Origin: Paraburkholderia fungorum
GTDB lineage: Bacteria > Pseudomonadota > Gammaproteobacteria > Burkholderiales > Burkholderiaceae
NCBI RefSeq assembly: GCF_900099835.1
Contig: NZ_FNKP01000003.1
Location: forward strand, 806,001 to 870,000
Reading direction: 5' to 3'
DNA length: 64,000 nt
Shown: one piece after another, positions 1-64,000 of the stretch
Numbering within the stretch: the stretch's first letter is position 1
How the letters are laid out: every line of letters starts with the position of its first letter
Notes under the pieces: model-generated
Database searches by the model: none
Told to the model about the DNA's origin: nothing
What the model saw: only the letters and a program-made list of their open reading frames with translations
Position numbers and translations under genes: made by a program

Positions 1-20
1 GCGATGGATGAGCATTACTC

Positions 21-416
21 ATGCCCTTGCCAGTATCGCTTCGAGAAGAGGGCGGGTACGGACTCTGCCGGCGCCGTGGCGCCAAACATTTACATTCCTG
101 CTCGGTGAACAACCTGCTGCCGCAAGGAATCGCACAAGGTGTGCAGCAGTCCAATCAGGCGAATCACGCGATCAATCAGGTGGCGCGCAGTGCGTATGCC
201 GGTGTCGCTGCAGCGATGGCGATGCCGAACATGACGTCGTCGGGTCCCGGCCGTACGATCGTTGCCGCAGGCGTGGGCAATTACAAGAACGGCAGCGCGT
301 AGGCAGCAGGTATGACGTATCGTTCGCAGGGCGGTAACTGGCTGATGAACGGCGCTGTATCAGTGACGTCCACGGGCGATGCCGGCGGACGTGCCCGGGT
401 CGGCTGCGAGTTCTAA
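21..416 (+). pseudogene. Decayed C-terminal anchor of a YadA-like trimeric autotransporter adhesin
   Basis: The frame from 21 reads into a typical YadA membrane anchor: a neck segment, then AYAGVAAAMAMP, then PGRTIVAAGVGNYKNGSA. It is then cut by an in-frame TAG at 300-302. The same frame continues at once with AAGMTYRSQGGNWLMNG and ends in GCEF-stop at 416, which are the last beta-strands and the terminal aromatic residue expected of this family. The amber codon replaces the hydrophobic residue usually found at that point. The frame is also closed upstream by TGA at 9-11, so the stalk is not joined to this anchor. Without the last strands the protein could not form a barrel. I read it as a remnant; a sequencing error at 300-302 is possible but would not repair the upstream break. 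Confidence 0.7.
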
Positions 417-444
417 CTACATACGAAGCGACAACAGAAGTGTT

Positions 445-482
445 GCACGGTCTTGCCCGCCCTGGCAGACCGTGCTTTTTTT
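445..482 (+). terminator. Rho-independent terminator after the adhesin remnant
   Basis: A perfect 9-bp stem (GCACGGTCT / AGACCGTGC) with a 13-nt loop is followed by seven T residues. It lies 28 bases after the remnant's stop codon and points in its direction. Confidence 0.85.
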
Positions 483-568
483 GTGCCTCACTAACGTATC
501 CGTATTCCAGTCGTCGGTTGATGAAATCAGTAACGTGCGCAGAAAAACGCCAGCCGCGCGAGCGCGAA

Positions 569-2077
569 CTAGAACGACCCAACAATCGATCCGAGAACGA
601 TCACCACAACCAGCGCAAGCAACGCCCCGAGAATGCCGACGATCACAATGTCGCGATAGCTCTCGCGATGAGTCGATCCGCACACCGCCAGCAAGGTGAC
701 CACCGCGCCGTTGTGCGGCAGGCTGTCGAGCGTGCCCGATGAAATTACCGCGACCCGATGCAGCAGCGCAGGGTCGATGCCGTGTTGCGCGGCCAGTTGC
801 AGATAGGTGCCACCGAGTGCATCGAGTGCAATCGTGAGACCGCCAGATGCCGATCCGGTCAGCGCGGCCAGCAGGTTGGTCGCGACCGCAAGCGACACCA
901 GCGGGCCGCCGCCCACGCCGAGCACCCATTCCCGCACCAGCGCAAACGCCGGCAATGCCGCGATCACTGCGCCATAACCCACCAGACTGCCGACGCTCAA
1001 CACCGGCAGCACCGATGCGTTCGCGCCGGCGTCGACGGTATCGCGCAAGGCAGGCAGGCGACGGCGGTTGAGCAGCACCAGCGCGACAATCGCCACCGCG
1101 AGCGCCACGCACACGCCCCACACACCGCCCACCGCGGCCAGCGACGTCTCGCCCCAACGGATATCCGACAGATAGTCGGCGTCCAGTCGCGGCAGCACGA
1201 TCATGCTCATGATGAAGTTCACGACGACCACCAGCACGAGCGGCGTCATCGCGACACCGAACGACGGCAGGTCGCTGCTGATATGTCCGTGCTCGATTTC
1301 CTCCGGATCGAAACTCTGCGAAACGGTGGCGCGTTCACGCACGAGGTTTGCATTGAGTGCGGGCTTCGCTTCATTCACGGCGACATTCGCCGCCGCGCCG
1401 AATCCCTCGAAACCTTCGTTCGCCGCCTTCGCGCGCGATTGCTGAAGCGACAGCCACCAAAGTCCGAAGCCCACCATCACGATGCTCGCTATCACGCCGA
1501 GCCCCGGCGCGGCAAACGGCGTCGTGCCGAAGAACGGCATTGGGATCGCATTCTGGATCGCGGGCGTGCCGGGCAACGCGGACATCGTGAAGGTCGACGT
1601 GCCGAGCGCAATCGCCGCCGGCATCAGTCGACGTGGAATGTTCGCCGCCTGGAACAGTGCGGTCGCCATCGGTGCAATCACGAAGAAGGCGACAAACAGG
1701 CTGACGCCGCCATACGTGACCAGCGCGCCACCGATCACCACCGCGAGAATCGCCCGATGCGCGCCGAGCTTCTCCGTCATGTAGCTGGCGATGGCCTTGA
1801 CGGACCCGCTGTCCTCCATCAGCTTGCCGAACAGCGCGCCGAGCAGGAACAGCGGGAAGAACTGCGCGACGAATCGCGCGGCGCTGATCATGAAGGTTTG
1901 CGTCCAGTGCGCGAGTACGGGCTCGCCGGAAATCGCCGCGGCGAGCATCGCGGCAAATGGTGCGAGCAGCAACACGGTCCAGCCGCGATATGCAAAGCCG
2001 ATCAATACCGCGAGACTCGCGAGCATCGCAAACAACCCGAGACCAGCCGCGAAGGGTGACAGAACAATGACGTCCAT
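569..2077 (-). CDS. GntP-family permease (gluconate/organic acid:H+ symporter)
   Basis: A 502-residue, very hydrophobic protein with about twelve membrane segments. It has GntP-family features such as VTYGGVSLFVAFF near residue 120 and the following segment with STFTMSALPGTPAIQN. Family members import gluconate or related hydroxy acids with protons at the inner membrane. The gene starts 2 bases after the stop of the patatin gene and is surely co-transcribed with it. The patatin-GntP pair is a recurring Burkholderia arrangement, sometimes beside 3-hydroxybutyrate dehydrogenase, which makes a short hydroxy acid a plausible substrate. The exact substrate cannot be read from the sequence. Confidence 0.88.
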   Translation of the reverse strand: MDVIVLSPFAAGLGLFAMLASLAVLIGFAYRGWTVLLLAPFAAMLAAAISGEPVLAHWTQTFMISAARFVAQFFPLFLLGALFGKLMEDSGSVKAIASYMTEKLGAHRAILAVVIGGALVTYGGVSLFVAFFVIAPMATALFQAANIPRRLMPAAIALGTSTFTMSALPGTPAIQNAIPMPFFGTTPFAAPGLGVIASIVMVGFGLWWLSLQQSRAKAANEGFEGFGAAANVAVNEAKPALNANLVRERATVSQSFDPEEIEHGHISSDLPSFGVAMTPLVLVVVVNFIMSMIVLPRLDADYLSDIRWGETSLAAVGGVWGVCVALAVAIVALVLLNRRRLPALRDTVDAGANASVLPVLSVGSLVGYGAVIAALPAFALVREWVLGVGGGPLVSLAVATNLLAALTGSASGGLTIALDALGGTYLQLAAQHGIDPALLHRVAVISSGTLDSLPHNGAVVTLLAVCGSTHRESYRDIVIVGILGALLALVVVIVLGSIVGSF

Positions 2078-2079
2078 GA

Positions 2080-3123
2080 TCAGACTCCGTCGAGCAGCGC
2101 GTCGAGATCGAGTGACGATTCCACGCCTATTTTTGCGGCATGTTCTGAGAGAAACACTTCAGCTGCGCGTCGGCCTTCGTCGCGCAGCATCGTCAGGAAT
2201 GACCATTCGGCATTGAGCTTCGACGAGTAGCCGAGCTTTGTCATCTCTTCGCTCGAAATGCGGTGGATGCGCATTTCCGCCCAGTGACGGCCTTCGTCGC
2301 TGCCCGCGTCCGCCGCACGCCGTAGCAACGCGATCATGCGCAACTCCTTCATGAGCGGCGCGTTGAACGCAACTTCGTTAAGACGACTGATGATGTCGCG
2401 CGCGGAGCGGGGCGTCTCGTCCCGTTCGACAGGGTTCACCTGTACAAGCAGCGTGTCGCTCGACGTGCATTCGCGCACCAGCGGCGTGATCGTCGGATTG
2501 CCCGCATAGCCGCCGTCCCAGTAGTCTTCGCCGTCGATCTCGACCGCCTGGAACAACGTGGGCAGACAGCCCGATGCGAGCAACACATCGGGCGAGAGGT
2601 CGGCATTGCGGAACACGCGCGCCTGGCCCGTACGCACTCGTGTCGCGGTGATGAAAAGCTTGATCGGCGCATCGCGTAGATGAGCGAAGTCGATCGATTC
2701 GTCGAGGATTTCCTGCAACGGATTGACCCCGCGCGGATTCAGGTCGTATGGCGAAAACATGCGCGCGGCGAGATCCATCGCCAGGAACATGGGTGAATGA
2801 TCGAGCGTCCAGCGTCCCAGCAGCATGTCGAGCGGACTGCGCCGGAACGGGCTGTAGACGGCGGCATCGGACACGCGTCTCCAGAAGGTTTCGAGCGCGC
2901 GGCGCGCGCCTTCGGCGCCGTCCTGCTGATAACCGCTCACCAGCACGGCGGCGTTCATCGCGCCGGCAGAAGTGCCGGAAATGCCTTCTATTTGCAGCCT
3001 TGACTCTTCCAGCAGACGGTCGAGGACGCCCCATGTAAATGCGCCGTGCGAGCCGCCGCCTTGCAATGCGAGATCGATGAGGGCGGGCGAGTGATGCGCG
3101 GATTCATTGTTCGTAGCAGCCAA
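2080..3123 (-). CDS. Patatin-like phospholipase
   Basis: The protein has the complete patatin catalytic signature: the oxyanion loop GGGSHGAF near residue 20, the nucleophile elbow GTSAGAM with Ser52, and the DGG motif with Asp203, forming a Ser-Asp dyad for lipid acyl hydrolysis. I chose the TTG at 3121-3123 because GGAG lies six bases before it and the protein then begins a short distance before the first motif (347 residues). The open frame extends upstream to 3249, but that stretch has no good ribosome site and no family similarity I recognise. It has no signal peptide, so it is probably cytoplasmic or peripheral. It is first in an operon with the GntP permease. Confidence 0.88.
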   Translation of the reverse strand: MAATNNESAHHSPALIDLALQGGGSHGAFTWGVLDRLLEESRLQIEGISGTSAGAMNAAVLVSGYQQDGAEGARRALETFWRRVSDAAVYSPFRRSPLDMLLGRWTLDHSPMFLAMDLAARMFSPYDLNPRGVNPLQEILDESIDFAHLRDAPIKLFITATRVRTGQARVFRNADLSPDVLLASGCLPTLFQAVEIDGEDYWDGGYAGNPTITPLVRECTSSDTLLVQVNPVERDETPRSARDIISRLNEVAFNAPLMKELRMIALLRRAADAGSDEGRHWAEMRIHRISSEEMTKLGYSSKLNAEWSFLTMLRDEGRRAAEVFLSEHAAKIGVESSLDLDALLDGV

Positions 3124-4542
3124 GACAACTCCGTTGTGAGGAGTGCTCTGTGTCGCGAGCTGGCGCCGATTGACGGCGGACGTGCAAACCAGTGGAGCAG
3201 AAACGACAGCAACGATGTGTGAGCCGCGACCGGGATCGAAGCCCCGCAAGCAGCCAGCGAATGAACGGCATTGTTACGAAAATGCGAATCTTTGAACGTG
3301 CGTGCAGATTTATTTGACGATTGAAAATCTGGAGACACACCCGTTGTATTGAAAGTGGCGGCTGCTTAAAAGTCAAGCGTATTCGGGACGACGGTTGCGC
3401 TGAAATGCGTGATGGAATAAAGCTGAATTTGTTAACTTGCGGGCAGAGTCGTAGTTGTGGTTGATCGGCGTTGGCCTGGTGGGCAGATAGTGCATCGGTC
3501 GGTCATGACATGGTCAATCGATACGTGTATGGAAGCAGGATGAGGTCGAATTGTTTTGCTTCTATCTCATCCATAGGTCACGTTAAAAAATATATGTATG
3601 GGTATTGAATAGATTAAGCAATGTGACAGATATTTGAAATGGCGCGATGCGCGCGCCAATCCGCTCGAATTTATTTTTGACCGGATGCTTAGGAACGGCC
3701 AATGCAATTTCATTCGTATTAGTAATACAAAATAAATTATTGGGGCACGATTATTGAGAAAAAATTAAAGCCTCGTCATTTGCGGTTCGTGCTGAGGCAG
3801 ACATTTTCGATCTTCCGGCGTTTGGAAAATTACCGGAAAGATACGGTAAGAAATTCTTCGGTTTATTACTTATCGTCCCGGGACCCCGCGACGTTGCACG
3901 TTTGAAACGTTTATAATTCCTCAGTCCTAGCGAGTGATGTAACTTCTACCGGAAAACTAGTAGTTCAATTTCGCTTCAGTAATAGTTTCATTGGCTGTTC
4001 TGGCGCGCAATGGATCAGTATTCATCATACGAACTCGTTTGGTTGGCGTCCGCGAGTCAGGCGTCAACTTGAGACTCGTTCCCCGTCGATAGTCCGGTCG
4101 TGATATCGGCTGCATCGACTTTCAATAGTGAAATGAAGAATCTCGCTGATTGGAAATTTTTTGCATTTCACGTCGGCGGATTATCCCGTCTTCGATATTC
4201 AACGTCCCAATTAAACGGGTTCAATCAGCGATAACGCTTTCGGGAATAACGGTTAATCGATTTAAAAAGTAAGTAATACGTAATGTCGGATGGGTTTGCC
4301 GACAGTACATGGCCGTTTATGCACGCCATAAGCCGGTTGCCTCTTCGCACAGGCCGATGTCAACGGGATGTCAGGCGACGTTGCAGCGGCTAACCGCGCG
4401 TCACGGCTTTATCAGCAACGAACGTAATCACTGCGTTCTCAGGTTCACCTCTCTGTACTCAATAACGTCAAAGCAGGACGACCTGGATCGATCTTGCGAA
4501 TTCTCGGGGAAAACCTGCTCTTTGCGATACATACGGATAAAG
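3124..4542. other. Long AT-richer intergenic region between divergent patatin and glycosidase genes
   Basis: About 1.4 kb with no convincing gene; an open frame exists from 4309 but its N-terminal part has no signal peptide or family character. The base composition is clearly lower in GC than the neighbours. It contains a perfect -10 hexamer TATAAT at 3912-3917 without a good -35 at normal spacing, and an imperfect hairpin at 3810-3842 (ATCTTCCGG / CCGGAAAGAT). Its length suggests a long leader or several regulator sites for the secreted glycosidase downstream. Confidence 0.5.
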
Positions 4543-6801
4543 ATGAGATATTTGAAATTACTGGGAGTTGCGTCGGCAACAGTGTTGGCGTCGTTTGGTG
4601 CGGAAAGCGCACAGGCGCAGACAAGCACTATCACGGTCGCAGGCCAGCAATACAAGTTGTGCGGTCAGGAGAACGGCAACTGCTCATTCCTCGGAACCGG
4701 CTCGGTGGTCTTTGGCGCCGTGCCGCCCACATCACCGTCGGTCATGCTGAGCGCGCCGCGCACGTTCAGCAATGGCGTCGGTTGCTACGTTGGTGCAGTT
4801 TCGCAGACGGATCCGGCTTATGGCTACGGCAAATCGTGTTGGGTAAGGGCAGTTGCGGCTACGCCTACGCCGGCCCCGACGCCCACGCCCACGCCCACTC
4901 CGGCGCCTGCACCTACACCAGCACCCACGCCAACACCGTCCCCCACGCCAACACCCGCGCCCGCGCCAACCCCCAGCCCGACAGCAACGCCAAACAGCAC
5001 AACCTCAACATCGGCGACCGGCAGTTCAACCCTAACCTGCAGCACGCCGACGCAAACCGCAGGCGGAACCGCGAACGGCGTAATCAGCGCCGACACGCCG
5101 ACGACCGACGGCCTGCGCATCTTCCAGAACAACGTCGCGTTCAAGCTCGCGATCACGACGAATGCTCCCAGCGCCGACACGGTCGTCTGGTCGGTCGCGG
5201 ATTCGAATGGCGCAATCAAGGCGCAGGGCAGCTTCCCGGTCAGCGCCGGGGTGCAGACCAACGCGATCCCCTGTACCTCGACGTGGTCGGGTTACGGCGC
5301 ACTGACGGCGACGTTGAGCGCCAAGGGCGGCACGTTGCCGAACAGCGGCACGCGTCCGCAAGGTATCGCGACCTTCGGCGTACTGCCGAATCTGAGTCCG
5401 GTTCTGGGCACGGTCACGTATGCGCATCAGGATCAACATCGCTTCGGCATGCAGGGATTCAACGGCAACATTGCGGCCCTGCACGATCTGGGTATCTCGT
5501 GGACGATCGACGACCGCCAGCAATCGGCAATGGAACCCAACGGCCCGAATACGTACACGCCGAGCGTGAGCGACCTCGATCCGTTCTATAAAGCCAATCC
5601 GGACCAGATGCGCATCGTGCGTCTCGACGGCATTCCCGCATGGGATTCGAAGACCGGCCAGTTCAACGACAGCTATTACGCACCGTCGAATCTCACCGAG
5701 TTTCAGGGCTTCATGGCCAAGGTCGGCACCGATACGAGCCTGATCCGCGCGGCCAATTATCCGAATCAGCAGAAGAACTACTACCAGGTGACGTGGGAGC
5801 CGAGCCTCGGCTGGGCGGATAGCGATGCCAACTTCGTCGCCATGTACAAGGCGGCCTATCAAGGTATTCATTCGACCGATCCGAATGCGGTCGTGATGGG
5901 CACCGGCAATCCGTTCGCCGCGAATTGCGATACGTGTACCACCGGATATCTGCAGAAGTTCGGCGCGCTGGGTCTGTGGAATTACATCGACGCGGTGTCC
6001 ACTCACGGCTACTGGAATGCTGGCACGTACCCGGCGCATCCGCCTGAATTGCAGGACTCGGACCCGGATCCGGCGAACCAGGCCAACGCACTCGACAATC
6101 AGATGAAGCAGTTGCGTTCGGTCATGCAGGCAGGCAAGCCGAACATGAAGCTGTTCTTCACGGAAGCGGGCGTGAGCTACGATCCGGGTCTGAACTATGG
6201 ACCGACTGTGCCGTCGCAAAACCAGCTGTTCGCTCAGGCGGCGGTGGGCGTGCGGGCGCACATCATCACGCTCGGCGGTGGTGCGCAACTTACGACGCTG
6301 TTCTACGGCCCCGACTATCCGGGCGAAGTGGGATACGGCACGTTCTTCGATCTGAACGACGCGCAGGGCGCATATGGCGCGACGAATCTGTCGCCGAAAC
6401 CGGAAGCGATGGCGTTCGCGACGATGACCCGGGTGCTCGACGGGACGAACACGTTGGGCCGCGTCAACGGTACGCCGTCCGGCACTTTCGCGTATTCGTT
6501 CCAGCAGCTCGGCAACGGCAAGGTCATCACAGCCGCGTGGACGCACAGCAATGCGCAATGGCCGACGAGCGGCGGTGCGTATAGCCAGACGTACTCCACC
6601 AGCTACACGCTTCAGGTGGATAACGCCGGTACGTCGGGCAATGTGACGAAGATCGATGGTTACGGCAATACGAGCACGGTTGCTTACACCAACGGTCAGG
6701 TTGCGTTGACGCTGACCGAAGTGCCGCAATACATCGTGTCGAACAATGCGTCTGTTGCGACGGCGAATGCAACTGTCCCGGTCGGATATACGGGTCAATA
6801 A
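4543..6801 (+). CDS. Secreted two-domain glycoside hydrolase (GH39-like clan-A catalytic domain)
   Basis: A 752-residue secreted enzyme. The start at 4543 gives a clean signal peptide (MRYLKLLG...ESAQAQ). Residues about 27-105 form a small four-cysteine module ([20 protein letters not shown]) like the C..E..C.F...DP.YG..K.C modules attached to many extracellular polysaccharide enzymes. Residues about 107-165 are a proline/threonine linker made of PTPTP/PAPTP repeats. The remainder is a beta/alpha-barrel-type enzyme with a likely acid/base Glu419 in VTWEPSLGW and nucleophile Glu541 in LFFTEAGVS, the layout of GH39 and related clan-A families. The substrate is unknown; a beta-linked plant or self-made exopolysaccharide is most likely. 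It stands alone, with a strong terminator behind it. Confidence 0.72.
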
Positions 6802-6822
6802 GATATGGGCTGGTAATAAGCG

Positions 6823-6870
6823 AAACCCCGGAAGCGGGACTACGGTCCCCGCTTCCGGGGTTTTTTTTTT
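6823..6870 (+). terminator. Strong rho-independent terminator
   Basis: AACCCCGGAAGCGGG pairs with the matching arm ending CTTCCGGGGTT (one bulged C) and is followed by ten or more T residues. It ends the glycosidase transcript. The stem could also serve the convergent permease gene. Confidence 0.92.
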
Positions 6871-6891
6871 CAATAAGAAAAAGCGTGCGGT

Positions 6892-7965
6892 TCAGGCGAC
6901 CGGCGCGCTCCCGCCGTAAGTCAGTCTGCCGTTTTTCGATAGAAGAATTGCAACCGGCCTCGTCATCTCGAACTCGGAGAAGATGATCGTTACGATGACG
7001 GTGATCGGAACCGCGAGGAACGCGCCGGAAATACCCCATAGGGCGGACCAGATCGCCATGCTCGCGAGAATCGCAAACGGACTCAGGTTCAGCGAGTTAC
7101 CCATCAGATAGGGATCGAGAATGTTGCCGATCAGGAAGTGAATGACAGTAAGCGCTATCACCACGATCAGTACTTCGTTGAGGTCGCCGAATTGCAGTAC
7201 CGACATGAGTGCGGGAAAGAGAACGCCGAGTACCGAGCCGATATAGGGCACGTAGTTTAGTAGCGCGGTCAACACGGCCCATAGCCCCGCGAATTCGAGT
7301 CCCATGCCGCGCATTGCGCCCCAGCACACGCCGCCGAGCACCACGCCAAGCAGCGTCTTTAGCGCAAGATAAGCGCCAATGCGACGGTTGATGTCGATCA
7401 CGACACTCTTCACGCGCGCAGCGTTACTCGCATTCGCCGCCATGTTCTCGAGTTTTTCGCCAAACGTCCGGTGTTCGAAAAGCAGAAAACTCGCATACAG
7501 CGCGACGACAAACACATTGATGATCACCGACGACAACGAAGCCAGCGTGCCCGTCACCAGCGCCTGGATGTTGAATTGGGCCAGCATGTCCCGCCGTAGC
7601 GAATCCCACGTGGGCTCATTTTCCAGATGCAGCAACGCAGCAATTTTCTGGATCAGCGCGAGCACCGAATCCTGATAGCGCGGCGCCAGCGCAATGAGCG
7701 CATCGTAGTTCGCCACGAGCATGTCGACCGCGAAGAATATGCCGGCGGCGATCAGAAACACGGACAGCGCATAGCGCAATTGCACGGGCAGTCGCTCTCC
7801 AATCACAGGAATGCGCTGCAGCAATCGCGTGAAGCCGACGATCACATAGACCGCGATGACCCCGAATACAATGGGCACAAACACTGCACGCCCGATATAA
7901 AGCACCCAGCCGACAATCAGCATTAGCACGACAACGCATACGGAAGCCTGCAATCGGTCGGTCAT
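6892..7965 (-). CDS. AI-2E family transporter (PF01594-type membrane permease)
   Basis: A 357-residue integral membrane protein with the family layout: paired N-terminal helices (VVVLMLIVGWVLYIG), a long soluble stretch around residues 75-140, then the conserved core GVVLGGVCWGAM...LNYVPYIGSVLG and the C-terminal motif NILDPYLMGNSLNLSPFAIL. Members include the E. coli autoinducer-2 exporter TqsA and many permeases of unknown substrate, so quorum signalling should not be assumed. It is monocistronic and convergent with the glycosidase gene. Confidence 0.88.
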   Translation of the reverse strand: MTDRLQASVCVVVLMLIVGWVLYIGRAVFVPIVFGVIAVYVIVGFTRLLQRIPVIGERLPVQLRYALSVFLIAAGIFFAVDMLVANYDALIALAPRYQDSVLALIQKIAALLHLENEPTWDSLRRDMLAQFNIQALVTGTLASLSSVIINVFVVALYASFLLFEHRTFGEKLENMAANASNAARVKSVVIDINRRIGAYLALKTLLGVVLGGVCWGAMRGMGLEFAGLWAVLTALLNYVPYIGSVLGVLFPALMSVLQFGDLNEVLIVVIALTVIHFLIGNILDPYLMGNSLNLSPFAILASMAIWSALWGISGAFLAVPITVIVTIIFSEFEMTRPVAILLSKNGRLTYGGSAPVA

Positions 7966-8777
7966 CTGTCATGCTCCATTGATCTGCGAACTGTTTTTCC
8001 TGGGATATCGCCAATGAAACGATGTAAGCGGTGATGCAACGGCGCGGTACATGCTTTGATATCGCAGGCCTTCGCTGACGCGCCGTCGTACGAATACCTT
8101 ACAGGTAGCTGTTCAGCGCCACGAAGGATAGTCGCACAGAAACATGACTTCTAAAAACGGCCGCCAACGCAATCGCTTGCTCACGTCGGGTGGGGGCTTG
8201 TCATGAAAGGCCATCTGGTCATTCGTTTTGAGCAGAACCGCACTTCGTCTGTCATAGAAGCCCGCGGCGTTTTGAAATGCGAAAGTGCTTCTTTCCCGTT
8301 CAGCATTTGTCTTTGGAATCCTCACTTCACGACGCATTTTTAACATTTAGAAAATCGCCACGAAGGCCGACGTACCGACCTTTGACCTTACCCGTTTTCG
8401 CTGTTTAATTCCGGCTCGCCGTGGAGCAATTTTCGAACCAGACACCTTTAAAAATCGAAACGCCGGGTACGTTCGGATCGTACTTTTTTGCCAACCGACA
8501 AAGTCCCACAACCTATGAGCGAATACCCTTAATCGATTGAAACGGCCGGTAGAAGAAAGCACGGAAACTCCCGGGAGACGCCCGAATCGCATGCGCAGTG
8601 GCCGTTTTGTTAAATCCGGCGATCATTTGACAAAAGCCCCCGGACAGACCATTCTTTTCTTCATGTGTCGTTTGCAGACAGCTTCGGCGACACAGATCAG
8701 ATGAGTTGTGAGAGAGACAGGTTACATTCGAAATGCGTCGCGAAGGTAATTGGCAGGCTAATTAAAAAGGAATCCGG
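7966..8777. other. Intergenic region upstream of arcD
   Basis: About 810 bases between divergent genes. Two minus-strand open frames (8113-8346 and 8347-8592) run through it, but neither has a convincing ribosome site, signal or family character, so I do not call them. TTGACA at 8627-8632 with a weak -10 (CATTCT, 8650-8655) at 17-base spacing is a possible arcD promoter. I looked for an FNR/ANR-type TTGAT-N4-ATCAA box, usual for arginine deiminase genes, and did not find a good match. Confidence 0.4.
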
Positions 8778-10199
8778 ATGGCTTCCACAGCCCAAAAAAT
8801 GTCAAAGATGCAGCTCACCGCAATGGTGGTGGGTGGAATGGTAGGAGCCGGGATTTTCTCCTTACCTCGGACTTTTGCTAATGCCACGGGGCCTTTAGGT
8901 GCCGTCATCGCGTGGCTGATTGCAGGAACCGGCATGTATATGCTGGCGCGGGTCTTCCAGTCGCTTGCCGAGCGCAAACCCGAACTGGACGCAGGTGTCT
9001 TCGCTTACGCCAAAGCAGGTTTTGGCGACTATCCCGGCTTTCTCTCCGCCTTCGGCTACTGGATAGGTAGCTGCATCGGCAACGTCTCATACTGGGTACT
9101 GATCAAGTCCACACTCGGCGCATTCTTTCCGGTTTTCGGCGAGGGCAACACGGTCGTTGCGATTCTCGTCGCTTCGGTGGGTATCTGGCTCTTCCACTTC
9201 ATGATCCTGAAAGGCGTACAGCAGGCCGCCTTTATTAATAGTGTCGTCACCGTCGCCAAGATCATCCCGATCCTGGTATTCATCGTCATCCTGATATTTG
9301 GGTTCAGGATGGATCTGTTCAGCGCGAACTTCTACGGTGGAGGGCTCGAAGGCAATCTCTTCGAGCAGGTGCGTGCAACCATGCTCGTCACCGTGTTCGT
9401 GTTCCTAGGGATCGAGGGGGCGAGCGTCTATTCGCGCTACGCGAAAGAACGTACCGACGTCGGTAAGGCCACGATTTTGGGCTTCATCACTGTCACTACG
9501 CTGATGGTGCTCGTGACCATGCTGCCGTATGCGGTGCTGCAGCGCGCGGACGTGGCGGGCATGCGTCAGCCGTCGATGGCAACGGTGCTCGAAGCAGTGG
9601 TCGGCCACTGGGGCGCGATTTTCGTCAGCGTGGGTCTGATCATTTCGGTGTTGGGCGCTTACCTCGCGTGGTCGCTGATCTGCGCCGAAGTGCTGTTCAC
9701 TGCGGCAAAGACCAAAGACATGCCGGCCATCTTCGCGAAGGAGAACGCCAACAAGGTGCCGGCCAACGCGTTGTGGCTGACCAATATCGTGGTCCAGCTC
9801 TTCGTTATCAGCACGTTTTTTTCACGCGACGCTTTCGCGTTGATGCTGAACCTCACCAGCGCGATGTCGCTGATTCCGTACCTCTTCGTCGCGGCGTATG
9901 GCTTCATGCTGTCGAAGCGCGGTGAGAGTTATCAGATGCGTCCGGAGGAGCGAAAGCGTGATCTGACCATGGCGACCATCGCTGTGATCTACACGGTTTT
10001 CATGATCTACGCGGGTGGTCTGAAATTCATCCTGCTCTCCGCTGTGCTGTATGCACCGGGAACGGCGCTGTATATCTGGGCGCGGCGCGAGCAGGCCAAG
10101 ACCGTTTTCACGTCGGTGGACTGGATCATCTTTATCGTTGCCATCATCGGTGCGGTGATTGGTATTTATGGTCTCGCGACAGGAATGATTACGCTCTAG
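8778..10199 (+). CDS. arcD: Arginine/ornithine antiporter ArcD
   Basis: A 473-residue basic amino acid antiporter of the APC superfamily. It begins with the typical MQLTAMVVGGMVGAGIFSLPR, the substrate-backbone binding loop GAGIF of helix 1, and has about 12-13 membrane segments. In the arginine deiminase pathway ArcD swaps external arginine for internal ornithine. Translation starts behind AAAGGA. The arginine deiminase gene follows after 48 bases. No ornithine transcarbamylase is nearby, so exchange for citrulline, or supply of ornithine by a distant arcB, has to be considered. Confidence 0.9.
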   Translation: MASTAQKMSKMQLTAMVVGGMVGAGIFSLPRTFANATGPLGAVIAWLIAGTGMYMLARVFQSLAERKPELDAGVFAYAKAGFGDYPGFLSAFGYWIGSCIGNVSYWVLIKSTLGAFFPVFGEGNTVVAILVASVGIWLFHFMILKGVQQAAFINSVVTVAKIIPILVFIVILIFGFRMDLFSANFYGGGLEGNLFEQVRATMLVTVFVFLGIEGASVYSRYAKERTDVGKATILGFITVTTLMVLVTMLPYAVLQRADVAGMRQPSMATVLEAVVGHWGAIFVSVGLIISVLGAYLAWSLICAEVLFTAAKTKDMPAIFAKENANKVPANALWLTNIVVQLFVISTFFSRDAFALMLNLTSAMSLIPYLFVAAYGFMLSKRGESYQMRPEERKRDLTMATIAVIYTVFMIYAGGLKFILLSAVLYAPGTALYIWARREQAKTVFTSVDWIIFIVAIIGAVIGIYGLATGMITL

Positions 10200-10247
10200 T
10201 ACGCGAATTGAACACAGCCGGCTCAGGCCGGAATTCAGGAGATCGTC

Positions 10248-11504
10248 ATGGCTACAGATGCGAAAACGGACGGGTTCGGTGTGTATTCCGAAGTCGGGCA
10301 ACTGCGCAAAGTGATGGTGTGCGCGCCAGGGGTTGCCCATCAGCGGCTGACCCCGAGCAACTGCGATGAATTGCTGTTCGACGACGTGCTATGGGTCGAA
10401 AACGCCAAACGCGATCACTTCGACTTCGTCACGAAGATGCGCGATCGTGGTGTCGAAGTGCTGGAGATGCACAACCTGCTCGCCGAGACGGTGGCGGTGG
10501 CCGAAGGCAAGAAATGGATTCTCGACAACCAGGTGGTGCCGAACCAGGTCGGGCTGGGTTTTATTGATGAACTGCGCAGCTATCTGGAAGGGCTGGACAA
10601 TCGCAAGCTGGCCGAGACGCTGATTGGCGGCTTATCGACTCACGATTTTCCGGAAGCACATGGCGGCAAGGCACTGGAAGTCGCGCGGGAAGCCGCCGGC
10701 TCGACCGAGTACCTGCTGCCGCCGCTGCCGAACACGCTGTACACCCGCGACACTACCTGCTGGATCTATGGCGGCGTCACGCTGAATCCGCTGTACTGGC
10801 CCGCGCGTCATGAAGAGACGATTCTTACCACGGCGATCTACAAGTTCCATCCCGACTTCGCGGGCAAGGTCAACGTGTGGTGGGGCGACCCGACCCAGGA
10901 CCACGGGCTCGCGACGCTGGAAGGTGGCGACGTGATGCCGATCGGCAAGGGCGTCGTGCTGATCGGTATGAGCGAGCGGACCTCGCGCCAGGCGATCAGC
11001 CAGCTGGCCGCCACGCTGTTTGCAAAGGGCGCGGCCGAGCGCGTGATCGTCGCGGCCATGCCGAAGATTCGCGCGGCGATGCACCTGGACACGGTGTTCA
11101 CTTTCGCCGATCGAGACTGCGTGCTGCTCGCGCCGGACTTCATGAACAAGACGCGCACGTTCTCGTATCGGCCCAGCAGTCATCCGAGCGGCGTGGAGTT
11201 GCATCGCGAAGAGAAGTCGTTTGTCGATGTCGTCGCGGAAGCGCTGGGTCTGAAGAAACTGCGTGTGGTGGAAGCGGGCGGCAGCGACTATCAGCGTGAG
11301 CGCACGCAGTGGGACAGCGGCGCGAATCTGGTGTGCGCGTCGCCGGGAGTGGTCTATGCGTACGACCGCAACACCTACACGAACACGCTGCTGCGCAAGG
11401 AAGGTATCGAGGTGGTGACGATCGTCGGAGCGGAACTCGGCCGGGGTCGCGGCGGTGGTCACTGCATGACCTGCCCGATCATGCGCGATCCGGTGGACTA
11501 TTAA
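10248..11504 (+). CDS. arcA: Arginine deiminase
   Basis: A 418-residue enzyme that hydrolyses arginine to citrulline and ammonia. The N-terminal motif [18 protein letters not shown], the middle motif [20 protein letters not shown] and the C-terminal catalytic loop [16 protein letters not shown] are all intact. The catalytic cysteine falls at residue 406, the same number as in Pseudomonas aeruginosa ArcA. GGAG lies six bases before the ATG. In the usual pathway arcB and arcC (citrulline to ornithine, carbamate kinase, ATP) follow; here they do not. The ammonia made would raise pH, which fits acid resistance as well as energy supply. Confidence 0.95.
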
Positions 11505-11520
11505 TCCCTCGGAAGATTGA

Positions 11521-11556
11521 CGTTGCTGCCCGCTGATGCGTCAGCGGGCAGCAACG
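11521..11556 (+). other. Perfect intercistronic stem-loop between arcA and the antiporter gene
   Basis: A perfect 16-bp stem (CGTTGCTGCCCGCTGA with its complement) has a 4-nt TGCG loop and no T-tract. It begins 16 bases after the arcA stop. It could be a rho-independent-like pause, an RNA-stability element for arcDA mRNA, or a partial terminator that lowers expression of the next gene. Confidence 0.7.
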
Positions 11557-11636
11557 CATTCGCGATTGGCTGGTGCCAACGTTGCCGAAGTGATCGCGAC
11601 GAGTCGCAGCGTGTGCCGATACGGGGACAAGCTTAA

Positions 11637-13148
11637 ATGAAGAGGCCCGAATCACCTCAACCGGTCACGATGATCGAGGCGATCATTCCGGTTGCCAGCC
11701 TGGTTGTGCTGGTGGGCCTGTCCTACTACCTGTTCGGCGATGGCGGCGCGGGCGGCCCGAACCAGGTCGGCCTCGTGGTCGCCACGATGATCGCGGTGTT
11801 CATCGGATGGCGGCGCGGACACTCGCTGGCCTCGCTCGGCGAAGCAGCGGTGGCGAGCGTCAGCACGGGTATCGGCGCTATCTTCATCCTGTTTGCGGTC
11901 GGTGCGCTGATCGGCACCTGGGCGCTCAGCGGGACTCTCGTGGCCATGGTGTACTACGGCCTCAAGCTTCTCAGCCCCAATTACTTTTACGTTACTGCTG
12001 CCGCTATTTGCGCGTTCGTGTCGTTGAGTATCGGCAGTTCATGGACCGTTGCCGGCACGATCGGCATTGGCCTGATGGGCATCGCGCACGGCATGGGATT
12101 GAGTCCGGCGATCACGGCTGGTGCGGTGATTTCGGGTGCGTATTTCGGCGACAAATCCTCCCCCTTGTCCGATTCCGCGAATCTCGCCGCGGCTGCCGCA
12201 GGCGTTGATCTGTATCGACATATTCGCGAGATGTTTCTGACCTCGGCGGTGGCGCTGGCGGTCACGCTCGGCGTGTTCTACTTTCTCGGCAAACCTGGCG
12301 ACTTCGATGCAAGCGCCGAGATTGCCGCCATGCGCGGTTCGTTTCACATCTCGCTGGTCCTGTTCCTGCCGCTGCTGCTGGTCATTGCGCTGGCGATCTT
12401 CAAGATTCCGCCGTTCACGGCGATCTTTCTGGGCGCACTCGCCGGTGGCCTGCTCGCCGTCTGCGTGACGCCCGAACGCGTGATCGAATTTGCGTCCGCG
12501 AAGCAGGGCGTGCCGGATTGGCTCGCGCTTCTCAAGGGCGTGTGGCTCGCATTGGCGAGTGGCTACAAGGCGTCGACGGGAAACGCAGAACTCGACATAC
12601 TCGTGACGCGCGGCGGCATGGACAGCATGTTGAACACCATCTGGCTGATCATCACTGCGCTGGCGTTCGGCGGCGTGGTCGAAAAATGCGGCGTGCTCGA
12701 GCGGCTGATTGCGCCGGTGATCGCGCGCGCAAAAACGACGGGCACACTGATCACTTCCCTGGTCGCAGCGATCGTCGCGACCAATGTCGTTACCGCTGAT
12801 CAATACATCGCCGTGGTTCTTCCGGCGCGGATGTTCAAGACCGCGTTCGCGAAGCGCGGCCTTGCGCCGATCGTGCTGTCGCGAGCTGTTGGCGACGCCG
12901 CCACGCCCACCGGCGCGCTGATTCCGTGGAATAGCTGCGGCGCGTATATGGCGGTGACGCTAGGTGTCAGCACGCTGAGTTACGCGCCTTATGCGGTGTT
13001 CTGCTTTGTGAGCCCGCTATTGACGATTGCAATCGCGTATTCCGGCTTTCGCATGCCGCGCCTACCGGCTTCTACCGCGTCCACGCCGGAGCAGATTGCG
13101 ACGGACCCCGCGCTAGTAAAACCGGACGACGACACGCACTTGGGCTGA
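11637..13148 (+). CDS. NhaC-family Na+/H+ antiporter
   Basis: A 503-residue membrane protein with about eleven helices. It shows the NhaC signature around residues 130-185: SLSIGSSWTVAGTIGIGLMGIA and GAYFGDKSSPLSDSANLA. The C-terminal half repeats the pattern (TNVVTADQYIAVVLPARMFK, RAVGDAATPTGALIPWN). Such proteins exchange sodium for protons at the inner membrane. Lying 132 bases behind arcA, it may work with arginine deiminase in pH homeostasis, or be transcribed separately after the stem-loop. Some NhaC relatives move small metabolites, so the ion assignment is from family only. Confidence 0.85.
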   Translation: MKRPESPQPVTMIEAIIPVASLVVLVGLSYYLFGDGGAGGPNQVGLVVATMIAVFIGWRRGHSLASLGEAAVASVSTGIGAIFILFAVGALIGTWALSGTLVAMVYYGLKLLSPNYFYVTAAAICAFVSLSIGSSWTVAGTIGIGLMGIAHGMGLSPAITAGAVISGAYFGDKSSPLSDSANLAAAAAGVDLYRHIREMFLTSAVALAVTLGVFYFLGKPGDFDASAEIAAMRGSFHISLVLFLPLLLVIALAIFKIPPFTAIFLGALAGGLLAVCVTPERVIEFASAKQGVPDWLALLKGVWLALASGYKASTGNAELDILVTRGGMDSMLNTIWLIITALAFGGVVEKCGVLERLIAPVIARAKTTGTLITSLVAAIVATNVVTADQYIAVVLPARMFKTAFAKRGLAPIVLSRAVGDAATPTGALIPWNSCGAYMAVTLGVSTLSYAPYAVFCFVSPLLTIAIAYSGFRMPRLPASTASTPEQIATDPALVKPDDDTHLG

Positions 13149-13156
13149 GAACGTTT

Positions 13157-14488
13157 TCATTCGCCGATCAGCTTCCTGTTCAACCGCCGCATCCCTTCGA
13201 AGATCGAGCCGGCGATATCCATCGGAAAATCTTCCGGCAATAACGACGAGACTTCTTCGATCACTGCTTCGGTCCGCTCGGTTAGCGCGTCGATCATCGC
13301 GTCGATGTCGGCTGCGGAAAACCCGACGCGTTGCCCTTGCGCAATCCAGTGCCGCCGCTGGATCTGACTGAGCTGATAGTGGACGTTCTTGCCGCGCACA
13401 GCCATCGCGAGTTTCACCTTCTGTGCGGCGAGGCGGCCCGTTCCCGTGCCGATAATCGGATGCGCGGACAGCACGTCGTAAAGCGGCGTGGCCTCATAGC
13501 GGCTGCCTGGCAGATGGGCGATGCTGAAGTTCTTTGCATGGCCGTCGGTTGCCGCAAGCAGCCAGAAAACCATCTGCGTGACGAAGAAGTTGCGACGGTC
13601 GGTTGTCGCGCGCTCCGAGCCGGACAGCACTTCCATGATTGCCTCGATGCCGGGTCCGCCGTCGGCCTCGTACTTGTGTAGCGCCGACGTGCCCGTCGCC
13701 TGGCACATGTCCTCTTGTGGGAGTCGCACGATCCACGTAGCGTCGCTGGACGGCCGGCGGTCGAACCGTTCGACGATCAACACTTTCTGATCGTCGAATC
13801 GCGCGATTTCGCAACGGGCGACGGGCAACCCGTAGGCCGCCACGATTTGCGAGCAGAGCCATTCGTTCTCGACCGAGGTGCGCATGTCGGCGCGCATATT
13901 GCCGACGAGCCCGAGCGGAAGCTTGAAAATGTGCGTGGTCGGCGTGCTGCCCTCGGGCAACAACCAGCGGTTGCGATGCCGCAGAAGCGCGGTTTTTTCC
14001 TGCGCGCCCGCGATGGACAAACGTAGGTCTTCCAATGGATCGTCCCGGCCTGGTGCCGACGTGGAGGTCGTTCCCCGCAGAAGCTGGGCGATTTCGCTTT
14101 CGCTGAGTACCCGTCCGGCGATGCTGGCGAGATCGGTCGGCGCTTCGTCCGGCGGCAACATCTGAAGAGCGCCGACGCAGTCGCGCCCGAGCGCCGCCAG
14201 AAGGGGGAACGGCGCGGTGCTGCCGGTCTTATAGCGTGTAGCGATCCGTCGACGGATCGGCTCGCTGTCGGGGAGCAGGTTGTCGAAATAGTCCGCGACG
14301 ATCTGGCCGCGATACGGCTGATTACCCGGCGTAAAAGGAAGCGATAGCGAAAGCGGCCGGCCTTGGGGATCGTCGATCCAGTCGTCGTGATAGACGAGGC
14401 GCTCGCCGCCGCGCGTGGCCTCCCAGTGGCCGACTTGAAGGCCGTTCATCCACAGGTTCAGGCGGTTCGGATGCGTGCTTCGCGCCAT
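13157..14488 (-). CDS. hipA: HipA-family serine/threonine kinase toxin
   Basis: A 443-residue type II toxin of the HipA kinase fold. The N-terminal HipA_N region (LNLWMNGLQVGHW... with YFDNLLPDSE...R near residue 70) is followed by the kinase core. This includes SIAGAQEKTALL, KLPLGL and the catalytic loop ATDGHAKNFSI, with Asp315 as the likely phosphotransfer base, then YDVLSA. E. coli HipA phosphorylates glutamyl-tRNA synthetase and slows growth; this one probably inactivates a tRNA synthetase or related target. It starts 2 bases after the antitoxin stop and is transcribed with it. Confidence 0.9.
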   Translation of the reverse strand: MARSTHPNRLNLWMNGLQVGHWEATRGGERLVYHDDWIDDPQGRPLSLSLPFTPGNQPYRGQIVADYFDNLLPDSEPIRRRIATRYKTGSTAPFPLLAALGRDCVGALQMLPPDEAPTDLASIAGRVLSESEIAQLLRGTTSTSAPGRDDPLEDLRLSIAGAQEKTALLRHRNRWLLPEGSTPTTHIFKLPLGLVGNMRADMRTSVENEWLCSQIVAAYGLPVARCEIARFDDQKVLIVERFDRRPSSDATWIVRLPQEDMCQATGTSALHKYEADGGPGIEAIMEVLSGSERATTDRRNFFVTQMVFWLLAATDGHAKNFSIAHLPGSRYEATPLYDVLSAHPIIGTGTGRLAAQKVKLAMAVRGKNVHYQLSQIQRRHWIAQGQRVGFSAADIDAMIDALTERTEAVIEEVSSLLPEDFPMDIAGSIFEGMRRLNRKLIGE

Positions 14489-14490
14489 GC

Positions 14491-14973
14491 TTACCAGTCC
14501 TCCCGTTTCTTGCCGACGCTTTTGGGCTTGGCGGTGCTGCGCAGAGCGGGTTTTGCCTTCGTGTTTTTAGCGCGGGCAGACGTGGCTTGCGGAGTTTCCT
14601 CATCGCGCGAAGCTTGGGCTTTGCCCTTTGCGTTGCGCGCCGTTGCCGTTGGCTCTTTCTTCGTCGAGCGCGTAGCAGCGGTTTTACGTGGAGCCTGCGC
14701 GATGGACGTCGATTGAATCGTATCTTCCGCGACGACGTCGCTTTCCGGCGATCCGGCCGCGCGAGGGATGAGCGTCAAATCGACTTGAAGCACCCGCAGA
14801 ACCCTGAATAACCGATCCACACTGACAGCGGCGGGATTGGCTTCGAGTTGCGCATAGGTTTGCTGTGTTACGCCGAGATGACTGGCCATGCCGGCCTGCG
14901 TGAGTCCCGCAGCTTTGCGGAAGCCTTGCAGAATCGGCCTCAATTGGCCCAGCGTCTTGATGGGGTAGTCCAC
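14491..14973 (-). CDS. hipB: HipB-type antitoxin, HTH-XRE regulator with a lysine/alanine-rich tail
   Basis: I chose the GTG at 14971-14973, which has GGAG seven bases before it and gives 160 residues. The longer open frame to 15063 lacks a ribosome site and would run into the operator. Residues about 10-65 are a standard XRE helix-turn-helix (AAGLTQAGMASHLGVTQQTYAQLE). HipB proteins bind HipA and repress the operon. Unusually, from about residue 72 to the end it is a low-complexity tail rich in Lys, Ala, Thr, Ser and Arg (ARAKNTKAKPALRSTAKPK), about as long as the DNA-binding part. The tail may add nonspecific DNA binding, a protease-sensitive degron or HipA contact. Confidence 0.85.
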   Translation of the reverse strand: MDYPIKTLGQLRPILQGFRKAAGLTQAGMASHLGVTQQTYAQLEANPAAVSVDRLFRVLRVLQVDLTLIPRAAGSPESDVVAEDTIQSTSIAQAPRKTAATRSTKKEPTATARNAKGKAQASRDEETPQATSARAKNTKAKPALRSTAKPKSVGKKREDW

Positions 14974-15004
14974 AGCAGATCTCCGACTCGTGTTTCGACA
15001 CAAT

Positions 15005-15079
15005 AACAGGTTAAAGCCTGTTAAATATTTATACAGTCTATACGCTGTATTGTAAAAATACAACCTAAAGGCTGTTAAA
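15005..15079. promoter_or_regulatory. Putative HipB operator region
   Basis: Just upstream of hipB are an inverted repeat AACAGG-TTAAAG-CCTGTT (15005-15022), a second inverted repeat ATACAG-N8-CTGTAT (15031-15050), and a near-copy of the first motif, CTAAAGGCTGTTAAA (15065-15079 beside TTAAAGCCTGTTAAA at 15011-15025). Repeated palindromes at this place are typical HipB autoregulatory sites. Confidence 0.6.
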
Positions 15080-15080
15080 A

Positions 15081-15756
15081 GCGGTGTTGCCCAACCGCCG
15101 TACTCGACCAGCTATCGGCAAGTATCGCGAGACGATAGCTGCAACTAACGGTCAACGAAAATTCGCCCCTTGCTTCGCTGCTCCGCAGTCATCTCCCAAG
15201 CCGACAGGATCACCATCTGAGCCTATACACCGCCCGCAGCAGGGTTCTTCAAGTTTCGCTGGTTCTTTCACTTATCAGGGCCTTTCAGAGTTGTCTGATA
15301 TTTGTAAATTAACCTCAACCGTATTCTTTCGGCGAAATAAAGAAGATGAGTTTTTAAGAGATAAGTTTATTTAAATAAATTCGTATGAATTGAATGAAAT
15401 TTGAAAGAAAAGACACTCTCCGGGCGATAACGCGATAGACCTTAATTCAAGTCAGAAGGCCCCATGGCGTTACGGTTTTCGAATCATCGCGTACCACGAA
15501 AACGCTGCCTTAAATTACCCAAAGAAATTTCTGCAATGAGTGATCGAAAAATCGCATTTTAAATTTTGAGCATGAAAACGCGAAATGGGATTTGGTTTTG
15601 AGATTGTGAAATGAAGGAAAACATAAAACATGAATTCCACAGGGAATGAGTTTTATGAGTGTCGAACAGAAGAGTAAATGTGCACGGGGAAAAGCAGCTC
15701 ATCGCAAATGCGCTGGCGTTTAAAGAGCACATATTTTTAACATCTATCCAGAATAA
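15081..15756. other. AT-rich leader region upstream of the polyketide synthase gene
   Basis: About 675 bases, AT-rich from about 15270 on, with long A/T runs unlike the genes on either side. Open frames in it (15084-15374, 15559-15762) have no coding character that I trust. It must hold the promoter of the polyketide operon. No single -35/-10 pair stands out, and no clear ribosome site precedes the synthase start. Confidence 0.45.
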
Positions 15757-18700
15757 ATGCACATGCGTGATATTGCTGTGGTCGGAATGGCATGCCGCCT
15801 TCCTGGTGGGTTGGACGATCCTGATTCCCTGTTGGCTGCGCTGCGTGAGCGGGTCGTCACCGCAGGTCCCATTCCGGCAGATCGCTGGGATTCGGCTCGC
15901 TACTATTCGGCGGACGAAAGCGTGAAGGGCAAGGCCTATGTCAACCAGGCCAATTTTCTCACGCAGGACGTCCGCTCAATGGATGCGGACTTCTTCGATC
16001 TGCCCGCGCGCGTTGCTGAAAATCTCGATCCGCAGCAACGCCTGTTGCTCGAACTGATCTGGGAAGCGTTCGAAAACGCCGGCCTCGACCTGCCTGCGCA
16101 TGCGGGCAGCAAGGTCGGCGTCTACGTTGGCGGCTTCATGCTCGACCACATGGTCACGCTGATGCAGGTCGCCAACCGCACGCGCCATAACGCCAACACT
16201 GCAGCCGGCATGATGATGACCATGCTGGCGAACCGCCTGTCCTACGCATTCGATCTTCGCGGACCGAGTCTTTCTATCGATACGGCCTGTTCGTCGTCGC
16301 TGGTTGCATTCAGTTATGCGTGCCGCGACATCTGGTCGGGCGACTGCGACATGGCCGTCGTCGGCGGCGCGAACGTGATGACGCGTCCCGAGTTTTCGAT
16401 CGGTATGAGCAAGGGCCAATTCCTTTCGCGCGACGGCCAATGCAAATCCTTCGACGCGCGCGGCGATGGTTACGGCCGCGGCGAAGGCGGCGGCATCGTG
16501 TTGCTGAAGACGCTGGAAAAAGCGCTTGCAGACGGCGACACCATTCTGGCGACGGTCGCGGGTGCGGGCGTCAATTCGGACGGCCGTACGCCCGGTATTT
16601 CAATGCCGAGTGTGCAGGCGCAAAGCCAACTGATCCGCGAGGTCTGCGAGCGCTTCGAGATCGATTCGAACGCGGTGCGCTATGTCGAGTGTCACGGTAC
16701 GGGCACGGCGGTGGGCGATCCGCTCGAAGCGGCATCGATTGGATCGGTTTATGGCGCGGGCCGTCATGGCGACGATCGTGTCGTGCTGGGCTCGATCAAG
16801 AGCAATATCGGGCATCTGGAAGCGGGCGCGGGCGTGGTCGGCGTGATCAAGGCCGTGCTCTCGCTGATACATCGCGAGGCATTCCCGCTCGGCAATCTGC
16901 AAACTCCACACCCCGGCATTGCGTTCGACGAGTTGGGCGTGCGTCTCGCCGATGCATCGATTCCGCTGGCCGAACCGAACGAGCCGTTCCTCGTGGCGGT
17001 CAATTCCTTCGGCTATGGCGGGACGAATGCACACGTCGTGTTGCGTTCGGCGCCGCAAGGGACGCGCGAAGCAGCGGTTGCGGCGTCGGCGCGTCCCGCT
17101 GGTTTCCCGCTGTATCTGCCGTTGTCCACGCGTAGCCCGGCTGCGCTCAAGGCGCTGGCACAACGTTACGCGGATTGTCTGTCGAAGCCCGGCGCGCAAG
17201 TCGCCGATCTGCTGCATTCCGCTGCTTTACACCGTGCCCCGTTGAACCATCGCGCGGTCGTTCTGGGTGCTGACGCGCGCGAATTGCTCGACGCGCTGGC
17301 CGCGTTGCAGCAGGGCGAGAAATCGGACAAGGTCGTCACGGGTCAACAGCTTTCGCCGGGGCAGCAGTTGCCGGTGTGGGTGTTCACCGGCATGGGCCCG
17401 CAATGGTGGGCGATGGGTCAGGAACTCTATCGCGACGAGCCCGCGTATCGCGCTGCGGTCGATGAAGCCGACCAGATTTTCCAGCGCATCGCCGGCTTCT
17501 CGATCCTCGTTGAAATGCTGAAGAGCGAGGCCGAATCGCAGATCACGCGAACCATTCACGCGCAGTCGGCGAACTTCATGATTCAGTGGGGCATCGTGGC
17601 CGTGCTTCGCGCGGCAGGTGTCACGCCGGGCGCGGTGATGGGCCATAGCGTCGGCGAAGTGACGGCCGCCTGTGTCAGCGGCGCGTTGAGCCTGCCGGAC
17701 GCGTTGCGCGTGTGCTACGAGCGCAGCCGTCTGCAGGCGACTACCGCAGGCAGCGGCAGCATGCTTGCGGTCGGCCTTGACCGTGAAGCCGTCGCCACGC
17801 TGCTGAAACCGTTCGAAGGACGCGTCGAAATCGCCGCGATCAACGGACCCACCACGCTCACGCTGTCCGGAGAGACGGCGGCGATCGAAGCGCTGGCCGT
17901 AGAACTCGCCGCGCGCGAGGTTTTCCATCGCGTGCTGAACGTGGAAGTGCCGTACCACAGCTATCTGATGGAACCGATTCTGGCCGAGCTTGCTTCGTCG
18001 CTGGACGGGATCGTCGCGCGCGAGCCTCAGGTTCCGCTGTACTCGACGGTCACCGGCCGCCGCGCCGAAGGACCTTCGTTCGGCGCCACGTACTGGCCGA
18101 AAAATGTCCGTCAACCGGTCGCGTTCGCCGACGCGGTTCAGGCCTTGCTTGACGACGGCTTTACCACTTTTGTCGAAGTCGGTCCCCATCCGGTGTTGTC
18201 GAGCGCGCTGCGCGATTGCGCCAAGGCGCGCGCGAAAGAAATCCGCCTTGTCGAAACGCTGCGCCGCAATGAAGCCGAGCGCGCGCGCCTGCATCGCACC
18301 GTTGCGCAGGTGTTCGCAAGCGGTTGCGAGATCGACTGGACGTTGCTCAATGGCGAAGGCCACGTTACCGCGCTGCCGAACTATCCGTGGCAACGCGAAC
18401 GTGCGTGGCTCGAAACCGATCGCGCGATTTATCAGCGTGTCAGCCCGACCGATCGCCCCATGCTCGGCTGCGAGCAATACCCCGCGCACGACGTGTGGGT
18501 CAACGATCTCGAACACGACGGCCTCGCGTATCTGAAGGATCACATCGTGTCCGGCACGTCGATCATGCCGGCAGCCGGGTATGTGGAGACACTGCTCGAA
18601 ATCGCCGCGCTACTGCATCCGGACGCGCCCGGCTGGCGTCTGAACGACGTGGAGATTCGCGCGCCTCTCGTCATTTCGAGCGACCGCGCGATCGACTACG

Positions 18701-21700
18701 TATCGAGCTACGAACGCGGCACGAACCGCGCGACGATCCGCAGCGTAGAAAGTGGCAAGACCGGAGAAGGGCAGCTGCATCTGACTGGTGGCGTCGGCGC
18801 GTTGCAGTCGGCGGAAATCCGTCATGTCGATCTGGAAGCGTTGAAAGCCGCGCTGTCCAACGAGCAGGACCCCGCCGTGTTCTATCGCGAGTTGTCGCGT
18901 ATCGGTCTGCAATACGGGGCGAAGTTCCAGTCGGTACGGTCGCTGCGTCTCGCGCCGCAAGGCGGCCGCGTGCTCGCACTGATCGAACGTGATGCCGCTC
19001 TGCGCAGCGACGGATATCACGCTCAGCCGGTCATGCTCGACGCCTGTTTCCAGGTCCTCGTCAGCATGCTCGACGACAATGAATCGACCTTTCTGCCCAC
19101 GGGCTTCAGGGAACTCCGCCTGCTCGTGCCGGCGCTGCCGGACCGCTACTGGTGCGACGCCGTGCAGGTCAGCGCGACGCCTCGCCATGTCGACGCCGAC
19201 CTGACGATCATGGACGATGCAGGTCGCGTGCTGGCGGTGATCCGCGGGCTGCGCGTGACGGCGTCGTCGGCGAAGGTCGAACGTACGGACGCATACGGCG
19301 ATCCCGTGAAGCTGCAAATGCCGCGCTACGAATGGTCCGATGCAGGCCGGTTGTCCGAGCCGAAGCGTCTCGGACACTGGCTGATCGTCGAAGATCGCGC
19401 CACAGCGGCGCTCGCCGACCGGCTCACCGCCGGGTTGGAAGCATTCGGCGCGCGAGTTTGCGCGCGACTGAGCACGGCTTCGTCGCTCAGCATTCAACGC
19501 GAACGGATGACCGTGCGTCCCGATTCCAACGACGATATTTCAACGGCATTGCAAGCCGCCGGCGCGTTGCATGGTGTGGTCTTCGTTCATGGTGCGAATG
19601 CGAAGCTCGACGGCGCAGACCCGACCGGCTCGGGGGCGCTGCTCCTGATGCATGCGGTGACACGTCATCTCGCGGGCTTGCCGGTGTCGGAAAGGCCGCG
19701 TGCTTATGTGCTCACGCGCGATGCGTTCAACGTTATCGACGGCGATGCACCCGTGCAGCCCGCGCAGACTGCGCTCAACGGTTTCGCCCGCGTCGCGTTC
19801 AACGAACTCGAAGGCCTGCGCTTTACCACCATCGACGTTCCGGCCACTGAAACCGACCACGATATCGACGCCGCGATTCTCGAGTTGCTGTGTGACGCGC
19901 CAGAGGACGAAGTTGCGATCCGCCGTGGACGCCGCTTCTTCAGCCACCTTGTCGCAAGTCCCGTGTTGAGCCAGCCGCGCATCGAGCCGGTGGCGCTGAC
20001 CGCCAACCGCGCGGTCCAGGTGCGCAGCCTCGGCGAACACGAAGAAGGCGCGGGCAGCGTCAAGCTGATCGAAATCGCCCGCTTGCCATTGAGCGACGAC
20101 GAAATCGAGCTAAAGACGGAAAGCGTCGCGTTGACGATGCGCGCGCTGCGTACCACGAACGGCGACACGCTCGATCAGAACTTCGTCGAAGTGATCGCGA
20201 CGGTTCACGCGGTTGGTGCAGCCGTCTCCGATCTGCGCGTAGGGCAGCGGGTCTACGGCCTCGTGCCCGCCGACTTCGCCAGCCACCTTCGCGGACCGCG
20301 GTCGACCTTCCATCTGGTCGAACTAGCCGATGACACGAATGCAGCGCCGTTGTTGCTGGTGGCGGCGCGCGAGGCAGTTGCCGAACGTCTGGTCGAGCAG
20401 GCGGATCTCGATCGTCACGCTCGTGTCCTTGTCGAAGCCGACGAGTTGGGTCTGTCGATCAGCTCGGCGTTGCGCCGGCGCGGCATTCAGACCACTGTGC
20501 TGACGCGGCCGGGTACCGTTGCGCCGAAGCTCACAGCGGACTGCAAGCTGATCGAAGCGGGCTGCGACGCGCTGGAAGCAGCGGTTGCCGAGGTCACGCA
20601 AGGCCGAGGTTTCGACGCGATTGTCGCGCCGATGGGCGCATGGGCCGACACCTTCGGCTGGCGCTCGCTCGCCGCAGGCGGCGTTCTGATCGACACCGAC
20701 CCGCATGCCGGCGCGTTCACGCTGCCGCAGTCGGCTTCGTCGATCGTGCGGGCGGACCTGTCGGTGTTGACGCAACGTGCTGGCCGCTTCGCCGAAGCGC
20801 TCAGCCGGGCCGTGAGCTGTGCAGGTACGAGCGAAATCGTCGCGCCGGACAGCCTGTCGGTATCGATTGTCGATCTCGCGACCCGCAAGTTCGCGCTGCC
20901 CGATAGCGACTTGCCGTTGATCGTCCACTTCGACGACGCATCCACTGCATTGCAGGTGCGCGTGCACGAAGCAATCACGTTCGCGCCCGACGCCACGTAT
21001 CTCATCACCGGCGGCCTCGGTGGCTTCGGCCAGAAAACGGCGCACTGGATGGCGGAGCGGGGCGCGCGTCATCTGGTGCTGGCCGGCCGCAGCGGTGCCG
21101 ATACCCCGGAGCGCAGCGCGTTCGTCGCCGATCTGCGTCAGCGCGGCGTGACAGTGGTCTGCGTGAAATGCGATCTCGCTCACGAAGGCCAGGTGCGCGA
21201 TCTGTTCGCGACGATTGCCGCGTCGGCGCCGCCGCTGCGCGGGGTGTTCCACGCGGCGGCGGTCATCATCGATCAGCCGATTGCCGAACTGAACCCGCAA
21301 GACCTGCTCGACGTGATGCGCAGCAAAGCTGAAAGCGCGCGTTTGCTGCACGAATTGACCCGCGAGATGACGCTCGATCACTTCGTGCTCTATTCGTCGA
21401 TCGCGAATCTGGTCGGCAATAGCCGTCAGGCCAGCTACGTCGCCGCGAACGGTTTTCTCGACGGACTCGCGTGGCGTCGCCGTGCAATGGGACTGCCGGC
21501 CATCAGCATCAACTGGGGGGCGATTGCGGATGTCGGCGTGGTAACGCGCGATGCCAAGCTCGAACAGTTCATGCGCTACATGGGCTTGCGCGGCATGGAA
21601 TCGGCGGAGGCGCTGAGCTGGCTCGAACGCGCGATGTTGCGCGACGTCACGCAACTGGGCGTCACGCTGATCACCAACTGGAGCGAGTGGAGCCGCTACG

Positions 21701-22098
21701 AGACGCTGGGGGGACAGTCGCCGCGTTACGCAGAGCTGATTGCCGCCGACACCCGCCCCGACGCCGACCCCGGCGCGGTATTGCGCGCCGAACTGGCCGA
21801 GGTGCCCGCCGTCGAGCGCTTCACCGTGCTGGCGAGCCTGGTCGCGTCGTTGATCGCCGACGAACTGGAAACCGATGCCGAAGCTATTCCAGTGGATCGG
21901 CCGATCCTCGATCTGGGCGTCGATTCGTTGATGGCGACCGAGATCCAGGCGCTGCTTGGACGCGACCTCGGCATCAGCGTATCGGTGCTCGAGATTCTCG
22001 ACGACCTGACGATCCGCGCGATCGTCGACAAGGCGCTGAATGCGTTCGGATGGGGCGAGCAAGGCGATGCCGCTGCGGCAGAAGTTCAGGCCGCGTGA
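15757..22098 (+). CDS. Single-module type I polyketide synthase (KS-AT-DH-psiER-KR-ACP), no thioesterase
   Basis: A 2113-residue multidomain enzyme. Ketosynthase, 3-425: Cys178 in DTACSSS, His313 in HGTGT, His353 in NIGHLEAGAG. Acyltransferase, about 539-865: Ser631 in GHSVGEV; the specificity site reads VPYHS (His734) rather than the textbook HAFH or YASH. Dehydratase, about 895-1190: His929 in HIVSGTSIMP and Asp1095 in LDACFQ. Then a ketoreductase structural subdomain and, at about 1417-1690, an enoylreductase-like domain whose nucleotide-binding glycine loop is replaced by VEADELG (1559-1565). Ketoreductase: GGLGGFG at 1752, Ser1881, Tyr1894. Acyl carrier: Ser2057 in GVDSLMA. No methyltransferase or release domain. 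It probably works iteratively and hands the acyl chain to the next enzyme. The start could also be the ATG at 15763. Confidence 0.93.
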   Translation: MHMRDIAVVGMACRLPGGLDDPDSLLAALRERVVTAGPIPADRWDSARYYSADESVKGKAYVNQANFLTQDVRSMDADFFDLPARVAENLDPQQRLLLELIWEAFENAGLDLPAHAGSKVGVYVGGFMLDHMVTLMQVANRTRHNANTAAGMMMTMLANRLSYAFDLRGPSLSIDTACSSSLVAFSYACRDIWSGDCDMAVVGGANVMTRPEFSIGMSKGQFLSRDGQCKSFDARGDGYGRGEGGGIVLLKTLEKALADGDTILATVAGAGVNSDGRTPGISMPSVQAQSQLIREVCERFEIDSNAVRYVECHGTGTAVGDPLEAASIGSVYGAGRHGDDRVVLGSIKSNIGHLEAGAGVVGVIKAVLSLIHREAFPLGNLQTPHPGIAFDELGVRLADASIPLAEPNEPFLVAVNSFGYGGTNAHVVLRSAPQGTREAAVAASARPAGFPLYLPLSTRSPAALKALAQRYADCLSKPGAQVADLLHSAALHRAPLNHRAVVLGADARELLDALAALQQGEKSDKVVTGQQLSPGQQLPVWVFTGMGPQWWAMGQELYRDEPAYRAAVDEADQIFQRIAGFSILVEMLKSEAESQITRTIHAQSANFMIQWGIVAVLRAAGVTPGAVMGHSVGEVTAACVSGALSLPDALRVCYERSRLQATTAGSGSMLAVGLDREAVATLLKPFEGRVEIAAINGPTTLTLSGETAAIEALAVELAAREVFHRVLNVEVPYHSYLMEPILAELASSLDGIVAREPQVPLYSTVTGRRAEGPSFGATYWPKNVRQPVAFADAVQALLDDGFTTFVEVGPHPVLSSALRDCAKARAKEIRLVETLRRNEAERARLHRTVAQVFASGCEIDWTLLNGEGHVTALPNYPWQRERAWLETDRAIYQRVSPTDRPMLGCEQYPAHDVWVNDLEHDGLAYLKDHIVSGTSIMPAAGYVETLLEIAALLHPDAPGWRLNDVEIRAPLVISSDRAIDYVSSYERGTNRATIRSVESGKTGEGQLHLTGGVGALQSAEIRHVDLEALKAALSNEQDPAVFYRELSRIGLQYGAKFQSVRSLRLAPQGGRVLALIERDAALRSDGYHAQPVMLDACFQVLVSMLDDNESTFLPTGFRELRLLVPALPDRYWCDAVQVSATPRHVDADLTIMDDAGRVLAVIRGLRVTASSAKVERTDAYGDPVKLQMPRYEWSDAGRLSEPKRLGHWLIVEDRATAALADRLTAGLEAFGARVCARLSTASSLSIQRERMTVRPDSNDDISTALQAAGALHGVVFVHGANAKLDGADPTGSGALLLMHAVTRHLAGLPVSERPRAYVLTRDAFNVIDGDAPVQPAQTALNGFARVAFNELEGLRFTTIDVPATETDHDIDAAILELLCDAPEDEVAIRRGRRFFSHLVASPVLSQPRIEPVALTANRAVQVRSLGEHEEGAGSVKLIEIARLPLSDDEIELKTESVALTMRALRTTNGDTLDQNFVEVIATVHAVGAAVSDLRVGQRVYGLVPADFASHLRGPRSTFHLVELADDTNAAPLLLVAAREAVAERLVEQADLDRHARVLVEADELGLSISSALRRRGIQTTVLTRPGTVAPKLTADCKLIEAGCDALEAAVAEVTQGRGFDAIVAPMGAWADTFGWRSLAAGGVLIDTDPHAGAFTLPQSASSIVRADLSVLTQRAGRFAEALSRAVSCAGTSEIVAPDSLSVSIVDLATRKFALPDSDLPLIVHFDDASTALQVRVHEAITFAPDATYLITGGLGGFGQKTAHWMAERGARHLVLAGRSGADTPERSAFVADLRQRGVTVVCVKCDLAHEGQVRDLFATIAASAPPLRGVFHAAAVIIDQPIAELNPQDLLDVMRSKAESARLLHELTREMTLDHFVLYSSIANLVGNSRQASYVAANGFLDGLAWRRRAMGLPAISINWGAIADVGVVTRDAKLEQFMRYMGLRGMESAEALSWLERAMLRDVTQLGVTLITNWSEWSRYETLGGQSPRYAELIAADTRPDADPGAVLRAELAEVPAVERFTVLASLVASLIADELETDAEAIPVDRPILDLGVDSLMATEIQALLGRDLGISVSVLEILDDLTIRAIVDKALNAFGWGEQGDAAAAEVQAA

Positions 22099-22136
22099 TA
22101 TCGGCCCGCGTCTGAAACAATCAAGGAGTGTCGAAT

Positions 22137-23486
22137 ATGACTGCTGAAACGCACGTCGAGCGTCTGCGAGCCAGGCTGCTCGGCAAACAGGGCGGCGCAG
22201 CCGCGTCGGGCGACGACGCGCCGATGGCGCGGGCCGCTTCCGCCAGGGTCGCGGTGGGCCCCGAGCATTACGACTTCGCGCAGTTTCCCGAACTGCGCGA
22301 GTACGCGAACACGCGCTGGTACTACGACAAGCAGGGCTACGAGTGGAACATGTTCCGCGAGCATGTCGGCGTGGCCAGCGCGGAAGTCGAAGTCGCCGGA
22401 CGACGGGTGATCAATTTTTCGTCGTACAACTACCTCGATCTGTCGGGCGATCCGCGTGTGCAGGCCGCAGCGAAACAGGCCATCGACGACTTCGGCACGT
22501 CGACCGGGTCGGGGCGGATCATCATGGGCGAGATTCCTGTCTTCAACGAGTTCGAGCGGGAACTCGCGGACATGCTCGGCGTCGAGGACGCGGTGCTCGG
22601 CGTCAGCGGTTATGGCACCAACGTCGCGGCAATCGGCTATCTCGCGCGCAAGCAGGACCTCGTGCTGTACGACGAACTGGTTCACAACAGCATGCTGGTC
22701 GGCGCCAAACTGAGCGGCGCGCGCCGCTTCGCGTTCCCGCACAACGATTGCGATGCGCTGGAGCGGTTGCTGGTCGAGCATCGCGGCAACTTCGAGCGCG
22801 TGCTGATCCTGACCGAAGGCGTGTTCAGCATGGACGGCGATATTCCCGATATCCCGCGAATGATCGAGATCAAGAAGCGGCATCGCGCGCTACTCATGGT
22901 CGACGAAGCGCACTCGATGGGCGTGATCGGTCCGCGAGGACTCGGCGTGGTCGATCACTTCGGTTTGAACAGCGCGGATATCGACGTGCACTATGCGTCG
23001 ATGAGCAAAGCGTTCGCGACGATCGGCGGCTACATTGCCGGCCGCCGCGAGTTGGTCACGATGCTCAAATACTACGCGCCGGGGCTTGGCCTCTATATCG
23101 CCTCGCCGATGCCGGCGAACGCCGCGGCTGGCCTGGCCGCGTTGCGCATCATGCGCGCCGAGCCGGAGCGCGCGCGCCGCGTGGTGGAGAACGCCAACTA
23201 CTTCCGCGAGCAGGCGGCGCGCGCGTCCCTGAATGTCGGGGCGAGTGCGGGGTCGGCGGTGATTCCGGTGATGTTGCCCGACGCGGAAATGGCGCTGTGG
23301 ATGGCCGCGCGGATGTTCGACAACAACATCTTCACGTTCCCGATGATTTTCCCCGTAGTGCCGCGCGACGCCGCGCGCCTGCGCTTCTTCGTCAACACGG
23401 CCCATACGCGTGAACAGATCGATCGCACGATTCGTCTGCTTGCTGAACTGAAGGCTAACGCGCCGGCGAGCAAGGGGCTGTTTTGA
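22137..23486 (+). CDS. Alpha-oxoamine synthase family PLP enzyme (AONS/serine palmitoyltransferase-like)
   Basis: A 449-residue fold-type I PLP enzyme; the ATG at 22137 follows AAGGAG by 8 bases. Family motifs are intact: FSSYNYLDLSGDP, FGTSTGSGRIIMGE, the cofactor-binding DEAHSMGVIGPRGLGV (Asp256, His259) and the PLP lysine Lys291 in SMSKAFATIGGY. Members join an acyl thioester to an amino acid (glycine, serine or alanine) with loss of CO2, giving an alpha-amino ketone. It lies directly behind a polyketide synthase that has no thioesterase. The natural reading is that it takes the acyl chain from the carrier domain and releases it as an amino ketone, as in fumonisin or sphinganine-type chemistry. 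Residues 1-45 are an extra, low-complexity N-terminus. A biotin-pathway role (BioF) is unlikely here. Confidence 0.9.
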   Translation: MTAETHVERLRARLLGKQGGAAASGDDAPMARAASARVAVGPEHYDFAQFPELREYANTRWYYDKQGYEWNMFREHVGVASAEVEVAGRRVINFSSYNYLDLSGDPRVQAAAKQAIDDFGTSTGSGRIIMGEIPVFNEFERELADMLGVEDAVLGVSGYGTNVAAIGYLARKQDLVLYDELVHNSMLVGAKLSGARRFAFPHNDCDALERLLVEHRGNFERVLILTEGVFSMDGDIPDIPRMIEIKKRHRALLMVDEAHSMGVIGPRGLGVVDHFGLNSADIDVHYASMSKAFATIGGYIAGRRELVTMLKYYAPGLGLYIASPMPANAAAGLAALRIMRAEPERARRVVENANYFREQAARASLNVGASAGSAVIPVMLPDAEMALWMAARMFDNNIFTFPMIFPVVPRDAARLRFFVNTAHTREQIDRTIRLLAELKANAPASKGLF

Positions 23487-24517
23487 AGCAGATTCGCTTT
23501 GATGTTTTCGGTCCGCCGTCGCACGCGGCGCGCTGCTGCGAGGTGCCGTCGCCGGGCCAGCCATCGGCGTGGGAAGTGCTGGTCGATGTCGAAGCCTGCG
23601 CGATCAACCCGGCCGACCTGGCGAGACTCGCGGGGCGCTACGGCGAGTTGCCGAAGCTCCCTGCCACCCTCGGTCTCGATGCGGTCGGGCGGATCGTCGC
23701 TTGTGGCTCCTCGGTGGCGGACCTCGCCGTGGGCGACCGCGTCATTCTGATCAGTAACGACAACTGGTGTCAGCAGCGCCGTCTCGCCGCGTCGCAGGTG
23801 TTCAAGGTTGCGCCCGAACTCGACGTGCTGCAGCTTGCGGCACTCAAGGTGGGCGCGTGCACGGCGCTAGAACTGGTGCGCCGTCACGCCGCCCTGGAGC
23901 GGGGCGCATGGATCGTGCAGACAGCGCCGTTGTCGAGCGTCGGGCGCGCGGTGATGCAGATCGCGCGGCACGACGGCCTGCGCACGCTGAACATCGTGCG
24001 GCGTCCTGACGCGATCGACGAAGTGAAAGCGGCTGGCGGTGATGCCGCCATCGTCGATGGTCCGGATCTGGTCAAGGCTGCCCGGGACGTCATGGGCAGC
24101 GCGCCGGCGATGCTTGCGCTCGACGCGGTCGGCGGCAATGGCGTTGCGAGGCTCGCCCAGCTACTCGAGCGCGGCGGCACGATCGTCAACTACGGCATGT
24201 TGTCCGGCAAGCCGATCGAACTCGGCTGCGACGAAGTCATTTTCGGCGGCATCAATCTGAAGGGCTTCTGGTTGACCCAATGGCTATCGCGCATGACGCA
24301 AGTACAGCGCAACACACTGATCGCGGAGGCGGTCGGTTTGCTGAGCCTCGGCGTTCTCCACGCAGAAATTGCAGCGACCTATCCGCTCGATGCCATCGGC
24401 AACGCGTTGCGTCATGTGGACGAACCGGGCCGTCGCGGCAAGGTTTTTCTGCTGCCGAACGGACCCATCGAGCGGCACAGCACGTCGCCTGTCGATGCTG
24501 TCGCCGCCCATCGTTAA
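23483..24517 (+). CDS. MECR/ETR-like 2-enoyl-thioester reductase (MDR superfamily)
   Basis: A 344-residue medium-chain reductase without zinc ligands. The segment GRYGELPKLPATLGLDAVG around Tyr53 and the nucleotide-binding stretch TAPLSSVGRAVMQIA followed by LRTLNIVRR match the mitochondrial/bacterial enoyl-thioester reductase group better than plain quinone reductases. It starts with TTG inside the stop of the preceding gene (TTGA overlap), so translation is coupled. Because the enoylreductase domain of the synthase has lost its NADPH loop, this enzyme may reduce the enoyl intermediate in trans, as stand-alone reductases do for some fungal synthases. Reduction of the amino-ketone product is a less likely alternative. 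Confidence 0.78.
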   Translation: MKQIRFDVFGPPSHAARCCEVPSPGQPSAWEVLVDVEACAINPADLARLAGRYGELPKLPATLGLDAVGRIVACGSSVADLAVGDRVILISNDNWCQQRRLAASQVFKVAPELDVLQLAALKVGACTALELVRRHAALERGAWIVQTAPLSSVGRAVMQIARHDGLRTLNIVRRPDAIDEVKAAGGDAAIVDGPDLVKAARDVMGSAPAMLALDAVGGNGVARLAQLLERGGTIVNYGMLSGKPIELGCDEVIFGGINLKGFWLTQWLSRMTQVQRNTLIAEAVGLLSLGVLHAEIAATYPLDAIGNALRHVDEPGRRGKVFLLPNGPIERHSTSPVDAVAAHR

Positions 24518-24532
24518 AGAATCGGAATATCC

Positions 24533-25270
24533 ATGAGTATCGATCTGCATGAATCCGCGCCGCACGATGCGGACGCCGGGCACGTAGCCGCGCGCGCCGC
24601 GCCGGTTGCACGCCTGATCGGCGTGAGCAGGACATATGGCGATGTGCATGCGCTTGCCGACATCAACCTGGACGTCCAGGCCGGCGAGATGCTGGCGATT
24701 GTCGGGCCATCCGGCAGCGGCAAGACCACACTGCTGAACCTTATCGGCCTGCTCGACAAACCGTCGGCGGGCGAGATCCAGGTGTTGGGTGAATCGACGG
24801 CGCGCCTGAGTCCGGTGGAATACGCGAAGCGCCGGCAATCGTCGATTGGCTTCGTATTCCAGAGCTACAACCTGATCCCCGTACTCGATGCAGTCGACAA
24901 CGTGTTGCTGCCGCTGCGCCTCGCCGGTCGCACGAGCCATGCGCAGAATGCACGCGCTCGCGAACTGCTCGACGAAGTCGGACTGCAGGGGCATCACCAC
25001 AAACGCCCGGACCAGATGAGCGGCGGGCAACGTCAGCGTGTCGCGATCGCGCGTGCGTTGATCACCGAGCCTCGCCTGGTTATCGCCGATGAGCCGACCG
25101 CCAGCCTCGACACCGACAACACACGAGCGGCGATGCAACTGTTCCAGCGACTCAACCGGACGCACGGCGCGACCTTCGTTTTTTCGACCCACGACGAGCG
25201 CGCGTTGCGCTATATGAGCCGGTCCATACGCCTATGCGACGGACGGCTGCCAGATGGAGAAGAACTCTGA
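24533..25270 (+). CDS. LolD/MacB-type ABC transporter ATPase
   Basis: A 245-residue nucleotide-binding subunit: Walker A GPSGSGKTT at 58-66, the LolD-like Q-loop region SIGFVFQSYNLIPVLDAVDN, the signature MSGGQRQRV and Walker B LVIADEPTASLD, ending with the switch histidine in FSTHDERAL. This subgroup powers mechanotransmitting transporters (LolCDE, MacB, FtsEX) that act on periplasmic or membrane-embedded cargo rather than importing solutes. It has a 25-residue N-terminal extension. Its stop overlaps the start of the permease gene by one base. Context suggests it drives extraction of the pathway product from the inner membrane. Confidence 0.88.
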   Translation: MSIDLHESAPHDADAGHVAARAAPVARLIGVSRTYGDVHALADINLDVQAGEMLAIVGPSGSGKTTLLNLIGLLDKPSAGEIQVLGESTARLSPVEYAKRRQSSIGFVFQSYNLIPVLDAVDNVLLPLRLAGRTSHAQNARARELLDEVGLQGHHHKRPDQMSGGQRQRVAIARALITEPRLVIADEPTASLDTDNTRAAMQLFQRLNRTHGATFVFSTHDERALRYMSRSIRLCDGRLPDGEEL

Positions 25271-26448
25271 TGCATTCGCTTGTTCTCGCGCTCAAGAACG
25301 CGTTCAGAAACCGCCGTCGCAGTTTTGTCACGCTGGCCGCAATTGCCCTCGGGCTCGCCGCGATCAATCTGTTTAGCGGTTATATCGCCAATGTTTATGC
25401 AGGGCTTGAACAGCAGGCCGTGATGGGCGAACGGCTTGGACATCTGACGATCTTCAAACGGGGCTTCGAGCTGGAAGGCAAGCTCCATCCAAAGCGCTTT
25501 CTGTTTTCGCCAGAAGAAACGAAGAAAATCGACGCGCTTATTTTGCGTGAGCCGGGCACGAAACTGGTGTCGCCGCGGCTCAGTCTGAACGGGCTGATTT
25601 CGAATGGCAACGCGTCGACGGTATTCATTGGCGAGGGCATTGTTGCCGACCATAACGACAAACTCGGCGCGGCTCTCGAAGGCGATTCGGGCGGTCACCT
25701 CGATCCGCATAGCGATGCTGGCGTTGCCGTGTCGTCTGATCTCGCGAAGCTGCTCGACCTTAAAAAGGGCGAGACCTTCAGCCTGCTAGCTTCGACTATC
25801 GACGGCCAGGCCAACGCGGTCGATGCGGATGTCGTCGATATTTTCAACACCGGCAGCGCGGGCACGAATGACAAATATGTGCTGACCACGCTCGCGCTCG
25901 CGCAGTCGCTGATGAATACCGAGCAGGTGAAGCTGCAACTGAGCCATCGTCTGCGGGCTGCAGGATTCGATGTCGAGATCAGAACATGGCAGGAAATGTC
26001 GAGCTTCTACACGCAGGTGAAGGGCCTCTTCGACATGATCTTCTCGTTCATTGCAAGCATCGTTCTCGTGATCTCCGCGATGAGTGTGGCGAACACGATG
26101 TCGATGGCGGTGATCGAGCGCACCCGTGAAATCGGCACGCTGCGCGCGCTGGGTCTGACTAACGCGGGGGTGGTCAGGCTGTTTGCATTCGAAGGATTCT
26201 GGATCGCGCTGCTCGGCTGTCTATTGGGTCTGATCGTCACGATCATCGCCGCGCTTTGTATTAACGCCTCTGGCATCGGCTATATGCCGCCCAATTCATC
26301 CGATCGCGTGCTGCTCCAGGTCGACCTCGACTGGATTCGTATGGGTGGCATCGCGCTGGCAGTGAGCTTCTTTGCTGTGCTGTGCGCCGCCTATCCGGCG
26401 TATCGCGCGACGCGCGTCGAAGTGGTCGATGCATTGAGCTTCGTTTAA
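25270..26448 (+). CDS. LolC/E-like FtsX-domain ABC permease
   Basis: A 392-residue membrane protein whose ATG overlaps the ATPase stop (TGATG). One membrane helix near the N-terminus (FVTLAAIALGLAAINLFSGYIA) is followed by a periplasmic domain of about 230 residues and three C-terminal helices, the FtsX arrangement. The conserved cytoplasmic stretch VIERTREIGTLRALG between helices 2 and 3 is present. The protein would dimerise with itself, since only one permease gene is present. LolCDE-type pumps lift lipidated cargo out of the inner membrane and pass it to a LolA carrier. A LolA-like gene follows next, which supports a lipid-export role. Confidence 0.85.
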   Translation: MHSLVLALKNAFRNRRRSFVTLAAIALGLAAINLFSGYIANVYAGLEQQAVMGERLGHLTIFKRGFELEGKLHPKRFLFSPEETKKIDALILREPGTKLVSPRLSLNGLISNGNASTVFIGEGIVADHNDKLGAALEGDSGGHLDPHSDAGVAVSSDLAKLLDLKKGETFSLLASTIDGQANAVDADVVDIFNTGSAGTNDKYVLTTLALAQSLMNTEQVKLQLSHRLRAAGFDVEIRTWQEMSSFYTQVKGLFDMIFSFIASIVLVISAMSVANTMSMAVIERTREIGTLRALGLTNAGVVRLFAFEGFWIALLGCLLGLIVTIIAALCINASGIGYMPPNSSDRVLLQVDLDWIRMGGIALAVSFFAVLCAAYPAYRATRVEVVDALSFV

Positions 26449-26492
26449 GCGGCTGGGTCGCTTCAATTGTTTCTTTATCAGGTATGACGTTT

Positions 26493-27269
26493 ATGCAGCT
26501 CTTAAAGAAGACCGCTTTTCTGCTGGCTTCGCTGGTGCTCGCCAGTGCAACTTACGCGGCCGGTTCACCAGCCAATTCAACATCGACGCCGGACGCGACG
26601 CAGATCGTGGCGGCCAGCGATCGCGCTCGCGGCGGCGGCCTCAATGGCGTGCAATGGACCATCGACATTACGGGCCAGGATTCGGGCGGACCGATCGACA
26701 AGCGTACGTATGTTGTCCGCGCAAGCGGTGAAGACAGTCTCGCCGAGGCCACCTATCCGCCGCGCGAAGCGGGTGGCCGTCTGTTGCAGAACGGACGCAG
26801 CATGTGGTTCGGCAAGTCGACGCTGACCAAGCCTGTCTCCATTTCGACGCGACAGAAAATGGTGGGCCCTGCATCGAATGGCGACATTGCGTCCACCAAC
26901 TACGCGAAGGATTACGACGCCACGTTGCTCCGTATCGAGCAGGTGAACGGTGAAAACGCGTACGTGCTCGATCTGGTCGCGAAGAGCAAGTTCGTGACCT
27001 ACGACCGGATCGTCTACTACGTGTCCATGTCGCGCCTCGTGCCGCTCAAGGCCGAGTTTTACACCGTATCGGGGAAGATCTTCAAAACGGCTTCGTTCGA
27101 AATGGGGAACCGACTCGATATCGACGGCGCTGTGCAGCCGTTTGTCAGCAAGATGAGTATTCAGGACGCTATCGACAAGTCGAACTTCTCGTTGCTGCAA
27201 TACAGCGAAGTCACCACGAAGAAATTCGGCGCGGATATGTTCAACCTCGGCTCACTCAATCGCCCCTGA
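26493..27269 (+). CDS. LolA-like outer-membrane lipoprotein-sorting protein
   Basis: A 258-residue exported protein. The ATG at 26493 is preferred to 26484 because only it has a usable AGG spacing. The signal peptide runs to about residue 22 (LLASLVLASATYAA). The mature protein has the half-barrel LolA-like pattern: a stretch with YVVRASGEDSLAEATYPPREAGGR, then SISTRQKMVG and YAKDYDATLLRIEQVNGENAYVLDLVAK, with RLVPLKAEFYTVSGKIFKTASF near the end. This PF17131-type group is often encoded beside lipid-handling transporters. It probably carries a hydrophobic product across the periplasm. It is exported and not lipidated, as the signal has no lipobox. Confidence 0.8.
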   Translation: MQLLKKTAFLLASLVLASATYAAGSPANSTSTPDATQIVAASDRARGGGLNGVQWTIDITGQDSGGPIDKRTYVVRASGEDSLAEATYPPREAGGRLLQNGRSMWFGKSTLTKPVSISTRQKMVGPASNGDIASTNYAKDYDATLLRIEQVNGENAYVLDLVAKSKFVTYDRIVYYVSMSRLVPLKAEFYTVSGKIFKTASFEMGNRLDIDGAVQPFVSKMSIQDAIDKSNFSLLQYSEVTTKKFGADMFNLGSLNRP

Positions 27270-27287
27270 TCGCAGGCTATCGAAGTC

Positions 27288-28646
27288 ATGCATCTGAAAA
27301 GGGCGAAGGGACGGCCGCGCAAGCAGCCGGTCGGAACGACGCGTGTCGCGCTTGGCCTGCTTCGCACGCTCGCGCTGATATCGACCGTTATGCCGGATTC
27401 GGTGCGGGCTGCCGACGCGCAGGATGACGACGCGTCGTCGGGCCGCTTCACGTTGCGTCAACATACGCAACTGGTCGGCTACGCGTCGGCGTACGTCGTC
27501 AATACGCGCTCGCTTGCCAATCCGAATAACCAGATCGCGAAGCTGCCCACAACGCAGGCGCAATTCGCTCCTCGGGTGGACCTGACATTGACGGTCGATC
27601 CGTGTTATCTGCAACTGAAGCCGCGTGGCTTTTTCGTCTGGCAAGGCAATACGCCTGGCGCGAGCGGCACGTCGACCGACGCTTACCTCAATGAAGGGCG
27701 TCTGTCATGTCAGGCGGGTCCGGTCAATGTCGAGGTTGGCCGCAGCGTACTGCTTTGGGGCAGTTCGATCATGCTGTCGCCGAGTAACCCTTTTTTCGCG
27801 GAAACGGGCAAGACCGATCCGGTCAGGGAGTTGCTTGGTCGCGACATCGTGCGCGTGAGCGCGCAGATCAACCCGTCGTGGAGCGTTGAAGCGATCAGCA
27901 ACTTCCACGTGGATACACGCGATACGACAAAAGAAAACTTCTCTCCCGTGACGGCGCTCAAGGTCAACTGGACCGGCGATTCGGCGTCGGCGAGCGCGCT
28001 GGTGTCGCATCGCGATAACGGGGTGGACCGGATCGGCGCATATGGAACATGGACGGCGTCGGATGCGCTGCTGTTCTATGGCGACGCGTCGTTGGGGCGT
28101 GGGCGTAATGCGTTATTCGCCGTACAGCAGCCCCAGGCACCGGCAGGTTGGACCTTCCTGCAAAATCAGACACGCGACAGTTCGCTTCGCACGAGTGCGC
28201 TGCTCGGCGCGAGTTACACGTTTATCTCGGGTTGGACCCAAACTCTCGAACTGCTCTACAACGGCGATGGGTACAGCAGTGGTGAACGGCGTTCTTATCA
28301 GAATGCGATTCAGTCCGGCAATACGGCGCTTGCAGCAGGTAATGCAGCGGCGGCAGGTTTGCTCGGGCAATCCCTTAACCCGCAGCAGAGTCTCCTCGGG
28401 CAACGTTACGCGCTGGTTCAATTGGGCCGTACGGATCTGTTCAACAAGCTCGATGTAACGCTACGGTACATGCAGGCATTCGACGCGCCACGAGGCGGTA
28501 ATCTGGCATTGTCGGTCAACTACAAATTGAGCCCGACAGCGGAACTGTTTGCATACGGGCAATGGAATGTGGGGAATTCGCAGTCCGAGTTTGCCCAGCT
28601 CTACCGGTTCTCCGTGATAAGTGGTTTGCGGTACTACTGGAATTGA
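27288..28646 (+). CDS. Outer-membrane beta-barrel protein of the polyketide/export operon
   Basis: A 452-residue protein with an export signal ending near VRAAD. The rest is a series of alternating polar/aromatic strands (VDLTLTVDPCYLQLKPRGFF, GPVNVEVGRSVLLWGSS, LGASYTFISGWTQTLELLYNG, LDVTLRYMQAF) closing with SVISGLRYYWN, as expected for an outer-membrane barrel. The stretch VEVGRSVLLWGSS resembles the DUF1302-type barrels that pair with LolA/LolB-like proteins and lipid transporters; I cannot confirm the family. It follows the LolA-like gene by 18 bases and is the last gene of the operon. It is the likely outer-membrane acceptor or exit point for the product. Confidence 0.75.
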   Translation: MHLKRAKGRPRKQPVGTTRVALGLLRTLALISTVMPDSVRAADAQDDDASSGRFTLRQHTQLVGYASAYVVNTRSLANPNNQIAKLPTTQAQFAPRVDLTLTVDPCYLQLKPRGFFVWQGNTPGASGTSTDAYLNEGRLSCQAGPVNVEVGRSVLLWGSSIMLSPSNPFFAETGKTDPVRELLGRDIVRVSAQINPSWSVEAISNFHVDTRDTTKENFSPVTALKVNWTGDSASASALVSHRDNGVDRIGAYGTWTASDALLFYGDASLGRGRNALFAVQQPQAPAGWTFLQNQTRDSSLRTSALLGASYTFISGWTQTLELLYNGDGYSSGERRSYQNAIQSGNTALAAGNAAAAGLLGQSLNPQQSLLGQRYALVQLGRTDLFNKLDVTLRYMQAFDAPRGGNLALSVNYKLSPTAELFAYGQWNVGNSQSEFAQLYRFSVISGLRYYWN

Positions 28647-29002
28647 CATCAAGGGGATTGGCGAAAACCCGTGCATCGCGCAGCGGTTCTCTCATGCGGA
28701 TTCGTCGGAAATAATGGGCTTGGAAATATGGAAAAAGGCTCTAGACTTTATTTCGTGCCCTTTTCTTCGCTGTTTTTCCGGAGTTGAATCGGGCGCTGCA
28801 GCAACTAGCCGGGCCAGCATGGAGATAGATTGTTTCTTAGCCCATGTCGGATGCAGCGCTATTCAGACAGACCCGGTGAGAGACCACGAAAGGAGACACG
28901 GCCCGACATCACTCAAAGAAAATGTTTCTGCTCACCAGATCGATGCCGCCGAATGTGCCCGGTGGCGGATCGCAGGAGAACACAACTTCCACGGAGTAAG
29001 CG
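28647..29002. other. Intergenic region after the polyketide operon
   Basis: About 355 bases without a gene I can support. A possible promoter for the next small genes is TTGGAA (28720-28725) with TAGACT (28742-28747) at 16-base spacing, a weak match. No terminator hairpin for the upstream operon was recognised. Confidence 0.3.
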
Positions 29003-29386
29003 ATGGCAACCAGAACACCATGGCGAACGCTGTTATCTCTGACTTTCCTCACGTTCACAATGATGGGCAACGTCGCCCGCGCGGATGAAATTCCGATCGT
29101 CACGGGCCAGCAATGGACGACCTCAACGGTTGAAGCCAAGAATGCCTATCTCGTGGGCATTGCCAATCTGATCGATATAGAGAACGCCTACTATGCGAAA
29201 AACGGCCAGGCGACCAACAGGGACATCGCGCCGCGCTTTGCGAAAGGCATGCAGGGGCAAACGCTCGACAGCGTGCGTCAGGGCGTCGATAACTGGTATG
29301 CCACCAATCCCACGATGATCCAGCATCCCGTGATCGAGACCATCTGGTTTGAAATGGTCTTGCCCGGTTTGCAAAAGAGTCAATAA
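29003..29386 (+). CDS. Small exported protein of unknown function
   Basis: A 127-residue protein behind GGAG, with a signal peptide ending near NVARA. The mature part (about 100 residues) contains AYLVGIANLIDIENAYYAKNG and a TIWFEMVLPGL end and looks alpha-helical. I do not recognise the family. The next gene follows after 10 bases with its AAGGAG overlapping this gene's stop codon, so the two are translated together and probably act together at the cell envelope. Confidence 0.7.
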   Translation: MATRTPWRTLLSLTFLTFTMMGNVARADEIPIVTGQQWTTSTVEAKNAYLVGIANLIDIENAYYAKNGQATNRDIAPRFAKGMQGQTLDSVRQGVDNWYATNPTMIQHPVIETIWFEMVLPGLQKSQ

Positions 29387-29396
29387 GGAGCCGATC

Positions 29397-29618
29397 ATGA
29401 AACGACTTGGATGGATCGTGACAATCGGGGCTCTGGTCATTGCAGCCGGATGCACGGACATGACCCCGCGGCAGCAAGGCACGATGAGCGGTGCAGCGCT
29501 CGGGGCGGCGGGCGGCGCGGGCATCGCGGCGATCGCGGGCGGCGACGCGTGGACCGGCGCGCTCATCGGCGGCGCGGCGGGCGGTGTGGCTGGGAATATT
29601 GCAGGTGGGCGTCGATAG
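29397..29618 (+). CDS. Small glycine-zipper lipoprotein
   Basis: A 73-residue protein starting at 29397 behind AAGGAG at a 6-base spacing. A lipobox ends at Cys19 (VIAAGC), so it should be lipidated and carried to the outer membrane. The mature part is almost entirely a glycine-zipper membrane segment (GAALGAAGGAGIAAIAGG, then GALIGGAAGGVAGNIAGG), like the YMGG/OmpA-type small lipoproteins. These are thought to insert into or brace the outer membrane. It forms an operon with the small exported protein before it. Confidence 0.8.
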   Translation: MKRLGWIVTIGALVIAAGCTDMTPRQQGTMSGAALGAAGGAGIAAIAGGDAWTGALIGGAAGGVAGNIAGGRR

Positions 29619-30076
29619 AGTCGCCACGTAGTTGGCCTGGAAGTTATCGTCAATTACACACTGTCAGGTAAGTCTTGCCGGACGCGAAGCAACGCAATGT
29701 TGCTTCGCAGAAATTCATCTGCTTTTTACACGCGGGCGTGGCTGATTGCTGCGCGCCGCGCGCCTGTCTAAAAGAACCGCTCGTCCGGTTCTTCCAGTTC
29801 ATCGCAATTCAATCCATGGCGGAATGTGGCATCCTACGTTAGCGTCGATACGTTGACGGGAGAACCTGAACGGCCACGCAAACCATCCGTCGAAATTGAA
29901 CGAATGTCCAAAAGACTTTAGGATGTCGAAGCGGAGTTCAATCGACACAACGTGCCGTGACCACAACCGATCCAAAGCACTTTCATAGCCTTCGTGGATC
30001 ACATCAGTGGCAGGTCGATTAACGGTATGAACGCAGAGCGCTGACAAAAACCACACCCCTCACTGTGAGAGCAAGA
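29619..30076. other. Intergenic region with a stem-loop
   Basis: The only clear structure is a perfect 10-bp stem at 29684-29708 (GCGAAGCAAC / GTTGCTTCGC, 5-nt loop) without a T-tract, probably the end of the small-lipoprotein transcript. The rest holds the upstream region of the hydrolase gene, with no promoter I can defend. Confidence 0.5.
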
Positions 30077-31642
30077 ATGCTACGCAAGCTGCTGAAGGTG
30101 ACAAAAATAGGCGTACTGGTTCTGGTCCTGCTCGCCATAGGCGCATTGGCATTGCGTGCATGGTATTCGCAGCGCGGACCCGCTTTGTCGGTCTGGCATA
30201 CCTACGTGCCGCGCGAATTGACAGTCGAGGAAATGGACACCGGCGACTGGAATACGTATCTCAAGGCGGAGGCCCGCATCTTCGACGACGTGCGCACCAA
30301 CGTCGTCGAAAAGATAAGTCCCGCCGAGCGTGTTCCGTCGAACCGGTACTACGAAGGTGCGCCGATTTATCCCGAGCACTTCAAGGACGACTGGAATCGC
30401 TCGTACATACTCGAACCGTCGGGCCCGCCGGTTGGCGCAGTTGTGATGCTGCACGGCCTGACGGATTCACCGTTCAGCTTGCGGCACATTGCGCGCCGTT
30501 ATCGCGACCGGGGCTTTGTCGCTATCGGCATTCGTCTGCCGGGGCACGGCACGGTGCCGGCGGGTCTGACGAGCGTCGAATGGCGCGACTGGGCTGCGGC
30601 GACGCGGCTGGCGGTGCGTGAAGCGCGTCGGCGCATCGGTCCCGACAAGCCGCTGGAACTGGTCGGCTTTTCGAATGGCGGCGCGCTGGCTTTGCAATAT
30701 GCACTGGACTCGATCGACAATCCCGCGCTGAGCCGCCCCACTCGTGTCGTGCTCATTTCACCGATGATCGGCGTGACTCGTTACGCACGATTTGCCGGGC
30801 TCGCGGGAATCCCGGCAATCCTGCCAGCCTTCGAAAAAGCCGCGTGGCTCGGTGTCGTTCCAGAGTTCAATCCGTTCAAGTACAACTCGTTCCCGGTGAA
30901 CGGCGCGCGTCAATCGTATCTGCTGACCCGGACCATTCAGGATCAGATCATCCGGTTGCAGCGTGAGAACAGACTGGTCGACTTGCCGCCTGTGCTGACG
31001 TTCCAGTCCGTAACGGATTTCACTGTCAGCACGCCGGCCGTGATGTCGTCTCTATACGATCAGCTTCCGCAGAACGGCAGCGAAGTCGTGTTGTTCGATG
31101 TGAACCGCAGCGTGCGATTCCGCACCTTCCTGCGCGTAGCGTCGTACACCGCGCTATCGCGTCTGCTGCGTATCGGTCCGCAAAACTATCGGACCACGGT
31201 GATCGCCAACGCATCTCAGGAATCGGCTCACACGGTCGAGCGCAGTGTCGATGCGGGAGAAGTGGATGTGCGGGTGAAGCCGTTGGACATCGATTATCCG
31301 CAGGATATTTTCTCGTTGTCGCACGTCGCGATTCCGTTTCCGGTGACGGATGCGCTCTACGGCATTGCGCCGAACGACGAAGAAAACTTCAACGAAAACC
31401 TCGGCACACTCGCACCGCGCGGCGAACGCGGCACGTTGATTCTCACGCTCGACTCCATGTTCCGAATCGCGTCGAATCCGTTCTTCCCATATTTGCTGCA
31501 ACGTATCGACGAAGGGATCGGCAAGATGCCTGGTCCTGTGGTTCAGTCGCCGGTACGTTCTCATGCGACCGCTGCGGGGCAGCCTGCCGACGAGGCCGCC
31601 GACGCTGCCGAGCTGGAAGAAACCGACTCGTATGTGCCGTGA
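30077..31642 (+). CDS. Membrane-anchored alpha/beta hydrolase
   Basis: A 521-residue protein. The N-terminal helix ILVLVLLAIGALALRAW-like segment at residues 8-30 has no signal cleavage site and should tether it to the inner membrane with the enzyme in the periplasm. The alpha/beta hydrolase core starts near residue 115: the oxyanion strand VVMLHGLTDSP, then IRLPGHGTVPAGL, and the nucleophile Ser199 in GFSNGG. This is like monoacylglycerol lipase/esterase types. The C-terminal part from about residue 300 is unusually long for the fold. I start at 30077 and not at the GTG four codons earlier; both are possible. The substrate is unknown. The gene stands alone and ends at a two-way terminator. 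Confidence 0.8.
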   Translation: MLRKLLKVTKIGVLVLVLLAIGALALRAWYSQRGPALSVWHTYVPRELTVEEMDTGDWNTYLKAEARIFDDVRTNVVEKISPAERVPSNRYYEGAPIYPEHFKDDWNRSYILEPSGPPVGAVVMLHGLTDSPFSLRHIARRYRDRGFVAIGIRLPGHGTVPAGLTSVEWRDWAAATRLAVREARRRIGPDKPLELVGFSNGGALALQYALDSIDNPALSRPTRVVLISPMIGVTRYARFAGLAGIPAILPAFEKAAWLGVVPEFNPFKYNSFPVNGARQSYLLTRTIQDQIIRLQRENRLVDLPPVLTFQSVTDFTVSTPAVMSSLYDQLPQNGSEVVLFDVNRSVRFRTFLRVASYTALSRLLRIGPQNYRTTVIANASQESAHTVERSVDAGEVDVRVKPLDIDYPQDIFSLSHVAIPFPVTDALYGIAPNDEENFNENLGTLAPRGERGTLILTLDSMFRIASNPFFPYLLQRIDEGIGKMPGPVVQSPVRSHATAAGQPADEAADAAELEETDSYVP

Positions 31643-31651
31643 ACGATGGAA

Positions 31652-31672
31652 GGCCCGCGATAATCGCGGGCC
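31652..31672. terminator. Bidirectional hairpin between convergent genes
   Basis: A perfect 9-bp stem (GGCCCGCGA / TCGCGGGCC) with a 3-nt loop, extended by GATG/CATC pairing, sits in the 43-base gap between the hydrolase and xylanase genes. There is no strong T-tract on either side. Confidence 0.6.
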
Positions 31673-31685
31673 ATCATCACAAGTG

Positions 31686-32870
31686 TCAGGGCTGATAAGT
31701 CGGATCGACGATCGTCCAGAACGCTGCCTTCGGCCGCAAATTTGCATCGAACAACAGCGGCAGATTGTTGCGCGGCGCGGGCGTCGAAGTCAGCCACGTG
31801 TGCTTGTCCGAGTAACCCCAGAACGTCACTGCCTTGATGCTCGGCTCATGTTCGAACAGATCGAACACGGCCCGATAGCGCAGCGCCTGCGCGCGCATCA
31901 CGTCGTTCGGGACCGGATTGCCGAGGTCGGGCAAACACGCATGCGGATCGCTCCAGCATGCGCCTGAATCGGTATAGAGACTCACGTCGAGTTCGGTCAC
32001 CTGGTTTTCGAGGCCCATCGCGGCCACGTCGTCGAAAGCCTGCTTGAGGTGCGCCACAGGCGGCCAGTTGACGCTGATATGCATCTGATGCCCAACGCCG
32101 TCGATCGGCACGCCCTGCGCGCGCAATTCACGCACTACAGACAGTAGTTTCGCGCGCTTGCTCGCGTCGTCGGTGCTGTATTCGTTGATATAGAGCTTGA
32201 CGTCGGGATCGGCGGCGCGCGCCGCACGGAACGCAATCGCGATGTAGTCCTTCCCCAGCGCGCGATACCACGGGCTGTCTTCACGATAGACCTGATGCGG
32301 ATCGTCGCTGATCACTTCGTTGACCACGTCCCACGCATAGACCTTGCCGCGAAAATGCGTGACCACATCGGTCACATACCGGCGCAGACGTGCGGCGACG
32401 ATGTCGTGATAATGCGGGTCTTTCGGATCGCCCGCGAAGAACCACGCGGGCGCTTCGGTCCAGTCGCCCGCACGGAAATGCCAGGCGAGCGTGTGACCTC
32501 GCACTGCAATGCCATGCGCCTGCGCGAACGCGATTATCTCGTCGGCGGGCGCGAAGTTGTATTGGCCTTCAGCTACGCCGATGGTGCCAGGTTTCATCTT
32601 GTTCTCTGCGGTCAGGCTCGAGAACTGCGCGGCGAGAAGGGCTGCGTCTTTAGGACTTTCTATCGAGTCAGGTTCGATCGCCGCGCCGATTTTGAAATGC
32701 GCAGCCATCACGTTTTTCAGTTGCGGCGTCGCTTCAGCCGGTGCGGCTGCAAGCGGCGGACCGTCGTGAGCGAGCGGCGCGTTAGTGCTCACGCAGCCTG
32801 TGGTCAATGCGACGGCACCGAGCGTGGCCGCGAGGTAGAGCAGGCGTGTCGAGGTCGATCTGAAGCGCAT
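31686..32870 (-). CDS. GH10 endo-1,4-beta-xylanase, predicted lipoprotein
   Basis: A 394-residue secreted enzyme. The signal has a lipobox ending in Cys26 (LTTGC), so it should be anchored to the outer membrane. The catalytic domain follows with the GH10 signatures: FSSLTAENKMKPG, VRGHTLAWH, the acid/base Glu185 in AWDVVNEV and the nucleophile Glu293 in VTELDVS, ending with FWGYSDKHTWL. It cuts the xylan backbone outside the cell into oligosaccharides, which the ABC systems downstream could import. Its promoter region carries a system-3-type LacI operator, while its divergent neighbour is the system-1 regulator. Confidence 0.92.
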   Translation of the reverse strand: MRFRSTSTRLLYLAATLGAVALTTGCVSTNAPLAHDGPPLAAAPAEATPQLKNVMAAHFKIGAAIEPDSIESPKDAALLAAQFSSLTAENKMKPGTIGVAEGQYNFAPADEIIAFAQAHGIAVRGHTLAWHFRAGDWTEAPAWFFAGDPKDPHYHDIVAARLRRYVTDVVTHFRGKVYAWDVVNEVISDDPHQVYREDSPWYRALGKDYIAIAFRAARAADPDVKLYINEYSTDDASKRAKLLSVVRELRAQGVPIDGVGHQMHISVNWPPVAHLKQAFDDVAAMGLENQVTELDVSLYTDSGACWSDPHACLPDLGNPVPNDVMRAQALRYRAVFDLFEHEPSIKAVTFWGYSDKHTWLTSTPAPRNNLPLLFDANLRPKAAFWTIVDPTYQP

Positions 32871-33176
32871 CCGGGGTCTCCGTGTCGTATGTTTTTCTGT
32901 CGATACGTCGCCTAACCTGTCGTAACGTTATCGGTAACATGCGATACTAAGCAGACGCTGCAACAGTCGCTATGCGGGGTTTACCTGACCCGTTCCACGG
33001 TGTCATCGACAGGCGCCGATTCGTGCGCGAGCGGGCTACATCCGAAGGTCGCCGAAGTCGGAAAAAGAGGTGGCTGCGTATTCCGAAAGCCGTTAAACGG
33101 TCCGGCACGCAGCCGATATTGAAACCGCATCAGTTTGATAAGCTTGACCGGATTACACATCGGGTCAGACCAACGC
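32871..33176. other. Divergent promoter region of the xylanase and LacI regulator R1
   Basis: A 306-base region between divergent genes. The recognisable element is the LacI-type operator at 32924-32941. No palindrome of the system-1 type was seen here, so R1 may not repress the xylanase. Confidence 0.5.
32924..32941. promoter_or_regulatory. LacI-family operator upstream of the xylanase (system-3 type)
   Basis: The site reads AACGTTA-TCGG-TAACATG, 54 bases before the xylanase start. It has the same half-sites and 4-base spacing as the operators at 53652, 53812 and 63782, and resembles the TGTTACC/GGTAACA sites of GntR-like LacI proteins. Confidence 0.7.
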
Positions 33177-34235
33177 ATGGGCATTCGACAGCTCGCCAGC
33201 GAGCTTAATCTTTCCGTTTCGACCATTTCGCGCGCGCTGAACGACAGCGACGAAGTCAGTGCCGAAACCCGCGAACGTGTACGCGCCGCAGCGCTTCGGC
33301 ATGGCTATGCGCCTAACAAGGCGGCCGAAAGTCTGCGCAAGGGCAGGCTCGACATCATCGGGCTGATGCTGCCGATGCGCCGCGAAGAAGAGAACTACAC
33401 GCTCGGCGTTTTCATGACGCTCGCCGACGGCCTGCAGTCCATCCTGTCGCAGCACGGCATGGACCTTGTGATGTACGCGAGCGAATCGTGGGACGACGAA
33501 TGTGCCCGGTTGCGCCGCATTGTCGAGCGTCGTCACGTGGATGGGGTGATCCTCGCGGGCACCCGGCATCACGATGAAAGGATCGACTATGTGGCGGCTC
33601 GCAATTTTCCCTTCGTCGCGCTGGGCCGCAGCGAGTCGGGCGGCGAGCACGCATGGGTCGACCTTGATTTCAAATCCGCCGCCGAGGCGGGTGTTGCGCG
33701 GCTGGTGGCGCTCGGACATCGGCGAATCGCGCTGGGCATTCCCGATAACGACGCGATGCAGGCGCACGTTTATCTGCATGCCTGGCAGGAGGCAATGGCG
33801 AAGCACGGGCTCGAAGTGCCCAAGGGCTTCGTACGTCGCAACGAGTTGTCGGAACGCGGCGGCTATCAGATCACGCAGGAGTTGCTGGAACTCGCGCGGG
33901 CGCCGACCGCATTGATGTTCCAGAGCGACTGTATGGCGATCGGTGCATATCGGAAGCTTTACGAACTCGGCAAGACGCCGGGTCGCGATCTGGCTATCTC
34001 CGGTGGCGTGCTGACAGGCGAGCTTGCCGAATTCCTCGCGCCGCGTCTGACTGGTTTCACACTCGACGCTTACGAGTTAGGACGACGCCTCGCGCAATCG
34101 TTGCTCGCGCAGTTTCCCGACTTCGCAGATACCTACGGCGACGCGCGCGAGCCTTCGCTTTGGCCGTTGTCGCTGCGAGAGCGTGATAGCGACGCGTTAC
34201 CGCCGGAGTCGTCAAAAGCCGTCAGGAAAAGGTAA
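33177..34235 (+). CDS. LacI-family transcriptional regulator R1 (system 1)
   Basis: A 352-residue repressor. Starting at the ATG at 33177, the helix-turn-helix is at the very N-terminus (MGIRQLASELNLSVSTISRALND), followed by the hinge HGYAPNKAAESLRKG and a periplasmic-binding-protein-like effector domain (DVDGVILAG-like HVDGVILAGTRH, GHRRIALGIPDN). The open frame extends 14 codons further upstream without a ribosome site. It lies upstream of, and in line with, the system-1 ABC operon, whose promoter holds a perfect 20-bp palindrome that is the probable target. The effector is probably an alpha-xyloside or xylose. Confidence 0.9.
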   Translation: MGIRQLASELNLSVSTISRALNDSDEVSAETRERVRAAALRHGYAPNKAAESLRKGRLDIIGLMLPMRREEENYTLGVFMTLADGLQSILSQHGMDLVMYASESWDDECARLRRIVERRHVDGVILAGTRHHDERIDYVAARNFPFVALGRSESGGEHAWVDLDFKSAAEAGVARLVALGHRRIALGIPDNDAMQAHVYLHAWQEAMAKHGLEVPKGFVRRNELSERGGYQITQELLELARAPTALMFQSDCMAIGAYRKLYELGKTPGRDLAISGGVLTGELAEFLAPRLTGFTLDAYELGRRLAQSLLAQFPDFADTYGDAREPSLWPLSLRERDSDALPPESSKAVRKR

Positions 34236-34356
34236 GTGACGGCTCATGGCTAACCCGTACTTGAACCGCAACCGGCATTGCGTATTTCGGGAAATCCGAT
34301 TGCGATTTTCGCCGCCGACTTGACACTATTCGTTCTACAAGCAAAGATGCGCTGGC

Positions 34357-34376
34357 TTCCGGAAACGTTTCCGGAA
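34357..34376. promoter_or_regulatory. Perfect LacI-type operator of ABC system 1
   Basis: TTCCGGAAACGTTTCCGGAA is a perfect 20-bp palindrome with the central AACGTT/CG step typical of LacI-family sites, located 132 bases before the binding-protein gene. R1 is the nearest candidate regulator. Confidence 0.8.
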
Positions 34377-34508
34377 ACAACGACAGCGGCGACGCCGACG
34401 ACCTGAAACGTCGCGCGTCGTCAGAAAAACCGAGAGAGACGGCTCAACCGCAGTTCGAAAAATGAGCCAGAGACGAGCGTGGTTTGATCGCGCGAAAATG
34501 GAGACACC

Positions 34509-35720
34509 ATGAAGAAGCTACTGGCCGCGTCCGCGGCATTGGGTTTGGCATTCTCGCTTTCCTGCACCGCCTTGCACGCCGCGACGCTGTCCGTCTGGGC
34601 CGTGGACGAGCCGGACAATTACACCGAAAAAATGGCGCAGGAGTTTGCCAAACTGCATCCGGACGTGCATCTGCAAATCCGCAAGGTAGGTTTCGCCGCG
34701 CTCAATGACGAGACCATGCGCGCAGTGATGTCGGGCAGCATGCCGGACGTCGTGCCGATCGATAACCCGAATACCGCGATGTTCGCGTCGAAGAACGCGC
34801 TGCTCGACCTCACACCTTATCTGGCGAAGTCGAAGGTGATCGACGCGAAGCAGATCTTCCCCGGACCGCTGAAGAACGCAAGCTGGAACGGCAAGGTGTA
34901 TGCGATTCCGCGCGGCACCAACACGCTCGCGCTGTACTACAACGAAGACATGTTCAAGGCTGCAGGACTCGACCCGAACCATCCGCCGCAAACGTGGGAC
35001 GAGTTGTACGCGGACGCGAAGAAGCTGACCAACGCGCAGAAAAACGTCTACGGTCTCGCGTTTTCTGCGATCAATAACGAAGAAGGTGTGTTCCAGTTCC
35101 TGCCGTTCATTCAGGCGACGGGCGCCGATTGGGACAAGCTGAACGATCCGGGTGCGGCACGCGCGGCAACGTTCTGGCAGAAGCTGATGGACGCGAAAGT
35201 GGCATCGCCCGATACGCTCACGCACACACAATCGGAAGCGGCGGCGACGTTCATCAACGGCAATGCCGCGATGGACATCGACGGTCCGTGGGAACTGAAC
35301 GCGGTCGAGAAGGGCGCGAAGTTCAAGTGGCGAGTCGCATTGCTGCCGACAGAAAAAGCGGGCGGCGCGCGCGCGTCGGCGCTCGGCGAACAGAATCACG
35401 CCATTCTGCGCGGCGCAAAAGATCCGGACGTCGCGTTCCAGTTCCTCGAATACATGTACTCGCAGCGCGGCCGCAACTGGAACGATTTCGGCATGCTACC
35501 GCCGTCGAAGGACACCAACACGGTGAATCCGAAATGGCCGCAAGCGTACAAGGCGTTCAACGAGCAGATGGAGTACGCCCGTGCGCGCGGTCCTAATCCG
35601 CAGTGGCCGAAAGTCTCGAAGGCGATTTCCGACGCGATGCAATCGGTACTGACGCACCAGGCCGCGCCAGCTCAGGCGATGACCACTGCCGGTCAAACGG
35701 TGCAGGGCGTCGCTCACTAA
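34509..35720 (+). CDS. ABC sugar-binding protein, system 1
   Basis: A 403-residue CUT1-type (family 1) extracellular solute-binding protein. The signal peptide ends near ALHAA; the mature protein has the usual ALYYNEDMFKAAGLDPNHPPQTWDEL and MDIDGPWELNAVEKG stretches. It captures an oligosaccharide in the periplasm for the two permeases that follow. GGAGA precedes the ATG. A 9-bp stem-loop lies between it and the permease gene. The alpha-xylosidase at the operon's end points to alpha-xylosides such as isoprimeverose or xyloglucan fragments, but the ligand is not shown by the sequence. Confidence 0.9.
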   Translation: MKKLLAASAALGLAFSLSCTALHAATLSVWAVDEPDNYTEKMAQEFAKLHPDVHLQIRKVGFAALNDETMRAVMSGSMPDVVPIDNPNTAMFASKNALLDLTPYLAKSKVIDAKQIFPGPLKNASWNGKVYAIPRGTNTLALYYNEDMFKAAGLDPNHPPQTWDELYADAKKLTNAQKNVYGLAFSAINNEEGVFQFLPFIQATGADWDKLNDPGAARAATFWQKLMDAKVASPDTLTHTQSEAAATFINGNAAMDIDGPWELNAVEKGAKFKWRVALLPTEKAGGARASALGEQNHAILRGAKDPDVAFQFLEYMYSQRGRNWNDFGMLPPSKDTNTVNPKWPQAYKAFNEQMEYARARGPNPQWPKVSKAISDAMQSVLTHQAAPAQAMTTAGQTVQGVAH

Positions 35721-35753
35721 GCAACGGGTTTTCACGTCGCTGTGCCGGGATTG

Positions 35754-35777
35754 CCGGGCGCCCTTCGTGGTGCCCGG
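35754..35777 (+). other. Intercistronic stem-loop, system 1
   Basis: CCGGGCGCC pairs with GGTGCCCGG (one G-U) around a 6-nt loop, 33 bases after the binding-protein stop, with no T-tract. It probably protects the 5' part of the mRNA, giving more binding protein than permease. Confidence 0.6.
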
Positions 35778-35809
35778 TTGACCCATGCCGTACCTGTCAG
35801 ATCAAAGCC

Positions 35810-36712
35810 ATGAACACATTAATGCGCCGCTTCCCGCGCGCCAATGCTTTTGAAATATCGCTGGCGGTGTTCGCACTGCTGTATCTGCTGATATTCGCGG
35901 GGTTGCCGCTTATCTACAACATCGTGTTGTCGTTCCAGCAGGTCGACCTGATGGAGCCCGCCACGCTGTTGCGGCCATTTGTCGGACTCGCCAATTATCG
36001 CGATGTGTTCGGGCGGCCCGAAGCGCGCCAGGTACTCGTTAATACAGTGTTGTTCGTCGGTTTGTCGTTGACGTTCCAGATCATCATCGGCTTTCTGCTG
36101 GCGTTGCTGTTTGCGCAGGATTTTCCGTTTGCTAGTGCAATGCGTGGCCTGTTTCTCGCGGGCTGGATCATGCCGGGTTTAGTAGTCGGTGTGATCTGGA
36201 AACTGATTTTCGCGGGCGATTACGGCGTGCTGAATCATGTGCTGATGCAAACGCATCTGCTGAACGAGAAGATCTTCTGGTTATCGGACCCGGCCTGGTC
36301 GCTGTACGCGGTGATTCTTGCGAACGTATGGCTCGGCGTGCCGTTCAACATGCTGCTGTTGTCGGTCGGCCTTGCCGCGATTCCCGCCGATCTGTATGAA
36401 GCGGCCGAACTCGACGGCGCGAACCCATTGCAGCGCTTTGTCGGCATCACCCTGCCGATGATGAAGGCTACGCTCGGCGCAGTCATCGCACTCGGCGCAA
36501 TCATGACGATGCAGCAATTCGATCTGATCGCCGCGTTGACGCAAGGCGGCCCAGCCAACTCGTCGCAAGTGGCGCAGTTCTGGTCGTGGCAGTTGTCGCT
36601 GCAAACGTTCGAGGTGTCGGCGGGCTCTGCGGTCGCTACGTTGATGTTGTTGCTGGTGCTGGTGGTCGCGGTGATTTACGTACGCTCGACCCGCAACGAA
36701 AGGATGGTCTGA
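35810..36712 (+). CDS. ABC sugar permease 1, system 1 (MalF/UgpA-type)
   Basis: A 300-residue inner-membrane protein with six helices, starting at the ATG at 35810 (the open frame extends upstream over the binding-protein gene). The EAA loop YEAAELDGANPLQRF...LP near residue 205 is the contact point for the ATPase. It forms the channel heterodimer with the product of the next gene, which starts one base after its stop. Confidence 0.92.
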   Translation: MNTLMRRFPRANAFEISLAVFALLYLLIFAGLPLIYNIVLSFQQVDLMEPATLLRPFVGLANYRDVFGRPEARQVLVNTVLFVGLSLTFQIIIGFLLALLFAQDFPFASAMRGLFLAGWIMPGLVVGVIWKLIFAGDYGVLNHVLMQTHLLNEKIFWLSDPAWSLYAVILANVWLGVPFNMLLLSVGLAAIPADLYEAAELDGANPLQRFVGITLPMMKATLGAVIALGAIMTMQQFDLIAALTQGGPANSSQVAQFWSWQLSLQTFEVSAGSAVATLMLLLVLVVAVIYVRSTRNERMV

Positions 36713-36713
36713 C

Positions 36714-37526
36714 ATGAAGCGCTACATCCTTTTTGTGATCGCGTTGTGCGTGACGGCGGTCTACATGTTCCCGCTGTACTGGATGTACATCACCGTGTTC
36801 AAGAGCGCCAGCGAGATGTTCCAGTATCCGCCGACGTTCTGGCCGCAGCATCCCGAATCGCATTTGTGGCAGGTGTTCACCGAGCGGGGCATGGGCAACT
36901 TCCTGTGGAATTCGCTCGTGACCGCATGCGGCACGGTGGCCGTGACGGTTTTCGTCGGTACAGGTGCCGCTTATGCGCTGGCCTTCGTGCAGAACCGCTG
37001 GACCAGCTTTGCGATTTTCACGGTACTGGTTTTGCAGGCACTCCCTTCGAGCCTGATGGTGACGCCGATCTTCACCGCGTTCAAGGCGCTCGGGTTGCTG
37101 GAGACGCCGCGCCTTGCGGTAGTGATCGCGCAGATCACGAAGACGTTGCCGTTCTACATCGTGCTGTGCCGTCCGAGCTTCGTGCAGGTGCCGCGTGAGT
37201 TGCGCGATGCCGCGCTGGTCGATGGTGCGTCGCCGATGCGCGCGTTCTTCGGCGTGATCTTGCCGCTCGCCGTGAACGGCATTCTCGTGTCGGCGATTCT
37301 GGTGTTCCTGCAATCGTTCGGCGAGTATGTGTACGCCCGTTCGCTGATTCTCGACGACCAGTATCAGACCGCGACGGTGGGGTTGTCCGCGTTCGTCGGT
37401 GCGACCAGGATCGACTGGATCGGCATCATGACCTACTCGGCCATTTTCGTCACGCCGATCCTGGTCGCGTTCATGTTGTTGCAACGCAGGATCGTCGCCG
37501 GCCTGACCGCTGGCGCGCTCAAGTAA
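36714..37526 (+). CDS. ABC sugar permease 2, system 1 (MalG/UgpE-type)
   Basis: A 270-residue six-helix membrane protein with the typical start LFVIALCVTAVYMFPLYWMY. Its EAA loop is slightly degenerate (RDAALVDGASPMRAF) but keeps the essential glycine and the ILPL end. The ATPase gene follows after about 50 bases. Confidence 0.92.
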   Translation: MKRYILFVIALCVTAVYMFPLYWMYITVFKSASEMFQYPPTFWPQHPESHLWQVFTERGMGNFLWNSLVTACGTVAVTVFVGTGAAYALAFVQNRWTSFAIFTVLVLQALPSSLMVTPIFTAFKALGLLETPRLAVVIAQITKTLPFYIVLCRPSFVQVPRELRDAALVDGASPMRAFFGVILPLAVNGILVSAILVFLQSFGEYVYARSLILDDQYQTATVGLSAFVGATRIDWIGIMTYSAIFVTPILVAFMLLQRRIVAGLTAGALK

Positions 37527-37576
37527 CTCAAGTCACGCCTATGTATTTGCCGGTGAATACCGGCCGGAGAATCGCT

Positions 37577-38653
37577 GTGGATCGAATTCAGATCGAGCGT
37601 CTGAGCAAGAGTTACGGACCCGTGCAGGTGTTGAAAGACATCGATATCCGCGTGCCGGAAGGATGTTTTGTCGCGCTGATCGGGCCATCGGGGTGTGGCA
37701 AGTCGACCTTGCTGCGCACGATTGCCGGACTCGAACGGAGTACCGGCGGCACGTTGCGGATCGACGGCAAGGTGGTGAACGACATGCCGCCGCGTAAGCG
37801 CGACGTCGCGATGGTGTTCCAGAGCTATGCGCTATATCCGCATATGAACATCGAGAAGAATATGTCGTATTCGCTGCGGTTAAGAGGCACTGCGCCGCAG
37901 GCGATTCGCGAATGCATCGATGGAGTGGCGCGCACGCTGGGGCTGGAGCATCTGCTCGCACGCATGCCGCGTCAACTGTCGGGCGGACAGCGGCAGCGGG
38001 TCGCAATGGGACGCGCAATCGTGCGCAATCCCAAGGTGTTTCTTTTCGACGAACCGTTGTCCAATCTCGATGCCGCGCTGCGCGTGCATATGCGATCCGA
38101 AATTCGCAAGCTGCATGAGCGGCTCAAGGCGACGTCGGTGTACGTTACGCACGACCAGATCGAAGCAATGACGATGGCCGATCATGTCGTCGTGTTGCGC
38201 GCGGGGCAGGTCGAACAGCAGGGCGCACCGCTGGACCTGTATCACCGTCCGGCGAACAAGTTTGTTGCAGGCTTTATCGGCTCGCCATCGATGAACTTCA
38301 TCGAAGCCGTGATCGGCCCCGATGGCCGTCGCGCGCAGTTCGGCGGCGCGCAGCCGCAGACGCTCGACCTCGGCCCTGGCCGTAGGCTGCCTGCGGGCAC
38401 TGCAGTGTGGCTCGGTTTGCGTCCCGAGCATCTGCATATTCATGCTGGTGGCAGAGGCTTCAGCGCCGTGATCGACAGCGTGGAAACGACGGGGTCGATG
38501 ACCTTTGCGTCCCTTCGTGTCGACGGTGTCGAATCGCTCGTGCTGGTTTCGCATGCGGGCGTTTCGGCCATACGAAGTGGCGAGGCTGTGAGTCTCGACA
38601 TCGCCAGCGACCACATTCACGTCTTCGACCGGAAGACGGAGCAGGCGCTGTAG
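37577..38653 (+). CDS. ABC sugar importer ATPase, system 1 (MalK/UgpC-type)
   Basis: A 358-residue CUT1 ATPase. I prefer the GTG at 37577, which has GGAG seven bases before it and begins right at the first strand (VDRIQIERLSKSYG); an in-frame ATG lies at 37541. Walker A GPSGCGKST, signature LSGGQRQRVAMGRAIVRNP, Walker B VFLFDEPLSNLDAALR and the switch region VYVTHDQIEAM are intact. From about residue 235 there is the MalK-type regulatory OB-fold domain (LGLRPEHLHIH). Confidence 0.92.
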   Translation: MDRIQIERLSKSYGPVQVLKDIDIRVPEGCFVALIGPSGCGKSTLLRTIAGLERSTGGTLRIDGKVVNDMPPRKRDVAMVFQSYALYPHMNIEKNMSYSLRLRGTAPQAIRECIDGVARTLGLEHLLARMPRQLSGGQRQRVAMGRAIVRNPKVFLFDEPLSNLDAALRVHMRSEIRKLHERLKATSVYVTHDQIEAMTMADHVVVLRAGQVEQQGAPLDLYHRPANKFVAGFIGSPSMNFIEAVIGPDGRRAQFGGAQPQTLDLGPGRRLPAGTAVWLGLRPEHLHIHAGGRGFSAVIDSVETTGSMTFASLRVDGVESLVLVSHAGVSAIRSGEAVSLDIASDHIHVFDRKTEQAL

Positions 38654-38742
38654 GCACCGAATACGTCTTAACTTAGGCACTCCATTGAGTTTCGTTCCGC
38701 CGCCCGGCGGAGCGGGTATCAACACGCTATGAGAAAGCTTGT

Positions 38743-41067
38743 ATGAAAATCAGCGATGGCAACTGGTTGATCCGCGACGGCCTGAATGTGCTGTACTCGG
38801 CTGCACTGCACAGTGTGGAAGCGCTCGGTGACGAACTACTCGTTCACGCCGCGCCGCGCGACGTATCGAGCCGCGAGCGGCAACTCGATACCGGCTTGCT
38901 CACGTGGCGTTTCTTTTCGCCGCAAAGCGGCGTGATTGGCGTGAAGGTCGAACATTTTCGTGGCACGCGAGATATCGGCCCACATTTCCAGCTCAATCGC
39001 GTAGATGGGCCTGTCACCACGCGCAATACCGACGACGAAGCCACGCTCACCAGCGGCTCTCTCAGCGTACGCATTGCAAAGTCGGGCGATTGGTCAGTAG
39101 ATTTTCTGCGCGACGGTCAACGCATTACAGGTAGCGGCTTTCGCGGCGCGGGTCATGTCAGCGATGCAAATCAGGGCGACGCGCCGTTCATGTTCGAGCG
39201 GCTCGATCTCGGTGTCGGCGAAAACGTTTATGGACTGGGCGAGCGCTTTACCGCGTTCGTGAAGAACGGGCAGGTGGTCGAGAGCTGGAATCGCGATGGC
39301 GGTACGGGCACCGAACAGGCCTATAAAAACGTGCCGTTCTACTTGACCAATCGCGGGTACGGCGTGCTGGTGAATCACCCCGAAAACGTCTCGTTTGAGA
39401 TAGCCAGCGAAAAAGTGGCGAAGATGCAATTCAGCGTCGCCGGTGAAAAACTGGAGTACTACGTGATCGACGGGCCGACGCCGAAGGAAGTGCTGGAGCG
39501 CTTCACGCGTCTGACCGGCCGTCCCGCGCTACCACCGGCGTGGTCGTTCGGTCTGTGGCTCACCACGTCGTTCACGACGAATTACGACGAAGCCACGGTG
39601 AATCATTTCATCGACGGTATGGCGGAGCGTGGCATTCCGTTGCACGTATTCCATTTCGACTGTTTCTGGATGAAGGCTTTCCACTGGTGCGACTTCGAGT
39701 GGAACCGTGAGACGTTCCCTGATCCGCGGGCGATGCTGGCACGGCTCAAGGCGCGTGGTCTGAAGATCTGCTTGTGGATCAACCCGTATATCGCGCAGCC
39801 GTCGCCGCTGTTTGCGGAAGGCATGGAGAAAGGCTATTTGTTGCGCAAGCCGAATGGTGACGTGTGGCAGTGGAACCGCTGGCAACCTGGCCAGGGCATT
39901 GTCGACTTCACGAATCCGGCTGCTGCGCAATGGTATGCGGGACATTTGCGACGCCTGCTGGAAATGGGCGTGGACTGTTTCAAGACCGATTTCGGCGAGC
40001 GGATTCCGACCGACGTCGTGTACCACGACGGCTCCGATCCGCAGAAGATGCACAACTACTATAGCTACCTGTACAACAAGGTGGTGTTCGACGTATTGCG
40101 AGAAGTGCGCGGCGAAGGCGAAGCTGTTGTGTTCGCGCGCTCGGGCACGGTCGGCAGCCAGCAATTGCCGGTGCATTGGGGTGGCGATTGCAGCGCGACT
40201 TACGAATCGATGGCGGAGACGTTGCGCGGCGGCCTGTCGCTTGGACTCAGCGGCTTCGGCTTCTGGAGCCACGATATTGGCGGCTTCGAGCACACCGCGC
40301 CAGCCGATGTTTATAAGCGCTGGTGCGCGTTCGGATTGTTGTCGAGCCACAGCCGTTTGCATGGCAGCAAGTCGTATCGCGTTCCATGGTTGTTCGACGA
40401 CGAAGCGGTCGACGTGGTGCGGCATTTCACCGAGTGGAAATCGCGCTTGATGCCATATCTGTTTGACGCCGCAAAGCAGGCCGTCGATCACGGCACGCCC
40501 ATGTTGCGCGCCATGCTGCTGGAGTTTCCCGACGATCCCGCGTGCGATTACCTGGACCGTCAATACGTGCTTGGAGATTCGTTGCTGGTTGCGCCGGTTT
40601 TCAACGCAGTCGGCGACGTGGATTTCTATCTGCCCGCAGGACGCTGGACGCATCTGTTCAGCGGCGAGCAGGTCGAGGGCGGCCGCTGGCTGCGCGAACG
40701 GCACGGGTTCATGAGCCTGCCGCTGTTCGTGCGGCCCAACACGCTACTGGCACTCGGTACTGAAAATCAGCGTCCCGATTACGACTATGCAAAGCAAAGC
40801 GAACTGCATCTGTTCGAACTTTGCGACGGCAAAACCGCTACGGTGACGTTGCGCGATCTTGGCGGCGCAGCTGTCACGCATGTCAGCGTGACGCGTCAAG
40901 GCGATACGTTGCGAATTCGGCGCGATGGGGTGCCGGCTCCGTTGCCGCTGGTGTTGCGTCAGTGGAATAGCTTGCGGGATGCCGGCGGATTGCCGACGAA
41001 GAGTGGCGAGGCAGGTGTGAGCATTACTTTGCCCGCAGGTGAAGGAGACGTGACGGTCCACGTTTAA
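38743..41067 (+). CDS. yicI: GH31 alpha-xylosidase, YicI-type, cytoplasmic
   Basis: A 774-residue enzyme with no signal peptide. An N-terminal beta-sandwich is followed by the GH31 barrel. The nucleophile Asp416 in [15 protein letters not shown] and acid/base Asp482 in [14 protein letters not shown] fall at exactly the residue numbers of E. coli YicI. The stretch [17 protein letters not shown] is the YicI form, which selects alpha-xylosides over alpha-glucosides. It would release xylose from isoprimeverose or other xyloglucan pieces imported by system 1, whose ATPase gene ends 89 bases earlier. It is the last gene of that operon. Confidence 0.93.
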
Positions 41068-41301
41068 AGCCGTATTCGATCGATCCGGGCGTTGCTGTCA
41101 CCGTCACGAAGCGACGCAAGTCTCTGGCAACGCCTGGAAGCTGCAACGACTCGCACGTAGCGCGGCAATAGAAGCCGCGCTTCGCTTGCCTCTATTCTGC
41201 AGACCTATATCGCCCGCGAGCCATTAGATCGACAAGCGGAAATCGCGGCCTGCGAATCCGCTAAGCAAACATTCAATACGTCGCAGCAGACGCAAACGTT
41301 A

Positions 41302-41338
41302 AACACGCGGACGGTAAAAAATCGTCCGCGTGTTTTTT
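41302..41338. terminator. Terminator shared by convergent genes
   Basis: AACACGCGGACG pairs with CGTCCGCGTGTT across a short A-rich loop and is followed by a T-run on the plus strand; on the minus strand the stem is followed by TTT. It separates the alpha-xylosidase transcript from the convergent BON-domain gene. Confidence 0.85.
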
Positions 41339-41347
41339 GCGTTGCGT

Positions 41348-41641
41348 TCAACGTCCACGAGAAAGCAGGTTGTTTACCGACGTCACGCCATCCACCGAGG
41401 TGGCACTGCGTTCAGCCAGCGCGACCTGGGTGCGCTCAGGGACCCAGCCGATCAGCGTGACCTGTCCCGAGCGCGCAAAGACAAACACATGAGACAGACT
41501 TACGCCGCTACGCGCCGCTGAAACGCGGACGGCGTGCGCGAGTTGCCCATCGCTCATCGACGAATCGGTGTCGGCAACGGCGACCGGCGCAATGGTGCCG
41601 GCAATCAATAACGCGAGAGTGGTTGCAATAGCTTTTTTCAC
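41348..41641 (-). CDS. Small exported BON-domain protein
   Basis: A 97-residue protein. The GTG at 41639-41641 has AAGGAG five bases before it and gives a clean signal peptide (VKKAIATTLALLIAGTIAPVAVA). The open frame extends far upstream without a start signal. The mature part is one BON domain, the OsmY-like phospholipid-binding fold: VFVFARSGQVTLIGWVPERTQVALAE...VDGVTSVNNLLSRG. Such proteins sit in the periplasm and are often induced by envelope stress. It is monocistronic and has no link to the sugar genes on either side. Confidence 0.85.
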   Translation of the reverse strand: MKKAIATTLALLIAGTIAPVAVADTDSSMSDGQLAHAVRVSAARSGVSLSHVFVFARSGQVTLIGWVPERTQVALAERSATSVDGVTSVNNLLSRGR

Positions 41642-42540
41642 AATAACTCCTTGCAGAGAGGCAGATCTGCCGGCGAACTCCGGCGACGACACTTCCAGTC
41701 GGACTCCAGGATGGGCCGCGGAAGTCAACGACAAAAGCCCCGTCTGCGTCGTGCATAGCCATCTCTTTCGATGGTGCGTCGAGGGATTTTGTCTGTCGGG
41801 ACGTTTGGAGGATGAGTTGTCGCCCCGCGAAAAGCTTGCGCGTTCGTCGTGGTGGAACGCGGGGGTGGACTTGCGGCGTGGCTCGGGCCAGTCGAAGCCG
41901 ATCGGGTCATGACCTTTGTGGTGAAATCCGCCGGAGGCAGGCAAGCCCTCCAATGCGATTCCAGGCCTTGTGTCCAGCGCTCTCAAGCTGGGCACGACTC
42001 GTGATTCGGCGTCCTATGGCGGAATCATAGTCCCGAATAAAAACCCTTGCTGGAAGGTTGCCAGAAGCGCATTAGCGACGCCCGCAAAGCAGGCGACTTC
42101 TTCGCGTTTCGGGAACACGAATCGGTGAGACCAACAAAAGCACAGCGCCGATACATCAGGTGAGAACTTTCGTCGTTGCATTTGTGCAACATCGAAATCG
42201 ACTTTCGCACCCGTTCAAACGACCGCACGCATTTCGCGCGGCAGCGGGAAGCGCAAACAGGTCCCGCGGGCCGATTTTGCATGTATGGATTCAAACGGAT
42301 TTGCCAGACAGATGACCATGACCTCATGGTCACGAAGCGCTTGCTACTTCGTCATTTGATCGCGCGCAACAGCTATGAGCAACAGCGTTTTCCCTGACAC
42401 GGAAGATCGTTACTGCACGCGATACCCATACCTATAATCGCCTCGAAATGTGAAGCGGACATTTCAGCAAGCGGGGAGTGTGCGGAGTCAGTACATGTCC
42501 TGAGCGGCTCGGAGACGCCAAAACGAATATAGGATATCTA
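41642..42540. other. Intergenic region upstream of the porin gene
   Basis: About 900 bases, unusually long for this window. The end next to 41642 holds the BON gene's promoter. No gene in it has convincing coding character; frames at 41568-41912 and 42176-42397 were considered and rejected. A good porin promoter lies near 42410-42438, with about 100 bases of leader before the start. Confidence 0.45.
42410..42438 (+). promoter_or_regulatory. Sigma-70-type promoter of the porin gene
   Basis: A perfect -10 TATAAT (42433-42438) with TTACTG (42410-42415) at exactly 17-base spacing. Confidence 0.5.
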
Positions 42541-43692
42541 ATGAAAAAAACGGTTATTGCATTGTCCCTGATGGCAGCTGCAGCGGCGGCCCACGCGCAG
42601 AGTAGCGTCACACTTTACGGTCGTATCGACAACGGCATCCAGTACGAAACCGGCATTCCTGGCGGCCATGCATGGGCAGCCGAGAGCGGTAACTGGGGTT
42701 GCTCGTGGTTCGGGTTGGAAGGCGCTGAAGACCTGGGTGGCGGCACGAAGGCCGTGTTCCAGTTGGAAGGGCAGCTCAATACGATGACCGGCGCTTCGGC
42801 GGGCAATCTGTTTGGCCGTCACGCCACTGTCGGCTTCACGAATGACCACTTCGGTCTGTTCAAGATCGGTAACCTCGGCGCTGGCGAACTGTCGCAGGAC
42901 AGCTGGGGCACCGACCCGCAACTGATGCAGCGTTACGCAATCTCGACGCTGGTGCGTGGCCGTAACTGGGCCAGCGCAAGCAACGGCGCAGAGTACAATT
43001 CGCCCGTCCTGCTCGGCGGCCTCGTTTTGAAGGGCCAATACTCGCTGACGAACAACACCAGCTGGAACTCGGCACCGGTCAATTCGGCAGGTGTTCCGAC
43101 CGGCCAGGGCCGCACCAATGCTGTCGAAGGTATCTACACGTTCGGCAGCGGCGACTTCCGCGTGATCTATGACGAAGTGCGCGGCGCAGACGGCTCGTTC
43201 AACAACGTCTACTCGGCTTCGCGCTCGATTCTGGCCGGCGGTACGTACGTGATCGGTCCTGTGAAGCTGTATGCCGGCTATCAGCACCTGAGCGCACCTG
43301 ACGCAACCAACGCGAGCATGGGCGTGACCGCTGCATCGCAACCGGTTGGCGTGGGCGCACCGACGGGCGTGAACCACGAATGGTTCGGCGCTGCATGGCA
43401 AGTGACGAGCGCAACGGCAGTGACCGGCGCAGTCTTCCATGCGAATGCGAACAACGGCAACGGTAACGCGACGCTGTTCACGCTCGCAGCAACCTACGCG
43501 CTGTCCAAGCGTACGTTCCTGTACACGGAAGCCGGCTACATCCACAACAGCTCGACGTCGAACATCAACCTCGGCAACGGCCCGTACGGCAACAACAACT
43601 ATGACCCGGCGACCGGCACGTCGTCCAACAGCAACCCGGACTACGGTCACAGCCAGACAGGTGTCTTCGCCGGCATCATGACCACGTTCTAA
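42541..43692 (+). CDS. General outer-membrane porin, Burkholderia type (Gram-negative porin family)
   Basis: A 383-residue porin with the standard beginning MKKTVIALSLMAAAAAAHAQSSVTLYGRIDNG, with signal cleavage after HAQ, and the conserved WGLEG-like WFGLEGAEDLGGGTKAVFQLE. It ends with a beta-strand closing in GIMTTF, as needed for barrel assembly. It would form a trimeric 16-strand channel for small solutes. The loops are rich in Asn, Ser and Gly (about residues 345-375). It could serve the sugar importers around it, but carries no LacI operator and has its own promoter and terminator, so a housekeeping role is as likely. Confidence 0.93.
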   Translation: MKKTVIALSLMAAAAAAHAQSSVTLYGRIDNGIQYETGIPGGHAWAAESGNWGCSWFGLEGAEDLGGGTKAVFQLEGQLNTMTGASAGNLFGRHATVGFTNDHFGLFKIGNLGAGELSQDSWGTDPQLMQRYAISTLVRGRNWASASNGAEYNSPVLLGGLVLKGQYSLTNNTSWNSAPVNSAGVPTGQGRTNAVEGIYTFGSGDFRVIYDEVRGADGSFNNVYSASRSILAGGTYVIGPVKLYAGYQHLSAPDATNASMGVTAASQPVGVGAPTGVNHEWFGAAWQVTSATAVTGAVFHANANNGNGNATLFTLAATYALSKRTFLYTEAGYIHNSSTSNINLGNGPYGNNNYDPATGTSSNSNPDYGHSQTGVFAGIMTTF

Positions 43693-43766
43693 GTAGCAAA
43701 TTGCCTGACCGGCAATCGTAGTGATCTCTGTGTTTCTAGTACTGCTTACATCTCTTTCGTAGAGAG

Positions 43767-43812
43767 GCCGGTGCGACGCATCCTCCACCCTCGTCGCACC
43801 GGCTGCTTTTTT
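43767..43812 (+). terminator. Terminator of the porin gene
   Basis: A perfect 11-bp stem (GCCGGTGCGAC / GTCGCACCGGC) with a 15-nt loop and a six-T run. Confidence 0.9.
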
Positions 43813-43870
43813 ATGTAGTCACTTCACATGTAATGCAGGTGTCCTTGTTGTAGTAAGGGTAAACTCAAGT

Positions 43871-43888
43871 TTGAAAGCGCTTTCAAAA
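43871..43888. promoter_or_regulatory. LacI-type operator of regulator R2
   Basis: TTTGAAAGCGCTTTCAAA is a perfect 18-bp palindrome ending 17 bases before the R2 start codon, so R2 probably represses itself. The core TGAAAGCGCTTTCA recurs at 45039. Confidence 0.88.
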
Positions 43889-43905
43889 AGCAGTATTCTT
43901 GGACC

Positions 43906-44982
43906 ATGAACGACGACGGTCAAACTCCACCCAATGTGACACTCGAGGAAATCGCGCGGGCAGCCGGCGTTTCCCCCAGTACGGTGTCGCGCATTCTGAA
44001 TGGCACTGCGCGTGTGTTGCCCGCGAAGCAGCACGCGGTGGAACAGGCTATCGCGCGTTTCAACTATCGGCCGAACGTGCTGGCGCGAAGCCTCGCGAGC
44101 GGCAAGACCGACACCATCGGCGTCCTTACGCAAACCGTGTCCAGCCCGTTTTACGCGGAGTGGCTGCGCGGTATCGAAGACGGACTGTATGAGCCAGGCT
44201 TTACGCCGCTCTTCGTCAGCAGTCGCTGGAACGTCAAGGATGAAATGTCGCGCATGGAGCAGTTCATTGCGCGTCGTGTCGACGGCATCATTCTTCTGCA
44301 TGCCCAGCTCGACGAAACCTCGCTGATCGAATACTCGCGGCATGCACCTTTGCTCGTACTCGGACGCTCCGTGCGGAACAGTGCCGTTCTCGCGAGCTTG
44401 CCGATCGACAATCTGCAGGGCGCGCGCGATGCGACCCGTCATCTGATCGGCGAGGGGCATCGCAAGATTGCGTTTATCGCCGGGCCGCCGAATCACGAAG
44501 ATGCGATCGAGCGTCTCGACGGTTACCGGATCGCATTGAAAGAAGCGGGCATCCCGTTCGACGCGGAACTGGTCGAGCAGGGCGACTATCTCGAGACCGG
44601 TGGAGTCACGGCCATGGAGCGGCTGTTCGAGCGCGGGCCGTCGTTCAGTGCCGTGTTCTGCGCGAACGATCAAACCGCCTACGGCGCGCGTCTCACGTTG
44701 TTCCGTCGCGGGTTGCGGGTGCCGGAAGATATGTCGCTGGTCGGCTTCGACGATCTGCCCACCTCGTCGTACATGACGCCGCCGCTCACTACGGTCCGCC
44801 AGCCCACTTATGAAATTGGCCGTCTCGCGGCTCAAGGCATCGTGCAGATGATCCGCAAGCAGGCCGTCGCGCTGAATCCGATTCCGCTCACGCTGGTGAC
44901 ACGAGAGACGACGCAGCGAATAGGTCCGGCGCCAGCGCCAACACCTGTGTCGAAGCGGTCAAAACCGCGGCGTCAGCAGTAG
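43906..44982 (+). CDS. LacI-family transcriptional regulator R2 (system 2)
   Basis: A 358-residue repressor: helix-turn-helix VTLEEIARAAGVSPSTVSRILNG at 11-33, then the hinge with RPNVLARSLASGKTDTIG, then the effector domain with RVDGIILLHAQ, GHRKIAFIAGPPN and SLVGFDDLPTSSYMTPPLTTVRQP. The last motif is typical of LacI/GalR members that respond to sugars. The gene is flanked by two copies of the same palindrome, one over its own promoter and one before the system-2 ABC operon. The likely inducer is a beta-glucoside such as cellobiose. Confidence 0.92.
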   Translation: MNDDGQTPPNVTLEEIARAAGVSPSTVSRILNGTARVLPAKQHAVEQAIARFNYRPNVLARSLASGKTDTIGVLTQTVSSPFYAEWLRGIEDGLYEPGFTPLFVSSRWNVKDEMSRMEQFIARRVDGIILLHAQLDETSLIEYSRHAPLLVLGRSVRNSAVLASLPIDNLQGARDATRHLIGEGHRKIAFIAGPPNHEDAIERLDGYRIALKEAGIPFDAELVEQGDYLETGGVTAMERLFERGPSFSAVFCANDQTAYGARLTLFRRGLRVPEDMSLVGFDDLPTSSYMTPPLTTVRQPTYEIGRLAAQGIVQMIRKQAVALNPIPLTLVTRETTQRIGPAPAPTPVSKRSKPRRQQ

Positions 44983-45006
44983 GCACGGACGAGAAGTTAG
45001 CGGGAT

Positions 45007-45029
45007 GCACCCTTCGGTGCGTTTTTTTT
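45007..45029 (+). terminator. Terminator of regulator gene R2
   Basis: A short GCACC-CTTC-GGTGC hairpin followed by eight T residues, just before the system-2 operator. Confidence 0.85.
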
Positions 45030-45038
45030 GAAAGCCCA

Positions 45039-45052
45039 TGAAAGCGCTTTCA
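45039..45052. promoter_or_regulatory. LacI-type operator of ABC system 2
   Basis: TGAAAGCGCTTTCA, a perfect 14-bp palindrome identical to the core of the site at 43871, lies 112 bases before the system-2 binding-protein gene. Confidence 0.88.
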
Positions 45053-45164
45053 AAACGCATAAAGGAAAGTAAATCGTAATTGATGAGTCGCAACAGGAAA
45101 GCCCCAGAAGCAACGACGAAGTAACCGACAGCAATCTACAAACGGTTCAACAGGAGACAAACAA

Positions 45165-46412
45165 ATGACATTCCGATTTACAGGGCCAGCCGCCGCAGTT
45201 CTGCTGAGCATCGCGGCGATCAGCGCACACGCGAACACCACATTGACGGTCGCCGTCTTCCCGAAGCTCGATCAGGAAATCAAGGACGCGCTTCCGGCAT
45301 GGAAGAAGCTCCATCCGGATGTGGACATCAAGGTGTCGTCGCTGGCGATTGCCGATCACCACAACGCAATGACGACCGCGCTCGCCACCAGCTCCGATCT
45401 GCCCGACGTGATGGCGGTCGAAGTGGGCTTTATCGGCCGGTTCGCAGCGGGCGGCGGTCTTGAAGACCTGTCGAAGCCACCGTACAACGCGGGCCAGTAC
45501 AAGAGCCAGTTCATCGGCTATACGTTCGCGCAGGCCACTACGCAGGATGGCGCGATTGTCGGCATGCCGTCGGATATCGGTCCGGGCACGCTGTTCTATC
45601 GCAAGGACATTCTCGACAAGGCCGGCGTGACCGAAGCCGATCTGAACAAATCGTGGGACTCGTATCTCGCGTCGGGCGTGAAGATCAAGAAGGCGACGGG
45701 CGCGTATCTGATGGCGTCGTCGCGCGATATCGAAGACATCTACATTCGTGCCGATCTGAAGCAGGGCGATGGCGTGTACTTCGACAAGGCGGGCAATCCG
45801 GTCGTTACGTCCGCGCGTTTCGTCACTGCGTTCAAGCTCGCGAAGAAGGCGCGCGACCTCGGTCTCGACGCGAAGATCACGCCGTGGTCGAACGAATGGG
45901 CCGAGAGCTTCAAGCGCGGCACCGTCGCCACGCAGATGATGGGCGCATGGCTCGGCGGCCATCTGTCGTCGTGGATCGCACCGGACACGAAGGGTCTGTG
46001 GCGCGCGGCGAATCTGCCGAACAACTCTTACGCATCGTTCGGCGGCACGTTCTACTCGATTCCCGTGAAGGCGACGCAAAAGGCGATGTCGTGGGAATTC
46101 ATCAAGTTCCTGACCACCCGCCAGGATACGCAACTGGCCTCGTTCCGTTCGATCGACGCATTCCCCGCACTGCTCTCCGCGCAGAACGACGGTTTCTTCG
46201 CCGAGCCGGTTGCGTTCCTCGGCAACGAAAAGGCCCGTCTGATCTGGCGCGATGCAGCGTCGCACATTCCGGCAATCCAGCGCAGCAAGTATGACCAGGT
46301 GGCGGAAGAAGCCGTCCACTCCGCGCTCGACAAGGTGGTCGACGACAACGAGGACGTCGACACGGCACTGAAGGAAGCGCAAGACCAGATCACGCACCGC
46401 ATTCGCCGTTGA
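45165..46412 (+). CDS. ABC sugar-binding protein, system 2
   Basis: A 415-residue CUT1-type solute-binding protein with a signal peptide ending near SAHANTT. Typical stretches are DLPDVMAVEVGFIGRFAAGGGLEDL, GTLFYRKDILDKAGVTEADLNKSWD and MMGAWLGGHLSSWIAP. GGAG precedes the ATG. The operon continues with two permeases, a GH1 beta-glucosidase and the ATPase, so cellobiose or short beta-glucans are the likely cargo. The gap to the first permease carries a strong stem-loop. Confidence 0.9.
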   Translation: MTFRFTGPAAAVLLSIAAISAHANTTLTVAVFPKLDQEIKDALPAWKKLHPDVDIKVSSLAIADHHNAMTTALATSSDLPDVMAVEVGFIGRFAAGGGLEDLSKPPYNAGQYKSQFIGYTFAQATTQDGAIVGMPSDIGPGTLFYRKDILDKAGVTEADLNKSWDSYLASGVKIKKATGAYLMASSRDIEDIYIRADLKQGDGVYFDKAGNPVVTSARFVTAFKLAKKARDLGLDAKITPWSNEWAESFKRGTVATQMMGAWLGGHLSSWIAPDTKGLWRAANLPNNSYASFGGTFYSIPVKATQKAMSWEFIKFLTTRQDTQLASFRSIDAFPALLSAQNDGFFAEPVAFLGNEKARLIWRDAASHIPAIQRSKYDQVAEEAVHSALDKVVDDNEDVDTALKEAQDQITHRIRR

Positions 46413-46466
46413 TGAAACACCACGGCGTGCTGTCATGCAGCGTCGCCGTGGCTGAAGTTTGCACTA

Positions 46467-46495
46467 GCGTGGCCGGCGATGCCTGCCGGCCACGC
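46467..46495 (+). other. Intercistronic stem-loop, system 2
   Basis: A perfect 11-bp stem (GCGTGGCCGGC / GCCGGCCACGC) with a 7-nt loop and no T-tract, in the 103-base gap between the binding-protein and permease genes. It is unrelated in sequence to the stem-loops at the same place in systems 1 and 3. Confidence 0.7.
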
Positions 46496-46515
46496 CCGAC
46501 TGGACGGAACTACTG

Positions 46516-47541
46516 ATGAGCTTGTCACTGCCCACACCCGAGCCGGGCGCCCATGAAGGGCGCGTGAGCGACGTGCGGCCGCCGCTCGCGGCGCCGCGCA
46601 GAAAATCGCTGGTCAATCCAGTGAAGGTCGCGCCTTATCTGTTTGTCGCGCCGTTCTTTCTGTTGTTCGCGTTGTTCATCGCGTTTCCGCTGCTGTTCTC
46701 GCTGTACCTGTCGTTCCAGAGCTGGGACGCAACAGCGGGGCTCGCCAGCATGAAGTGGGTGGGCCTGTCGAACTTCATGTTCACGCTGACCGACCCGTGG
46801 TACTGGAAGTCGCTGTACAACACGGCGTACATGGCGATCGCGTCGGGTCTGCCGCAACATCTGATTGCATTGCCGCTCGCGTTTTTCCTGCAGACCGCAT
46901 TCCGGCGCTGGCGCAATTTCGTCGTCGGGCTGTATTTTCTGCCGTTCATCACGTCGAGTGTGGCGATTGCGTTGATCTTCTCGTCGCTGTATTCGACCGA
47001 CTTCGGCATGATCAATCTCGCTATTGCCGAGATCGGCAAATTGCCGGGGCTTCACTGGATCGTGCCCGCGCATCGCATCGAGTGGCTGTATAACCCGGCC
47101 AACGTCAAACCGGCGGTGTCGGTGGTGATCTTCTGGCGTTATGTCGGCTGGAATACGGTGCTTTATCTGTCGGCGCTGCAAACCATTCCGAAGGATCTCT
47201 ACGAGGCCGCGAAAATCGACGGCGCGAACGGCTGGCAACAGTTCACGCGCATCACGATTCCGCTGATCAAGCCGATGATTTTCTTCGCGGTGACGCTCTC
47301 CATTATCGGCGGCCTGCAACTGTTTGAAGAGCCGTTCATCCTGCTGCCGAATGAAGGCATGGGCACGAGTCAGTCGGGTCTGACGACGGCGGTCTACATG
47401 TACCGCACGGCATTTCACGACGGCGACTTCGGTACGGCGAGTTCGATTGCGTGGCTGCTGTTCATCACCATTGCCGCGCTGATGTGGCTCAACACACGCA
47501 TCTTTCACCGCAGCGGCATGAACGAGGAGGGACAGCGATGA
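46516..47541 (+). CDS. ABC sugar permease 1, system 2
   Basis: A 341-residue membrane protein with a soluble N-terminal tail of about 35 residues, then six helices (PYLFVAPFFLLFALFIAFPLL first). EAA loop: YEAAKIDGANGWQQF...ITIPLI. Its TGA overlaps the ATG of the next permease (ATGA). Confidence 0.92.
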   Translation: MSLSLPTPEPGAHEGRVSDVRPPLAAPRRKSLVNPVKVAPYLFVAPFFLLFALFIAFPLLFSLYLSFQSWDATAGLASMKWVGLSNFMFTLTDPWYWKSLYNTAYMAIASGLPQHLIALPLAFFLQTAFRRWRNFVVGLYFLPFITSSVAIALIFSSLYSTDFGMINLAIAEIGKLPGLHWIVPAHRIEWLYNPANVKPAVSVVIFWRYVGWNTVLYLSALQTIPKDLYEAAKIDGANGWQQFTRITIPLIKPMIFFAVTLSIIGGLQLFEEPFILLPNEGMGTSQSGLTTAVYMYRTAFHDGDFGTASSIAWLLFITIAALMWLNTRIFHRSGMNEEGQR

Positions 47542-48377
47542 AACTGTCGCAACTGTCGAATAACAAGGCCCGCTATACCGGCTACGCGATCGTGCTGGCG
47601 GGCGCGGTGCTGATGTTCTCGCCGTTCTATTTCATGTTCGTCTTCGCGACGCACACGAGTTCGGAAATCTTCTCGATGCCGCCGCCGTTGTGGTTCGGCA
47701 GCGCGTTTCTGGACAACATGGCGTCGCTGATGCGGCATATCCCGTTCTGGCGCAACCTCGGCTGGAGCTTCTACACAGCGACGATGCAAACGGTGCTGAC
47801 GCTGCTGGTCACATCGATGGCGGGCTACGCATTCGCGATGTACGAGTTCCGTTTCAAGAAGGCGCTGTTCGCGGTCGCATTGACGGCGATGCTGGTGCCG
47901 CCGTTCCTCGGCATGATTCCGACCTTCATGACGATGAACCTGCTGGGCTGGATCAACGAGCCGCGCGCGCTGTATGTGCCCGGCGCGGCCGCCGCGCTCG
48001 GCGTGTTCCTGATGCGTCAGTACGTGGCGTCGGCGATTCCGTCGGAATTGATCGAGGCGGCGCGTATCGACGGATGCGGCGAATTCCGCATTTACTGGAG
48101 CGTGGTGCTGCCGCTGCTCGGACCGGCACTCGGCACGCTCGGCCTGATCAGCTTCATTCAGGCATGGAACAACTTTTTGTCGGCGCTCGTCGTGCTGCGC
48201 TCGCCGTCGATGTACACGCTGCCGCTCGCGCTGCGTATCTTGCAGAGCCCGACCAATTCGGACTGGGGCGCGGTGATGGCGGGCTCGGCGGTCGCCGTGA
48301 TACCGCTGCTCGTGCTGTTCGCTTTCACGTCGCGCCGACTGATCGACGGTCTGACGACCGGTGCGGTCAAGGCCTGA
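47538..48377 (+). CDS. ABC sugar permease 2, system 2
   Basis: A 279-residue six-helix permease starting inside the stop of the previous gene behind GAGGAGG. The EAA loop IEAARIDGCGEFRIY...VLPLL and the late motif FIQAWNNFLSALVVL are standard for CUT1 MalG-type subunits. The GH1 gene follows after 76 bases. Confidence 0.92.
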   Translation: MKLSQLSNNKARYTGYAIVLAGAVLMFSPFYFMFVFATHTSSEIFSMPPPLWFGSAFLDNMASLMRHIPFWRNLGWSFYTATMQTVLTLLVTSMAGYAFAMYEFRFKKALFAVALTAMLVPPFLGMIPTFMTMNLLGWINEPRALYVPGAAAALGVFLMRQYVASAIPSELIEAARIDGCGEFRIYWSVVLPLLGPALGTLGLISFIQAWNNFLSALVVLRSPSMYTLPLALRILQSPTNSDWGAVMAGSAVAVIPLLVLFAFTSRRLIDGLTTGAVKA

Positions 48378-48453
48378 TCCCGTTTCTCCCGATTAACGAC
48401 TAACGACTCACTTTTGACCCTCACGGGCATGACCATTCAGGGCAACATTATTT

Positions 48454-49791
48454 ATGTCGACATACCGGTTTAAAGAAGACTTCGTCTGGGGCGTAGCGAC
48501 CAGTTCGTATCAGATCGAAGGTGCAGCGAACGAAGACGGCCGCGGCGCGTCGATCTGGGACACCTTCTGCAAGGTGCCGGGCAAAGTGGTGAGAGGCGAG
48601 AACGGCGACGTTGCCTGCGATCACTACCATCGTCTGGAGCAGGATCTCGACATGATGGCCGAACTGGGCCTGCAGGCGTATCGCTTTTCGATCGCGTGGC
48701 CGCGCGTGCAGCCGGACGGCCGTGGCGCATTCAACGAGAAGGGACTGGACTTTTACGAGCGTCTCGTCGACGGTCTGCTGAAGCGCAATATCCAGCCGTT
48801 CGCGACGCTGTATCACTGGGACCTGCCGCAAGCATTGCAGGACTCGCAAAACGGTTGGGAAAACCGCGACACCGCCTATCGTTTCGCAGACTACGCAAGC
48901 AAGATCGGCAGCGTGCTGGGCGACCGTCTGGCGTCCATCGCCACGCATAACGAGCCGTGGTGTACCGCGTGGCTCGGCAACGTGACCGGCTATTTCGCGC
49001 CGGGCAACGAGAGCCTGAAGAAAGCGGCCCATGTCGCGCACCACCTGCTGCTGTCGCATGGTCTCGCGTTGCAGGCGTTGCGCGCCGACGGCGTGAAGGT
49101 GCCGCTCGGCATCGTGCTGAACCAGTCGTCGTCGGATGGCGCGACCGATTCGCCTGAAGACCAGGCCGCCGCGTCGCTCGAATACGAGAAGTTCGTGAGC
49201 TGGTACATGGACCCGCTGTTCAAAGGCCGTTATCCGGCGCAAGCGCTTGCGTGGTACGGCGAGAACGGCCCGCAAGAGGTGATCCGCGACGGTGACTTCG
49301 ACATCATCGGCACGCCGATGGACTTTCTCGGCGTGAACTACTACACGCGCATTTTCGCGAGCGCGTCGGGTCCGAAGCGTCCGCCGGGCGTGCTCGGCTT
49401 TACCGACATGGACTGGGAAATCTATCCGCAAGGCCTGACGGAACTGCTGACGAAGCTGAACGCCGACTATCACCTGCCGCCGATCTACATCACCGAAAAC
49501 GGCTGTGCCGCGAAAGACGTGCTCGATAACGGTCGCGTGCGCGATACCGACCGCATCAGCTTTTTCGACCTGCATCTGTCGGCGTTGTCGGATGCGGCGA
49601 AGAAGGGCGTGGACGTCGCCGGTTATTTCGCGTGGAGCCTGATGGACAACTTCGAATGGGCGTCGGGTTACGACAAGCGCTTCGGCATGGTGTACGTCGA
49701 TTATGCAACCCAGCAGCGCACGCCGAAAGACAGCGCGCTCTGGTATCGCGACGTGATTGCGCAGCACGCGGGCGTGGCGGCGTCGCGCTAA
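48454..49791 (+). CDS. GH1 beta-glucosidase, cytoplasmic
   Basis: A 445-residue GH1 enzyme without signal peptide. The start FKEDFVWGVATSSYQIEGA is the family signature; the acid/base Glu167 lies in ATHNEPWC and the nucleophile Glu348 in YITENGCA. The substrate-pocket motif SLMDNFEWASGYDKRFG is complete. It hydrolyses cellobiose and other beta-glucosides brought in by system 2. Placement between the permease and ATPase genes makes the link to transport direct. Confidence 0.93.
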   Translation: MSTYRFKEDFVWGVATSSYQIEGAANEDGRGASIWDTFCKVPGKVVRGENGDVACDHYHRLEQDLDMMAELGLQAYRFSIAWPRVQPDGRGAFNEKGLDFYERLVDGLLKRNIQPFATLYHWDLPQALQDSQNGWENRDTAYRFADYASKIGSVLGDRLASIATHNEPWCTAWLGNVTGYFAPGNESLKKAAHVAHHLLLSHGLALQALRADGVKVPLGIVLNQSSSDGATDSPEDQAAASLEYEKFVSWYMDPLFKGRYPAQALAWYGENGPQEVIRDGDFDIIGTPMDFLGVNYYTRIFASASGPKRPPGVLGFTDMDWEIYPQGLTELLTKLNADYHLPPIYITENGCAAKDVLDNGRVRDTDRISFFDLHLSALSDAAKKGVDVAGYFAWSLMDNFEWASGYDKRFGMVYVDYATQQRTPKDSALWYRDVIAQHAGVAASR

Positions 49792-49909
49792 CGCGGATTC
49801 ATCGGCATCGCACGCAACCCGCGCGACGCGGCAGAACGTGGCGGCGCGCCACGTCGCGCGGGACAGCAGGTATCGGGCATCAGGATTCAGGTTTCAGGAG
49901 AAGCTAGAA

Positions 49910-51040
<1,131 letters not shown>

Positions 51041-51125
51041 CGACTCGTCGGGAACCCGGCCGTCGCGCACGACGGTTGCGGCTCAAAAAATAGTAGACGT
51101 ATGAATTGCCTGGGTGGAGAGCGAA

Positions 51126-51359
51126 ATGGAAAAGAGGGTATCGAAAGCCATTTTCAAGTCGAGAGCATGCGAACTGTTCAGGCACGTGGAAATGATGGGC
51201 GAAACCGTGGTCGTCACCGATCGCGGACAACCCACCATCGAAATCAGGCCATACCGCAGCAAGGACGAAAATCCGCTTGAACTGCTGCGCGCGTCGATCG
51301 TGCATTTCGATGCCCATCACGCGTCGCAGCCGGACCCGTTGGAAACGGAAAGCCAGTAA
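51126..51359 (+). CDS. Phd/YefM-like antitoxin, orphan copy A
   Basis: A 77-residue protein (MEKRVSKAIFKSRACELFRHVE...TVVVTDRGQPTIEIRPY), a Phd/YefM-type antitoxin that would bind its own promoter and neutralise a PIN-domain toxin. The ATG at 51126 has GGAG at good spacing. It is nearly identical over its first 65 residues to copy B at 51954, with single substitutions and a different C-terminal tail (HFDAHHASQPDP). No toxin gene follows. The C-terminus usually contacts the toxin, so this copy may be free to drift. Confidence 0.8.
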   Translation: MEKRVSKAIFKSRACELFRHVEMMGETVVVTDRGQPTIEIRPYRSKDENPLELLRASIVHFDAHHASQPDPLETESQ

Positions 51360-51953
51360 CAGCGTGCAATATTTTCACGGCATTCCGGGGCTCATTTTTA
51401 TATGCGAATCGCATTATTAAAACGGACGATTCTGGTGTCATATGTGCATGCAATGAACGAATCCCCAATGGGACTTTCACGGCGTGGCAGATTCGGCGCA
51501 ATCCCATGACCAGTAAGCGTGAAAAGGGTTCAGGAGACCAGGTAAACTCCGCATGGCGGCGATACTTGCACGACATTAACATCATTTAACGTTAGGGATA
51601 ACGTTAGACAGATTCTGTGCTTATTCGACTATCCACGGCGAGGACAAATATCGACCGTATCGGAGCGTTTTCTGATCGATAGAAACCGGCGCAAGGACCG
51701 GTTTGGGGCGGCTTCATCGTGTTTGTTGCTGATGAAGCGCGTAGTGGCGTTGAGCTGATGCTTGAGGCGAGCCTACATCGTAATCATGTTCGCCGGCGAG
51801 AGCCATAAGCATTGGAAAGTATTGGAAGTCTGAGAGAGCTTCTGGAAGTTGCTGGGCAAGATTGATAAAGAATATCGGGCCGCGAACCGTAAGTCAGGGC
51901 GGTGGTCCCGATTCATAAAAATAGCCGTACCAATAGGTTGGGTGGAGATCGCA
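51360..51953. other. Decayed duplication between the two antitoxin copies
   Basis: About 600 bases with no gene. The stretch 51535-51610 matches the promoter region of ABC system 3 (53755-53835), including ACCAGGTAAA, CCGCAT, TAACAT and a complete LacI-type operator. The sequence after 51610 is unrelated to anything I recognise until the upstream region of antitoxin copy B. Confidence 0.6.
51588..51605. promoter_or_regulatory. Orphan LacI-type operator (system-3 type)
   Basis: AACGTTA-GGGA-TAACGTT, the same half-sites and spacing as the functional-looking operator at 53812, but with no gene starting within 340 bases downstream on either strand except the antitoxin copy B. Confidence 0.7.
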
Positions 51954-52187
51954 ATGGAAAAGAGAGTATCGAAGGCCATTTTCAAGTCGCGCGCATGCGA
52001 ACTGTTCCGGCAAGTGGAAATGCTGGGTGAAACCGTGGTCGTCACCGACCGGGGACAACCCACCATTGAAATCCGGCCCTACCGGAGCAAGCAGGAAAAT
52101 CCGCTCGAACTGCTGCGCGCGTCGATCGTACACATCAATATGAAACACCCGGCTGTTCCAACGGCGTTGGAACAGGAAGAGCGATGA
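51954..52187 (+). CDS. Phd/YefM-like antitoxin, copy B
   Basis: A 77-residue antitoxin, near-identical to copy A in the DNA-binding part. The ATG at 51954 follows GGAG. The open frame extends 35 codons upstream without a start signal. Its last bases overlap the start of the toxin gene by four (ATGA), the classic antitoxin-toxin coupling. The C-terminus (HINMKHPAVPTALEQEER) differs from copy A and presumably fits the toxin behind it. Confidence 0.85.
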   Translation: MEKRVSKAIFKSRACELFRQVEMLGETVVVTDRGQPTIEIRPYRSKQENPLELLRASIVHINMKHPAVPTALEQEER

Positions 52188-52573
52188 TCACGCTCGACAC
52201 GCTTGCGCTGGTGTGTTGGCTAGGCAGGCAGAAGGCGTTGAGTCAGGCGGCACACGATGCAATCGATCGCGAACTGAACGGCGGCGAAATCCTCATCTCG
52301 GCGATTAGCGCGCTTGAAATCGCGGAGTTCGTGAAAGATGGCCGGCTCGGGTTGTCGATGGACGCCCGTAGTTGGCTGTCCACGTTTGCGTCGATGGAAG
52401 GCGTGCGGATGGTCCCGGTCGACACCGAGATCGCGATTCGCGCGGCCACGTTGCCGCCCGCGTTGACGTCGCATCAGAGATTGATCGTCGCCACCGCGCG
52501 CACTTTCGGCGGGGCGCTCGTCACCTCGGATGCCAAGGTGCGCGCCTCCACTTACGTAGAAACAATCTGGTAA
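52184..52573 (+). CDS. vapC: PIN-domain (VapC-like) toxin
   Basis: A 129-residue PIN-domain RNase, expected to cleave a tRNA or rRNA. It has the first acidic motif ITLDTLALVCWL (Asp5), the second ISALEIAEFV (Glu46) and the fourth SDAKVR (Asp118). The third position, normally Asp just before RLI in this type (xDRLIxATA), reads HQRLIVATA here. Loss of that acid may weaken the metal site or the activity. It is translationally coupled to antitoxin copy B and convergent with regulator R3, with only 11 bases between their stops. Confidence 0.8.
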   Translation: MITLDTLALVCWLGRQKALSQAAHDAIDRELNGGEILISAISALEIAEFVKDGRLGLSMDARSWLSTFASMEGVRMVPVDTEIAIRAATLPPALTSHQRLIVATARTFGGALVTSDAKVRASTYVETIW

Positions 52574-52584
52574 TGCGCGCGGCT

Positions 52585-53631
52585 CTACTTCGTCCGGACC
52601 TGGCCGGTGGAGTCGCGCACGACAAGTTCCGCCGGCAGCGTGATGCGTTGCGAAGCGGCGCCGATCCCGGCGATCTGCGCGAGCAACGTATTGACGGCGG
52701 AACGCGCCATTTGCTGGAACGGCTGGCGGATCGTGGTGAGCGCCGGATGAAATTGCTCCGACATCGGGATGTCGTCGAAGCCGATCACCGAGATGTCGTC
52801 CGGCACGCGCAGGCCCGCTTCCCGAATCGCAGCGATCACGCCGAACGCGCTCTGGTCATTCGCCGTGAAGATCGCGGTGGGCGGATCGGCGAGATTGAGC
52901 AGATCGAATGTGACGTCGAACGCCATCATTTGCGACAGATCGCCTTCGGCGACGAGCGCATCTTCGCGCGGCAAGCCGAGCCGGGCCAACGTGTCCTGGT
53001 ACCCGCGCTGCCGGTCGCGCACGCCTTCAATCGTCTCATTGCCCGCGAGAAACGCGATCCGTTTGTGACCGAGTTCCGCGAGATGCTCGACTGCGAGGCG
53101 GGCGCCGCCGTAATTGTCGACGGAAACCGACGGGAAATCGGTCAGCGTGCTGCCGCGTTGATCGACGACGACCACCGGCACCTTCGCATTAGCCAGCGCT
53201 TCGAGGCACAACGACTCGCGCGGCAGAATCGCGAGGATGCCGTCCGAGAACTGCTGGATCAGCCCGAGCAGATCGTGATGCGGATGACGGTCTTCGTCGA
53301 ACACGGTGTAGACCAGAATCTCGCAGCCCGCACCGCGTGCCGCACGGCCCGCGCCGAGAATCAGTTCGCTGGAAAACTGCGTGTCGAGCGTCGGCGTGAT
53401 GATGCCGATGATGCCGTTGCGGCCACCCGACAGCTTTTGCGCGGTGCGGTTGACGACATAGCCGATGTCCGACGCGATGCGGATGATTTCGTCGCGCGTT
53501 TCGCGCGACACGCCGGGACGGCCGTTCAGTGCGCGCGAAGCGGTCATTTGCGACACGCCAGCGAGCTTGGCAACGTGCTCGAGCGTAGGGGTCTGCTTTG
53601 CCATGCGTGACGAGGGGGTCCGGGTGGTCAT
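52585..53631 (-). CDS. LacI-family transcriptional regulator R3 (system 3)
   Basis: A 348-residue repressor with [28 protein letters not shown], hinge with [19 protein letters not shown], and effector domain ending in [24 protein letters not shown]. An alternative ATG nine codons in (53604) would also give a complete protein. It is divergent from the system-3 binding-protein gene. Operators of one type lie before both, which indicates autoregulation and control of system 3. The xylanase and MFS sites are of the same type, so R3 (or the related R4) may control those too. The likely inducer is xylose, xylobiose or xylonate. Confidence 0.92.
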
Positions 53632-53651
53632 GTCGAAATCGACTCGTTGCC

Positions 53652-53669
53652 AACGTTAGCGGTAACGTC
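53652..53669. promoter_or_regulatory. LacI-type operator at the R3 promoter
   Basis: AACGTTA-GCGG-TAACGTC, 21 bases upstream of the R3 start codon on the minus strand; an autoregulatory site of the system-3 class. Confidence 0.78.
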
Positions 53670-53811
53670 TTGATGGCGATTATTCTACCAGAACCGGCTA
53701 TGATCGCGGCTACGCAGGGTTTGATCGTATTGCGCAGTCGGTGACAGGCGTCTCAGGTCACCAGGTAAAATCCCGCATAGCAACCGTTTGAACACAAGTC
53801 TAACATTCGCT

Positions 53812-53829
53812 AACGTTAAGGCTAACGTT
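53812..53829. promoter_or_regulatory. LacI-type operator of ABC system 3
   Basis: AACGTTA-AGGC-TAACGTT, perfect half-sites around a 4-base centre, 47 bases before the binding-protein ATG. An extra half-site TAACAT lies just upstream, an arrangement repeated in the orphan copy at 51588. TTGACA follows at 53841-53846, but no -10 at normal spacing is evident. Confidence 0.85.
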
Positions 53830-53875
53830 ACACGATCCGGTTGACATTCTAATATCCATGAGAGGGGACACAAAC

Positions 53876-55168
53876 ATGGCGTACCCGGCTTTTTCCAAAG
53901 CGCGGTCAATTGCCAGCGCCGCGGCGCTCGCATTCACGCTGTCCGCAGTCGTTTCGACAGCCGCATTCGCAGATTCGACGATCACCGCGTGGGATCAGCA
54001 AACCAACACGTCGTCGAGCAAGATCATTCGTGACGCGTCGGATCGCTTCGAGAAGGCGACCCCGGGCTACAAGGTCGAGAATTCGCACATTCTGAACGAG
54101 GCCTACAAGACGAAGCTGAAGGTCGCGTTCGGCGCGAACCAGCCGCCGTGCGTGTTCGAGAACTGGGGCGGCGGCGGCCTGCACGAGTATGTCAAATCCG
54201 GCCAGATCGTGGACCTCACGCCGTACCTGAACAAAGACCCGGCGTATCGCAATCGCTTCATGCAATCGTCGTGGAACGTCACGACGTTCGACGGCAAGAC
54301 CTACGGTGTCGCGGCTGAAAACGCGGCGGCTGCGGTGATCTTCTACAACAAGGACGTTTTCGCGAAGTACGGCATCACGCCGCCGAAGACGTGGGATGAA
54401 CTGATGCACGTCGTCGCCGTGCTGAAGTCGCACAACGTCGCTGCGTTCTCGCTCGCGAACAAGAACAAGTGGACCGGCTCGATGTACTACATGTACCTCG
54501 TCGACCGTATCGGTGGTCCGCAAGTCGTGAAGGACGCGATCGACGGCAAGGGCAAGGGCTTCGAAGATCCGGCGTTCATCGAAGCCGGCAAGCGTATTCA
54601 GGAACTCGTGAAAGCGGGTGCGTTTGCGCCGGGTATCAACGGTCTGGATTACGACTCGGGCGCATCGCGCCGTCTGCTGTATTCGGGCAAGGCCGCAATG
54701 GAACTGATGGGCGCGTGGGAAGCCTCGACCATCGCGAACGAAGATCCGGCTTTCTCGAAGAATCTCGACTTCTTCCCGTTCCCGAGCGTGCCGGGCGGGA
54801 AGGGTGATCCGCGCGACCTGATCGGTACGGTCGGCGACGGCTTCCTGAGCATCTCGACCGAGTGCAAGACGCCCGACGCAGCGTTCAAGCTGATCAAGGC
54901 AATGACCGACGACTCGGCGATGCAGGCTCGCGCATCGGACGACCACAAGCTCCCGCCGGTCAACAACGTCAAGATCGACGATCCGTTCACGCAGCGTCTG
55001 CAGCAACTGCTTGCCGCCGCTCCGAGCGTGCAGCTCTGGTACGACCAGGCTCTGCCGCCGGCGCTCGGCGAAATGCACAAGGACACGACGCAGCAACTGT
55101 TCGGTCTGTCGCTGACGCCTGAGGCTGCCGCGCAGCAAATGGAAGCCGCTTCGAAGAAGGGCGGTTAA
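53876..55168 (+). CDS. ABC sugar-binding protein, system 3
   Basis: A 430-residue CUT1-type solute-binding protein. The ATG at 53876 has AGAGGGGA before it and gives a signal peptide ending STAAFADST. The mature stretches [46 protein letters not shown] and [15 protein letters not shown] resemble binding proteins for xylobiose, chitobiose or other disaccharides. The GH3 and xylose-oxidation genes in the same operon make xylo-oligosaccharides the best guess. Confidence 0.9.
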
Positions 55169-55187
55169 TCTCAGTCCTTAAGGAAGG

Positions 55188-55217
55188 GCCGGTCGGCGCC
55201 GCGAGGTGCCGGCCGGC
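55188..55217 (+). other. Intercistronic stem-loop, system 3
   Basis: GCCGGTCGGC pairs with GCCGGCCGGC (one G-U) across a 10-nt loop, 20 bases after the binding-protein stop and 10 before the permease start, without a T-tract. It may lower permease translation relative to the binding protein. Confidence 0.65.
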
Positions 55218-55227
55218 ATACAAGCTC

Positions 55228-56145
55228 GTGAATATCGCACTTTCCGTTACACCCGAACGCCGGCTGCGAATCTCGTCGCAAACGCTCGTCACGGCTGTGT
55301 TCCTTGCGCCGTCGCTGCTGCTGCTGGCCGTGTTCCTGCTGTATCCGCTCGTCTCCAGCCTGCGATTGTCGCTGGTCGACTGGAACGGTCTCGGCAATAC
55401 CGCCCGTTATATCGGGCTCGCGAACTGGGAGCGTCTTGCGCACGACGCGGTGTTCTGGCAATCGCTCAGGAACAACGTGATTCTGGCTGTCGCGTCGATC
55501 GTCATCCAGCTTCCTATCGCGCTCGTGCTCGCCGTGCTGCTGGAAAAAGCCGGCCGTGGCTCGCGCGTGCTCAAGGTTCTCTATTTCCTGCCGCTGCTGA
55601 TGTCGAGCGTGGCGATCGGCGTGTTGTTCAAGCAGATCTACGATCCGAACTTCGGGCCGCTCAACGTCGCGCTGCAGGCATTCGGGCTCGATGGTCTCGC
55701 GAAGGACTGGCTGGGCGATCCGCACTTGTCGCTGGGCGCGACCATTGCCGTGATCATCTGGCAGAACGCGCCTTTCTACATGATTCTGTTTCTCGCCGGT
55801 CTCTCGTCGATGCCCGCCGAAGTCAACGAAGCGGCTCTCCTCGACGGCGCTTCGGAGTGGACCATTTTCTGGCGCATCAAGCTGCCGCATCTGCAAGGCA
55901 CGGTGCGCACGGCGGTGCTGCTGTCCGTGCTCGGCTCGCTGCGCTATTTCGATCTTGTCTTCGTGATGACTGGCGGCGGTCCCGAAGGCTCGTCCGAAGT
56001 GATGGCGACCTACATGTATCGCACGGTATTCAGTTCGTTCCAGCTCGGGTACGGCAGCACCATCGGCTCGGCGATGTTCCTGATCGTCATCGCGGTGGCG
56101 GCGGTATCGATGTATTTCACCCGCCGTTTTGCAACCGAGGTCTGA
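55228..56145 (+). CDS. ABC sugar permease 1, system 3
   Basis: A 305-residue six-helix permease starting with GTG at 55228, right behind the stem-loop and without a strong ribosome site. First helix [21 protein letters not shown] loop [15 protein letters not shown]...KLPHL; typical CUT1 ending [12 protein letters not shown]. The next permease begins 3 bases after its stop. Confidence 0.92.
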
Positions 56146-56148
56146 ACC

Positions 56149-56979
56149 ATGAACAAGACACTGCGCTTCCCTCGCGTGGGGATTCCTCTGCTTGCGTTGA
56201 TCTGGCTGGCTGTCACGACGATCCCGTTTCTCTTCATGGTCGTGTCGAGCCTCAAGAGTCAGGAAGAGACCTTTGCGACGTCCGTTTGGGCACCGCCGAG
56301 CCAACTGTATTGGGGCAATTACGCGGCCGTGCTGAAGGGGCCGTTCTTCACGTACTTTCGTAACAGCGTGTTCACGGTGGGCGTGTCGGTGTTGCTGATC
56401 GTCATCATCAGCGCGATGGCGGCCTACGTGTTTGCGCGCATGCGCTTCAAGCTGAACAAGCTGCTGTTCGGTCTGGTGGTGGCGGGCATGATCGTGCCGC
56501 TGCATGCAACGCTCGTGCCGATCTATCTGCTCACGCGCAACCTCGGTCTTTACGACACACCGTTCGCGCTGCTCGGTCCTTATGTGGCGCTCAGTCTGCC
56601 GGTGTCGATCTTCATTCTGACCGAGTTCATGCGCCAGATTCCGCGCGAGCTCGAAGAGGCGGCGCAACTCGACGGCTGCGGTCCGTTCACGATCTTCTGG
56701 CGCATCTTTTTCCCGCTGTCGGGACCGGGGCTCGCCACGGTGGCGATTTTCAACGGCATCGGACTGTGGAACGAATTTATCTTCGCGTACATGCTCACGT
56801 CGACATCCGAACACCGCACGCTGCCGCTCGCGATCTGGGACTTCATGGGCCAATACGCGTCGAATATCCCGTCGATGCTGGCCGTCCTGGTGCTCACGTC
56901 GTTGCCGCTGATCGTCGCTTACGCGTTCGGTCAGGAGCGCGTGATCAAGGGGATGATGGCCGGCTCGCTGAAGGGCTGA
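56149..56979 (+). CDS. ABC sugar permease 2, system 3
   Basis: A 276-residue permease with the EAA loop [15 protein letters not shown]...FFPLS and the late motif [16 protein letters not shown]. It forms the membrane channel with permease 1. A perfect 9-bp stem-loop (57005-57027) separates it from the ATPase gene. Confidence 0.92.
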
Positions 56980-57004
56980 TCCGTATCGCACACCGCCTCC
57001 AATC

Positions 57005-57027
57005 GTGCGGGCCGACGTGGCCCGCAC
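57005..57027 (+). other. Intercistronic stem-loop before the system-3 ATPase gene
   Basis: GTGCGGGCC pairs perfectly with GGCCCGCAC around a 5-nt loop; no T-tract follows. Confidence 0.65.
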
Positions 57028-57051
57028 ACACCGAACTTCGCATAAAACGAT

Positions 57052-58182
<1,131 letters not shown>

Positions 58183-58210
58183 TCGAGCGGCAACCAATAC
58201 TTTTCACCAA

Positions 58211-58232
58211 GGCGAGGCGGTGTAGCCTCGCC
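58211..58232 (+). other. Stem-loop after the system-3 ATPase gene
   Basis: GGCGAGGC pairs perfectly with GCCTCGCC around a 6-nt loop, 28 bases after the ATPase stop, with no T-run. It could be a weak terminator or a processing site before the GH3 gene, which lies 183 bases downstream and may have its own promoter. Confidence 0.55.
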
Positions 58233-58365
58233 GCCATTCCAGATCGATGAATTTCGCGTTTTATTAGTACTCCAACTGGTTTAGGAGGCGCGAAATTGTG
58301 AAGAACAAAAAAATGTCGGACGCGATGCGCGCTCCGGCCACCAGGATCATTTAAAGGAGTTCTTG

Positions 58366-60771
58366 ATGTTGCTTCGCCAAAGTGATGTTCCGCTTTACCG
58401 CAACCCGGAAGCTGCCGTTGACGAGCGCGTCGCCGATCTGCTGGCGCGCATGACCCAGGACGAGAAAATCGCGCAGCTTCACTCGGCGTGGCTGAAGCTG
58501 TCGTCCGACGGCAAGCACGAAGCGCGTACGGTGGATTTCGCGCATGGCGATGCCGGCGTGACTGTCGACATGATCCTGCAGCACGGTCTGGGCCAGATCA
58601 CGCGTCCGCTCGGCACGCACACGGTCGACCCGAAAGAAGGCGTGCGCGCATTGAATGCGTTGCAGCGTCAGATGGTGGAAGACACGCGGCTCGGCATTCC
58701 GGTGATGTCGCACGAAGAATGTCTGGTTGGCCTGATGATCAAGGACGCCACGCTGTTTCCGTCGCCGTTGAACTATGCGGCCACGTGGAATCCGGCGCTG
58801 GTCGAACAGGTTGGGGAAATCATCGGCGAACAGGCGCGCTCGATTGGTTGCCATCAAGGGCTTGCACCGGTGCTGGATGTGTCGCGCGATCCGCGCTGGG
58901 GCCGCACCGAAGAAACGCTCGGCGAAGACCCGTATCTGGTCGGCGTGCTCGCGTGTCATTACGTCAAGGGCCTGCAAGGCGAGAAGCGTGATCTGCTCGC
59001 GACGCTCAAGCATTTCGTCGGCCATTCGGCGAGCGAAGGTGCGCGCAATCACGCTCCTGTGCATGTCGGTCCGCGTGAACTGAACGACGTGTTCATGCTG
59101 CCGTTCGAAATGGCGGTCAAGCTCGCGGATGCCGGTTCGGTCATGCCCGCATATCACGACATCGACGGCATGCCGTGTCATGCGGACCGCAAGCTGCTGA
59201 CCGAAACGTTGCGCGACAAGTGGGGCTTCGATGGTCTGATCGTCGCCGACTATGCGGGTGTCGATCTGCTGTTCAGCCACCACGCTGTCGCGCCCGACAG
59301 CGCCGCAGCGGCCGCGCTCGCGTTCAATGCGGGCCTCGACGTCGAGTTGCCCGGTCACGAATGTGCGCTGCATCTGAAGGAGGCGTTGGCACGTGGCGAG
59401 ATCAGCGAGGCCACGATCGATGCGACGGTGTCGCGCGTGCTGCGCACGAAATTCCGTCTCGGCCTGTTCGAGAATCCGTATGCTGACCCGGATCAGGTCG
59501 ATGTAAAAAGCGAATCCGCAGGCGATACCGCTTATCAGGTCGCGCTCGAATCGGCAGTGCTTTTGCGCAACGAAGGCGGCGTGCTGCCGCTCGATCCGAA
59601 GGGCGCGACGAAGATCGCAGTGATCGGACCGACCGCCGACGATCCGCTCGCGCTGCTGGCCGGTTACAGCTTCCCGGTGCATCTGATCAATTCGGGCGAG
59701 CAATCGGTGGCGTCGATCAGCACGCCGTTGAAATCGCTGCGCGCATTGCTCGGCGACGATCGCGTGGTCCACTCGCACGGGTGCGACATCATCGCCGAAC
59801 GACGCGCCGGTGCGCCGGTGTTCCCGGGCGACGTATCGCTCGACACGATGGCCATCACCAATCGCGACGAACTGATCAGCCAGGATACGGCGGGCATCGC
59901 AGCGGCGGTTGATGCCGCGCGCGCGGCCGGTGTGGCGATCGTCTTCGTCGGCGATCTGTCGGGGCTGTTCCAGTCCGGCACGGTGGGCGAAGGTTCCGAT
60001 ACCGACAGCCTCGATCTGCCGGGCGTGCAACAGGCGTTGCTCGCGGCGGTGGTCGACAGCGGCACGCCGACGGTCGTCGTGATGACGGGCGGCCGTCCGT
60101 ACAACCTCGGCGGTCTGGAAGATCGTATCGCGGCGCAAATCATGGCCTTCGCGCCGGGCGAACGCGGCGCGGAAGCGCTCGCCGACCTGCTGGTGGGCCG
60201 CGCGAACTTCACCGGCCGTCTGCCGTTGTCGGTGCCGAAAAGCGCGGGCGCGGTGCCCTACGTGTATAACCACAAGCTCAAGAGCGCGGGCACTCCGGTG
60301 GCGTATCACTTCGGCAGCCGCTACCCGTTCGGCTTCGGGCTCAGCTATACGCAGTTCCGTTATGGCAATCTCGCGGTGGCGCAGCGCGAAGTGCCGGTTG
60401 CCGACGGCACGATCGAACTCAGCTTCTCGGTCGACAACATCGGTTCGCGCGAAGGCACCGAAATCGTGCAGATCTACGTACGCGACCGTCTCGCATCAGC
60501 CACGCGCCCGGTGCGCGAATTGAAGGGGTTCGCACGCGTTCCGCTGGCCGCTGGCAACACGGCACAGGTTCATGTGAAGATTCCCGTCGATATGCTCAAC
60601 TTCACCGACGGGCGCGGTGAGCGTATTGTCGAGCCTGGCGACTTCGACCTGATGGTCGGCAGTTCGAGCCGCGACCTGCACCTGAGCGGTACGGTGACGG
60701 TCACCGGAAATGCAGTGCGAACGCTCGAGCGCGACTGGCGGATGGTCAGCGAGGTCAAGGTCGAGCGGTAA
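58366..60771 (+). CDS. GH3 beta-glucosidase/beta-xylosidase, cytoplasmic
   Basis: An 801-residue GH3 enzyme without signal peptide; the ATG at 58366 has AAAGGAG at 6 bases. An N-terminal barrel (DLLARMTQDEKIAQLHSAW, then LGGLAPVLDVSRDPRWGRTEE-like QGLAPVLDVSRDPRWG) has the nucleophile Asp295 in LIVADYAGVDL. The alpha/beta-sandwich follows (AVIGPTADDPLALLAGY), then the PF14310-type fibronectin-III-like C-terminus (EGTEIVQIYVRD...VRELKGFARV). Because xylose-oxidation genes follow in the same operon, beta-xylosidase activity on xylobiose is more likely than beta-glucosidase. Confidence 0.92.
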   Translation: MLLRQSDVPLYRNPEAAVDERVADLLARMTQDEKIAQLHSAWLKLSSDGKHEARTVDFAHGDAGVTVDMILQHGLGQITRPLGTHTVDPKEGVRALNALQRQMVEDTRLGIPVMSHEECLVGLMIKDATLFPSPLNYAATWNPALVEQVGEIIGEQARSIGCHQGLAPVLDVSRDPRWGRTEETLGEDPYLVGVLACHYVKGLQGEKRDLLATLKHFVGHSASEGARNHAPVHVGPRELNDVFMLPFEMAVKLADAGSVMPAYHDIDGMPCHADRKLLTETLRDKWGFDGLIVADYAGVDLLFSHHAVAPDSAAAAALAFNAGLDVELPGHECALHLKEALARGEISEATIDATVSRVLRTKFRLGLFENPYADPDQVDVKSESAGDTAYQVALESAVLLRNEGGVLPLDPKGATKIAVIGPTADDPLALLAGYSFPVHLINSGEQSVASISTPLKSLRALLGDDRVVHSHGCDIIAERRAGAPVFPGDVSLDTMAITNRDELISQDTAGIAAAVDAARAAGVAIVFVGDLSGLFQSGTVGEGSDTDSLDLPGVQQALLAAVVDSGTPTVVVMTGGRPYNLGGLEDRIAAQIMAFAPGERGAEALADLLVGRANFTGRLPLSVPKSAGAVPYVYNHKLKSAGTPVAYHFGSRYPFGFGLSYTQFRYGNLAVAQREVPVADGTIELSFSVDNIGSREGTEIVQIYVRDRLASATRPVRELKGFARVPLAAGNTAQVHVKIPVDMLNFTDGRGERIVEPGDFDLMVGSSSRDLHLSGTVTVTGNAVRTLERDWRMVSEVKVER

Positions 60772-60782
60772 AGGATAGGGTG

Positions 60783-60813
60783 TGGCGCGCAGCCGAGGGG
60801 AGGCAGCGCGCCA
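60783..60813 (+). other. Stem-loop between the GH3 and xylB genes
   Basis: TGGCGCGC pairs with GCGCGCCA around a 15-nt loop, without a T-tract, in the 79-base gap; another intercistronic hairpin of this operon. Confidence 0.55.
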
Positions 60814-60850
60814 TCGTTCGTAGTCATACTCGGAACAAGTGGAATAACAG

Positions 60851-61618
60851 ATGTCGTACGCAATCTATCCCAGCCTGTCGGGCAAAACGGTTGTCATCAC
60901 CGGTGGCGGCAGCGGTATCGGCGCCTCGATGGTCGAGGCTTTCGCGCAGCAGGGCGCGCGGGTCTTTTTCCTCGACGTAGCCGAAGAAGATTCGCTGGCG
61001 TTGCAGGAAGCGCTGCGCGGCTCCGCTCATCCGCCGGTGTTCCATCGCTGCGATCTGCGCAGCGCCGACGCCATTCAGAGCACGTTCAACGCGATCGCCG
61101 AAGCGGCGGGCCCGATCGAGATCCTCGTCAACAATGCGGGCAATGACGACCGGCACGAGATCGAAGCCGTCACGCCTGAGTATTGGGACGGACGCATCGC
61201 GGTGAATCTGCGGCATCAGTTCTTTTGCGCGCAGGCCGTCGCGGCCGGCATGCGCAAGCTGGGGCGCGGTGTGATCCTGAATCTCGGCTCGGTGTCGTGG
61301 CATCTCGCGCTGCCGAACCTCGCGATCTACATGACCGCGAAGGCGGGTATCGAGGGCCTCACGCGTGGGCTTGCGCGCGATCTCGGCGATGCCGGCATCC
61401 GCGTGAACACGATCATTCCGGGCGCGGTTCGCACGCCGCGTCAGATGCAGTTGTGGCAATCGCCCGAAAGCGAAGCGAAGGTGGTCGCGAGCCAGTGCCT
61501 GCGTTTGCGTGTCGAACCGGAGCACGTTGCGCGCATGGCGTTGTTCCTCGCTTCCGACGACGCATCGCGTTGCTCGGGCCGTGATTATTTCGTCGATGCA
61601 GGGTGGTACGGCGAATGA
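60851..61618 (+). CDS. xylB: D-xylose 1-dehydrogenase (SDR family)
   Basis: A 255-residue short-chain dehydrogenase. The cofactor loop is TGGGSGIG near residue 17; the active site is Ser around residue 145 in LGSVSWHL, Tyr160 and Lys164 in YMTAKAGIEG. From memory it matches Caulobacter crescentus XylB closely, with shared stretches AIYPSL, RCDL, LVNNAGNDDRH, VNLRH, QCL and FLASDDAS. It would oxidise D-xylose to xylonolactone with NAD. It is the first step of the oxidative (Weimberg/Dahms) route, placed right after the glycosidase that frees the xylose. Its stop overlaps the lactonase start. Confidence 0.88.
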   Translation: MSYAIYPSLSGKTVVITGGGSGIGASMVEAFAQQGARVFFLDVAEEDSLALQEALRGSAHPPVFHRCDLRSADAIQSTFNAIAEAAGPIEILVNNAGNDDRHEIEAVTPEYWDGRIAVNLRHQFFCAQAVAAGMRKLGRGVILNLGSVSWHLALPNLAIYMTAKAGIEGLTRGLARDLGDAGIRVNTIIPGAVRTPRQMQLWQSPESEAKVVASQCLRLRVEPEHVARMALFLASDDASRCSGRDYFVDAGWYGE

Positions 61619-62505
61619 AACTCCGCATTCCTGTCTGCGTATGGCCGGTCAATGCGGAGCTGGGCGAAGGCCCGGTTTGGCGTGCCGAAGAGAACGCGGT
61701 TTACTTCGTTGATATCAAGGGCCGTCAGATTCACCGCTGGTCGGGTGGGTTGGGTGATACGCAGACGTGGAATGCCCCCGATCAGCCCGGCTTTGTCGCG
61801 CCGCTCGCTAACCGCGATCGCGCTTTTATCTGCGGAATGCCGGGCGGTCTGTATCGATTCGATACGGGCAGCGGTCAGTTCATCAAGCTCAAAGATATCG
61901 AAGCGCATTTGCCGGGCAATCGTCTCAACGACGGTTTCGTCGATGCAAGCGGCCACCTGTGGTTCGGCTCGATGGACGACGCCGAGGAGCAACCCACCGG
62001 CACGCTGTATCGCGTGAACGACAGCGGTGAGGTGCTTGCTCAGGACAACGGCTATGTGATCACCAACGGCCCCGCGATGAGCCCCGACCGGCGCACGCTG
62101 TATCACAACGACACGATGCAGCGCGTGGTGTACGCGTTCGATGTCGCCGAAGACGGCGCGTTGTCGAACAGGCGCACGTTCGCCACCATTTCCGGCGACG
62201 GCCACCCGGACGGCATGGCCGTCGATTCCGAAGGCTTCGTGTGGGTCGCGCTGTTCGGCGGATGGCGCATCGAGCGCTACTCGCCCGCGGGCGAACTGGT
62301 CGAGCAGGTGCCGTTTCCGTGCGCCAACGTCACCAAGCTCGCGTTCGGCGGCGACGATCTGCAAACCGTGTATGCGTCGACGGCGTGGAAAGGTTTGTCG
62401 GCCGCCGAACGTCAGCGGCAGCCGCAGGCGGGCGGCCTGTTCTCGTTTCGCGCGCCAGTGCCGGGGCAGCCTCAGGCGCAGTGCAAATGGGGCTTCGCGC
62501 AATAG
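61615..62505 (+). CDS. xylC: SMP-30/gluconolactonase-family sugar lactonase (xylonolactonase)
   Basis: A 296-residue six-bladed beta-propeller lactonase starting inside the xylB stop (ATGA). Metal-binding residues are visible: Glu16-region NAELGEGPVW, NRLNDGFVDASGHLWFGSMD (Asn and Asp), ITNGPAMSPD (Asn) and GHPDGMAVDSEGFVWVALFGG (Asp). It opens xylonolactone to xylonate. The translational coupling to xylB makes this substrate very likely. The dehydratase and later enzymes of the pathway are not in the window. Confidence 0.88.
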   Translation: MKLRIPVCVWPVNAELGEGPVWRAEENAVYFVDIKGRQIHRWSGGLGDTQTWNAPDQPGFVAPLANRDRAFICGMPGGLYRFDTGSGQFIKLKDIEAHLPGNRLNDGFVDASGHLWFGSMDDAEEQPTGTLYRVNDSGEVLAQDNGYVITNGPAMSPDRRTLYHNDTMQRVVYAFDVAEDGALSNRRTFATISGDGHPDGMAVDSEGFVWVALFGGWRIERYSPAGELVEQVPFPCANVTKLAFGGDDLQTVYASTAWKGLSAAERQRQPQAGGLFSFRAPVPGQPQAQCKWGFAQ

Positions 62506-62613
62506 CGCGTCAATACCGCCAGAGTCGCGATCCATGAAACCTGGCCCTGCCCGCAGTGTCGCCAGGTATCATGTGCGTTCTCTGACTTCTGCGCACTCGC
62601 AGTGATCGATACC

Positions 62614-63660
62614 ATGACGTCCAGGCCGCCTGTTCCGCCCCGCATGTCCGATGTTGCCGAACGCGCCGGCGTGTCGAAGATGACCGTGTCCCGCGTATTG
62701 GCCGGGCGCAGCGTGTCGCAGGCAACCCGCGAGCGGGTTCAGAAAGTGATCGACGAACTCGGCTATGTGGCCGATGCGGCGGCTGGCGCGTTGTCGTCGG
62801 GGCGCTCGGAGTTCGTCGCGGTGCTGGTGCCGTCGCTTGCCAGTTCCAACTTTTCCGATACCGTGCGCGGCCTGAATGCCGCGTTGACCCCGCACGGCCT
62901 GCAATTGTTGCTCGGCGATACCGACTACCGTCTGGAGCAGGAAGAACTGCTGGTTCGTTCGATGCTGCGTCATCAGCCGCGCTGTGTTGCGTTGACCGGC
63001 GGGCGGCATACCGAAGCGACGCGCACGCTGCTCAAGCGCGCGGGCATTCCGGTCGTCGAAATGTGGGACCTGCCCGCCGATCCGATCGACGCGGCTGTCG
63101 GCTTCTCGAACTCAACGGCGGCGCGCGCGATGGTCCGGCATCTGCATGCAGGTGGTTATCGGCGTATCGGGTTTATCGGCGGGGCGAGCGAGCGTGACCG
63201 GCGCGGGCTTGACCGGATGCGCGGGTATATCGCCGAAATGAAAGCCCTCGGTCTTGGCGAGCCACGCGTGATCCGCCTCGGCGATTCGCCGATCACGATG
63301 AGTCACGGCGCGCCCGCAATCGGCGCATTGCTCGAAGCGTGGCCCGACACCGACGCCGTGATGTGCGTGAGCGACATGTCGGCGTTCGGCGCAATGATGG
63401 AGTGCCATCGGCGCGGCTTGTCGGTGCCGGGCGATATCGCGATTGCAGGCTTCGGCAATTTCGAAGTGTCGTGGTGTTCGCAGCCGACCATCACGACGGT
63501 ATCGGTAGACGCTTACGGTATCGGACTGCGCGCGGGCGAAACGCTGCTCGCCGAACTGAAAGCGCGTGAAGCGGGCGGCGCTGGCAATGCGCCGGTTCCG
63601 ACGCAGCGCGCGAAAGCCGTCAAGATCGACTTCACCGTGATTCCTCGCGAAAGCACGTGA
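62614..63660 (+). CDS. LacI-family transcriptional regulator R4 (GntR/IdnR-like)
   Basis: A 348-residue repressor: HTH RMSDVAERAGVSKMTVSRVLAG near the N-terminus, hinge GYVADAAAGALSSGRSEFVAVLVP, and effector domain with FSNSTAARAMVRHLHAGGYRRIGFIGG, ending with IAGFGNFEVSWCSQPTITTVSVD. The FGNFEVS form is typical of gluconate-type (GntR) repressors, so an aldonate such as xylonate is a plausible effector. I start at the ATG at 62614; a GTG four codons earlier is possible. It sits between the xylonate-producing genes and an MFS gene whose promoter has a TGTTACCGGTAAC site, the class that GntR proteins bind. Confidence 0.9.
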   Translation: MTSRPPVPPRMSDVAERAGVSKMTVSRVLAGRSVSQATRERVQKVIDELGYVADAAAGALSSGRSEFVAVLVPSLASSNFSDTVRGLNAALTPHGLQLLLGDTDYRLEQEELLVRSMLRHQPRCVALTGGRHTEATRTLLKRAGIPVVEMWDLPADPIDAAVGFSNSTAARAMVRHLHAGGYRRIGFIGGASERDRRGLDRMRGYIAEMKALGLGEPRVIRLGDSPITMSHGAPAIGALLEAWPDTDAVMCVSDMSAFGAMMECHRRGLSVPGDIAIAGFGNFEVSWCSQPTITTVSVDAYGIGLRAGETLLAELKAREAGGAGNAPVPTQRAKAVKIDFTVIPREST

Positions 63661-63781
63661 GCGGGCGCGGCTGAACGCATAGCGCCTCCGCATTACATTC
63701 CACCTGCGGTCCGGCGGCGCGGGTCAGGGATATCCCTTGGTTGTTCGGATGATTCACCACGCGTAACATCCACAGCATCAA

Positions 63782-63799
63782 ATGTTACCGGTAACTTAA
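63782..63799. promoter_or_regulatory. LacI/GntR-type operator before the MFS gene
   Basis: AATGTTA-CCGG-TAACTTA contains the perfect 12-bp palindrome GTTACCGGTAAC (63785-63796), 86 bases before the MFS start codon. The layout is the same as the other system-3 sites, with a GntR-like core. Confidence 0.82.
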
Positions 63800-63884
63800 C
63801 CGGGGGCGCGAACGGCGCGGGTTTGAAGAAAACGCCCACCATCGCGCCACGCATTGCCAGAACAAATACGCAACGGAGATACGA

Positions 63885-64000
63885 ATGACCACAGCGCCTT
63901 CCACCAGCGCGACCCATCCCGCGGGGACCAGCGAGTTCGAGGAGCGCACCTATCGCAAGGTCGTGCGCCGCCTGCTGCCCGTGCTGCTGCTGTGCTACGT
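63885..64000 (+). CDS. MFS transporter, N-terminus only (cut by the window end)
   Basis: The ATG at 63885 follows GGAG by 6 bases. The visible residues end TYRKVVRRLLPVLLLCYV, the start of the first membrane helix as in anion:cation symporter-family (sugar acid) MFS proteins. The operator before it and the xylonate genes upstream suggest transport of an aldonate or related sugar acid. Confidence 0.75.
   Translation, partial: MTTAPSTSATHPAGTSEFEERTYRKVVRRLLPVLLLCY

Follow-up and report, generated by a model that had tools for sequence, protein, structure and literature searches.

Does the seven-gene operon at positions 15757 to 28646 of this Paraburkholderia fungorum window (the whole 64,000-nucleotide stretch that was analyzed) both make a lipid and export it? 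A sequence-only reading had described a polyketide synthase (PKS), an alpha-oxoamine synthase (AOS), an enoyl reductase, an ATPase, a permease, a LolA-like carrier and an outer-membrane barrel, encoded in that order. Sequence, domain and motif checks confirmed all seven genes in this order on the + strand, with small corrections of start sites. The operon probably builds a sphingosine-like lipid on the PKS and uses a lipid-export line of its own to bring this lipid to the cell surface.

The presumed promoter region, a 693-bp intergenic region 5' of the operon (15064 to 15756, + strand), has a GC content of 42%, compared with about 54 to 65% in the surrounding 2-kb bins. A scan of its + strand found no sigma-70-like site, and the results of promoter and terminator scans were at chance level (4 versus a mean of 3.9 and 10 versus 13.9). 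A plasmid collection contained no match to the operon AOS (E 1e-110) or permease (E 1e-40).

Chain assembly and proposed trans enoyl reduction

The first gene (15757 to 22098, + strand) encodes a type I PKS of 2113 amino acids, with the organization KS-AT-DH-(degenerate ER)-KR-ACP according to Pfam and motifs. String searches located DTACSSS (175), GHSVGE (629), HIVSGTSIMP (929), GGLGGFG (1752), YVAANGF (1894) and GVDSLM (2054). This single-module PKS, in which Pfam detected no thioesterase, adjoins the AOS gene and is predicted to work iteratively. Its enoyl reductase domain is a degenerate remnant (about residues 1445 to 1650; 20089 to 20706, + strand). The region scored 10.5 against intact ER, while intact PKSs score at least 254, and its nucleotide-binding motif is gone (ARVLVEADELGL aligned against KVLIHGAAGGVGIA).

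The third gene (23483 to 24517, + strand) encodes a stand-alone MDR enoyl reductase of the ETR/MECR-like type, and its four best PDB matches are all enoyl reductases of mitochondria (E 1.6e-40 and weaker). Judged from sequence, this proposed trans-ER apparently replaces the degenerate cis-ER of the PKS. As the cis-ER is degenerate and an enoyl reductase is encoded separately, the operon has the gene pattern of a trans-ER reducing PKS. The fungal LovB/LovC system likewise consists of a reducing PKS with a dead ER and a trans-ER, and in the fumonisin system Fum1/Fum8 the PKS product is released by an AOS (Fum8). The window differs from both in being bacterial and in having an ETR/MECR-like reductase, and we know of no export line of the window's sort in either fungal system.

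AOS loci were taken from a genome contig scan as the best 80 of 377 encoded relatives. The limit of E 1e-110 used in the AOS search shuts out some SgaAB-type AOSs (about 1e-109 to 1e-115). Leaving out the 23 of 80 loci that had no full-length PKS call, an ER gene was in view at none of 31 loci with an intact cis-ER and at 18 of 27 with a degenerate one, a group that is largely kin by descent, so that the latter count does not represent independent events. The other degenerate-ER PKSs (9 of 27) had no ER gene in view and included those of L025 and L033, which belong to the window's AOS clade.

Proposed chain release and choice of amino acid

The second gene (22128 to 23486, with an ATG at 22137; + strand) encodes a PLP-dependent AOS that is related to serine palmitoyltransferase (SPT) and AONS by domains, PDB matches and the motifs HNS (186), DEAHS (259) and SMSK (291). 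As it matches AONS/KBL and SPT in the PDB equally well, sequence does not fix its amino acid. The PKS-AOS pair SgaAB of Pseudomonas fluorescens MYb115 makes C24-C28 sphinganines, and PfSgaB uses L-serine, for which it has a strong preference (PMC12134224). From motifs and kinship, the window AOS would be SPT-like and serine its likeliest amino acid substrate. Use of alanine or glycine instead would yield a 1-deoxy-type aminoketone and would be compatible with export; it would also fit the equal PDB scores and the finding that no ketosphinganine reductase in the genome exceeds the family cut-off (best 189 bits versus 400). However, the related PfSgaB strongly prefers serine, and HNS, DEAHS and the catalytic lysine are common to the window and Pseudomonas AOSs, which makes alanine or glycine distinctly unlikely.

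SgaAB(C), like the window, pairs a single-module iterative PKS with an adjacent AOS, and the SgaAB products are very-long-chain sphinganines. The earlier proposal that the operon makes a PKS-derived long-chain amino ketone or amino alcohol lipid gains support from this kinship with a characterized system. That cluster is named by sgaA and sgaB, with the SDR SgaC "presumably" the reductase (PMC12134224). SgaC has no counterpart in the window operon, among whose seven proteins Pfam found no separate SDR. Because the window cluster lacks such an SDR, we regard it as a related variant of the SgaAB type and not as a member. In P. protegens (L024), the PKS is preceded by an SDR that was rejected as a ketosphinganine reductase, since it scored 506 bits for PRK05693, an SDR family of general type, and just 140 for KdsR. 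In six Pseudomonas loci taken as SgaAB-type, the PKSs are 2505-2537 amino acids long, the AOSs are 44-47% identical to that of the window, and neither a Lol-like line nor a label for a separate ER is present. PKSs of the wider branch (not those of these six loci) have an intact ER, whereas that of the window is degenerate.

The candidate export line

The fourth gene (24533 to 25270, + strand) encodes the ATPase of an ABC transporter, LolD-like in its domains and motifs (P-loop GPSGSGKT, 58; MSGGQRQR, 162; LVIADEPT, 182). It scored 206.8 bits against the LolD equivalog, under the cut-off of 307.75. The single permease gene (25270 to 26448, + strand) encodes an FtsX/LolC-LolE-like protein of 392 amino acids, which scored 95.2-96.3 bits against the LolC/LolE equivalogs, under the cut-off of 362.45; the housekeeping LolCE sits elsewhere in the genome (484.8 bits). 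Membership in LolCDE was rejected, as the scores fall under the equivalog cut-offs. The periplasmic carrier (26484 to 27269, + strand) has a signal peptide, belongs to PF17131 and matches PDB entry 3BUU, the LolA superfamily protein NE2245 (E 1.2e-30). Among the matches listed, the operon has both a LolC/E-type fold and a LolA-superfamily carrier. The carrier gene is the sole strong PF17131 gene in its own genome, and the same holds for the cluster's LolA-like gene in 9 of 12 relatives, which were picked knowing that their loci hold one.

The last gene (27288 to 28646, + strand) encodes a 452-amino-acid protein modeled as an outer-membrane beta barrel. It matches no Pfam family, and 25 homologues were found among 7,997 candidates scored. 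No LolB acceptor was found among the seven operon proteins by profile searches, nor any HlyD (membrane-fusion protein) or OEP (TolC-type channel) by Pfam. The window thus shares with LolCDE-LolA lipoprotein sorting a LolD-like ATPase, a LolC/E-like permease fold and a LolA-superfamily carrier, but it has one permease gene, not two, and a beta barrel instead of a LolB match. The heterocyst glycolipid PKS also makes a long-chain lipid, which is served by the ABC exporter DevBCA-TolC; we know of no AOS in that system. DevBCA-TolC has a membrane-fusion protein and TolC where the window has a LolA-like carrier and a barrel, and the score of the window ATPase for DevA (206.4 bits) is on par with that for LolD.

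Two further systems place envelope-transport genes beside lipid synthesis genes. Aryl polyene clusters such as E. coli APE combine genes for lipid synthesis with one for a LolA-like protein, and a route to the outer membrane has been proposed (PMC8253772). Aryl polyene clusters have discrete ACP-type enzymes, unlike the window, and an RND transporter with a LolB-like protein, compared with ABC-FtsX and a barrel in the window; they are resembled more closely by PKS-AOS clusters with MMPL-LolA than by the window. Caulobacter LptC2/F2/G2, encoded beside sphingolipid genes, are proposed sphingolipid carriers to the outer membrane (PMC11324152). These candidates, likewise unproven, are Lpt-type with a canonical SPT pathway, whereas the window line is Lol-type.

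The ABC-FtsX-LolA-barrel set could also serve as a secretion or self-protection pump for a released bioactive aminoketone or sphinganine-like metabolite. The nearest folds of the barrel among the matches listed are channels (OprD/Occ porins, AlgE), and related clusters in Planctomycetes and Rhodopila contain the tripartite-pump parts HlyD, AcrB or OEP. In L018-L020, the same kind of PKS is accompanied by genes for an OEP and an ABC protein, the latter with ABC_membrane plus ABC_tran in L018. However, the operon has no membrane-fusion protein, a LolA-like carrier fits very hydrophobic cargo, and the related C24-C28 sphinganines of the SgaAB cluster were measured in cell pellets too (PMC12134224). 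We consider such a pump unlikely. Delivery of the lipid to the outer membrane is plausible.

Linkage and apparent exporter exchange among relatives

In a quick tree of the best 80 of 377 relatives, the 13 AOS loci nearest the window formed one clade with it (support 99), and an FtsX-type permease and a LolA-like carrier were present in 14 of 14 members. This supports the suggested tie between the Lol-like line and PKS-AOS. In L022, L030 and L033 the locus ends before the ATPase gene is reached, and in L025 just the end of that gene is in view. An ABC gene at 20 kb in L022 (35% identical) is an unrelated gene. The seven-gene order of the window was kept in 9 other loci and in at least three flank contexts, to which L021 does not count because just one right-side gene was really compared and its two left genes may be PKS pieces.

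Four of the 14 clade members carry a non-orthologous version of the export line upstream of the PKS. Their AOSs are 70-77% identical to that of the window, compared with 33-37% for the permease and 31-34% for LolA; the latter two are 61-70% identical to their counterparts in the stand-alone cassette L112. In the permease tree, from which L021 was left out as its permease gene is in pieces, a single clade for all PKS-AOS-linked permeases was rejected (p-AU 2.5e-5). The window's AOS clade thus carries two unrelated versions of the line. Some more distant PKS-AOS clusters, at three other places in the AOS tree, have MMPL and a LolA-like protein instead of ABC-FtsX. L132-L137, which the label table lacks, were counted as "none" for the exporter in this tree, and a separate scan of them found no LolA, FtsX or MMPL label. 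Proteins at the barrel's place in the MMPL-LolA and upstream-type loci had no Pfam barrel match; in profile comparison with the window barrel, a weak link was seen for the upstream type (probability 22%, E 9e-4), but none for proteins of the MMPL type. Capsule-type genes adjoin PKS-AOS in L136, the sole one of the six Pseudomonas loci with neighbors scanned, and another PKS-AOS branch may use capsule-type export.

The synteny check on the earlier reading gave a mixed result. Related ABC-FtsX-LolA cassettes occur at 16 loci without PKS-AOS, so exclusivity of the transport genes was rejected at the family level, while the close permease version of the window was found only within PKS-AOS operons among loci with readable context, to which the Massilia/Duganella permeases (53-60% identical) do not belong. 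An MMPL-LolA set also occurs without an AOS in view (L115); hence neither cassette is lipid-specific by family. Stand-alone cassettes, three of them beside a His_kinase/LytTR two-component pair (L152, L153 and L156), would be expected if the two halves of the operon were neighbors and not partners, the lipid moving by housekeeping routes and the cassette carrying a lipoprotein, peptide or antibiotic. The same separation would fit the P. fluorescens sgaA mutant, which regained sphinganine production from a plasmid carrying just sgaAB (PMC12134224), so that synthesis at least needs no such export line. Against it stand the 14 of 14 linkage with two non-orthologous cassettes and a gene order held across flank contexts, and we judge mere neighborhood to be quite improbable. 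The export line is apparently dedicated to the PKS-AOS lipid, and exporters seem to be swapped as modules among PKS-AOS synthases, the types being ABC-FtsX-LolA-barrel (two lineages), MMPL-LolA and RND.

Literature searches, which covered few subscription journals, returned nothing joining alpha-oxoamine synthase, polyketide synthase and LolA, and no title resembling a PKS-AOS plus Lol-like system. Searches on sphingolipid, PKS, Burkholderia and transporter together led to the SgaAB paper, the main text of which does not mention an export line (PMC12134224). The earlier reading needs one correction here: the PKS-AOS half has been of a characterized kind since 2025 (PMC12134224), so that novelty is confined to the export line and the ETR-like enoyl reductase.

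Proposed pathway and implications

Overall, we think it fairly likely that the operon serves both to synthesize a very-long-chain sphingoid-type lipid and to export it. We infer its substrate, amino acid, trans-ER activity, cargo, transport direction and destination as follows. The single-module PKS would lengthen an acyl chain by malonyl units in repeated cycles and, because its own ER domain is degenerate, the ETR-like protein would reduce the double bond in trans in each of them. Without a thioesterase, the AOS would take the finished chain off the ACP and condense it with an amino acid, losing CO2, to give 3-keto-sphinganine if that amino acid is serine. Enzymes encoded outside the operon would perhaps reduce this base or attach a head group to it. 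The LolD/LolC-E-like ABC pump would then pull the lipid from the inner membrane, and the LolA-like protein would carry it over the periplasm to the barrel, which would put it in the outer membrane or release it.

More tentatively, this may be the first known Lol-type line reserved for a sphingoid lipid in bacteria, moving a free lipid of polyketide origin in place of a lipoprotein, with exporters exchanged as modules. If so, free lipids would join lipoproteins as cargo of Lol-type transport, and the destination of one and the same lipid class would vary with the exporter encoded next to the synthase. The operon would also provide a bacterial example of a PKS with a trans-acting enoyl reductase. 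With a candidate four-gene export line in one operon with its synthase, in environmental bacteria, it offers a way into the question of how sphingosine-like lipids cross the bacterial envelope.

Synthase clade and export lines

The seven-gene operon at 15757-28646 (+), observed in the sequence-only reading as a polyketide synthase (PKS), a PLP-dependent alpha-oxoamine synthase (AOS), an ETR-like enoyl reductase (ER), a LolD-like ABC ATPase, an FtsX/LolC-E-like permease, a LolA-like carrier and an outer membrane barrel (OMP), was borne out. A quick AOS tree comprised 87 rows, namely the window, six Pseudomonas loci and the best 80 of 377 loci that came from scanning named genomes for the AOS. 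In this tree, the 14 rows with both FtsX permease and LolA formed one exclusive clade (support 99), and the order PKS-AOS-ER-ABC-FtsX-LolA-OMP was found in 10 of them (the window and the related loci L015-L021, L023 and L024). Loci of the same order lie in at least three unlike flank contexts (the window, L015, L016, L017 and L023; L018-L020; L024), L021 probably representing a fourth, and likeness between contexts stops at the PKS and at the barrel.

In L022, L025, L030 and L033, the permease, LolA and a roughly barrel-sized protein are encoded upstream of the PKS. Compared with the window, these loci are 76 to 84% (KS) and 70 to 77% (AOS) identical in their synthases, and 33 to 37% (permease) and 31 to 34% (LolA) identical in their transport proteins; compared with the stand-alone cassette L112, their permeases are 65 to 70% and their LolA proteins 61 to 69% identical. 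A single clade for all PKS-AOS-linked permeases was rejected (p-AU 2.5e-5; lnL difference, 515) in a tree of 42 permeases that has long branches. This tree and the identities therefore indicate one synthase clade with two separately derived Lol-like lines.

The proposed tie of the transport genes to PKS and AOS held only in part. FtsX and LolA occur in all 14 clade rows, but 16 loci read around permease relatives or extra LolA copies (L106, L107, L109-L113 and L151-L159) carry ABC, FtsX and LolA with no AOS in view, and L115 has an MMPL-LolA set with no AOS in view. At E-value limits set per search, permease relatives were detected in 2/229 class, 6/299 family and 12/399 order genomes, and were 30 to 53% identical save for two (G000 and G020); the nearest permeases outside (Massilia, Duganella and others) are 53 to 60% identical. 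Polyketide-type genes are in view at the AOS-less cassettes L106, L107, L109 and L111, and a KS at L157; L110 shows an AMP-binding enzyme and L112/L113 a P450-KR fusion. For five of L151-L159, part of the flanking genes was scanned: a His_kinase/LytTR pair adjoins the cassette in L152, L153 and L156, the genes scanned in L157 gave no match, and those in L158 comprised one FAD oxidoreductase and one gene without a match. Given these AOS-less loci, the ABC-FtsX-LolA cassette is a general module that appears to have been taken up by PKS-AOS clusters on at least two occasions.

Other exporter types near PKS-AOS

MMPL and LolA-like genes lie beside PKS-AOS at L026 and L065 and at five further loci, which belong to Methylobacter, Nitrosomonas and one unclassified proteobacterium; on the AOS tree this distribution needs three changes, two of them forced by well-supported branches. 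Loci of Planctomycetes and Rhodopila contain HlyD, AcrB or OEP parts, and L046 contains ABC2, ABC_tran and Poly_export genes (11321-15717). None of the four exporter or metallo-beta-lactamase-fold labels was assigned to 57 of the 87 tree rows. In L018-L020, a PKS of the same kind is preceded, at 0 to 3.3 kb of the locus, by an ABC gene (ABC_membrane and ABC_tran in L018) and a TolC-type OEP; these three therefore carry a possible second exporter. In the cyanobacterial/planctomycete PKS-AOS-ER loci, a metallo-beta-lactamase-fold gene adjoins the ER (by Pfam in L028, L029 and L034; by profile match in L027, L031 and L032), and L029 additionally contains three genes of FAD oxidoreductase type. 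In four actinobacterial loci (L057, L064, L083 and L085; Kibdelosporangium and Rhodococcus), the AOS lies inside a protein of ~1500 aa, with a second AOS-like gene upstream in the last three.

Degenerate enoyl reductase of the PKS

The window PKS retains, between DH and KR, an ER-like stretch that scores 10.5 bits against the intact ER of a related PKS and has lost the nucleotide-binding motif; intact-ER PKSs score at least 254 bits in this comparison. Among 58 full-length PKSs (57 of the 80 loci plus the window), the cis-ER is intact in 31, none with a separate ER gene in view, and degenerate in 27, of which 18 have one (Fisher p 1e-8). As the two types lie largely on different branches, this is an association and not a tally of independent events. 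The nine degenerate cases with no ER gene in view are L025, L033, L035, L036, L037, L040, L045, L065 and L075; two of them, L025 and L033, are members of the window's AOS clade, the contig of L025 stopping shortly past the AOS and that of L033 continuing. The simplest reading is that the ETR-like protein would serve the window PKS in trans.

Product and relation to SgaAB

As in the Pseudomonas AOSs, the PLP lysine and the motifs HNS and DEAHS are conserved in the window AOS, but its PDB scores did not separate SPT from AONS/KBL. The AT of the window PKS contains GHSVGE, which we take to suggest malonyl units. The operon genes include no ketosphinganine reductase, and no gene in the genome reached the KdsR cut-off (best, 189 versus 400 bits). 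What is exported may therefore be either the keto base itself or its reduction product, made by an unlinked SDR.

Six Pseudomonas loci (L132-L137) were drawn from a set of nine matches found in 249 genomes, P. protegens not counted. Their PKSs measure 2505 to 2537 aa, their AOSs are 44 to 47% identical to the window's, and an SDR label lies nearby in all but one; we infer that they are SgaAB-type. L136, the one locus of the six whose neighbours were scanned, has three Capsule_synth genes, one GNAT and one Sulfatase-family gene; the Capsule_synth (PF05159) genes adjoin PKS-AOS at 10874-18555, and four of the other loci are similar by gene sizes. Capsule linkers are built on lyso-phosphatidylglycerol. 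Because of this, and because P. fluorescens MYb115 most likely makes phosphoglycerol-sphinganines, the sphinganine-type lipids of capsule-adjoining loci might anchor capsules.

Peters et al. 2025 (PMC12134224) show that two enzymes of MYb115, the iterative PKS PfSgaA and the AOS PfSgaB, which has serine palmitoyltransferase activity, together yield C24-C28 sphinganines and, most likely, also phosphoglycerol derivatives; the homologous clusters they report (6,101) are dominantly from Burkholderia. The proposal that the operon makes a long-chain amino ketone or amino alcohol lipid and delivers it to the outer membrane thus pointed in the right direction, but its PKS-AOS half is already published there and hence not new. 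Words starting with Lol, export, capsul or Kps are absent from its main text. Titles, abstracts and passages of the literature yielded no description of a Lol-like line combined with PKS-AOS and a trans-ER; two features predicted from sequence would remain new, a Lol-like line dedicated to a sphingoid lipid of PKS origin and the pairing of the PKS with a trans-ER.

Genomic setting and spread

Just upstream of the operon lie a HipA-like gene (443 aa) and an HTH antitoxin-like gene (13157-15063, -); the HipA-like gene recurs in the flanks of L015, L016, L017 and L023. They are preceded by an arginine-deiminase-type set of amino-acid permease, arginine deiminase and NhaC/ArcD-like antiporter (8778-13148, +) and by an 830-aa ORF with no Pfam match (4309-6801, +). 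GH10, sugar-binding protein, GH31, MalK-like ATPase and GH3 genes at 31686-41067 and 49757-60771 are perhaps a plant-polysaccharide utilisation region.

The host genome has one strong LolA_like gene (E 3e-29), that of the operon, with the runner-up at E 1e-6. In 9 of 12 relatives picked as known LolA-like holders, the cluster copy is the sole one below E 1e-20; extra copies occur in the genomes of L019, L021 and L026. The housekeeping LolCE outside the operon scores 484.8 bits, versus 95.2 for the operon permease. Among 200 family genomes, AOS was found in three (E 1e-110) and the barrel in three (E 1e-10), two of which are also AOS positive. Record P0037, labelled Burkholderia pseudomallei, contains an AOS with 76% identity to that of the window. 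That the operon is patchily distributed, changes flanks and also occurs in P. protegens suggests that it moves horizontally as a block.
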